40,330 bases of DNA from Vicingaceae bacterium (GCA_029210015.1 JARGOE010000016.1:1-40330); one strand, 5' to 3'; shown: positions 1-40,330, counted from the stretch's first letter. Notes: generated from the letters alone by a model not told the origin. Numbers and translations: made by a program.

Positions 1-114
1 GACAAACAGGTTACTTCTTTAGAAAAGGAACTAAATAAAAAAATTGACGTAAACGAAGTGAAAGAAAAACTAAAGAAACACTTTGTTCAGCTATTTGAAG
101 CTGAATTGGTTTAG
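1..114 (+). CDS. C-terminal end of an unidentified protein (partial)
   Basis: An open frame runs from the first base of the window to a TAG at 112-114, giving 37 residues. The peptide is rich in Lys, Glu and Leu with heptad-like spacing, so it is probably helical or coiled coil at the end of a larger protein. The family cannot be recognised from this fragment. It is 13 bases upstream of the ATG of the next gene, so the two may be co-transcribed. Confidence 0.6.
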   Translation, partial: DKQVTSLEKELNKKIDVNEVKEKLKKHFVQLFEAELV

Positions 115-127
115 CCCAATTTACTTT

Positions 128-1273
128 ATGAAATTTTTAAAACGTTTTCTCCTTACCTTAATTATTATAATTACAATAGCTTCATTATTAGCTATTATTT
201 CTGGCCACGCTCATTTATTTAAAGCAATTAGCACAACTTATTTACAAGGAAGAACTGGACCTAGTATTGATGACTTTCAATATTTCGAAAATAGAGAAGT
301 ATTATCCTCCCACTACCAACCTTGGGAATTATCTGAAAAATACAATCATTATAGTAATGAAAAATTGCATGAAGAAATCGAAAAAAATCATCCTGCTGCT
401 TTTGTAATTGTAAAGAATAACAAATTGATACATGAAGAATATTGGGATGAATATGATGCTGATTCACAAACCAATTCCTTTTCTATGGCAAAAAGCTATA
501 TTGGGCTATTAATTGGTATTGCCATTCAAGAAGGTAAAATAAGTAGTATAAATGACCCTGTAGGAAATTATTTACCACAATACAAAGACAGTCCAGAACT
601 GACAATAAAAAATTTGCTTACTATGAGCTCTGGAATTGATTTTGACGAAAGCTACAACAGTCCTTTTGGGCACATGTCTAAAGCGTATTATGGTACTGAT
701 TTAAAAGAATTAAATAAAGATTATAAAGTAACTTCTACACCTGGTAAAGAATGGACTTACTTAGGTGGAAACACTATTATTTTAGGTTTTATACTTGAAA
801 AGGTTACAGGACAATCTATATCGGAATATTTTAGTGATAAAATTTGGAAAAAAATAGGTGCAAAAAACAATGCTTTATGGACATTAGATAAAGAAGGTGG
901 AACTGAAAAAGCTTATTGTTGTTTCTACTCAAACGCAAGAGACTATGCTAAGATTGGTCAATTATTATTAAATCATGGGCTTTGGAATAATGAAAGAATT
1001 ATATCAGAAAACTACCTTAATGAAGCAACTTGCCCAGCTTACTATTTAAAATCAAACGGGAAACCTGTAGACTTTTATGGGTATCAAATATGGACAGCTT
1101 ATTATAAGGATTTAGACATCTATTTTTTTAGAGGAATTTTAGGTCAATACACCATAATGATTCCAGAAAAAAACATTGTAATCGTACGCTTAGGTCACGA
1201 GCGCTCTACTGAATTTATAAACGGAAATCCAAGTGATTTTTATACCTATATTGATTTTGCTTTAGGTATCTAA
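128..1273 (+). CDS. Membrane-anchored serine hydrolase, class C beta-lactamase-like family
   Basis: This 381-residue protein begins with a basic, strongly hydrophobic segment (residues 1-25) that should act as a signal anchor or signal peptide. Next comes a beta-lactamase/transpeptidase-like fold. The SxxK catalytic motif is visible as SMAK (Ser119, Lys122), a Tyr motif as YLGGN (Tyr211), and the late glycine-rich stretch as RGILGQY, as in the esterase/D-aminopeptidase-like members of the family. The substrate cannot be deduced; hydrolysis of an ester or a D-amino-acid peptide is likely, and beta-lactam resistance is not implied. I chose ATG 128 because an upstream TTG at 83 would add 15 residues overlapping the previous gene. 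The stop interlocks with that of aroA on the other strand (1270-1273). Confidence 0.85.
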   Translation: MKFLKRFLLTLIIIITIASLLAIISGHAHLFKAISTTYLQGRTGPSIDDFQYFENREVLSSHYQPWELSEKYNHYSNEKLHEEIEKNHPAAFVIVKNNKLIHEEYWDEYDADSQTNSFSMAKSYIGLLIGIAIQEGKISSINDPVGNYLPQYKDSPELTIKNLLTMSSGIDFDESYNSPFGHMSKAYYGTDLKELNKDYKVTSTPGKEWTYLGGNTIILGFILEKVTGQSISEYFSDKIWKKIGAKNNALWTLDKEGGTEKAYCCFYSNARDYAKIGQLLLNHGLWNNERIISENYLNEATCPAYYLKSNGKPVDFYGYQIWTAYYKDLDIYFFRGILGQYTIMIPEKNIVIVRLGHERSTEFINGNPSDFYTYIDFALGI

Positions 1274-2490
1274 ATTTTAAACCCTACTAATTTTAAATCT
1301 TGCCAAAAATTTGGATAAGACTTTTTTACTACTTCTGGGTCTTCAATTTTAATTGATTTTATCATTGCTAATGGAGCAAAAGCCATTGCCATACGGTGAT
1401 CATTATATGTTTTTATGTGTGTATTTATAATTTCAATATTATTGATTGGATTTACTATTAAATCATCACTATTAACTTCAATATTAAAACCTAGTTTATT
1501 CAACTCATCTTGCAAAGCAGTAATTCTATCTGTTTCTTTAATCCTTAATGTTTTTAACCCAACCAGTTTTGCTTTAACATTTAATGCTGCACATGTTACG
1601 GCAACAGTTTGAGCTAGATCTGGACAATCAATAAAATCTATTAATAAATCAGCATATTTGAGTTCTAAATCTTTTGATTTAGTTAACCTTACTCCACCAT
1701 CTATAAACTCAGTAATTACACCAAATTTTTTATAAATATTTACTACTTCCGAATCACCTTGCAAACTATCTTTTTTTAACCCATAAAGTATTATTTCAGT
1801 CTCATCTTTAGCTATAGCTACCATACTATACCAATAAGAAGCAGCACTCCAATCAGCTTCAACAATAAAATCTTTTGCTTTATACTTTCCTGGGCTAACA
1901 ATAATTGAATCATTATTCCATTTCACATGAACACCAAAATATTGCATCATATTGATGGTCATGTTAATATATGGTTTTGAAATAATTTCTCCTTCAAATT
2001 TAATCTGCAACCCATGTTTTAATTTTGGTGCAATCAATAATAATGCTGAAACATATTGACTACTCACACTACCATCTAACAGAACTTTATCGCCATTCAA
2101 ATTAGCATTATTAATTATTAATGGTGGATAGCCGACTTGTTCTGCATAACTGATTTGAGCTCCTAAATCATTTAAAGCATCAACCAATATTTTTATTGGA
2201 CGTTCTTTCATTCTCTTATCACCAGTTAATACAAAGTCTTTATTTTGTATAGAAAGGTAAGCAGTCATAAAACGCATAACAGTTCCTGCTATTCCTGAAG
2301 ACAACTCAATATTATCAGACTGTAATAATCCTTGTAAAATTCGAGTATCATCAGCTTCTGCTAAGTTTTTTATCTCAAACATATCATCGCACAAAGCTTG
2401 AATAATAAGAGCTCTGTTGCTTTCACTTTTAGAAGCAGTTAAGGTAATTTTTCCTATTAGTTTTTTTGATTGATGAGAAAGAACCAGCAT
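1270..2490 (-). CDS. aroA: 3-phosphoshikimate 1-carboxyvinyltransferase (EPSP synthase)
   Basis: This enzyme joins shikimate-3-phosphate and phosphoenolpyruvate in the sixth step of the chorismate pathway, in the cytoplasm. The 406 residues show the family motifs in order: KSESNRAL (Lys21, Arg26), AGTVMRF (68-74), ERPIKILVDAL, SSQYVSALLL, the CPDLAQT aspartate (Asp291), RIKETDR (Glu319) and YNDHRMAMA (362-370). Length is slightly below the approximately 427 residues of E. coli AroA, as is usual in Bacteroidota. Its ATG shares a base with the aroB stop (TAATG), so translation is probably coupled. The residue after the AGTxMR arginine is Phe, where E. coli AroA has Pro101. Confidence 0.96.
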   Translation of the reverse strand: MLVLSHQSKKLIGKITLTASKSESNRALIIQALCDDMFEIKNLAEADDTRILQGLLQSDNIELSSGIAGTVMRFMTAYLSIQNKDFVLTGDKRMKERPIKILVDALNDLGAQISYAEQVGYPPLIINNANLNGDKVLLDGSVSSQYVSALLLIAPKLKHGLQIKFEGEIISKPYINMTINMMQYFGVHVKWNNDSIIVSPGKYKAKDFIVEADWSAASYWYSMVAIAKDETEIILYGLKKDSLQGDSEVVNIYKKFGVITEFIDGGVRLTKSKDLELKYADLLIDFIDCPDLAQTVAVTCAALNVKAKLVGLKTLRIKETDRITALQDELNKLGFNIEVNSDDLIVNPINNIEIINTHIKTYNDHRMAMAFAPLAMIKSIKIEDPEVVKKSYPNFWQDLKLVGFKI

Positions 2491-3563
2491 TAGCCAATTA
2501 AAGATTTATAATAGTCTAACGATTCTTTTATAGTCTTAACCTCAGCATTTTGATCAATTCTTGCTTCTCCGATTTTAGTTATTAATGAAAAGTTAATCTG
2601 ATTATTTTCGTTCTTCTTATCATTTCCCATCAATTCTAACAACTCATCATAACTTACATTATCTAATCTAAATGGAGTATAAAAGTTTAATATAGTATGC
2701 GCTATTTCTTCTAATTCATTTACAGTTAATCCAGCCTTTTTATAAGAAATATAACTTTCACAAATCATACCTATAGCAATTGCTTCTCCATGTAACAAAG
2801 GCAAAACATCACTCTTTAAAGCAAAACTCTCAACGGCATGTCCAATAGTATGACCAAAATTTAATAGTTTTCGTTGATTTTTTTCATTGGGGTCAGCTAA
2901 CACTATATTATTTTTAATCTGAACTGATTTAGAAATCAAACTTTCCCATTGATTAGCATCAGATAACATTCCTTCTTTTAGGTAATTCCAATAATCTTTG
3001 TCAGAAATTAAAGCATGTTTTAATGCTTCTGCATAACCAGAAAGCATTTGTTTTTTATCTAAAGTTTTTAAAAAATCAGGATTGATAAAAACACCTTTAG
3101 GCTCATTAAAAACTCCTACCATATTTTTCAAATCTTCTAAATCAACACCAACTTTCCCTCCTACCGAAGCATCTATTTGAGCCAATAATGTAGTAGGAAT
3201 ATTTATAAAATCAATACCTCTTTTATAGGTTGATGCAATAAATCCTCCCATATCTGTAATGACTCCTCCTCCCAAATTAATCAGCAAACTATTTCGATCA
3301 GCTTTATAATCAGACAATGTGCTCCATATTTGATAACAGATATCTATTGTTTTATTCTCCTCCCCACTATTAATTTCAATAATTTCAGCATCTTGTAATA
3401 ATTCTACATTAGTAATTAATTTTGTAACACAATGTTGTAAAGTGTTTTCATCAACCAGGATAAAAATTTTACTATAATCAGAAGATAATAGCTGAGCATT
3501 TAGGCTAAAAAGCACTTCACTCCCTATAAACACTTCTGATTTTGTTGTTTTAACTTGTATCAT
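2490..3563 (-). CDS. aroB: 3-dehydroquinate synthase
   Basis: This NAD- and metal-dependent enzyme converts DAHP to 3-dehydroquinate, the second step of the shikimate pathway. The 357-residue product contains the NAD-binding LGGGVITDMGGF stretch, PTTLLAQIDASVGGK, NMVGVFNEPKGV, and the metal ligands Glu in GYAEALKHAL, His in NFGHTIGHAVE and His in LLHGEAIAIG. I start at ATG 3563; a TTG three codons upstream (3572) is possible but less likely. The gene is directly upstream of aroA in one transcription unit, while proline dehydrogenase is transcribed divergently 115 bases away. Confidence 0.95.
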   Translation of the reverse strand: MIQVKTTKSEVFIGSEVLFSLNAQLLSSDYSKIFILVDENTLQHCVTKLITNVELLQDAEIIEINSGEENKTIDICYQIWSTLSDYKADRNSLLINLGGGVITDMGGFIASTYKRGIDFINIPTTLLAQIDASVGGKVGVDLEDLKNMVGVFNEPKGVFINPDFLKTLDKKQMLSGYAEALKHALISDKDYWNYLKEGMLSDANQWESLISKSVQIKNNIVLADPNEKNQRKLLNFGHTIGHAVESFALKSDVLPLLHGEAIAIGMICESYISYKKAGLTVNELEEIAHTILNFYTPFRLDNVSYDELLELMGNDKKNENNQINFSLITKIGEARIDQNAEVKTIKESLDYYKSLIG

Positions 3564-3634
3564 TTTTAGCAATGCTATTTAGCTCAATTAATAATCTGTA
3601 AAAATAGCTTATTTATGATGGAGTAAAATCATAT

Positions 3635-3662
3635 TTTGTACTAATTTCGTTTGATATTTTTG
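3635..3662 (+). promoter_or_regulatory. Candidate Bacteroidota-type promoter of the proline dehydrogenase gene
   Basis: A TATTTTTG at 3655-3662 fits the Bacteroidota -7 consensus TAnnTTTG. A TTTG at 3635-3638 could be the -33 element, with 16 bases between them. A start site about 7 bases downstream would leave a leader of roughly 10 bases before ATG 3679. The spacing is one or two bases shorter than I would expect, so this is a motif match only. Confidence 0.35.
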
Positions 3663-3678
3663 GCTTACAATTAATATA

Positions 3679-4839
3679 ATGGATTTTAATAATACTGAAA
3701 TAGCTTTTGCTAAGATGAGTAGCAAAGATTTAAAGCGAAGTTATTGGCTTTTTAAAATTATTGGATGGAACTGGCTGATAAAATTAGGTCCAATTATGTT
3801 AAAGATCTTTATGCCCCTTTGGTTCCCCATACCCATTATCAAATCAACGATTTTTAAACAATTTTGTGGTGGTGAAAGTATTAATGATTGTGAGAACACA
3901 ATAGAAAGGTTAAGTAATCAAAATGTAAAAACCATCTTAGATTATTCTGTTGAAGGAATTGAAGATGAAAAAACATTTGATGAAAATGTTAAAGAAGCTT
4001 TAGCTGCAATAGAAAAAGCAAAGACAAACCCCAACATTCCTTTTTCTGTATTTAAAATTACAGGTTTTGGTCGATTTGAGTTGCTTCAAAAAATTAACAG
4101 TAAACAATCATTATCACAAAGTGAAAAATCTGAATATAAAAGAATAGTAAATAGAATAGATGTAATGTGTAAAGCTGGTTTTGATTCAAACACACCAATA
4201 TTTATTGATGCTGAAGAAACATGGATACAAAACCCTATAGATAGTATAGCATTAGATATGATGCGTAAATATAATCAGCAAAAAGCTATTGTTTATAATA
4301 CTGCTCAAATGTACAGATGGGACAGACTAACCTATTTAACAGAATTAAAAACTACAGCGGAAAATGAAAATTTTTATGTAGGATTAAAATTAGTTAGAGG
4401 TGCCTATATTGAAAAAGAAAGAGAACGTGCTGAAAAAATGGGATACAAAGATCCTATGCAAAAAACCAAAATAGCAACAGATAAAGATTTTAATTTAGGA
4501 ATTAAATATTGTGTTGAAAATATCAATAGAATAGCATTATGTTGTGCTTCTCATAACGAGGAAAGTAATCTGTTGTTAATTGACTTAATGAAAAATCATA
4601 ATATAGCTATTAACGATAATAAAATTTATTTTGCACAACTCTTAGGCATGAGTGATCATATTAGCATGAATATGAGTCAGGCAAATTACAATGTAGCTAA
4701 ATATGTTCCTTATGGCCCCGTTAAAGATGTTACACCATATTTAATTCGAAGAGCTCAAGAAAACACTTCTGTCAAAGGTCAAACTGGTAGAGAACTATCT
4801 TTAATTCTTAAAGAACAAGCCAGGAGAAAAGCTAACTAA
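3679..4839 (+). CDS. Proline dehydrogenase
   Basis: This FAD enzyme oxidises proline to pyrroline-5-carboxylate, the first step of proline catabolism. The 386-residue single-domain form lacks the aldehyde dehydrogenase half of bifunctional PutA. Family signatures are present: YRWDRLTYL, GLKLVRGAYIEKERERA (flavin and substrate site), CCASHNEES, FAQLLGMSDHIS, and the C-terminal YLIRRAQENTS with the paired arginines that bind the proline carboxylate. The ATG at 3679 follows a plausible promoter. lnt starts only 20 bases after the stop and is probably co-transcribed, although the functions are unrelated. Confidence 0.92.
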   Translation: MDFNNTEIAFAKMSSKDLKRSYWLFKIIGWNWLIKLGPIMLKIFMPLWFPIPIIKSTIFKQFCGGESINDCENTIERLSNQNVKTILDYSVEGIEDEKTFDENVKEALAAIEKAKTNPNIPFSVFKITGFGRFELLQKINSKQSLSQSEKSEYKRIVNRIDVMCKAGFDSNTPIFIDAEETWIQNPIDSIALDMMRKYNQQKAIVYNTAQMYRWDRLTYLTELKTTAENENFYVGLKLVRGAYIEKERERAEKMGYKDPMQKTKIATDKDFNLGIKYCVENINRIALCCASHNEESNLLLIDLMKNHNIAINDNKIYFAQLLGMSDHISMNMSQANYNVAKYVPYGPVKDVTPYLIRRAQENTSVKGQTGRELSLILKEQARRKAN

Positions 4840-4859
4840 TTTTATTTTACCTTTGTTTC

Positions 4860-6470
4860 ATGCAAAAATTAAAACTTACAGGATTATCTATTCTTAGTGG
4901 TTTATTAATGGGTATTAGCTGGCCAGCAACTGGCAACCTTGCTCCATTATTTTTTGTAGCTCTACTCCCCTTACTTTACGTTGAATATAATATTACTCAA
5001 AACCCAGACAAGTTTAAATCGAGACACCTTTACTTTAATGCTTTTTTATGTTTTTTAACTTTCAACACTTACACTACTTGGTGGATTTGGAATGCCTCTG
5101 AAGCAGGAATGTTAATGGCAGTTATTTTAAATTCCATTTTTATGGGAATCATATTTTTGTGGTTCCATAGTATCAAAAAAAGATTTGGAAATAAAAAGGG
5201 ATATTTAAGTCTTATCTTCTTGTGGGTCGGTTTTGAATGGCTTCATTATCATTGGGAATTTTCTCATCCATGGTCTAGCTTTGGAAACACTTTTGCCAAT
5301 TACACTTCATTAATTCAATGGTATGAATACACGGGAGTACTAGGTGGTACTTTATGGATATTAACAGTAAATATTTTAATTTTTCATCTATTTAGAAAAG
5401 TTGTAGTATTAGGAGAAAAAGTTAAAGAACATAACAAAACGATAGTAATTATTCTAGGGTTAATTTTTATCCCAAGTATTACTTCTATCATAATGTACAA
5501 TAGCTATAAGGAAGATAAAAACCCTTCTGAAATAGTAATTATTCAACCTAATATTGACCCCTATACCGAAAAATTTGGAACATTAACTGAATCGCAACAA
5601 ATAGATAGAATATTATCTTTGGCTGAACAAAAAATTACCCCTACCACAAATTATGTTATTGCTCCAGAAACTGCTATACCAAGAGGTAGTGTGGAAAATG
5701 AATTAGAATATAATTACGCTATTAAACAAGTTAGAAAGTTTATAGCAAAATACCCTCACATTAAATTTGTAATTGGTGCTTCTACTTACATAAATTACCA
5801 ACAAGGAGGAAAGAGGCCAACCGAATCAGCAAGACAAAACCCTCAGACAAAAGTATGGTATGATGCTTTTAATTCAGCATTATTAATAGACACCTCTACA
5901 AACATTGAAATTTACCATAAGTCACAATTAGTACTAGGAGTAGAACGTTTACCTTTTGCAGCAATTCTCGCTCCTTTAGAGAGTTTTGCTATAAATTTAG
6001 GTGGGACTTTTGGTAGTTTAGGCACAGCTCCAGAAGCTGCTAACATAGATAATATTATTGCTCCCGTAATATGCTATGAATCTATATATGGTGATTATTT
6101 TGGTGACTTTATTAATAAAGGAGCTGAATTAGTATTCATCATTACTAATGATGGTTGGTGGGAAGATACTCCAGGGTATAAACAACATCTTTCTTACGCA
6201 AGATTAAGAGCTATAGAAAGTAGAAGAAGTATTGCTAGAAGTGCTAATACAGGAATATCATGTTTTATTAATCAACGTGGAGACATTATTGCTCCAACAA
6301 AATGGTGGGAACAAGATGTAATTTCTGGCTCAATAAATAAAAATAGCAGAAAAACTATTTATACCATTTACGGAGATTATTTTGGAAGATTGTTTGCTGC
6401 TATAGGAGCTTTATTAGTTCTTTGGAACTGGAGTTTAAAGATTAAAGGAAGATTTGATAATAATCTTTAA
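4860..6470 (+). CDS. lnt: Apolipoprotein N-acyltransferase
   Basis: This inner-membrane enzyme adds the third acyl chain to the N-terminal cysteine of lipoproteins. The 536 residues begin with several membrane helices (about 1-215) followed by a periplasmic nitrilase-fold domain. The catalytic triad is visible: Glu270 in APETAIPRG, Lys354 in YHKSQLVLG and Cys405 in VICYESIYG. These align with Glu267, Lys335 and Cys387 of E. coli Lnt. ITNDGWW and ARLRAIESRRSIARS are further family signatures. A final hydrophobic helix lies near 510-527. The window encodes several lipoproteins that would be its substrates. It ends one base before the stop of the opposing T9SS gene. Confidence 0.95.
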   Translation: MQKLKLTGLSILSGLLMGISWPATGNLAPLFFVALLPLLYVEYNITQNPDKFKSRHLYFNAFLCFLTFNTYTTWWIWNASEAGMLMAVILNSIFMGIIFLWFHSIKKRFGNKKGYLSLIFLWVGFEWLHYHWEFSHPWSSFGNTFANYTSLIQWYEYTGVLGGTLWILTVNILIFHLFRKVVVLGEKVKEHNKTIVIILGLIFIPSITSIIMYNSYKEDKNPSEIVIIQPNIDPYTEKFGTLTESQQIDRILSLAEQKITPTTNYVIAPETAIPRGSVENELEYNYAIKQVRKFIAKYPHIKFVIGASTYINYQQGGKRPTESARQNPQTKVWYDAFNSALLIDTSTNIEIYHKSQLVLGVERLPFAAILAPLESFAINLGGTFGSLGTAPEAANIDNIIAPVICYESIYGDYFGDFINKGAELVFIITNDGWWEDTPGYKQHLSYARLRAIESRRSIARSANTGISCFINQRGDIIAPTKWWEQDVISGSINKNSRKTIYTIYGDYFGRLFAAIGALLVLWNWSLKIKGRFDNNL

Positions 6471-6471
6471 A

Positions 6472-7710
6472 TTACTTCCCAAGCAATTTTGTAGAGTAAG
6501 AATTCTTCTCACCAATAATAGACAACATATAAATACTCGGTGATAAATTTAAATTATTTATTTCTATAGTGTTGTTTCCTTCAACAACATATTCAGCCTG
6601 AGACTTTATTAATCTACCTCTATAATCATAAAAATAAACATTTAAAACCTCACCAATATTAGTAGAAACATTAAAGCTTAAGGTATTATTATTTAAAGTT
6701 AAATTTTCTACTTCAAACCCATTTGTATTACAACTAGTTGAGATTATTTGATGATAAGATTCTCCACCATCAAAATCTACTTGTTTTAAACGATAATAAG
6801 TTGTTCCGTTAGAAGGGTTTGTATCATAAGTAGAATAATGGTTAGTTACATTTGAATTACCATTCCCATGTATTGTAACTAAATCAAAGAAATTAACTGC
6901 ATCATAACTTTTTTCAACAACGAAATAATCATTATTAATTTCTGAAGAAGTAGTCCATGTTAATTCTACCTCTCCACCATTACAATCAGCATCAAAACTA
7001 GTTAAAGTAACAGGTAATGGATTAGTTCTATCAACTAAAATCCAATCTTCATAAAAATCTGCAGCAGGAACTATAATATTATCAACCCTATCTGCTGGAG
7101 CGTTATTTATTCCAAATAATAATGGAGCTTCCCAGTGAGATACTCCAGTATTAAACCTTTGTGCCAGTAAATTTGATTCAATAATTGTGTTTGTCCCTCC
7201 TATTTCATTGGGGTTAGGATCATAAGCAATGCTCAAAGTAACATTTGGTTTAGCAGTATATGAAAGTGCATTGATATGCCAAAATCTATCAGCAACAAAC
7301 AAAGAATGATTAACAGTATTGTAATTCATATTTGTGACAGCTGAAGGATATGGAACATTCATATCTGAAGTTTCATAAGTAGACAAAATAAATTCTGCAT
7401 TGGCACCAGTACCTGTTGAAGTTTTATTAATCACCAATGGAATTCTAACTCCACTAGCTGTAGTCCATGGAATCGTATATATCCCTGTTGATATTCCTAT
7501 TTCCCACTTTATCACATCTGTTTCATCCTCAGACACGATATTACCTCCAGTACCAGCGGTAGTTAAAGCATTTGCATTAGGGTTTTGCAATACAATAAAA
7601 GCGCTATTATCTATCACAACAAAACCGCCATTATTTATAACCATCCTACCTTGTGCAAAAACACAAGTGCTAAAGCTTACAAATACTAGTATGGTTAATA
7701 AATTTTTCAT
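6472..7710 (-). CDS. Secreted protein with T9SS type A sorting domain
   Basis: A 412-residue secreted protein. Residues 1-19 form a signal peptide ending in FAQ. The middle has beta-rich sequence and no catalytic motif I recognise. A fibronectin-III-like segment common in Bacteroidota secreted proteins follows (about 235-325; TSFDADCNGGEVELTWTTSS and YYRLKQVDFDGG). The last 75-80 residues resemble a T9SS C-terminal domain: NVYFYDYRGRLIKS, a central LNLSPSIYMLSI and a basic end STKLLGK. It should cross the inner membrane by Sec and the outer membrane through SprA, whose gene is in this window. It starts 22 bases downstream of the S74-domain gene and is probably in the same operon. Its substrate or partner is unknown. 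Confidence 0.82.
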   Translation of the reverse strand: MKNLLTILVFVSFSTCVFAQGRMVINNGGFVVIDNSAFIVLQNPNANALTTAGTGGNIVSEDETDVIKWEIGISTGIYTIPWTTASGVRIPLVINKTSTGTGANAEFILSTYETSDMNVPYPSAVTNMNYNTVNHSLFVADRFWHINALSYTAKPNVTLSIAYDPNPNEIGGTNTIIESNLLAQRFNTGVSHWEAPLLFGINNAPADRVDNIIVPAADFYEDWILVDRTNPLPVTLTSFDADCNGGEVELTWTTSSEINNDYFVVEKSYDAVNFFDLVTIHGNGNSNVTNHYSTYDTNPSNGTTYYRLKQVDFDGGESYHQIISTSCNTNGFEVENLTLNNNTLSFNVSTNIGEVLNVYFYDYRGRLIKSQAEYVVEGNNTIEINNLNLSPSIYMLSIIGEKNSYSTKLLGK

Positions 7711-7732
7711 TTATAGTTTATATAACTATTAC

Positions 7733-9241
7733 TTACTGGTTAATTTTTTGCTGTAATTCTAAAACGATTTTCTCTAAGGCTTCAATTTTAGAATTTTGCT
7801 CTTCAATAACCAATTGTTGCTCTTGCATACCTTTTGTTAATATTGGAATTATTCTAGTATAATCCATTGCAACAAATTTCTCACCTTTATCCTCAATTTG
7901 TCCATTGGCACCTATTTCCTCACAAGCATTTGTATCAAAATACTTAATTCTTGTTATTTCTGGTAAGATTTGTCTTACTTCTTGTGCTATAAATCCATAC
8001 TCTAATTCTTGATTTAAACCCATCGTTGGATATTTTTCTAAATCAAAATGGTAAGTAACTGGATTAAGTTGTTGAATAATTGCTATGGCACCATCAATTT
8101 TTTCAATATCCTTTTTTGTTCTTTCATCAGAAATAACCCCTAAGAAACCTGTATAACCTAGATCATTATAAAAAGCTCCTCCCCATCCTAGTGGATTACC
8201 TGCATTTATCTGAATTGAACCAATCACACCGTTACCATCTCTACCATTAGCAACACCTCTAACACCAACTGCTCTATGAGTTTGTGTACCACTAATTGCC
8301 AATCCAAAAACTCCACTTGGTACAAACCCATTACCACTATAATCAGTAATTCCTTCTATTGCATTATACCCACTAGTAGTTGATGTGTTTCTTCCAGCAA
8401 TAGCAACACCTGATGTGCCTAAGTTAGAAAAATTAGCCATAGAAGTAGCCCCAACATTCTGCCCACCATTGGTCATATGCAACATATTTGCTGGTGCTCC
8501 AGTTCTTATACCTATTTCATTTGTTCCAGCATCAACAAAAAACATATTAGCTTGCAAATCAGATTCAATCCTGAAATTTCTATCTAAACCCTGCTCATTA
8601 AAAACAAATTGAGTGTTCGCATCTAAATCTACAGAAGTTATACCATTTTCATATACTCGCAATCTCCCATCATTAACATCATCTATTATAGATACCAGTG
8701 TGATTCCCGTAACACTTCCATCATTCCAATAAGTATCATCACCAAAATAAGAAAGTCCATTATCTCTTACTTGAAAATGAGTAACACCTGCATCATTTAC
8801 ATTAAAATCACCTGTACTTGTTAAATCAAATGTCATTCCAAAAGCGCCTTGAGTAACAGTTGTATTTTCAACTAATGGACCTCCTAACCTAACTCTATTA
8901 GCACCACCATTAAAATATAATCCATTATCTACTAAAGGATTTCCTGTAGTAAACCTAACCCAACTAGCACCATCCCAATAATGATAACCTACACCTGTAC
9001 CAACATTAGTATTATAAACTAACATACTAACTGTTGTACTTCCAACTATTGGAGCAATAGTTGCTAAATTTGTGATATTAACCCTAGGTACTAATAATCC
9101 TTTATTAGTAGCAGCAATATCTAACATTGCTCCACCATCTGGTGCAGCACCTGTACCATTAATTCCTACATTTTGTGAATAACCGTTGATGCAAAGAAAA
9201 AGCATTGCACTAAAAAACAATGTTTGTATAAATCTAGTCAT
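7733..9241 (-). CDS. Fibre-like secreted protein with C-terminal S74 intramolecular chaperone domain
   Basis: A 502-residue protein with a signal peptide (1-22, ending NGYSQ). A repetitive beta-rich, Gly/Asn/Thr-rich body opens with a block common in Bacteroidota surface proteins (GGAMLDIAATNKGLLVPRV). The region from about residue 367 holds a Peptidase_S74 / intramolecular chaperone domain: SDERTKKDIEKIDGA, LNPVTYHFD, YGFIAQEVRQILPEI. A short coiled coil (about 470-500) ends the protein. In phage tail fibres this domain drives trimer folding and may self-cleave. There is no T9SS sorting domain of its own, but the gene just downstream has one. No tailspike enzyme activity is visible. Confidence 0.85.
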   Translation of the reverse strand: MTRFIQTLFFSAMLFLCINGYSQNVGINGTGAAPDGGAMLDIAATNKGLLVPRVNITNLATIAPIVGSTTVSMLVYNTNVGTGVGYHYWDGASWVRFTTGNPLVDNGLYFNGGANRVRLGGPLVENTTVTQGAFGMTFDLTSTGDFNVNDAGVTHFQVRDNGLSYFGDDTYWNDGSVTGITLVSIIDDVNDGRLRVYENGITSVDLDANTQFVFNEQGLDRNFRIESDLQANMFFVDAGTNEIGIRTGAPANMLHMTNGGQNVGATSMANFSNLGTSGVAIAGRNTSTTSGYNAIEGITDYSGNGFVPSGVFGLAISGTQTHRAVGVRGVANGRDGNGVIGSIQINAGNPLGWGGAFYNDLGYTGFLGVISDERTKKDIEKIDGAIAIIQQLNPVTYHFDLEKYPTMGLNQELEYGFIAQEVRQILPEITRIKYFDTNACEEIGANGQIEDKGEKFVAMDYTRIIPILTKGMQEQQLVIEEQNSKIEALEKIVLELQQKINQ

Positions 9242-9289
9242 AGCATATATTTTAAAATAACACCCTAAACAACAAGAGCATTAACTTAA

Positions 9290-9316
9290 CAAAAATATGC
9301 AAAAATATTTCCCAAA
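9290..9316 (-). promoter_or_regulatory. Candidate Bacteroidota-type promoter for the S74/T9SS gene pair
   Basis: On the minus strand TATTTTTG (9297-9290) matches TAnnTTTG, and TTTG (9316-9313) lies 15 bases upstream. The predicted start site leaves a leader of about 40 bases before ATG 9241. A second TATTTTTG at 9307-9300 overlaps the spacer. This is motif evidence only. Confidence 0.35.
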
Positions 9317-9317
9317 A

Positions 9318-9686
9318 TTAGTCTTTAGTACCTTTGTTTATAAATTCTTTATTCAGTTTTCCTTGATTTTCAGAAAGCTTTACTATTACTTTATCATATA
9401 TATTCTTTACTTTTAAAGGTTCGGAACAATAATAATCTAAGCTAATATTAAATCCTTTCTTATTAATATTGTAAGACTCAAACACCTTATTATATTCTTT
9501 AGTATAGTTGGGGTTTAATCCTTCAGATGCCGCATCATATTTTAATGTAGCTTGAACAATTTCCAATTCCACCATTAAATCCACCATTTTATCTTCAGGT
9601 AATACACCTTTAGGCAATTCTTTATCATCTCCGCACGAAGCCAATAAGAAAATAATTAAAAACAGTATTAATGTAATTTTATTCAT
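9318..9686 (-). CDS. DUF4296 domain lipoprotein
   Basis: A 122-residue small lipoprotein. The signal peptide ends in a lipobox (LLASC), placing the acylated Cys near residue 19. The rest matches my recollection of the DUF4296 family of Bacteroidota: a conserved VLPEDKMVDLMVELEI helix, then FNISLDYYCSEPLKVKNIYDKV. The function is unknown; the family is widespread and often encoded near envelope genes. I chose ATG 9686 because the signal peptide then has a normal length. An upstream ATG at 9707 would lie in the loop of the hairpin that precedes this gene and add seven residues. The start codon directly abuts the T-tract of that hairpin. Confidence 0.78.
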   Translation of the reverse strand: MNKITLILFLIIFLLASCGDDKELPKGVLPEDKMVDLMVELEIVQATLKYDAASEGLNPNYTKEYNKVFESYNINKKGFNISLDYYCSEPLKVKNIYDKVIVKLSENQGKLNKEFINKGTKD

Positions 9687-9722
9687 AAAAAAACCCTGAA
9701 AAGACATAACGACATTTCAGGG
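9687..9722 (-). terminator. Intrinsic terminator, or attenuator-like hairpin, between two lipoprotein genes
   Basis: CCCTGAAA (minus 9722-9715) pairs with TTTCAGGG (9701-9694): an 8-bp stem with a 13-base loop followed by seven Ts (9693-9687). It lies 21 bases after the stop of the 9744-10295 gene, so it fits as that gene's terminator. The T-run touches the ATG of the next gene, an unusual arrangement. Confidence 0.75.
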
Positions 9723-9743
9723 TATAAATTTTATATTTTTATA

Positions 9744-10295
9744 TTATGCTGCTACTTCTGGAGCAGAAGTTGACTTTATTGTTTTAGCTGCTTCAAGCAT
9801 TTTTTCAATCATACTAGAACCATACTCTCCTTCCATAATATCTCTTACCTCGTAAACATCATTTCCAACAACAGCTTTATAAAAGAAATGATTTTGAGTT
9901 TTCACTCCAGAGTCAGGGATATCTTGAGTATAAATCAAAGCATTCTCTTCTTCCTTAAGTATTTCTGATTTAAATACTAAATCCTCTTGTAAATCAGATT
10001 TAAGCAGAGCTAAATCGCCTTCACCATACATTATTTCCATACCAAATCCATCTCCTACAACTATTTCTAATGCTCCTCTTTCAGTTAAAGTTACTTGAGG
10101 TTCTCCATTAATCTCAGCCTCAGGAACCATTACAGATAAATTAAATCCATATTCAGTTAAATCCAATGATTCAAAACCTTTTAATTGTACAGTTTCTTCT
10201 GTGTTTTCATCAGGATTATCTGTTGGAGTTTCTCCACCACAAGATGTTAATACCAAAATACTTAACACCGAAAATAATATTGTTAACTGTTTCAT
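9744..10295 (-). CDS. Lipoprotein of unknown function
   Basis: A 183-residue protein. The signal peptide ends with a lipobox (VLTSC, Cys at about residue 19), then GGETPTDNPDENTEE, an acidic flexible linker. The remainder (about 40-183) is a single mixed alpha/beta domain with no motif I recognise. A candidate promoter lies just upstream (10315-10345) and a hairpin terminator just downstream, so it may be expressed as a single gene. It separates the DUF4296 lipoprotein gene from the alpha-2-macroglobulin gene. I assign no function. Confidence 0.8.
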   Translation of the reverse strand: MKQLTILFSVLSILVLTSCGGETPTDNPDENTEETVQLKGFESLDLTEYGFNLSVMVPEAEINGEPQVTLTERGALEIVVGDGFGMEIMYGEGDLALLKSDLQEDLVFKSEILKEEENALIYTQDIPDSGVKTQNHFFYKAVVGNDVYEVRDIMEGEYGSSMIEKMLEAAKTIKSTSAPEVAA

Positions 10296-10314
10296 AATAA
10301 ATTAGATTATGTAG

Positions 10315-10345
10315 CAAATATAATTTAAAAAATTCATTCGCCCAA
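10315..10345 (-). promoter_or_regulatory. Candidate promoter of the 9744-10295 lipoprotein gene
   Basis: On the minus strand TATATTTG (10322-10315) matches TAnnTTTG. TTG at 10345-10343 sits 20 bases upstream, within the spacing range I recall for Flavobacteria. The start site would leave a leader of about 12 bases. It overlaps the last codons of nothing and lies in the 53-base gap after the macroglobulin gene. Confidence 0.4.
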
Positions 10346-10348
10346 TTG

Positions 10349-13300
10349 TTATTTTGAACTAATATTTATTCTAAGCCCTTCAGAGTGTGATGTAAATTCT
10401 GGCGCATACATACATTGTATAGAAGTTATCCCATTTGAAAAATTACCGCTCATGTTAACTCTTAAAGGATATTCAAACACATACGTTCCCTTTGGTAAAT
10501 AATCAAAAAAGAAATTAGTTGAAGCATCTTTCGTACTTTCATAATAACCTAAACCATCTTGATAACGATAACCTGAGAACACATTAATGGGTTCCAGTCC
10601 CGAAGCTCTCATATCTTTCATATGCACATACTCCATATCCCTATCTACCCTTAATTCAATTCTAACTTTCAACTTATCTCCTGGTTTTAGTTTAGTTTCT
10701 TTAGTTATAAGAGTAATTATTGGTCCTGAATCTGAGTTTCTTTGAACAAATAATTTTTTTACCAATTTAAGAGGAGTTTCATGAGGTGTAATTTTATCTA
10801 ACTGTTCAAAATATTGCCAATATAAACTTCCCCATGCAACTCCATCATCTTTTTTAGTAACAGTAACATTACCCATAGTTGGAGTTATTGCTGTTTTACT
10901 CCAAGAGGTTTTAAAATAACCCGTTCCTGCTTCCACCTTAACATCATCTAACTTTTTAGGATCAACAACAGTGTTGCCTACTTTTATCTCTACTAAATCA
11001 TCACTAGCCAATAAATCCGTACCTCTTAACAACAATGCATAACAGGCTTCTGTTGTTGCTTTTGTAGTCCTCCAATCTTGTGTTTGTTTTTGCTTTAACA
11101 ACCATACCTTCATAGCTTCAACACTCTCATTATCATTGGTAACTTCATCAAAAGCTTCAATTAATAATGCTTGAGTTTCTATCGGAGCTTGGTACCAATA
11201 ATAACCTCCAACATTATCTTTCCAATACATACCTAACTCATCATGGTTAATAGCATTTTCTTTTAAAGATGCCATAATTTTATGCTCTACATGTATTCCA
11301 GTTTTAGGATTACCATCTCTATGTAAAGCCAAAGCTATCATTCCTTGCATATACCTTCCTTTTCCTAACCAATACTTTTTAGCTTGAGTGTGATAATAGT
11401 TATACGCTTCTTTATTTCTAGAACTAATTTCAACATCACTTAAAAAATAACTGCGAGCATATAAATACTGTATTGAAGTATTACTTAAATGATCTTTATC
11501 CATATCAATACTATGTTTTTTTAACCATTCATAGTCCTCTCTAATTCTATCATCTAAATATCGAACAGCTTTTTGTACCATGTTCCAAGTTTTAGAATCG
11601 TTACGAATATTTTTCACTCCTAAATGGTCTAAATGCCCCATTCCTGCTACAATATGTTGAGTCATATATCTACTTTCAGGCATTCCTTTAAACCAAGTCC
11701 AACCACCATTACTTACTTGCAGCTGTTGTAACTTTTTTAAAGCCCTACCTAACTCATTATCCATACGGTTTAAATCGAATAATAAACCTACACGTTTTTT
11801 ACGTTCGCTCTCGTTTTGAGAATTCAATACCCAAGGTGTTTCTTCTAAAATCAAGGCTTTTAATTCTTGATTTTTTTCAAGGTTTGATAAAAATGCTTGA
11901 GGAGTACTATTTTTCCAACTTTCAAAAACATTTTTAATTTTTGGATTTGAATTAGCAATATGGGATGCTATAGAATTAGCATAAAAACGACTAAAAGTTT
12001 GTTCTGCACACTCATAAGGGTACTCCATTAAATATGGCAATGATTGAATTGCATACCAGGCTGGATTTGAAGTAAATTCTAACGTAAGTTTATGATGCTT
12101 TAATGTAGATGATGAACCTGATGCTAATAATTTATTAAACTTAAAATTAGTTACACCTTTACCTCTCACTGGCAACGGCAATGATTCTGTAACCAACATT
12201 CTATTGGTTAAAACAGGCACAGCCATTTCCTCACCATCAGTAAAACTACCTGATTTAGCAATCACTTTATAAGTAATAGCTGAATAACCTTCTGGTATTG
12301 CTATTTGCCAATTTACAGAAGTACTTTTTCCTTGCTTTACATTAAAAGAAACTGTTTCATCACTCTTAATTAATTTACCAGAAATCAACTTCATAGTTAA
12401 TGCATCATAGAAGAAAATTTTAGCTCCACCCTCTAAATCTTTGTCTGAGAGGTTGGTAATTTTTGTACTAAAAGTCATCTGATCGCTTTCTCTAAAAAAG
12501 CGTGGTGCATTCGGATAAACCATCAAATCTTTTTGAGTAACAGTTTCTTCATAAAGCATACCTGTTTTTAAATCTTTGGTATGCGCCAGGCCTATAAACT
12601 TCCATTTAGTTAATGCCTCAGGTATAGTAAACTTAATAATCACCTCTCCTTTAGAGTTAGTTTGAAGATGAGGATAAAAGAAAGCAGTTTCATTAAAATT
12701 ACTTCTTGCTTTTACTTCTTCAAAACCAGCCCCGTCAAGATCTTGCTTTTGCTGATCAGCACCAATAGACATGGTTGACGATTTTGTAGTAATATCTGCA
12801 TTTTTATCTTTTGATGGTGATGGTGAATTTGCTGCTAGTTTTCCACCTACTTTTTTAGATTCTTTAGATCTATCATCAAAATTATCTTCATCAACACTTT
12901 CTTCCATAGCAACACTTTCTGATTCCATTAACATATCCATTTCTGCATAACCTCCTGCTACAGAATTTTTGTACATATAATTACGATACCTTCTACCATA
13001 ATAATATCCAAACCAATTTAATTGATCATAAACTTTCGTTTTAGTATTTAGAGATTTATAGTTCCAATCATATGAAACTAATTCTGAACCTTTTGTACTA
13101 AAAGATGTATTACTATTCCAATACCTATCACTATAATCATAAGCATTTGTATATAACCCCCAATAATTAGGTTTAAAAGCATCTAAAGAAGCATCATACA
13201 GAGTTGCCACCATTTCAGCAGCTACCTTTTCCCCTTTTTTACCTTTTATTTTAATTTTCCATTCTTCTTTTTGACCAGGCAACAATTTATTTCTAAAAGT

Positions 13301-16300
13301 TTCAAACTCCACATCTAATTGTTTGTTAGAATAAGGAACAGTAATTGTTGCTGTATTTTTAAAATCTCGTCCATATTTTACAAAAGTGAAATGAACATGA
13401 AAATTGCCTCGATACTTTTCTAAAATTGGAATAACAATTTTTCGTTGTTCATTATTTAATGTAATCCATTCCTTTTTTACGATTATACCTTTGTGTTCAA
13501 TTTCATATTTAACCTTTACATTTTTTGCAGCACTACCTATTAAAAACTCAGCTTTTTCACCTGGTTCACCATTACTTTTAAGTGCATTAAACCACTCCAA
13601 ATTATTATTAGGCATTTCTTTACCTTCATCAAAAACTGTAAAAAACTTAATCTCTTTAACCTCTTTTCCATACTTATCTTTAGTTGTGGCTTCTAATGTA
13701 TAAACTCCAGATTGCCATTTTTTTAAATCATTAATTTTAAATGACTTTTTTGTAGCTGTATTAAAACTTACATTATAAACTTCTTGTTTCTTCTCCCATT
13801 TTGTTTGATTATTTTCATCGTCATATTCATCATATGGAAACAATTTATAATACTCATCTTTAGTAATCAGATTAATATCACCTTTACTCCACAATGGTTT
13901 ACGGTATATTTTAGCAGCCATTTTTAGTTGCCATATTTTTATTGAACCAGATGCTGCTTCAAACTGTCCATTAAGATTTGTCGTATTTAATTTAAAAGTG
14001 TCAACCTTTACTTTATGTACCTGATTAGGTAATGAAACATTTAAATTTAAAGCCTTATACCCAACACTTACATAAGTTGTTGTGCTATGAGTTTCTCCAT
14101 TAATATCAATAACATCTGCATAAATAGTATAACTATATGTTGGAGCATATTTTTTATTTACTGATTTATCAGGTTTTGCAATAAAATCTACTTTAAATTC
14201 ACCATTATCATCTGTTTTGGTTTTCCCATTTTTAATTTCCATTTGAGCTGAAGATGGCCAATGCCCCCAACGATAAAAACACCAATAAGAAAACGATGCA
14301 TTTCTTACTACACGATAATTCACATCAGCACCATCTAAAATAGCTCCAGAAAACATTTTAGCTTTACCTACAACATTTACTTCTGATTCTAACCTATATG
14401 TCCCTTTAACAGGCTCAAAAATCACTTCAAATTTTGGACGTTTATATTCTTCTACAGAAAAATATTTTGTTCCATGATTATCTGAAATATACATCTGTCC
14501 ATTTAACCCATTATTTGGAGTTGTAAATGACCCACTAAATGTTCCATATTCATTAGTTGTTAACTTTAAATTTGCAACTTTTTGATGGTTTACATCATAA
14601 AACGTAACCGTTGATTTATAGTTTGATCTTATTTTATTATTGTTGTTATTATCCGTTTGTAAAACAATCCCTTTAAAATGAACTGTTTGACCTGGTCTAT
14701 ATATAGCTCTATCAGTAAAAAATACTGTTTTAGTATAAACACGATTATCTTCTCTATATTGATATTGATAATAAGAATCTTCAGTATTTAACCTATCATA
14801 TCCTAAACTTAAATCAGCATAAAAGTTTCGATAATCTGAACCTGGCATTACTTTAAAATAACCATTTGCATCAGTTATTTTAGTTCCTAAAGATTTCCAT
14901 TCGTACTTACGTATAGTATAATTGTATTTTTCATAATATAATTTTGCTTTTACAGATTTTAACGGGTTTCCATTTGTTCTATCCATTACAAAAAAGTCCA
15001 CTTCCTCTTTTTTAGTTCTTCTTGTTAAAAAACTCAAATTACTAATCCAAATAGGTGTTAAGGCAACAGCTTCTTTGTCATGAGTAAAACTATCTGTTGT
15101 AGAAGTCAATAAAACATAAAACCCAAGTGGCAAGGCATCTATTTTAATCTCAGCCTTGTGTTCCCTAAGGTCTCCATCATTAGGTGTATTAGTTACCCAC
15201 TGCTTAACTTCTTTAGAGTTATTTATTTTATCAAACCTCTCCTTGTAGCCAATATTTCTATTCCATTTTTTGTATGTATCAAAATCAATTTTTACAATTT
15301 TATGATACACTTTGTTTAAATTTTTATAAGCAACTAAAGATCTAAACGGCTTATTAGGAACGTTAACTTTTTCTATTGTTACATTTAAAGACTTACTTCT
15401 TATTTGGTGATCTAGTTTTTCACACAAACTTGCTCCATATGACCCTTTGTATTTTTCCATTGCATTTCCACAAAGGGTGATAGCCGTTTTTAAATCCCAT
15501 TTATATTTTTCAGGTTCATCAAACTTATAAGCACTCCCTCTTTTCTGATATATAAGAGCAATTTCATAGATAATCTCAGCAGCAGTTTCAACTTCTGGAT
15601 AAGTGTTATATAAATTGGTTAATGCTTTAAAATATAGTGTGTCAGCATTCTGAAATGCTGCATTATTTTTTACAAATTGTAAACGTTTTAACTCAACATC
15701 AATTAATGCTTGAGGGTTAGTATCTGTTAAATGATTAATGGTAAGGTTTTGAAGTGTTTTTAAGGCATAAAACTTTAAAGACATAGTATCTTTAGTTACT
15801 AATTTTAACCTAGTAAACACATTAAATGAAGCTAAATAATTACTATCATCTATAGCAAATTCATAAATAGGTTTAGTTATACTTGGTTCTTCATTCATTA
15901 AATAATCAGTGGCTCTATGAGCTAAAAAATCATACAAAAAAGGACGATAATCTCTAGCATTTTTAGTGATTATAATTTCATCATAAGTTTCAATAGGGGT
16001 TCGTTTTAGACTATCAATATTTTTTATTGAAAGAAGGTAATGCTTAATGCTAGCATCTGTTATTTTCTTTAAATCCCAAGTTGTAATATCTTTATTATCA
16101 AAATTGACTGTTTCTGATCTATCATAAAATTTCCATCTATTGTTTTGATAAAACATCCAGTACAATTCCCCAATCAATGAATGAATAACAGGCTTTAATG
16201 GATATTTTGCTTTAATAGCTTCATCATTTAATTCATTCATCGTTGTTACAAAAGCTCCTTCTTCTACATATGATTGTAGTTTTGCTTTTACCATTAAGGT

Positions 16301-16582
16301 TTTAACAATTTGCTCGTGGTTATTATCGGATTGTGCTTTTTCTTGAATTTTTAACACTTGCTCTAAAGCAGACTTTGTTAATCCGTTTTGTTCAAGAGAA
16401 TCAACAACTCGCCATTCTTTTTTATAAGTATCTCCTTTACCATAAACTAATATGGGTTTTATTTTATTATTCTCTTCGTTTTCGGTTAAGTCATTCGATG
16501 ACGAACAATTAAACAGAGTAGCACTAATTATTAATGCTAAGAACACAAATAGGTAGTTTTTTTTTGATTTTAGGTATTGCAT
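10349..16582 (-). CDS. Alpha-2-macroglobulin family lipoprotein
   Basis: A very large (2077-residue) surface or periplasmic lipoprotein. The N-terminus is a signal peptide with lipobox TLFNC. A helical region of about 350 residues follows. The macroglobulin domains include the MG2-type TDRAIYRPGQTVHFKG and SVEEYKRPKFEV, the bait/flexible segment rich in Ser, Glu and Asp (about 1200-1280), and the A2M signature EALTKWKFIGLAHTKD. The internal thioester motif CAEQ (Cys1525) sits in YPYECAEQTFSRF, before a helical toroid and a C-terminal receptor-like domain. Bacterial A2Ms trap proteases and are thought to protect the envelope. In E. coli the partner is PBP1C; no penicillin-binding protein gene is present here. 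ATG 16582 is preferred over 16591 for a normal signal peptide. Confidence 0.92.
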   Translation of the reverse strand: MQYLKSKKNYLFVFLALIISATLFNCSSSNDLTENEENNKIKPILVYGKGDTYKKEWRVVDSLEQNGLTKSALEQVLKIQEKAQSDNNHEQIVKTLMVKAKLQSYVEEGAFVTTMNELNDEAIKAKYPLKPVIHSLIGELYWMFYQNNRWKFYDRSETVNFDNKDITTWDLKKITDASIKHYLLSIKNIDSLKRTPIETYDEIIITKNARDYRPFLYDFLAHRATDYLMNEEPSITKPIYEFAIDDSNYLASFNVFTRLKLVTKDTMSLKFYALKTLQNLTINHLTDTNPQALIDVELKRLQFVKNNAAFQNADTLYFKALTNLYNTYPEVETAAEIIYEIALIYQKRGSAYKFDEPEKYKWDLKTAITLCGNAMEKYKGSYGASLCEKLDHQIRSKSLNVTIEKVNVPNKPFRSLVAYKNLNKVYHKIVKIDFDTYKKWNRNIGYKERFDKINNSKEVKQWVTNTPNDGDLREHKAEIKIDALPLGFYVLLTSTTDSFTHDKEAVALTPIWISNLSFLTRRTKKEEVDFFVMDRTNGNPLKSVKAKLYYEKYNYTIRKYEWKSLGTKITDANGYFKVMPGSDYRNFYADLSLGYDRLNTEDSYYQYQYREDNRVYTKTVFFTDRAIYRPGQTVHFKGIVLQTDNNNNNKIRSNYKSTVTFYDVNHQKVANLKLTTNEYGTFSGSFTTPNNGLNGQMYISDNHGTKYFSVEEYKRPKFEVIFEPVKGTYRLESEVNVVGKAKMFSGAILDGADVNYRVVRNASFSYWCFYRWGHWPSSAQMEIKNGKTKTDDNGEFKVDFIAKPDKSVNKKYAPTYSYTIYADVIDINGETHSTTTYVSVGYKALNLNVSLPNQVHKVKVDTFKLNTTNLNGQFEAASGSIKIWQLKMAAKIYRKPLWSKGDINLITKDEYYKLFPYDEYDDENNQTKWEKKQEVYNVSFNTATKKSFKINDLKKWQSGVYTLEATTKDKYGKEVKEIKFFTVFDEGKEMPNNNLEWFNALKSNGEPGEKAEFLIGSAAKNVKVKYEIEHKGIIVKKEWITLNNEQRKIVIPILEKYRGNFHVHFTFVKYGRDFKNTATITVPYSNKQLDVEFETFRNKLLPGQKEEWKIKIKGKKGEKVAAEMVATLYDASLDAFKPNYWGLYTNAYDYSDRYWNSNTSFSTKGSELVSYDWNYKSLNTKTKVYDQLNWFGYYYGRRYRNYMYKNSVAGGYAEMDMLMESESVAMEESVDEDNFDDRSKESKKVGGKLAANSPSPSKDKNADITTKSSTMSIGADQQKQDLDGAGFEEVKARSNFNETAFFYPHLQTNSKGEVIIKFTIPEALTKWKFIGLAHTKDLKTGMLYEETVTQKDLMVYPNAPRFFRESDQMTFSTKITNLSDKDLEGGAKIFFYDALTMKLISGKLIKSDETVSFNVKQGKSTSVNWQIAIPEGYSAITYKVIAKSGSFTDGEEMAVPVLTNRMLVTESLPLPVRGKGVTNFKFNKLLASGSSSTLKHHKLTLEFTSNPAWYAIQSLPYLMEYPYECAEQTFSRFYANSIASHIANSNPKIKNVFESWKNSTPQAFLSNLEKNQELKALILEETPWVLNSQNESERKKRVGLLFDLNRMDNELGRALKKLQQLQVSNGGWTWFKGMPESRYMTQHIVAGMGHLDHLGVKNIRNDSKTWNMVQKAVRYLDDRIREDYEWLKKHSIDMDKDHLSNTSIQYLYARSYFLSDVEISSRNKEAYNYYHTQAKKYWLGKGRYMQGMIALALHRDGNPKTGIHVEHKIMASLKENAINHDELGMYWKDNVGGYYWYQAPIETQALLIEAFDEVTNDNESVEAMKVWLLKQKQTQDWRTTKATTEACYALLLRGTDLLASDDLVEIKVGNTVVDPKKLDDVKVEAGTGYFKTSWSKTAITPTMGNVTVTKKDDGVAWGSLYWQYFEQLDKITPHETPLKLVKKLFVQRNSDSGPIITLITKETKLKPGDKLKVRIELRVDRDMEYVHMKDMRASGLEPINVFSGYRYQDGLGYYESTKDASTNFFFDYLPKGTYVFEYPLRVNMSGNFSNGITSIQCMYAPEFTSHSEGLRINISSK

Positions 16583-16660
16583 AATGATCAATTTTTATGA
16601 GCTACAAGTATTTATTTGTAGTTAGATGCAAGCATTATAAAATTGCATAAAATTTAGCAC

Positions 16661-16688
16661 AAAAAAACCCCGAATTACTTCGGGGTTT
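16661..16688 (-). terminator. Intrinsic terminator after tonB
   Basis: A perfect 10-bp stem (16665-16674 with 16679-16688; core CCCCGAA/TTCGGGG) and a 4-base loop, followed on the minus strand by a run of Ts (16667-16661). It sits 19 bases beyond the tonB stop and separates it from the macroglobulin gene. The T-rich other flank could let it work in both directions, but no plus-strand gene ends here. Confidence 0.92.
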
Positions 16689-16707
16689 AGTTTTATATAT
16701 TAAAAAA

Positions 16708-17376
16708 TTATTTTAATAAGAAATTAATTGGCAAGTTATAAGACACTTTTACAGCTTTACCTCTTTGTTTTCCAGGTTTCCAATTTGGAAATGATTTAAC
16801 AACTCTTACAGCTTCTTTATCTAGTAAATCATGAACCCCTCTAATAACTTTTACATTTTCAATCTTACCATCTTTTGCAACTGTAAAATTAACGTATACT
16901 TTACCTGAAATACCATTAGCTTTTGCTGCTGGAGGAAACTTTATGTTTTTTCCTAAAAATTCAAATAGCTTTTTCTGACCTCCAGGAAACTCTGGCATAT
17001 TCTCAACAATTGTAAAAACTTCTTCTTCTACAACTTCTTCTTCTTGTTCAAAAACTTCAACTACAGTTTCAGCATCAGCTTCTGTGTCTTCCATTTCAAT
17101 ATCTTCTACCTCAACCTCATCTTCAACAATCTCTATAATTTCTGGAGCTGCAGGTGGAGGTGGTGGAGGTGGTGGAGGCGTATTTTGCTCCGTAATTGGA
17201 ATAATATCTTCCTCTTCTTCTTCAACTACCAACTGACCTAAATCAGATGCTTGTACATCATAAAACTTCCAATTAATCATTGAATAAATTAGAAACATAG
17301 AAACTACTAAACCTGCTAAGGTAAATGTTCCTCTTAATTTTTCTAAATCAGCTTTTGGGCTTTTCTTTGGTTCCAT
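16708..17376 (-). CDS. tonB: Energy transducer TonB
   Basis: A 222-residue inner-membrane protein that passes proton-motive energy to outer-membrane receptors. It has a short basic N-terminus, one transmembrane helix (about 17-34), a linker with nine prolines in a row (67-75) and a long Glu/Asp/Val tract (about 79-120). The C-terminal TonB domain (about 125-222) shows MPEFPGGQKKLFEFL, NGISGKVYVNFTVAKDG and FPNWKPGKQRGKAVKVSY, all typical of Bacteroidota TonB. The linker is almost entirely acidic, unlike the Lys-Pro/Glu-Pro linker of E. coli. It has its own strong terminator and follows vanZ by 60 bases. No exbB or exbD is nearby. Confidence 0.93.
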   Translation of the reverse strand: MEPKKSPKADLEKLRGTFTLAGLVVSMFLIYSMINWKFYDVQASDLGQLVVEEEEEDIIPITEQNTPPPPPPPPPAAPEIIEIVEDEVEVEDIEMEDTEADAETVVEVFEQEEEVVEEEVFTIVENMPEFPGGQKKLFEFLGKNIKFPPAAKANGISGKVYVNFTVAKDGKIENVKVIRGVHDLLDKEAVRVVKSFPNWKPGKQRGKAVKVSYNLPINFLLK

Positions 17377-17436
17377 ACTTAAAATCTTTAAACGTTATAA
17401 AATTAATAATTTTTCAGAAGCAATCAATTATATTTT

Positions 17437-17829
17437 TCAACATCTGTTAATCGGTAACAATTTTATAACAAACGGGTAGATAAAAACCCCTAAAACTGAA
17501 CCTATAGCATTAGCGATAAAATCATACCAATTGCCACTTCTGTTTATAAAGATGTAATGTTGCAAAATTTCCATAAAACCTCCATAAAAAACTCCAAAAA
17601 TTATAATTATTACAGCTGTTCTTAAACGCGTGTTTTCAGCTTTATATTGTGAATGAAATCCATACAACAAACATATTGATAGCACGAAATAAATTACAGA
17701 ATGTACTAATTTATCGAATTGCCAAACTGGTAATTTAGGTACATGATTTCCTGGGAAACCACTAATAACAGTAATTATTACCAACCATACTATCGCAGGA
17801 ATATAATATTTAAACAATCTTATGGTCAT
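17437..17829 (-). CDS. VanZ family membrane protein
   Basis: A 130-residue protein with about four hydrophobic helices. It matches the VanZ-like family: AIVWLVIITVISGFPG at the start, FDKLVHSVIYFVLS in the second helix and GFMEILQHYI/FDFIANAIGS-like sequence (here NWYDFIANAIGSVLG) near the end. VanZ is linked to teicoplanin resistance in enterococci, but most members are of unknown function. I use ATG 17829; an upstream start at 17853 would fall inside the hairpin after gcvH. It lies in the gcvH-vanZ-tonB segment of the minus-strand block, an order I recall from other Flavobacteria. Confidence 0.85.
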   Translation of the reverse strand: MTIRLFKYYIPAIVWLVIITVISGFPGNHVPKLPVWQFDKLVHSVIYFVLSICLLYGFHSQYKAENTRLRTAVIIIIFGVFYGGFMEILQHYIFINRSGNWYDFIANAIGSVLGVFIYPFVIKLLPINRC

Positions 17830-17843
17830 CAATATAAACAAAT

Positions 17844-17873
17844 ACACCCTCAAGGTTAAAACCTTGAAGGTGT
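17844..17873 (-). terminator. Hairpin between gcvH and vanZ, possible weak terminator
   Basis: ACACC and TCAAGGT arms pair with ACCTTGA and GGTGT (17844-17856 with 17861-17873): 12 pairs, one mismatch and a 4-base loop. The minus-strand flank reads ATTTGTTTATATT, a broken T-tract, so termination may be partial. The vanZ ATG follows 14 bases later, so the hairpin also forms part of its leader. Confidence 0.6.
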
Positions 17874-17895
17874 ATTAAAAGTTATTTTATTATAA

Positions 17896-18273
17896 TTAAC
17901 CTAAAATCTCTTTGTATTGCTCTGCAGTCAATAATGAATCTGACTGACTCATATCAGACATCTGAACTTTTATCATCCATCCAGAACCATAAGCATCATT
18001 ATTAACAGCTTCTGGAGCTGACTCTAAATCAGTATTAAATTCTATTACTTCTCCTGAAACTGGCATAAATAAATCTGATACCGTTTTAACAGCTTCCACA
18101 GTTCCAAAAACTTCTTCTTGCTCTAAAGTATCTCCTTCTGTTTCTACCTCTACATAAACAATATCTCCTAATTCTCCTTGAGCAAAATCAGTAATTCCTA
18201 TTGTTGCTACTTCACCTTCAATTTTTATCCATTCGTGGTCTTTTGTGTATTTTAAATCTGCTGGAACATTCAT
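17896..18273 (-). CDS. gcvH: Glycine cleavage system H protein
   Basis: This lipoyl carrier moves the aminomethyl group between the P, T and L proteins of the glycine cleavage system. The 125-residue product has the N-terminal [20 protein letters not shown] and the lipoylation motif [13 protein letters not shown] with the modified lysine at Lys63. [11 protein letters not shown] is near the C-terminus. ATG 18273 is chosen because the family begins with this [15 protein letters not shown]-type sequence; an upstream ATG at 18339 would add 22 untypical residues. No other gcv gene is in the window. It follows sprA by 75 bases. Confidence 0.95.
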
Positions 18274-18348
18274 TGTATATTTTTTTAGTTTGTTTTTATA
18301 TTTTAATTGTAAATGTATAATTCCTAAATTGTTTTTCAAAACATTATT

Positions 18349-21300
18349 TTACTGAGCTAAAGTAAATCTTAAACTAATCCCTGCGTTAGTGTTAGATGTA
18401 GGGAATGTTGTTGATATATATGGAGTAGTAGCCACATAATCATAGAAGGCTCTTACATTTAAAGTCTGACTAACTCTATAATCCGCAGTAAACTTAATAG
18501 AGAAGATACGTTGTCCCGCTGTAAGTTGATTTACCTCTTCAACAATTTTTCTAATTATTGTATTGTTCTTTCTTACAACAAAATCAATTCTAGTATCAAT
18601 ATTTGCTTTTTTACCATTCTTAGTGAATGGCAATCTCACTTGCCTAAATTTATAACCTGTTCCTATAGACCATTCACTTCCCTTAACCTCAGTAATTTGG
18701 TTATTTGCCATACTTAAAGAAGCATTTCTATCTCTTTTATAATCCAGCCTAATAAGCATATTATTATGTAAAGTCATATCAGCCCCTAACAATGGTGAGA
18801 ACTGTTCTGAAATAGACACATTAGATACCTGTAATTCAGGAATGAAATTATTATTAATATCTCTCTCACTAGCTCCTTGATCATTCTCTTCATAAAGCAA
18901 ATTAGAAGTAAAAGAACTCATATTAAGAGTTGATTTATATGAATGAGAAAGAGTGAATTTTTTAAACAATCTATTTACAAATTTCATTTTACTCAATCCA
19001 TCAAATGTAACTCGCCAGTTTGGTAATGGAATGTATTTAGTAAATGACTCTAAGGAAACATTATCACCATCTTTACCAGAATAAGCAGCTACAAAAGTAG
19101 GTATTAATACATCTTGAGAAGTTCCACTGTAACCGTCAGCATATCCTTTAGACGTTCCAAATGAATTACCATTCTCTAAAGCTAACCTTTGGGATATTTT
19201 TTCTCGTTCAGCCAAAAAGCTTTCAAATATTGCTGAAGATTTTGTTAAATCATCATCACCAATAAATGCTGTATTGAAAGTTAAAAATGACATACTAAAA
19301 TTACCCGTTTCAATAGGTTTAACAAAGTAATAATCATTTCTATAATCTCCACCTAGGGTATCTATAAAATTTAAAGGGTCATCAATTTTGAAAAACTGTT
19401 GAGTTAAATTTGTAGAATAATTTCTTGAAGCAGTTAATTGTATTCTCAAAGTTTTTATTGGTCTTAATGTTGCTCTAAAATCATATCTTTCAGCAAATGT
19501 TGTATTATAATTATACATTAACGCAGTACTAGGTGTTAGCCAATCTCTATCAGCCGAATTAAGTGCAAAGTCAGGGTCTTGACCACCTGATATAAAATTA
19601 AATCCTGGAGCACTAAAACCTGCATTAGACCCTAAGACTTCAGTCTCTTGATTATATCCCGGCAGTAAGGTACCAACATTACGAGAGTATGTACCTGAAA
19701 CATTTTTAGGACTCATCATAGCTAACCAGAAAACATCCATTGGCTTAAGTGGTAATTTTTTCCTCCATAACTCAACCTTGGTACTATCACTATCTTTAAA
19801 TTTTTTCAAATCAAATTTTATCTCGGGAGTTGGAACTCCATTTTTCCAACCTTTTGCAACTGCATTTTGAGCTTGAGTTTTATTTTTATCAGGTTTCATA
19901 TTGTTTTGAGCCCTCCTTCTTTGTCTTTCTCTAGATCTTTTTTCTACTTTCTTCAAAAAGCCTACTTGACCATACAATTTGGTCATATTTAAAGTTGAAT
20001 TTACACCAACAGTATTTGAGTTTTGTATAGTATGACCAAGAGTATCTGCTCCAATTGGGGCCCTCTGCCAATCATAATCTGCAGAATATTTTGTAGACAA
20101 AGTAATAAAATCTAAATATGGTAATTTATTAATTGGGACTCCGTAGTTGAAGTTAAAATTGTGATGATAATGAGTATTTGTACCAAAGTCTCTAATGTTT
20201 TGCCAAACTGTATCTCTCCATGATGAATATTCATCACCAAAATCACTATTAACCCTTCCTCGTGTGTCATTCCCATTAAATGTCAATGGCTCTTCAATAG
20301 TAGCATTGTTGGTGGCATTAAAATCAAATTTTAAAGCTTTTGTTAAATCATACTTTAATCCATAAACTCTATTCCAATAGAAATGTTTTTCATAATAAGT
20401 AGGAAGGTTAAAATTAAACCCAGTATTATTTCTAACTTTTCTTTCAGAATACATTCTATCCATATCTGTTTGAAAAGTCAATTGTTTTGGGGCTAAATAG
20501 AAGTTAAAGTCTTTTATAATTTTAAATGCTTTTTTACTAGCAAACTTAGCAGAACTAAAGGGCTTATAATTCTTAGGGTTATTACTAAATGCGTACCCTA
20601 AACCACCTCTATAATTCTTTTTATTATTGAATTCAGTATTAATATCTCGATACTTGGTTTCTGAATAACCATAATTAAAAGAAACATTAGAAAAATCATA
20701 AAAGTGATTTTTCTTTTTATTTTTAGAAGGTAATTTTCTCACATTAGTAAAATTAATACTCCTTCGTTTAGTGTATTCTTGTGTTCTTTTACCTATAGAA
20801 TCTCTAGCTTCTTGAGGAAGAATATCATTCTCTAATAATTCTTTCAATTCTAAATCAGGGTCAAGAGGGTTGTACCTTGGTGTTACTATACCCTCGGATA
20901 TATTATAGTACATTGGTATACTTACCCCTATTTTTTCCGGAATAAATTTACCTAACTCAATGCTTGTAGAAATATCATAACTCTTTCGAGTTTCTATCTG
21001 TCTTTCATTAAGTTTTTGCTCAACACTTCCCCAACCAGGAGTGCTATAATCACCTGCTACTGTTACATTACCAAGATCAGCAATTTGAGTTGTAATTCTA
21101 GCAACAGAAGCCCAACCTCCTTCATTATCAAATTCAGCCATTCTAAGTTCGTTAACCCATATTTCTCCACATTTAGCCAAACCGTCATCATTAGGGCTTA
21201 ATGGGCTTTGCTTAGCATTTCTAATACCTATCATAAACACTCGCACATTTCCAATATTTGGGTTTCCTTTAACTCTCATGATATTTTTTCCATCATTCTC

Positions 21301-24300
21301 CTCATAAGGTTTTATTAATAAAACTCCACTATTTGCATCAGCTAACAAACTATTTCTCAAAACTTTCATATCTGTCAGCTTAGTAAATTGCAAATCAATA
21401 TTATTTGCTTCTGGCCACACTATCTCTCTATCCCCTGTATTACTATTATTATCAGTATTATAAGTTCCTTGAGGTGTTACTTGTAAAGGAACCTCATACT
21501 CATAATAATTATCATTAAAATCGGACCCCATTCTAATAAAAACTGATAAATCATTATCATTTAAGGGTTTTGTTGGATCACTTTCTTCAGCATGTATAAA
21601 CATTTTCAAACGTTTATACCTTCTAATATCAATATCCATAACCTTATATGCAGCTCTAGCATCTCCATCATTCAAATTACAAACATCCAATACTAATGCT
21701 TGCTCATTTAGCTGCTGTGTAGCAGTTCCAGAAGATGGATTAGGGTTAATTTCTCTATCTATTCCAGGAGGGATTATATAGTTAACAGGAGTTTTCTCGC
21801 TATTTTCTTCCACATTAACTCCTCCAACATTAAAAACAGTTTCATCATCATCATTCCCAATAAAATCACCTGGACTTAATAATCCTCCAGTATACTTTCT
21901 CCATTCTCCTCTTACTAATTCTAATCTTGCAAAACGCAAAACAAGCTCTTTATTAAAGCCTTTCATAAACATTCTCATAAATCGAATAGACTTAAAATCT
22001 TGAATATCTCCAATTACACTTTCTGGTTCTCTGATAGGAATTTTAAATTGATACCAATTTACATTTCTGGTTCTTCCATCAGGAGTAGTTACTGTTGCTG
22101 TAAAAACATTAGTTATAAAGTTATTTCCCACATTGGATGGACTAACATCTGCTGGATTAAGGTTGACAGAATATTGAAAATAACTCTCCCTAAAGTCTAG
22201 GTTATTATTATTATTAATATCTTCAATATCTGGTCTTGTAGTAGCTGATGTAGAATAACTCTCAGTAAACTGATCGGAAGTTGGAGAATTTCCTTCTAAT
22301 CCATTAAACATCTTATAACGATCTAAAATATTTTTACTCTGACTATCATAAGATGAACTTCTGTAGTGATTATAATTATCTCCAGATGGATCAAGATTTC
22401 CATTTAAATCTGTAAAAGAGCTAAAGTTTGGAAAAAATGAAGCTTCATCATTATTATTTAATCCATCCATACCAATATCCTGGAACGTTCTAGTACTTGG
22501 CGTGTTATCAAATGCGTTTACCAATTGCTGAACAGTTGGTACTCTACCCCAAATAGTGGTATCAACTAAATTTGCATTAGCACTAGTCAAAGCTGTTGTA
22601 GGCAATCCATTTTCAAATGATTTACGTGAATCTTTTAATATATCTTCAGAGATATTACCCAAGTTAAAATATAATTGACCTCCTGGATGACTTGGATCAC
22701 CATCATCAGAATTAAACGGATCCATTAACCAAAACTGGATATACTCAACATTTGAAGACTCAAAATCTGTTGTTTCTACTTTTCGCATAATACCAGCCCA
22801 ACGAGTATTCGGATTTATTAAATTCCCATTTCCATCAAAACCAGACCCTACACCATTCCCATCATCATAGTTATAAGGGCCTCTTTCAGTTGGATAGTAA
22901 GCTAAATCCATTGTAGCAATATTTTGAGTAGTTCCTTGCTGTTGTGCTTTAAATGGGAAAACTTCTGTTTGCAATACTTCTCTCATGTAATGGTTTGATT
23001 GCATTGCTGGGTCATTAGAAATGTGATTTGGCGTTCTTGAATCATTCCTCCAAAACAAAGGATCAATATTATACCAAGCTAGTCTTGCTCTATTATAACC
23101 ATATTCTAAAGTATTAGATAAAGGCAACTCTCCTTCAGGAAATAATGAAGGTTGCCCTTGAGGAGTTGAGGCTAATTTCCATTGAAAAATTGAACGCATA
23201 TCTATTGTCGATTGACTCCCTTCAAAATCATCTAAATAAGCAACTCCATCTTTAGTAATGGCTCCAGGATTCCCAGGAAAAAGTCTAGCAACCTCTCCCT
23301 CTATAGTTATACTTGACTTTTCTTTTGTACTATATATAGGTAGCTTATCTGCCCAACGAGTTAAAAAAGGAGCATCTCTTTTATAGGTTAAATCGAAGCC
23401 CATTACAGTATTATTTATTGGTTCATCTCCAATATTAATTTTACGTGTTAAAGGTCGTTCTGATAATTTTAAAATGGTTCCACCTAAATTAAAATCATCA
23501 CTAATCTTATAATCAAACCTAGATCCCATCAATGTTTTAGTCTGAATATTGAATAAAGATTGGCTTTCTAATGATATTTTAATAGGTGTCCCCGATTGTA
23601 AAATACCATCATTAATAATCTTAACTCTTCCTAAATTATAATCTACAGTATAATCTACATTTTCGGTTAATGCAGCACCACCAGCTGTAACAGATACAGA
23701 ACCTTCAGGAATATTCATAGCATTTAATGATATGTCAGAAGTAGATGAAGAGGAATACTGCCCCTTTATTCGAAATCTATTCTTGGTAGCATCTTGTTCA
23801 GCCAATATTTGAGTGGTAACATATAGTGTATCAAAAGCAAACTTATCAGCTGTCTGTTGATTTGAAAATTGACTTCTTAAATGTGAACCAAAAGGTTCTA
23901 ATACAGGAAAGTAGACTCGCCCATTATTAGAGTTTATTGTTACCCCATTAATATAATCAAATACCCCATCTGGACTTGCTTGATTATTGTTATTCAACCT
24001 ATCTAAGTTCATTACACTTACTAAAGGCAATCCATTAACCTCACCTTCAGGAATAAAAGGAATTTCAACTCCAGTTGCAGGATTCATATAGAATATATCT
24101 AAATAAAAATCATTTGGAGAAATATTAAAAGCTCCTAATGCATAAACATTTTTCATCATTAAATCCCATGTTGGAATTTGAGTATTAATGGTTGTCCCTT
24201 TTAGTAATTTAACATAAAGTGCATCCTGCCCTGCGACTCCATCAGTAGAAAATTCACCAACTTGGAAAACTTGACCATCAATAGTATATTGAAACGCAAC

Positions 24301-25758
24301 TGCTAAAATATTATCTAAGTTAAGAGCTGAATTTAAAGATATATACCCTAATTGTGAATTCAATGTATATTCAGATGGATTTAATAGTCTTGCATTTTCA
24401 TATTTTTCAAAATCTGTTCCATTTTCAAACCCCTGCAACTCTAATTCTTGACTAGCATTTACAAATCCTCTTATATCAGAAGTATTATAAGGTGAAGCCC
24501 CTGAAGTATCAGAAATATCGAAATATAAGTTATTAGCTGTATTAAAAGGGAAATTAAAGTTAGCTGCAGGATTAGCATCAATTACTAAGGGATCATTAAA
24601 TATATTTTGCTGGGTAGCTTCACCTAAATCCATAAATCCAATTATATTCTTAGTATTTTCAACAGCATTATTAATATTTGAAACCCAAATTTCAACTTTT
24701 GTAATGTTCGCTCTAGAAGTAATTACAGGTGGAGTAGCTAGTGAGTTTTCGTAAGTATCCCTAAAATAATGAGCTAAGAAAAAATGTTTGTTTTCTTCAT
24801 AATCGGAAGCCTCCCTTTCAAAATCTTGAATTTGAGCACCTCCTTGAATGTTAATTTCTTTTTTCTCCCCTTTTTCTTGAGAAAGCACCGAAGTTACAGT
24901 CATTCTCCCAAAACGCAATTCAGTTTTGATACCAAAAAGAGTTTGACTTCCTGTAATTAATTGCCCATTTAAAGGAAGTGAAACATTACCAGCTTCAATT
25001 TTCTGAATAATTTCATCCTCATATCCAGTATACTCAATTTTCATTTGATTTTCGAAATCAAATGTAGCCTCAGTATTATAATTCATTGATACCTTTAACT
25101 TCTCACCAATATTTCCAATAACATTTAATTGTATTTGTTGACCGAAATCAAAGACTCTAGTTGTTCGCTGATTTGCTGGAAGAGCAGGATTATCTCTTGT
25201 TGAACTATTTATTCCAAATGAGAGTTCTGCAGATCCTTGTGGTCGAATGTCAATTTTATTACCACCAAATATTCTGTCAAAAGCCTCTCCTTTTACTGTA
25301 AGTTGTGGCCTAAAACCTTTTGTTTGATTTATATCATCTGCAGCAGATTTTTGTTTCCAATAATCTTGTAAAGATTTTTTAGAATCATAATTAATATATT
25401 CATCAAAATCCATATAAGTAGGATACTTAAAATAAGTGTCTCCTATCTTCTCATAATAATTGTAAGTTCCTGTTTCAGGGTCGTATTGAAATCCAGTCTC
25501 AATATTACTTGGGTTATCTAAATACAATCCTCCAGAATTAGAATTGTTTGGGTCTCCTTGGCTATTGTCCTTAAAGGGGAATTGTAACTCAACTTCATCA
25601 GAATCTGGTGGTAACTCTAAATTTTCAAAAGCTAAAAAATTATTATGAGTAGATGCATTAGATCTGGATGGGCTATATATTGAACTAATTGCAATGATTG
25701 CTAGAGCTATAGCTGCAACTAAAATTACTTTATTATATGTATAACCTATTTTACTCAA
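18349..25758 (-). CDS. sprA: T9SS outer-membrane translocon SprA (Sov)
   Basis: This 2469-residue protein is the outer-membrane pore of type IX secretion, needed for export of adhesins, enzymes and gliding proteins. It has an N-terminal hydrophobic signal (about 8-30). Long beta-rich regions follow, with family features such as GEKLKVSMNYNTEATFDFEN, GDIQDFKSIRFMRMFMKG and GEIWVNELRMAEFDNEGG, and then a C-terminal stretch of many amphipathic strands ending SLRFTLAQ. Length and content match F. johnsoniae SprA (about 2400 residues), known to form a giant 36-strand barrel. It sits between ruvA (11 bases upstream) and gcvH. The reading frame is intact throughout. Confidence 0.96.
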   Translation of the reverse strand: MSKIGYTYNKVILVAAIALAIIAISSIYSPSRSNASTHNNFLAFENLELPPDSDEVELQFPFKDNSQGDPNNSNSGGLYLDNPSNIETGFQYDPETGTYNYYEKIGDTYFKYPTYMDFDEYINYDSKKSLQDYWKQKSAADDINQTKGFRPQLTVKGEAFDRIFGGNKIDIRPQGSAELSFGINSSTRDNPALPANQRTTRVFDFGQQIQLNVIGNIGEKLKVSMNYNTEATFDFENQMKIEYTGYEDEIIQKIEAGNVSLPLNGQLITGSQTLFGIKTELRFGRMTVTSVLSQEKGEKKEINIQGGAQIQDFEREASDYEENKHFFLAHYFRDTYENSLATPPVITSRANITKVEIWVSNINNAVENTKNIIGFMDLGEATQQNIFNDPLVIDANPAANFNFPFNTANNLYFDISDTSGASPYNTSDIRGFVNASQELELQGFENGTDFEKYENARLLNPSEYTLNSQLGYISLNSALNLDNILAVAFQYTIDGQVFQVGEFSTDGVAGQDALYVKLLKGTTINTQIPTWDLMMKNVYALGAFNISPNDFYLDIFYMNPATGVEIPFIPEGEVNGLPLVSVMNLDRLNNNNQASPDGVFDYINGVTINSNNGRVYFPVLEPFGSHLRSQFSNQQTADKFAFDTLYVTTQILAEQDATKNRFRIKGQYSSSSTSDISLNAMNIPEGSVSVTAGGAALTENVDYTVDYNLGRVKIINDGILQSGTPIKISLESQSLFNIQTKTLMGSRFDYKISDDFNLGGTILKLSERPLTRKINIGDEPINNTVMGFDLTYKRDAPFLTRWADKLPIYSTKEKSSITIEGEVARLFPGNPGAITKDGVAYLDDFEGSQSTIDMRSIFQWKLASTPQGQPSLFPEGELPLSNTLEYGYNRARLAWYNIDPLFWRNDSRTPNHISNDPAMQSNHYMREVLQTEVFPFKAQQQGTTQNIATMDLAYYPTERGPYNYDDGNGVGSGFDGNGNLINPNTRWAGIMRKVETTDFESSNVEYIQFWLMDPFNSDDGDPSHPGGQLYFNLGNISEDILKDSRKSFENGLPTTALTSANANLVDTTIWGRVPTVQQLVNAFDNTPSTRTFQDIGMDGLNNNDEASFFPNFSSFTDLNGNLDPSGDNYNHYRSSSYDSQSKNILDRYKMFNGLEGNSPTSDQFTESYSTSATTRPDIEDINNNNNLDFRESYFQYSVNLNPADVSPSNVGNNFITNVFTATVTTPDGRTRNVNWYQFKIPIREPESVIGDIQDFKSIRFMRMFMKGFNKELVLRFARLELVRGEWRKYTGGLLSPGDFIGNDDDETVFNVGGVNVEENSEKTPVNYIIPPGIDREINPNPSSGTATQQLNEQALVLDVCNLNDGDARAAYKVMDIDIRRYKRLKMFIHAEESDPTKPLNDNDLSVFIRMGSDFNDNYYEYEVPLQVTPQGTYNTDNNSNTGDREIVWPEANNIDLQFTKLTDMKVLRNSLLADANSGVLLIKPYEENDGKNIMRVKGNPNIGNVRVFMIGIRNAKQSPLSPNDDGLAKCGEIWVNELRMAEFDNEGGWASVARITTQIADLGNVTVAGDYSTPGWGSVEQKLNERQIETRKSYDISTSIELGKFIPEKIGVSIPMYYNISEGIVTPRYNPLDPDLELKELLENDILPQEARDSIGKRTQEYTKRRSINFTNVRKLPSKNKKKNHFYDFSNVSFNYGYSETKYRDINTEFNNKKNYRGGLGYAFSNNPKNYKPFSSAKFASKKAFKIIKDFNFYLAPKQLTFQTDMDRMYSERKVRNNTGFNFNLPTYYEKHFYWNRVYGLKYDLTKALKFDFNATNNATIEEPLTFNGNDTRGRVNSDFGDEYSSWRDTVWQNIRDFGTNTHYHHNFNFNYGVPINKLPYLDFITLSTKYSADYDWQRAPIGADTLGHTIQNSNTVGVNSTLNMTKLYGQVGFLKKVEKRSRERQRRRAQNNMKPDKNKTQAQNAVAKGWKNGVPTPEIKFDLKKFKDSDSTKVELWRKKLPLKPMDVFWLAMMSPKNVSGTYSRNVGTLLPGYNQETEVLGSNAGFSAPGFNFISGGQDPDFALNSADRDWLTPSTALMYNYNTTFAERYDFRATLRPIKTLRIQLTASRNYSTNLTQQFFKIDDPLNFIDTLGGDYRNDYYFVKPIETGNFSMSFLTFNTAFIGDDDLTKSSAIFESFLAEREKISQRLALENGNSFGTSKGYADGYSGTSQDVLIPTFVAAYSGKDGDNVSLESFTKYIPLPNWRVTFDGLSKMKFVNRLFKKFTLSHSYKSTLNMSSFTSNLLYEENDQGASERDINNNFIPELQVSNVSISEQFSPLLGADMTLHNNMLIRLDYKRDRNASLSMANNQITEVKGSEWSIGTGYKFRQVRLPFTKNGKKANIDTRIDFVVRKNNTIIRKIVEEVNQLTAGQRIFSIKFTADYRVSQTLNVRAFYDYVATTPYISTTFPTSNTNAGISLRFTLAQ

Positions 25759-25769
25759 TCTAATTTTCT

Positions 25770-26351
25770 TTATAAATTCTTCAAAGTAGTTTTTATCAGT
25801 TCCTCAACCGACATTTCTTCTCCAGAATTCATAATTTTTGTTAGTGCCTTTTCTGCTGAGTTTTTAGCAAACCCTAGCATTACCAATGCACTTAACGCTT
25901 CTTCTTTAATTGTATTGTTTGATGAAACAGAAATACTATCTGCACCTTCTACTTTTCCTATTTTATCTCTTAAGTCAATAATAATTCTCTCTGCTGATTT
26001 AGCCCCAATTCCTTTGACAGATTTCAAAGTATTTACATCCCCACTTAAAATTGCTTGCTTTGTTTCTTTTGGAGATAAAGATGACAAAATCATCATTGCA
26101 GTACTGGCTCCTACTCCAGAAACAGAAATCAACAATCTAAACAATTCTCTTTCGCTTTTTTCCTTAAACCCATATAATAATTGAGCATCTTCACGTACAA
26201 TAAAGTGTGTAAACAAAAAACACAGTTCTTCATTATCTAAAGCACTAAAAGTGTTTAGTGAAATATTAATTTCATACCCAACACCACCACAGTCTACTAC
26301 AACATATGTTGGTGTCTTTTCTACTAAGCGTCCTTTAATTTGAGCTATCAT
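25770..26351 (-). CDS. ruvA: Holliday junction branch migration protein RuvA
   Basis: This DNA-binding subunit holds the Holliday junction while RuvB hexamers drive branch migration. The 193-residue product has the N-terminal OB fold (MIAQIKGRLVEK, VDCGGVGYEINI) and two helix-hairpin-helix motifs, SGVGASTAMMILS (about 79-91) and VKGIGAKSAERIIIDL (about 114-129). A C-terminal RuvB-binding domain (ALVMLGFAKNSAEKAL) completes it. Its ATG directly follows the maeB stop (TAGATG), so it is translated from the same message. ruvB is also in this window but about 12 kb away in a separate unit. Confidence 0.96.
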   Translation of the reverse strand: MIAQIKGRLVEKTPTYVVVDCGGVGYEINISLNTFSALDNEELCFLFTHFIVREDAQLLYGFKEKSERELFRLLISVSGVGASTAMMILSSLSPKETKQAILSGDVNTLKSVKGIGAKSAERIIIDLRDKIGKVEGADSISVSSNNTIKEEALSALVMLGFAKNSAEKALTKIMNSGEEMSVEELIKTTLKNL

Positions 26352-28622
26352 CTATTTTCTAGTTTGTGCATCTGTAACTGCAATCGTTACCATATTAATA
26401 ATCTCTCTAACAGAACTACCCAGTTGTAAAATATGAACGGGTTTTTTCATGCCTAATAAAATAGGACCTATTGACTCTGTCCCTCCCATCTCTTGCATTA
26501 ATTTATATGCAATATTTCCAGAAGAAAGGTTTGGAAATATCAAAGTATTCGTATTTTTTCGTGCCAATTCAGAAAATGGGAAAATCTCATCTCTCAATTC
26601 TCTATTTAAAGCAAAATTGGCTTGAATTTCTCCATCAACAATTATATCAGGATACTGTTCGTGAAGCATTCGTGTTGCTTCTCTCATTTTAATTGCATCA
26701 TCCCCCTCAGCAGAACCAAAATTTGAATATGACAACAACCCAATTCTAGGAACAATTCTGAATCTATTAATAATTTTTGCTGTTAAAGCTGTAATATCAA
26801 CAATATCTTGAGAGGTTGGATTTACATTAACTGTTGTATCAGCAAAGAAAAACGGACCATTTTTAGTAAATAAAATATACATTCCTGCAATTTTTGTCAC
26901 ATCGTCATCAGTTCCAATTACTTGTAAAGCTGGTCTAATAGTATCTCTATAATTTCTAGTTAAACCAGAAATTAAAGCATCAGCCTCACCCAACTCAACC
27001 ATTGCAGAGCCAAAATAATTTCTACTTCGCATTGCTTCTTTAGCTTCAGCAAGTGTAATTCCTCTACGTTTACGTTTCTCAAAAAGCAACTCAGCATATT
27101 TATTTTTTGTGTCCCTTTGACTAGAACTTCTAGGATCAATTATTGGTATATCAGTAATATCTAAATTATATTCTTCTACAACTTCTTGTATTTTCTTTAT
27201 CTTACCAAGCAATATTGGTTTAGCAATTCCTTCTTCATGAACAATTTGAGCAGCTTTAAGAATTTTATAATTGTCAGCCTCTGCAAAAACAACTGTCTTT
27301 GGATTACGCTTAGCTTTCTGAGTAATATTTTTCAAGAGTTTATTATCTAGACCTAATCGTTTTGAAAGATTTTCTGCATATGAATCCCAATCATCTATCT
27401 TAATTTTTGCTACTCCAGATTTAATAGCTGCTTTTGCTACAGCTGGAGCAACAGTTGTAATTAATCTTGGGTCAAGAGGCTTTGGAATAATAAAATCTCT
27501 TCCAAAAACTATATTTTTTTCATCATATGCTTCATTAACAACTTCAGGAACTGGTTCTTTAGCTAATTCTGCAATAGCTCTTACAGCAGCCAATTTCATT
27601 TCTTCATTAATTGCACTAGCTCTAACATCTAATGCTCCTCTAAAAATAAATGGAAAGCCTAATACGTTGTTTACCTGATTAGGGTGATCAGATCTTCCAG
27701 TAGCTAGTATTATATCTTCACGAGATGCAATTGCATCTTTGTAAGGTATTTCTGGATCTGGATTAGCTAAAGCAAATACAATAGGATTTTTTGCCATTGT
27801 TTTAATCATATCCTGATTTAATATGCCTCCTCTAGATAAGCCTAGAAACATATCTGCTCCTACCATAGCATCTTCTAGTGAAGAAATATCTCGTTTAGTT
27901 GCAAATTCTTTCTTGGATTTAGACAAATCTTTTCTATCAGATCTAATAACTCCCTTACTATCAATCATGACAATGTTTGATTGTTTAACACCTAAAGAAA
28001 CATACAATTTTGTACAGGACATTGCAGAAGCTCCTGCTCCGCTAACCACTAATTTTAAATCTTGTATCTTTTTCTCAGCTAACTCAGCAGCATTTAGCAT
28101 AGCAGCTGAAGATATTATGGCTGTACCATGCTGATCATCATGCATTACAGGAATATCCAACTCTGCTTTTAACCTTTCTTCAATCTCAAAACATTCTGGA
28201 GCCTTAATATCTTCTAGATTAATCCCTCCAAAAGTTGGAGCAATTGCCTTAACAGTATTAACAAATAAATCAACATCGCTAGCATCTACTTCAATGTCAA
28301 AAACATCTATATCTGCAAATATTTTAAACAGCAACCCTTTACCTTCCATAACAGGTTTAGATGCCTCAGGACCAATATCCCCTAGGCCTAACACAGCTGT
28401 ACCATTTGATATTACAGCTACTAAATTACCTTTTGCAGTATATTTATACACATCATCTTTATTTGATGCTATTTCCATACATGGTATTGCAACACCTGGA
28501 GAGTATGCCAAAGACAAATCTCTTTGTGTACTATATGGCTTTGTAGGTACAACTTCTATTTTACCCGGTTTGCCTTGTGCATGATACTCTAATGCTTCTA
28601 TATCCTTTCTTGTCTTTGCCAT
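26352..28622 (-). CDS. maeB: NADP-dependent malic enzyme with C-terminal phosphotransacetylase-like domain
   Basis: This enzyme decarboxylates malate to pyruvate with NADP. The 756 residues include the malic N domain with [15 protein letters not shown], the metal/substrate region [17 protein letters not shown] and [12 protein letters not shown], a Rossmann site [11 protein letters not shown], and a phosphate acetyl/butyryltransferase-like domain from about residue 430 ([40 protein letters not shown]). In MaeB-type enzymes this last domain is regulatory and binds acetyl-CoA or related effectors; it is not known to be catalytic. It is first in the minus-strand block maeB-ruvA-sprA, so its promoter probably lies in 28623-28777, although I found no exact TAnnTTTG box there. 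Confidence 0.95.
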
Positions 28623-28777
28623 AAATTTTATATTCCGCTAAAACCCGTAAAAATACCAATTTATTTTGGGGTACAACAAAGAATACGCCCATTATAAAAG
28701 GCTCAGAATCATATAAATCACTTACTATTTTGTAATTAATTGAAAATGAATATTTTTACATTCTCCAATTGTGTGAA

Positions 28778-29467
28778 ATGAAAAAAATTATTGTTTTTTC
28801 TGGGGCTGGAATAAGTGCTGAAAGTGGATTAAAAACTTTTCGTGATAGCGATGGTCTATGGGAAAATTTTGACATAAATGAAGTAGCCACTCCTCAGGCA
28901 TGGGAAGCAAATCCTAAATTAGTTTTAGATTTTTATAACTTAAGAAGAAAACAAGTAATTGAATCTCAACCAAACCCTGCTCATTTTGCATTAGCAGAAT
29001 TAGAAAAGCATTTTAACATTCAAATTATTACTCAAAACATTGATGATCTTCACGAACGAGCAGGGTCTACCAATATTACACACTTACACGGAGAGCTATT
29101 AAAAGCTAGAAGCACTAGTTCTGAAAACACATTCTTAATTGAGAATCACGAATTAAATCTGGGTGACAAATGCCCTAACAATAGCCAATTAAGACCTGAT
29201 GTTGTATGGTTTGGAGAACCTGTCCCAAAAATGATGGATGCTATGAAAATATGCGAAGATGCAGATTTATTATTAATTATTGGAACATCCCTAACTGTTT
29301 ACCCTGCTGCAAACCTAATAGAATTCGTTCCTGAAAACTGCATAAAATATCTTATCGATCCCAACGAAATCTCAACAAGCGACATAAAAAATTTAACTAC
29401 TATAAAAGAAAAAGCCAGTGTTGGAATTCCAACACTGGCTAATATTTTAATAAAAGAATATTCTTAG
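28778..29467 (+). CDS. Sirtuin-type NAD-dependent protein deacylase (SIRT5/CobB-like)
   Basis: This enzyme removes acyl groups from protein lysines using NAD. The 229 residues include the NAD-binding FSGAGISAESGLKTFRD, TQNIDDLHERAG, the catalytic His104 in HLHGEL, VVWFGEPVP and GTSLTVYPAA. Tyr53 and Arg56 (FYNLRR) form the YxxR motif that in SIRT5 and E. coli CobB binds succinyl and malonyl groups. The usual zinc cysteines are missing; only Cys132 is in the region. I chose ATG 28778; a TTG at 28769 would add three residues. Its last 55 bases contain a hairpin that serves as terminator for the opposite-strand gene, and the two stops overlap. Confidence 0.92.
   Translation: MKKIIVFSGAGISAESGLKTFRDSDGLWENFDINEVATPQAWEANPKLVLDFYNLRRKQVIESQPNPAHFALAELEKHFNIQIITQNIDDLHERAGSTNITHLHGELLKARSTSSENTFLIENHELNLGDKCPNNSQLRPDVVWFGEPVPKMMDAMKICEDADLLLIIGTSLTVYPAANLIEFVPENCIKYLIDPNEISTSDIKNLTTIKEKASVGIPTLANILIKEYS
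29402..29440 (-). terminator. Intrinsic terminator of the T9SS gene, embedded in the sirtuin coding sequence
   Basis: Positions 29413-29440 are a perfect 28-base palindrome (14-bp arms, AGCCAGTGTTGG/CCAACACTGGCT around AATT). On the minus strand it is followed by TTTTTCTTTT (29413-29404), a good termination tract. It lies 24 bases beyond the stop of the minus-strand gene at 29464. On the plus strand the flank AATATTTTAATA is weaker, so it may act in both directions. Confidence 0.85.
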
Positions 29468-30219
29468 TTAATAATTATTCTTTCTGTTTTAATTGCTTGA
29501 CCATTCACATTTAAAGAGTAGAAATAAACACCAGAGTTTAAATCAGAAACATTTAATTGAACTTGACCTTTGTTATTAATCACTTTGTGAGAAGTAACTT
29601 TCTTACCAACAACATCATACACATCAATTGATACATTAGCTGAAGCATCAGTATCAACATTATAATTTACATTTAATAATGAAGATGCTGGATTTGGATA
29701 AGCAGAAAGCTTTACATCATTTTTTGAAACTTCTGTTTTAATCGAAACTGGGAAACCTTCTTTCCAAGTTATAATTGCAGAAGATGAGTCATTTGGATTA
29801 GCAACATTGTAAACTGTAACTCTCCATCTTGCAGAATCACCAGTAGCCCATGTAAATGTAAATGGCGCTACTTTAAAAGTAGAATCAATAGTTCCTGCTG
29901 CCATAGTAACAGTTCCACCATTAGTTTGAGCACCAGCAACACCTGCATCACCAGTATAACAATTAGCCCCGTAACAAACCTGTAAATCAGACTGCTTTGG
30001 ATTTACCATTTCATAAACTTTAGAACTATAAACAGCTGAACCAGATGTAGCTAAACTTTTTACATGAAACTTAGTTTCACTTAAAGCCTGTAATGAACCT
30101 CTCTCATAATGAGAAGTTCCCTCAATGCTTACATCGTAATGATCCATTATTTGAAAAGTTTGCGCAGAAGCGAATCCTCCTAAAAAAATGGATGAAATAA
30201 ACAGTATTCTTTTTATCAT
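29464..30219 (-). CDS. Secreted protein with T9SS type A sorting domain
   Basis: A 251-residue secreted protein with a signal peptide (1-19, ending FASAQ). A beta-rich domain (about 20-165) contains a Cys pair in CYGANCYTG that could form a disulfide. A typical T9SS C-terminal sorting domain covers about 172-251 (LSAYPNPASSLLNVNY, VDVYDVVGKKVT-like, LNSGVYFYSL, TERIIIN). About two-thirds of the protein is the cargo, whose role I do not recognise. A strong promoter-like box precedes it and a strong terminator follows, so it is probably monocistronic. It diverges from the Omp28/T9SS gene at 30411. Confidence 0.85.
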   Translation of the reverse strand: MIKRILFISSIFLGGFASAQTFQIMDHYDVSIEGTSHYERGSLQALSETKFHVKSLATSGSAVYSSKVYEMVNPKQSDLQVCYGANCYTGDAGVAGAQTNGGTVTMAAGTIDSTFKVAPFTFTWATGDSARWRVTVYNVANPNDSSSAIITWKEGFPVSIKTEVSKNDVKLSAYPNPASSLLNVNYNVDTDASANVSIDVYDVVGKKVTSHKVINNKGQVQLNVSDLNSGVYFYSLNVNGQAIKTERIIIN

Positions 30220-30242
30220 AATTTTATTTTTTAAGTTTGATT

Positions 30243-30269
30243 CAAATTTAAGAAATAATATAATCCAAA
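30243..30269 (-). promoter_or_regulatory. Candidate promoter of the minus-strand T9SS gene
   Basis: On the minus strand TAAATTTG (30250-30243) matches TAnnTTTG exactly, with TTTG (30269-30266) 15 bases upstream. The leader would be about 17 bases to ATG 30219. The same 15-16-base spacing occurs at 3635 and 9290. Confidence 0.4.
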
Positions 30270-30360
30270 ATTATTCACAGTATTATTAAATTGTGCGCAT
30301 AAAAAACTCAGGATTCCAATAATAAAAATAACAAACACATCATTCAATCTACTAAATTGA

Positions 30361-30368
30361 TAAATTTG
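30361..30368 (+). promoter_or_regulatory. Candidate -7 box of the Omp28/T9SS gene
   Basis: TAAATTTG is an exact TAnnTTTG match 42 bases before ATG 30411. I see no clear TTTG at the -33 distance, so only the downstream element is supported. The 191-base gap between the two divergent T9SS genes is otherwise AT-rich without a clear structure. Confidence 0.35.
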
Positions 30369-30410
30369 ATACTTATTAAATTAAACTAATTTTATTAAAT
30401 CTAAAGAATT

Positions 30411-32621
30411 ATGAAAAAAATTTCCTTACTAGTCGCAACTTTTGCGCTAACGATTGGGGGGTTTGCTCAAACAAGTTCAAATTGCACAACTTGTGAGATA
30501 GCGCCTAACCTAGTTAAAAGTAATCAAAACTACGACAAAGCTCTTTGGGACATTCAATTGGATGTTGATCCTGTAGCTGCATTCAACCCTGCAACTGGAT
30601 TAGCGGGTGCAGCTTGGACCGGTACTGAGTTTTGGGTGTCAAAATGGGCTAACAATGCTATGTATACTGCTAACGCTTCTGGTGCTATGACAGGTACATT
30701 TACTATCCCAGGTGTAACAGGTGTTAGATCTATTACAACTGACGGTACAGACATGTACGTAGGAACTGCTGCAACTCAAATATACAGAGTAAGTAAAACA
30801 ACTAAAACTGTACTTCAAACAATCAATACTTCAGTGCCTAACTGTAGATACGTTTGTTACGATCCAACTTTAGATGGTAATAATGGTGGTTTTTGGGTAG
30901 GTCAGTATGCTACTGCAATTACTGCAGTTAGTATGTCAGGTGCAACTTTATCTACAATTCCTGCTGGAACTCATGGTTTATCAGGAATTTATGGATTAGC
31001 TTATGATCCTTATTCTACTGGTGGTCCATTTTTATGGGCTTTTGACCAAGGTGGTAACGGTGCAGACATTGTTCAGTTAACTATGGCTGGAACTCCTACT
31101 GGATTAGTGCATGATGCCACTATTGATTTACAAGGTGGAAATACTGGTATTGCTGGTGGTTTGTTTATTTGTAACAATTTTGTATCAGGTAAAAATTCTA
31201 TGATTGGTATGTGTCAAGGAGCTTCTTTATTCTCTTATGACCTAGCTGATCCATTAGCAATTGATGCAAAAATGGATGCTCTTACTTTTGGTCAATATGT
31301 AACTGCTGGTAATGTAAATATTACAGGTACTGTTAGAAACACAGGTTTAAACACTATTACATCTATGGACATTTCTTATGATGCAGGTAGTGGTCCAGTA
31401 AACCAAAATTTCTCTGTGAATATTCCTTCAAATGGAACTTACAACTTTACTCATGGAACTCCATTAGTTGCTGTTGCAGGTAATTCATACAATGTTACTG
31501 TAACTGTTGCTTTAACTGGTGATTTAAATGCTGCAAACAATTCATTAACCGCATCTACAACTGCATTAACATCAGTTCCTGCTAAAGTTAATGTTGGTGA
31601 AGAAAGAACTGGTACATGGTGTCAATGGTGTCCAAGAGGTGCTGTTGGTTTAGCTTTTATGGAAGCTCAAACGGACTTTATCGGTATTGCTGTTCATAAT
31701 AATGATGCAATGGCTATTTCAGCTTATGACAACGGAATTAGCGCATATATACCACCTTCATTCCCTGGTGGTGGTGTTGATAGAGTATTTGAAGGAGATC
31801 CTTCTTCATCAAGCTTTTTAAACATGCATAATCAAAGAAAAACTGCAACAGTTCCTTGTGATGTTAAAAACATTGTTGCTAGTTTAAGTGGTTCTCAAAT
31901 TACAGTTTCTGCTGACTCTGAGTGGTACGGAACTATTACTGGTGATTTCAGATTATCTTGTGTAATCACTGAAGATGATGTAGCTGGTGCAAATCAATCT
32001 AACGCTTATGGTGGTGGTGGAAACGGACCTATGGCTATGCCTGCTGGAAAAAATAATTCTTACGATTTTGGAGCATCTAGTTCTCCAACTTCAGTTCCTT
32101 CAGCTGCATTCTTAGGTTACGATCATGTTGCTCAATCTTTATCTAGTAATAATATCTTAGGAACTCCTGGAAGTTTACCTGCAACTACAGTTCCTGTAGG
32201 AGTGCATAGCTTTACTTTCCCAGCTGTAAGTTCTGGAGTTGTTACTAACTACCAAAAAGCTCACGCTGTAGTAATGGTAATTGATGCTAGTACTGGAGAA
32301 ATTTTAAATGCTGATGTTGCACCTATTACTACTGCAACTGCAATTAGTGAAGTGGAAGGTGTTAAACATAAATTAAATGTTTACCCTAACCCTACTAACG
32401 ACATTGCTAACATTACATTTGATTTAGCTAACGAAAGTACAGTGAGTTTAAATGTATATAACGCTATGGGTAAATTAGTTTACACTGAAAACGGTGGTGT
32501 TATGAATGCAGGAAACCATAAATTTATTTTAGACGGAAGTAACTTAAATAGTGGTTTTTACTTTGTTAATTTAACTATTGACGGTAAAGTAATTACTAAA
32601 AAAGTTTCTTTGTTAAAATAA
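30411..32621 (+). CDS. Multi-domain T9SS cargo with an Omp28-type CxxC domain
   Basis: A 736-residue secreted protein. The signal peptide spans 1-19 (GGFAQ). A repetitive beta-propeller-like region (about 50-285) is followed by a CARDB-like domain (about 290-385; VNITGTVRNTGLNTI). An Omp28-related, thioredoxin-like domain runs from about 390 to 645 with GTWCQWCPRGA, where Cys404 and Cys407 form a CxxC. A T9SS sorting domain ends it (about 655-736; LNVYPNPTNDIANITFDL, LNSGFYFVNL, ITKKVSLLK). It should be exported through SprA and attached to or released from the cell surface. Codons such as GGT, GCT and AAC look more frequent than in neighbours, which suggests high expression. A strong terminator follows. 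The substrate is unknown. Confidence 0.85.
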   Translation: MKKISLLVATFALTIGGFAQTSSNCTTCEIAPNLVKSNQNYDKALWDIQLDVDPVAAFNPATGLAGAAWTGTEFWVSKWANNAMYTANASGAMTGTFTIPGVTGVRSITTDGTDMYVGTAATQIYRVSKTTKTVLQTINTSVPNCRYVCYDPTLDGNNGGFWVGQYATAITAVSMSGATLSTIPAGTHGLSGIYGLAYDPYSTGGPFLWAFDQGGNGADIVQLTMAGTPTGLVHDATIDLQGGNTGIAGGLFICNNFVSGKNSMIGMCQGASLFSYDLADPLAIDAKMDALTFGQYVTAGNVNITGTVRNTGLNTITSMDISYDAGSGPVNQNFSVNIPSNGTYNFTHGTPLVAVAGNSYNVTVTVALTGDLNAANNSLTASTTALTSVPAKVNVGEERTGTWCQWCPRGAVGLAFMEAQTDFIGIAVHNNDAMAISAYDNGISAYIPPSFPGGGVDRVFEGDPSSSSFLNMHNQRKTATVPCDVKNIVASLSGSQITVSADSEWYGTITGDFRLSCVITEDDVAGANQSNAYGGGGNGPMAMPAGKNNSYDFGASSSPTSVPSAAFLGYDHVAQSLSSNNILGTPGSLPATTVPVGVHSFTFPAVSSGVVTNYQKAHAVVMVIDASTGEILNADVAPITTATAISEVEGVKHKLNVYPNPTNDIANITFDLANESTVSLNVYNAMGKLVYTENGGVMNAGNHKFILDGSNLNSGFYFVNLTIDGKVITKKVSLLK

Positions 32622-32639
32622 TATGATTTGAATAAAAAG

Positions 32640-32675
32640 TAAGGAGTTAGATTTTTTCTAACTCCTTATTTTTTT
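32640..32675 (+). terminator. Intrinsic terminator after the Omp28/T9SS gene
   Basis: A perfect 12-bp stem (32640-32651 with 32657-32668; TAAGGAGTTAGA/TCTAACTCCTTA) with a 5-base T loop is followed by seven Ts (32669-32675). It lies 18 bases after the stop. Confidence 0.95.
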
Positions 32676-32832
32676 ATAAAATATTCTAATCGCAAGCCCA
32701 TTATTTAGCCAGCAAATTAGAATTTTAATAAAGCTTTTAGTTATACATTATCATTATAAATAATAAGTAAATTAGCTTTTGTATGGCACAATAATTGCCT
32801 TGTTTATTTAGAATATAATAAATTAAATTACT

Positions 32833-33354
32833 ATGAAAAAAATATTTTTATTTAGCACTATTACACTATTAACCCTAAGTGTATTTGCACAAAAAGAATC
32901 TAGAACTGTTCCTTCTGTTAACTTAAAAGACATGCAAGGAAATACGATTAATACATCTGATTTTAAGAATGATGGAAAACCAATGATTATCAATTTTTGG
33001 GCAACATGGTGTACTCCTTGTAAAAGAGAGTTAAATAATATCGCAGAAGTATATGACGAATGGGTAGAAGAAACTGGTGTTAAATTAATTGCAGTATCAA
33101 TAGATGATGCAAGAAATGCTGGAAAAGTTTCTCCATATGTTAACGGAAAAGGCTGGGAATATGAGGTTTATATTGATGCAAATCAAGATTTTCAAAGAGC
33201 AATAGGTTTTCAAAACCCTCCCTTTACTTGTATAGTTGATGGAAGTGGTAAAATTGTTTGGACTCATACTGGATATCAAGAAGGTGATGAAGAACAGTTA
33301 ATTGAAGCTGTCAAAAAATTAGTTGCTGGAGAAAGTTTAGAAGAGCACAAATAA
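32833..33354 (+). CDS. Periplasmic TlpA-like thiol-disulfide oxidoreductase
   Basis: A 173-residue protein with a signal peptide (1-20, ending VFAQ) and no lipobox, so it is probably soluble in the periplasm. The thioredoxin fold begins near VPSVNLKDMQGNTIN. Its active site is FWATWCTPCKREL with Cys60 and Cys63. VKLIAVSIDDAR and the later NPPFTCIVDGSGKIVW with the cis-proline region are typical of the AhpC/TSA-Redoxin-TlpA group. It likely reduces or exchanges disulfides in extracytoplasmic proteins; the Omp28-type neighbours are candidate partners by context. It is followed by its own terminator, so it is separated from the downstream barrel gene. Confidence 0.9.
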   Translation: MKKIFLFSTITLLTLSVFAQKESRTVPSVNLKDMQGNTINTSDFKNDGKPMIINFWATWCTPCKRELNNIAEVYDEWVEETGVKLIAVSIDDARNAGKVSPYVNGKGWEYEVYIDANQDFQRAIGFQNPPFTCIVDGSGKIVWTHTGYQEGDEEQLIEAVKKLVAGESLEEHK

Positions 33355-33372
33355 GAATTCAATAATATTTAG

Positions 33373-33410
33373 AATAAGCCCGATTTTTTTATAATTTCGG
33401 GCTTATTTTT
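33373..33410 (+). terminator. Intrinsic terminator after the TlpA-like gene
   Basis: An 11-bp perfect stem (33373-33383 with 33397-33407; AATAAGCCCGA/TCGGGCTTATT) and a 13-base AT loop, followed by Ts to 33410. The next start codon (33439) is only 29 bases beyond, so read-through may still supply the following genes. Confidence 0.9.
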
Positions 33411-33438
33411 ATACTCAGATTTCAACACAATTTTAAAA

Positions 33439-35100
33439 ATGAATTTCAATAGATTAACACTATTTAGCATATCCATTTTGCTAACTAACTTGTCATTTTC
33501 TCAAAATATTGACCAGGTATTATCAAGAGGAGAAGTCCACGGAAGTTTTCAAATGGACATGCAATATTATCAAGAAGATAGCTTAATTGGTGCTCAAGAA
33601 GTTCCTGAAGATGTTTTGATGAATGGTTTTGCTAACATCAATTACACAAACGGTAATTTTTCGGCAGGATTCAGATATGAAAGTTATCTAAATACGATGC
33701 TTGGTTTTCCTCCTGGATATAAGGGCAATGGTATTGGATATAAATACGCTTCATATACAAATGATGACATGACTGTTACTGTAGGAAATTATTATGAGCA
33801 ATTTGGTAATGGACTAATATTTAGGACTTACGAGGCAAGAGGCTTAGGTTATGACAACGCAATGGAAGGAATTCGTATAAATTACAAACTTGCAGAAGGC
33901 CTTTTTGTAAAAGGTATCATTGGTAAACAACGGTTTTATTTTGAAACTGGAGAAGGAGTAATTAGAGGAGTTGATGGAGAGTTAATGTTGAATGATTTTT
34001 TTGGTGGAAAATTTGCTGAATCTAAAACAAAACTAACTCTTGGAGGTAGTTTTATTAGTAAATATCAGGTAGATCAAAGTGCTCAACTTAATTTACCAGA
34101 AAATGTTGGAGCTTCTGCTGGTAGGTTTACATTACAAAGGGGAAAGGTTAGATTAACTGGTGAATACGCTAGAAAAATTAATGACCCATCTGCAGACAAC
34201 AACTTTATTTATAAAGAAGGTGAAGCTTTCTTTGCTGAAACAGGATACTCTACAAAAGGATTTGGTTTAACATTATCAGCTAAAGGAGTGGATAATATGA
34301 GTTATCGATCAGATAGAAATGCTGCTTTAACAGACCTTCAAATTAACTTTTTACCTGCCCTTACTAGACAGCATACATACAATTTACTAGCTACCCTTTA
34401 CCCTTATGCAACCCAACCAAATGGAGAAATTGCTTTTCAAGGGGAAATGGTATATAAATTTAAAAAGAAATCTTTATTAGGAGGCAAATACGGAACTGGT
34501 ATTTTAATAAACTACTCCACTGTATACAATATAGATTCTACTGCAATTGTAGGTCCTGACACTGCTTTATTAGGCTATGAATCAAATATTTTTGCACTGG
34601 GTGAAGAAAAGTATTATGAAGAACTGAATATTGAAATAAGTAAAAAATTCAACAAAAAATTTAAAGGTATTTTCACCTATTCTAACATGGTATTTAATCA
34701 AGCTGTTATTCAAGGGAAACCACCTCAAGATTATCCAACAGTTTATGCCAACATAGGTGTGATAGATCTTACATATAAAATAAATAAAAAACACGCTATT
34801 CGAACTGAAGTACAAGGGCTTTTTACTAAACAAGACCAACAAGATTGGGCTACTTTACTAGTTGAATATACTTTTTCTCCGCATTGGTTTCTTGCTGTTA
34901 TGGATCAATACAATTATGGTAATAAATATGAAGATGAGAGAATCCATTATTATTTTGCTTCTGCTGGATATATTAAAGGAACCAATAGGATTCAGTTAGG
35001 ATATGGTAAACAAAGAGCTGGTATTTTCTGTGTAGGAGGTGTTTGTAGAAATGTGCCAGCAGCAAGTGGATTAACATTAAGTATAACAAGTAGCTTTTAA
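33439..35100 (+). CDS. DUF6029 family outer-membrane beta-barrel protein
   Basis: A 553-residue protein with a signal peptide (1-21, ending LSFSQ). Alternating hydrophobic and polar strands continue to a terminal Phe (SITSSF), the usual ending of an outer-membrane barrel. I recognise the DUF6029 pattern near the start: SRGEVHGSFQMDMQYYQEDS, GFRYESYLNTMLG, GNYYEQFGNGLIFRTYEARG. The function is not known. It sits 20 bases upstream of an Omp28 lipoprotein gene, so they probably form one unit, and a thioredoxin gene precedes it. Together these suggest a role in assembling or serving CxxC-containing surface proteins, but that is context only. Confidence 0.82.
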   Translation: MNFNRLTLFSISILLTNLSFSQNIDQVLSRGEVHGSFQMDMQYYQEDSLIGAQEVPEDVLMNGFANINYTNGNFSAGFRYESYLNTMLGFPPGYKGNGIGYKYASYTNDDMTVTVGNYYEQFGNGLIFRTYEARGLGYDNAMEGIRINYKLAEGLFVKGIIGKQRFYFETGEGVIRGVDGELMLNDFFGGKFAESKTKLTLGGSFISKYQVDQSAQLNLPENVGASAGRFTLQRGKVRLTGEYARKINDPSADNNFIYKEGEAFFAETGYSTKGFGLTLSAKGVDNMSYRSDRNAALTDLQINFLPALTRQHTYNLLATLYPYATQPNGEIAFQGEMVYKFKKKSLLGGKYGTGILINYSTVYNIDSTAIVGPDTALLGYESNIFALGEEKYYEELNIEISKKFNKKFKGIFTYSNMVFNQAVIQGKPPQDYPTVYANIGVIDLTYKINKKHAIRTEVQGLFTKQDQQDWATLLVEYTFSPHWFLAVMDQYNYGNKYEDERIHYYFASAGYIKGTNRIQLGYGKQRAGIFCVGGVCRNVPAASGLTLSITSSF

Positions 35101-35120
35101 TTTACGTAAATATAACTATC

Positions 35121-35966
35121 ATGAAAAAAACTATATTTATAATATCATTAATATCAATAGCTTTTTACAGTTGTGATAAAGTTGATGATCCAACTCCAGA
35201 CAATTTTGTAGGAACAGAAGGAATAATTTGGGACGACTCATTATTTATTGAGTCATCACCTACAATGAGAAAAATAATTATTGAAGAATTTACTGGTCAG
35301 TTGTGTACATTTTGTCCTGTTGGAGCAAGAGAAATTGAACGATTAGATTCAATCTATACTGACCAATTCATTCCAATATCTGTTCATGCTGGAGCTTTTG
35401 CTGATCCGAATAATGGTGCTCCTAATGATTTTAGAACTGAAGCAGGAACTGCATACAATAATACTTTTGGAGCTTCTGGTTATCCAGCAGGAACAGTTTC
35501 TAGAATTAACAATGCCGCTGTTACAGGAAATTCACAATGGGAAGTTGATATACAGTCAATTGAAAATGATGTGCCTAAGGTTAGTATTGGTTTATCTACA
35601 TTATATGATGATTCTACTAGAACCTTAAAGACTATTGTTAGCACTGAATGGCTATCTTCTGAAGTAGGTACTTATAATTTACAGCTATATCTAGTTGAAG
35701 ATAGTATAGTTGCTTATCAGCTTGACAACGGTAATCCAATTCAAAACTATGTGCACAGACATATGCTAAGAAAAGCAATTAATAGTACCTGGGGAACACC
35801 AATACCAAGCTCAAACTTAGGGGATATTGATACCCAAGATTTCGCAATAGAAGTTGATAATGAATTTGATAAAAATCATTGCATAGTAGTCGCCCATATC
35901 TATAAAGTGTCGCCAGATTATGAGATATTACAAGCTGAAGAACTTCATATAGTCGATACTCACTAA
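35121..35966 (+). CDS. Omp28-related outer-membrane lipoprotein
   Basis: A 281-residue lipoprotein. The signal peptide ends at lipobox AFYSC (Cys18), and a short acidic linker follows. The Omp28 domain starts with IIEEFTGQLCTFCPVGAREI, containing the CxxC Cys62 and Cys65, and continues with ISVHAGAFADPN and FGASGYPAGTVSR, the thioredoxin-like cis-Pro region. P. gingivalis Omp28 is a surface lipoprotein of unclear role, once proposed as an adhesin. The CxxC segment closely resembles that of the T9SS protein at 30411 (GTWCQWCPRGA). It shares an operon with the DUF6029 barrel and has a strong terminator. Confidence 0.88.
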   Translation: MKKTIFIISLISIAFYSCDKVDDPTPDNFVGTEGIIWDDSLFIESSPTMRKIIIEEFTGQLCTFCPVGAREIERLDSIYTDQFIPISVHAGAFADPNNGAPNDFRTEAGTAYNNTFGASGYPAGTVSRINNAAVTGNSQWEVDIQSIENDVPKVSIGLSTLYDDSTRTLKTIVSTEWLSSEVGTYNLQLYLVEDSIVAYQLDNGNPIQNYVHRHMLRKAINSTWGTPIPSSNLGDIDTQDFAIEVDNEFDKNHCIVVAHIYKVSPDYEILQAEELHIVDTH

Positions 35967-35985
35967 ACAACCAAAAATATACTAT

Positions 35986-36015
35986 AAGCCTCTGAAAAAT
36001 TTCAGGGGCTTTTTT
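35986..36015 (+). terminator. Intrinsic terminator after the Omp28 lipoprotein gene
   Basis: An 11-bp stem with one G-T pair (35986-35996 with 36001-36011; AAGCCTCTGAA/TTCAGGGGCTT) and a 4-base loop is followed by Ts to 36015. The next gene begins 16 bases later. Confidence 0.92.
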
Positions 36016-36030
36016 CATTATCTTTGAAAA

Positions 36031-36657
36031 ATGAAAAACTACCTAATAATCATATTTGCCTTGTCAAGTTTATCCTTATCAGGACAAACTTTTAAAGCTG
36101 GATTATTAGCTGGATTAAGTGGGTCTCAAATTGAAGGTGATGGATATGGTGGGTATAATAAATTAGGTTTTATTGCAGGAGGATTTTCTAATGTTGATTT
36201 AAACGAAAAGTGGTCAGCTCAAATGGAAATTTACTTTATAAATAAAGGTAGTTTTAAAGCAGCAAAACCAAGTAAAGGAATTTATAATCAGTTCTATTTA
36301 AATATGAACTACATAGAAATCCCTGTTGCTTTTAGATACGAGTATAATAAGTTTATGTTTGAAATAGGTCCTTACCTAGCTAAATTCTTGAGCTTCAAAT
36401 TTAAAGATGAATTTGGAGAGCGAGAACAACCTTTTGTTAATTACCCCATAAACAGTTTTGATTTTGGAGGTTTTGTTGGAGTAAATTACAATCTTACAGA
36501 AAAGATTATTTTTAATTTACGCTCAAAAAATTCGTTAATACCTTTTAGGAATTACCAAAGTTTTGATCAGCAAATAGGAATTTTAAATAAACTTTTTAAT
36601 AATGGGTGGTTCCATGTAGATATTAACTTTACAATACGTTATCAATTTGGAGAATAA
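36031..36657 (+). CDS. Small outer-membrane beta-barrel protein, porin-like
   Basis: A 208-residue protein with a signal peptide (1-19, ending SLSGQ). An eight-strand-type barrel pattern follows: KAGLLAGLSGSQIEGDGYGG, the central YIEIPVAFRYEYNKFMFEIG, and IRYQFGE at the end. It fits the PorT/OMP_b-brl_2 group of Bacteroidota proteins. PorT (SprT) itself is a T9SS component, but I cannot distinguish it from other small barrels here, and the usual PorT context does not clearly apply. The last 11 bases overlap the start of ubiX, so the two genes are translationally linked. Confidence 0.78.
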   Translation: MKNYLIIIFALSSLSLSGQTFKAGLLAGLSGSQIEGDGYGGYNKLGFIAGGFSNVDLNEKWSAQMEIYFINKGSFKAAKPSKGIYNQFYLNMNYIEIPVAFRYEYNKFMFEIGPYLAKFLSFKFKDEFGEREQPFVNYPINSFDFGGFVGVNYNLTEKIIFNLRSKNSLIPFRNYQSFDQQIGILNKLFNNGWFHVDINFTIRYQFGE

Positions 36658-37207
36658 AAGAAAAATAGTAATCGCTGTAACAGGTGCATCTGGCTCTATC
36701 TACGCTAAGTTATTGTTAGATTTTTTATCATCTCAACAAAACATTGAGGTTGGTGTAGTAATGAGCGATAATGCAAAAATTGTGTGGGAGCATGAACTAG
36801 GAAACCAAGAATACAACAACTACCCATTTACTTTTTATAGTAAAACTAATTTCAATGCTCCTTTTGCATCTGGGTCGGCAAAATATGATACAATGGTAAT
36901 TATTCCATGTTCTATGGGAACACTTGGCCGAATTGCTAATGGAATTTCTAATGACCTATTAACAAGAGCTTCTGATGTCGTTTTAAAAGAAAGAAGAAAG
37001 CTCGTATTAGTAGCTAGAGAAACTCCTTACAATTTAATTCATATAAATAATATGAGAAAAGTTACAGAAGCTGGTGGAATAATTTGTCCCGCTACACCTT
37101 CTTATTATAGTCAACCAAAAACTATTGAAGATGTTGCCAAAACTGTTGTAGATAGAGTTATTGATTTAATCGGCTTAGACAATAAGTCTTATCGATGGGG
37201 GAATTAG
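36647..37207 (+). CDS. ubiX: Flavin prenyltransferase UbiX
   Basis: This enzyme attaches a dimethylallyl group to FMN to make prenylated FMN, the cofactor of UbiD-type decarboxylases. The 186 residues contain [59 protein letters not shown] and [11 protein letters not shown], the FMN and prenyl-phosphate sites. No ATG or GTG exists before the conserved N-terminus, so TTG at 36647, inside the upstream barrel gene, is the most plausible start. A ubiD gene is not present in this window. The stop interlocks with that of queG at 37204-37207. Confidence 0.93.
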
Positions 37208-38133
37208 TCTTTACTTAAAAAGCCAATATTTCGTTTTACTCCTTTAAACTTTGTGCGCTTAACTGGTGATTTCTTAAATATTTCTTGATAAATCTCCTCT
37301 GTAATTTCTTTCCATTCATTTTTAGAATATTTCAACAACTTCTCATTAGGATTAAATAAAGGTTCGTTATGTGGTTTTGAAAAACGATTCCATGGGCAAA
37401 CATCTTGGCAGATATCACAGCCAAACATCCAATCATTAAATTGTCCTTTTACCTCATTTGGTATAATCTCATCTTTCAATTCAATAGTAAAATAAGAAAT
37501 ACATTTGCTTCCATCTACCACATTGTTAGGTAAAATAGCATTTGTAGGACAAGCCTCAACACAAGTAGTACAAGAGCCACAATAATCTTTTATTTCATTA
37601 TCATAATTAAGTTCTAAGTCTAAAATTATCTCAGCCAAAAAAAAGAAAGATCCATTTTTAGGATTAATCAACATACTATTTTTTCCAATCCAACCCAACC
37701 CACTTTTTTTTGCCCAAGCCCTATCTAATACTGGTGCAGAATCAACAAAAATTTCGGCATTTACTTCCCCTATATTTTCATGAATAAAAAGTGCAAATTC
37801 TTTCAACTTCTTTTTTATAATCTGATGATAATCTTGACCATAAGCATATTTAGAGATTTTAAAGCTATCATATCTTTGCTCCTTTTGGGGAAAGTAATTA
37901 TACATTAATGAAATAACCGATTTTGAACCCTCAACCAATTTTGTTGGATCTAAACGTTTATCAAAATGATTTTCCATGTATTGCATTTTACCATGCATAT
38001 TTTGGTTTAACCATTTTTCTAATCGAGGTGCTTCTTCCTCTAAATATTCAGCTTTTGAAATGCCACAAAATGAAAAGCCTAAACGGAGGGCTTCAGATTT
38101 GATTTGTTGGGAAAACTGTTCTCTTAAGGACAT
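37204..38133 (-). CDS. queG: Epoxyqueuosine reductase
   Basis: This cobalamin-dependent iron-sulfur enzyme performs the last step of queuosine synthesis on tRNA wobble position 34. The 309 residues include the catalytic Asp137 in [20 protein letters not shown] and two 4Fe-4S binding segments: [16 protein letters not shown] (Cys185, 188, 191, 195) and [12 protein letters not shown] (Cys239, 242, 246), with a further Cys211. Length is shorter than E. coli QueG (379) because the C-terminal HEAT-like repeats are absent, as in other Bacteroidota. It follows ruvB by three bases and is surely co-transcribed. Confidence 0.95.
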
Positions 38134-38136
38134 ATC

Positions 38137-39159
38137 CTAAAACAAGTTACCTTGATTAGGGCTTTTAACTTTACCTAAATGTAAATAAGCTTTTTCGGTA
38201 GCCTCTCGTCCTCTTGGAGTCCGCATTAAAAATCCTTCTTTAATTAAAAAAGGTTCATACACTTCTTCTATAGTTCCTGCTTGCTCACTTACAGCAGTAG
38301 CTATAGTTGTTAAACCAACTGGACCACCTTTAAATTTATCTATAATAGCCAATAATATACGATTATCCATATCATCCAATCCGTGTTTATCTACATTCAA
38401 TGCATCTAAGCCATAAATAGCTATTTCAGTATTAATCCGTCCATCACCTTTTACTTGTGCGAAATCTCGCACTCTACGCAACAAAGAATTAGTAATACGA
38501 GGAGTTCCTCTACTTCTTCTACTAATTTCTGCAGCAGCATTATCATCTATACCTACATTTATAATATTAGCCGAACGCTTTATAATTGATGCTAATAATT
38601 CAGCATCATAATATTCTAATCGAGAAGTAATTCCAAATCTTGCTCTTAAAGGAGATGTTAACAAACCTGTTCGAGTTGTTGCTCCAATTAAAGTAAATGG
38701 GTTTAATTCTATTTGTACACTACGAGCATTTGGTCCAGTGTCAATCATTATATCTATTTTGTAGTCTTCCATTGCAGAATACAAATACTCTTCTACAACT
38801 GGAGATAATCGATGTATTTCATCAATAAACAAAACATCCCCCTCTTCTAGGTTTGTTAACAAGCCTGCTAAATCTCCTGGTTTTTCTAAAACTGGGCCTG
38901 AAGTTACTTTAAAACCAACATTTAATTCATTTGCGATAATGTTGGCTAACGTTGTTTTTCCCAAGCCTGGAGGGCCATGTAACAAAACATGATCTAAAGC
39001 TTCACTTCTTTGCTCAGCAGCTTTAACAAAAATCTTCAGATTTTCTACTACTTTAGCTTGACCTGTAAAATCATCAAAAGAAAGTGGACGCAACACTTTT
39101 TCAATCTCCTTTTCAGTAGGATTTAAGTTATCACTATTTGCATCCAAATGTTCGTTCAT
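38137..39159 (-). CDS. ruvB: Holliday junction branch migration ATPase RuvB
   Basis: This AAA+ motor works with RuvA on Holliday junctions. The 340 residues have the N-terminal [12 protein letters not shown], Walker [11 protein letters not shown] (61-70), Walker [11 protein letters not shown], sensor 1 GATTRTG and the arginine finger in LRARFGI. The winged-helix C-terminus includes [12 protein letters not shown] and [17 protein letters not shown]. The minus-strand sequence TATCTTTG ends four bases before the ATG and may be a promoter box. queG follows directly. The match to the family is full length. Confidence 0.97.
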
Positions 39160-39173
39160 ATACCAAAGATAAG

Positions 39174-39214
39174 TTTTTTGCCTTATCCTTCGACAAGCTC
39201 AGGATAACAAAAAA
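39174..39214. repeat. REP-like palindromic element
   Basis: TTATCCT (39183-39189) pairs with AGGATAA (39201-39207) around TCGACAAGCTC. Outer TTTTTTG (39174-39180) pairs with CAAAAAA (39208-39214), with two unpaired Cs (39181-39182). The core CCTTCGACAAGCTCAGGA resembles a short palindrome I recall as dispersed in many bacterial genomes. It lies between the barrel gene and ruvB. The long T or A run is on the inner side, so a standard terminator is not supported. Its copy number cannot be counted from one window. Confidence 0.65.
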
Positions 39215-39223
39215 TAAATTTAT

Positions 39224-39886
39224 TTAATCATCAATTTGCCATTCTTTACCAGTTATCGTTCTCACTATTTCTCCTAAATAAACTTTTAATTTAACCACAT
39301 ATTCTGGAGATGAAAACTTATCATTTACACCAGGACTTTTATAATAGATCAATCGATAACCTACACCAGTTCCTATTCCAAACCATCTTACAATTTTATA
39401 ATCTATTAGCATTGCAGGCTCATAAGAAAGAACAGAAGACTTAGCCAATTTAATAAGCTGATTGTTTTTATCTAAATATTCATAACTAGCATTACCAAAA
39501 CCAAACTGCGTAGCTAAACTAAATGCCCACCTTTTGGAATTATAAAAAGTATATTCTACATATGGTGAAAAATAAAAATAATCCAATGCAATATCTACCA
39601 AGCTATCTTCCACCAAAATTTTATTATCGGTGTTCGTCAACATTTGATTTATACCAATACCAACTTTAAATTTTCTATCAAAACTTAAACCTACTTTCAG
39701 TCCAATAGTTCTAACATCATTATCTCTAATAAATGAAAATCGATTGTCAAATTTCACATCTAATTTAGGTTTGGTATGAAAACTATTTCTAAATTCCTCT
39801 TCAAAAGATGGCCTTTCTGAAACTTGAGAAAATACTGTGGGACACAGCAATAGTATAAATAATAGAATTTTAAAATTTAATGCCAT
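39224..39886 (-). CDS. Putative outer-membrane beta-barrel protein of unknown function
   Basis: A 220-residue protein with a clear signal peptide (about 1-20, CPTVFSQ). An alternating aromatic/polar strand pattern follows: FDNRFSFIRDNDVRTIGLKV, FSPYVEYTFY, FSLATQFGFG, WFGIGTGVGYRLIYY and YVVKLKVYLG. That suggests a small barrel of eight to ten strands, but the conserved family is not recognised. I chose ATG 39886 because it gives a normal signal peptide; an ATG at 39910 would add eight residues and overlap the stop of the upstream CxxC gene by eight bases, so coupling is possible. It probably shares a transcript with that gene. Confidence 0.72.
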   Translation of the reverse strand: MALNFKILLFILLLCPTVFSQVSERPSFEEEFRNSFHTKPKLDVKFDNRFSFIRDNDVRTIGLKVGLSFDRKFKVGIGINQMLTNTDNKILVEDSLVDIALDYFYFSPYVEYTFYNSKRWAFSLATQFGFGNASYEYLDKNNQLIKLAKSSVLSYEPAMLIDYKIVRWFGIGTGVGYRLIYYKSPGVNDKFSSPEYVVKLKVYLGEIVRTITGKEWQIDD

Positions 39887-39902
39887 CTTGGCTGAAAACA
39901 CA

Positions 39903-40145
39903 TTAAACATTGTTGCTTAATCTGTTTTTTTTATAATGACGATAGATTAAATATCCAACAGTACCAATAAGCAAATAAGGGATAAACATTAAATAAATAA
40001 TTCCACTATTAATGTTTTCACCAGCAGTTCCACCACTTTGCATATCCGATTCAACAACAGCTTTACACATAGCACACTGAGAAAAACTAAATACTTGCAT
40101 TAAAACAAAAATGCCTAATAGACTTATTTTTCGAAATGAAATCAT
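39903..40145 (-). CDS. Small CxxC membrane protein
   Basis: An 80-residue protein. A hydrophobic signal segment (about 6-22) is followed at once by CAMCKAVVES, a CxxC motif at the extracytoplasmic start of the mature chain. A Gly/Asn loop follows (SGGTAGENINSG), then one transmembrane helix (about 47-68) and a basic tail RHYKKNRLSNNV. I recall similar small proteins in many Bacteroidota, but none with an assigned role. The CxxC suggests metal or heme binding or thiol chemistry, without further proof. TAAATTTG lies four bases before its ATG. Confidence 0.78.
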   Translation of the reverse strand: MISFRKISLLGIFVLMQVFSFSQCAMCKAVVESDMQSGGTAGENINSGIIYLMFIPYLLIGTVGYLIYRHYKKNRLSNNV

Positions 40146-40183
40146 ACCCCAAATTTACGAATGATTTTAGTATTGTAGCAACT

Positions 40184-40330
40184 CTATTTTCGTTGTTCTA
40201 TTTGATCCTTTTTAGGTTCCCCTTTCATAGGTGCAAATTCTTCAGTTAACAACATATCAATAGCATCCCCTAATTCTTCTTTAACCGTTTTATGTATAGT
40301 CCCGTCAAATAACCCTCTAATTCTACCTTG
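40184..40330 (-). CDS. C-terminal part of an unidentified protein (partial)
   Basis: An open frame enters from the right edge and stops at TAG 40184. The 48 residues start with QGRIRGLFDGTIHKTVKEEL, continue with a helical LGDAIDMLLTEEFAP segment and end in a charged tail (KKDQIEQRK). I do not recognise the family. It is transcribed towards the CxxC gene, 38 bases away. Confidence 0.6.
   Translation of the reverse strand, partial: QGRIRGLFDGTIHKTVKEELGDAIDMLLTEEFAPMKGEPKKDQIEQRK

Follow-up and report, generated by a model that had tools for sequence, protein, structure and literature searches.

The 40,330-nt stretch of DNA from a Vicingaceae bacterium analyzed here (the window) carries a copy of a widely conserved, undescribed cell-envelope unit of Bacteroidota that travels with PorA, a surface protein controlling the type IX secretion system in the gum-disease bacterium Porphyromonas gingivalis. 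The unit consists of a periplasmic TlpA, a DUF6029 barrel, an Omp28 lipoprotein, PorA, and often a T9SS-secreted HBP35/Omp28-like protein. With moderate confidence, we read the whole locus as the local version of a conserved outer-membrane thiol module of T9SS-bearing Bacteroidota that would deliver PorA or relay its state. The parts of this reading differ in strength: the genes very probably form one functional unit, this unit probably serves PorA, and a redox-coupled mechanism of delivery or relay, taken as a whole, is plausible but tentative. Among the papers accessible to our search, we found none describing DUF6029 together with TlpA, Omp28, or PorA.

Gene content of the locus

The window belongs to a fragmented Bacteroidota genome (2.43 Mb, 82% complete). 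Among the loci compared, its nearest named relatives are Vicingaceae and other Flavobacteriales. The features of interest are, along the window:

29464-30219, minus strand: PorA orthologue, 251 aa, with a signal peptide, an Ig-like domain with C82-Y-G-A-N-C87, and a T9SS type A tail (profile match to PDB 6kjk; TIGR04183 E 9.6e-13)
29959-29976, minus strand: codons 82-87 of the PorA orthologue, its Cys pair (invariant columns of the family alignment)
30411-32621, plus strand: T9SS-tailed protein, 736 aa, with an HBP35/Omp28-like thioredoxin and sandwich region, CQWC 404/407 (Por_Secre_tail 3e-14)
32640-32668, plus strand: terminator-like hairpin after the T9SS protein (MFE -22.1 kcal/mol for 32632-32680, z -7.4)
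32833-33354, plus strand: dedicated TlpA/ResA-type periplasmic thioredoxin, 173 aa, CTPC 60/63, cis-Pro130 (AhpC-TSA 1.5e-20)
33371-33409, plus strand: terminator-like hairpin between TlpA and DUF6029 (MFE -18.5 kcal/mol, z -6.9)
33439-35100, plus strand: DUF6029 outer-membrane beta-barrel, 553 aa, about 24 strands (PF19494 E 3e-189; AlphaFold2 pLDDT 89.4, pTM 0.82)
35029-35046, plus strand: codons of the barrel Cys pair C531-x-G-G-V-C536, in the last loop (alignment and model)
35121-35966, plus strand: Omp28 lipoprotein, 281 aa, lipobox C18, thioredoxin-like domain with CTFC 62/65, beta-sandwich (NF033782 178.9 bits, cut-off 150)
35986-36011, plus strand: terminator-like hairpin after Omp28 (hairpin/folding scan)

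The original prediction described four consecutive plus-strand genes encoding exported proteins between 30411 and 35966, and four ORFs with signal peptides are indeed found there. These limits are nevertheless too narrow, as the minus-strand PorA orthologue also belongs to the cluster. A CxxC had been assigned to three of the four proteins (Cys404/407, Cys60/63, and Cys62/65); all three are correctly placed, but the barrel's own pair had been overlooked. The assignment of the third gene to DUF6029 is certain (630.6 bits for a gathering score of 27), and that of the fourth to Omp28 lipoproteins also holds. The first gene, described as an Omp28/T9SS protein, has the T9SS tail and an Omp28-like region, its middle part aligning to the Omp28 lipoprotein (BLASTP E 8e-6 over 152 aa; profile E 4e-9), but it has no match to the Omp28 families PF11551 and NF033782. 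Terminators had been placed between three of the genes: hairpins do follow the first gene, TlpA, and Omp28, but the scan gave none in the 20-bp gap between DUF6029 and Omp28. Given the hairpin that separates TlpA from DUF6029, transcription of TlpA and of the barrel may be partly uncoupled in this lineage. The gene of SprA also lies within the window.

The TlpA has the features of TlpA/ResA proteins, namely an export signal, the thioredoxin fold, the WCxPC motif, and the cis-Pro, and residues C60, P62, C63, and P130 are all conserved (71/71). Its closest relative in the PDB is 2m72 (E 9e-64), which we take to be PG2175, the TlpA of P. gingivalis; the DUF6029 barrel of the same species is presumably PG2174.

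The two Cys of the barrel are nearly invariant across 114 sequences, 20 distant ones included, with C531 in 113 and C536 in all. They are the sole Cys beyond residue 35 in 70 of these barrels. In the strand list of the AlphaFold2 model, a hairpin (528-532/535-539) spans the pair, so that C531 and C536 should oppose each other across a tight turn in the long loop that joins the final two strands. From the usual topology of such barrels, this loop should be extracellular. The pair could also be a purely structural disulfide. The closest fold matches of the model are to usher, OprD/Occ, and AlgE barrels. Membership in the usher family (FimD/PapC) was rejected, since a Pfam search up to E 1 returns DUF6029 alone and the resemblance is one of fold.

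The lipobox Cys (C18) and the two Cys of the CxxC (C62 and C65) of Omp28 are present in 74 out of 74 sequences. The CxxC sits in the thioredoxin-like N-terminal part, outside PF11551 (residues 110-278). The structural model of the protein (pLDDT 90.0) matches HBP35 best (5y1a, Z 25.3), followed by an Agrobacterium protein (2axo, Z 18.5) and by the sandwich of P. gingivalis Omp28 (2r2c, Z 13.2). HBP35 binds hemin and has a Cys-dependent thioredoxin activity, which is lost when the Cys are mutated (PMC2907840). Surface lipoproteins have been described with an export signal close to the +1 Cys, of the type C-X-K-(D/E)2 or SDDFE (PMC5080379). At least two acidic residues occupy positions +2 to +7 in 31 of 39 Omp28, often as D-K-I-E/D-E, even if the exact position of the consensus is not matched, and these residues after the lipid-anchored Cys tentatively suggest that Omp28 may be at the cell surface.

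These folds raise the possibility that the locus serves the transport of nutrients or polymers, where the barrel would be a porin taking up heme beside an HBP35-like hemophore, or a Wzi-like exporter of polysaccharides. The fold that Omp28 has in common with the hemin-binding HBP35 is consistent with this, as are the structural similarity of the barrel to OprD/Occ porins and AlgE and the resemblance of some Wzi-type barrels to DUF6029 by HHpred (PMC9603273). However, the 25 commonest neighbor families listed (of 119-126) include no heme or polysaccharide genes, and a transport function leaves the dedicated TlpA and the linkage to PorA unexplained. We thus regard it as quite improbable, and polysaccharide export was discarded as the main function for want of supporting neighbors among the same 25 families.

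Linkage and co-occurrence across Bacteroidota

We searched a sample of 296 Bacteroidota genomes, 80 of which encode DUF6029, using a profile of the TlpA of the operon (E up to 1e-25). The dedicated TlpA is present in 75 genomes, and all of these also encode DUF6029 (Fisher 8e-65; related genomes are not independent, and Fisher values therefore overstate the significance, though the pattern spans many families). These proteins make an orthologue group set apart from other TlpA paralogues: scores are 174-278 bits in 20 DUF6029-bearing genomes tested and at most 82 bits in 13 genomes lacking DUF6029. The gene is adjacent to the barrel in 67 of the 75 genomes, being immediately upstream in the same orientation in 62 and divergent in 5, and is elsewhere in 8. 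Four of the five genomes with DUF6029 and no TlpA call (G022, G104, G112, and G123) come from a single family (f22), and a weaker TlpA adjoins the barrel in both loci of this family that were examined (L112 and L113).

The order of the genes is equally conserved. Among 94 full-length DUF6029 loci, TlpA immediately precedes the barrel on the same strand in 71 and Omp28 immediately follows it in 74, with intergenic gaps usually of a few to tens of bases. When 20 more distant loci are added, the counts are 88 of 110 for TlpA and 83 of 112 for Omp28. A survey of wider flanks at 72 loci identified TlpA at 61, Omp28 at 57, PorA at 37, and a long Omp28-like gene at 26, with all four present at 15. 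The T9SS-tailed protein was hence rejected as a universal core member and kept as a recurrent one. Several Bacteroidales show the order TlpA-DUF6029-Omp28-PorA, sometimes followed by the long Omp28-like gene.

Two genomes show a closer association. TlpA and DUF6029 are fused in a single ORF of 667 aa in one of them (G292, locus L127), where the barrel portion begins at the mature end, with no signal peptide, as it should in a true fusion. A second fusion, suspected in G539, turned out on inspection to be separate TlpA and barrel ORFs. In the other genome (G210, locus L121), TlpA, DUF6029, and DsbD follow one another with overlapping ends, alongside divergent genes for an Omp28 lipoprotein, a T9SS Omp28-like protein, and a PorA-like protein.

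Could such a grouping be the product of chance, or of vertically inherited synteny with no functional meaning? Close relatives also have synteny in the flanks, which encode sirtuin, UbiX, and RuvB in Flavobacteriales. Yet the flanks vary by order (in Bacteroidales they include polyprenyl synthetase, GcpE, and others) and the trio remains constant there and in other lineages, which shows that it is the trio and not the region that is conserved. The co-occurrence also holds when the genes are unlinked. The original prediction would have been undermined by genes that rarely co-occur in other genomes; the co-occurrence and adjacency observed across the phylum exclude a chance grouping, and we give a negligible probability to synteny without function.

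The assignment of the minus-strand gene relies on the PorA family profile (A5), for which 6kjk (PorA 28-171) is the sole match in the PDB (E 3.8e-8), aligned over the CFG-C motif. The length of the protein (251 aa vs. near 246 aa) and its tail (Por_Secre_tail E 2.7e-15) agree with this assignment. The Cys pair is found in 55 of 55 members of the family, and no other residues are invariant. Because the PorA homologues had been recruited from ORFs near DUF6029, only the later search of the phylum is an independent test of linkage. It identified PorA-like genes in 50 genomes of the sample, 42 of which have DUF6029 (p 7e-21), and in 35 the gene is within 4 kb of TlpA or of the barrel. The eight genomes that have a PorA-like gene and lack DUF6029 give low scores, with one exception. 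In six genomes it is the PorA-like gene, not the barrel, that TlpA adjoins. About half of the loci surveyed, L147 among them, gave no PorA-like gene in the vicinity of the barrel. In P. gingivalis, PorA is PG2172 (PMC7712824) and Omp28 is PG2173 (PMC9722745), i.e., they have consecutive locus tags; the species is absent from the 393 genomes drawn of its order, and the adjacency is that of the tags given in these papers.

Finally, SprA was found in 79 of the 80 genomes with DUF6029, the exception being a single genome, vs. 148 of the 216 others (p 7e-10).

Redox context and a possible route for PorA

DsbD is encoded by all 20 DUF6029-bearing genomes tested, VKOR by one, and DsbB by none, which favors TlpA as a reductant. 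The same counts do not favor an oxidizing Dsb pathway acting on the module. The redox route of the original prediction is supported insofar as a thiol theme is shared by the locus: each partner family has a near-invariant Cys pair, the TlpA is a dedicated one, DsbD is present in all genomes tested, and one operon includes it. Its further suggestions, that Omp28 domains are kept reduced or that metal is shuttled, find no specific support.

The thiol theme may be interpreted in several ways. TlpA and Omp28 might be dedicated thiol chaperones whose sole task is to shape, check, or guard the structural disulfides found in the barrel and in PorA, in which case there would be no relay or signaling and the role of the barrel would be unrelated to redox. 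The disulfides of LptD are rearranged by DsbC in Escherichia coli, which provides a precedent. The near-invariance of the barrel Cys, usually its sole pair, and the restriction of TlpA to barrel-bearing genomes are in agreement with this idea. But no oxidizing partner was found in the genomes tested (no DsbB, and VKOR in one of 20), which argues against it, and Omp28 and the T9SS protein, anchored in the outer membrane or exported, would come late for the folding of the barrel. We find this explanation somewhat unlikely.

Another interpretation, built on the redox route of the original prediction, is a reducing route over the outer membrane, from DsbD to TlpA, to the barrel, and on to surface thioredoxin-like proteins acting on external disulfides or metals. 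A CxxC or Cx4C is near-invariant in every partner, DsbD is within the operon in G210, and the thioredoxin activity of HBP35 speaks for it as well (PMC2907840). Still, C531 and C536 should lie at the barrel's outer end, and we saw no other conserved Cys that could make a chain through the lumen, which makes this route unlikely. A related scheme, which we consider doubtful, is a thiol-disulfide system across the outer membrane, in which TlpA and the presumably extracellular Cys hairpin of the barrel would swap electrons with PorA and with the thioredoxin-like proteins of the surface. The periplasm would in this way be informed of, or impose, the redox state outside the cell or the completion of secretion, and type IX secretion would be tuned accordingly.

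The reading that we prefer, a thiol module delivering PorA or relaying its state, starts from what has been reported on PorA in P. gingivalis. There, PorA acts upstream of PorXY-SigP, and mutants of the translocon (lacking Sov) still expose it on their surface; no direct contact between PorA and PorY was detected, hence other factors should mediate the signal (PMC7712824). Another group recovered PorA chiefly together with Sov-PorV and pointed to a possible alternative path of secretion, in passages that name neither the barrel nor TlpA nor Omp28 (PMC8754138). This literature names two questions as open, namely by which path PorA gets to the surface when the translocon is absent and by what means its signal is passed to PorY, the kinase of the inner membrane (PMC7712824, PMC8754138). 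Three proteins of the module, which are inherited together, are candidates for the missing factors, and they sit in the very compartments concerned: TlpA in the periplasm, the barrel in the outer membrane, and Omp28 at the lipid anchor of that membrane. We therefore propose that the three serve to deliver PorA or to relay its state.

The linkage, co-occurrence, Cys pairs, and folds described above are results of the computation; for the contacts between the proteins, their redox states, the direction in which electrons flow, and the consequences for secretion, we infer the following scheme. DsbD would keep TlpA reduced, and TlpA would act where the barrel opens to the periplasm. The thiol/disulfide state of the hairpins of the barrel and PorA may be set by TlpA together with Omp28. 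The barrel and Omp28 would either bring PorA to the surface independently of SprA or form a relay from surface PorA back to PorXY-SigP. If this is true, it would give a function to DUF6029 and to Omp28 lipoproteins, both of which occur through much of the phylum, and it would possibly be the first redox relay through an outer-membrane barrel.

Comparison with known systems

One of the closest published counterparts is the PorA pathway of P. gingivalis, of which the minus-strand gene of the window is the PorA orthologue and where PorA stands beside Omp28 by locus tag. The published version of this pathway differs in that it names no TlpA, DUF6029, or Omp28. An Omp28-related T9SS cargo is also known in Paraprevotella clara, where the protein 00502 is secreted to the cell surface; it was described as a trypsin-binding protein and was not reported alongside TlpA or DUF6029 (PMC9477747). 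HBP35 of P. gingivalis has the same two-domain fold, a thioredoxin and a beta-sandwich, as the Omp28 of the window (222 residues aligned in 5y1a at 2.4 A), and the 736-aa protein has a similar region followed by a T9SS tail, whereas the Omp28 of the window is a lipoprotein lacking such a tail.

The chaperone-usher barrels (FimD/PapC) are the top structural match of the DUF6029 model (Z 18.3 over 373 residues at 4.4 A, with about 24 strands), although the DUF6029 sequence has no usher family match, and likeness between barrels of such size is common and no guide to function. Lastly, the DsbD-TlpA/ResA reductive pathway is known to serve cytochrome c and copper sites. The locus resembles it in having a TlpA-type CxxC thioredoxin, with DsbD present and, in one genome, in the same operon. 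It departs from this pathway in that the partner co-inherited with the thioredoxin is an outer-membrane barrel.

Variants of the module in other Bacteroidota

The DUF6029 loci L084-L089 and L100, from rumen and gut Bacteroidales, have a variant of the module in which the barrel lacks an adjoining Omp28. These loci often encode an additional, longer thioredoxin-like protein (approximately 440-560 aa) ahead of TlpA, with a CINC motif in the two sequences that we read. In locus L036, a T9SS HBP35/Omp28-like gene separates TlpA from DUF6029, and Omp28 is duplicated. Finally, genome G210 has two copies of DsbD with equal scores, one of which overlaps the end of DUF6029.

Other genes of the window

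The small barrel gene directly 3' of Omp28 is preceded by a terminator-like hairpin and is retained in relatives from Flavobacteriales and some Bacteroidales. The window, which holds the module genes, also encodes the T9SS translocon SprA.

10349-16591, minus strand, very long ORF (2080 aa)
18349-25758, minus strand, SprA, T9SS translocon (SprA_N, E 6.5e-194)
36031-36657, plus strand, small OMP_b-brl_2 barrel

A possible non-redox role of Omp28-like proteins

In Paraprevotella, an Omp28-related T9SS cargo binds trypsin at the cell surface (PMC9477747), and secreted Omp28-like proteins may have such a non-redox role.
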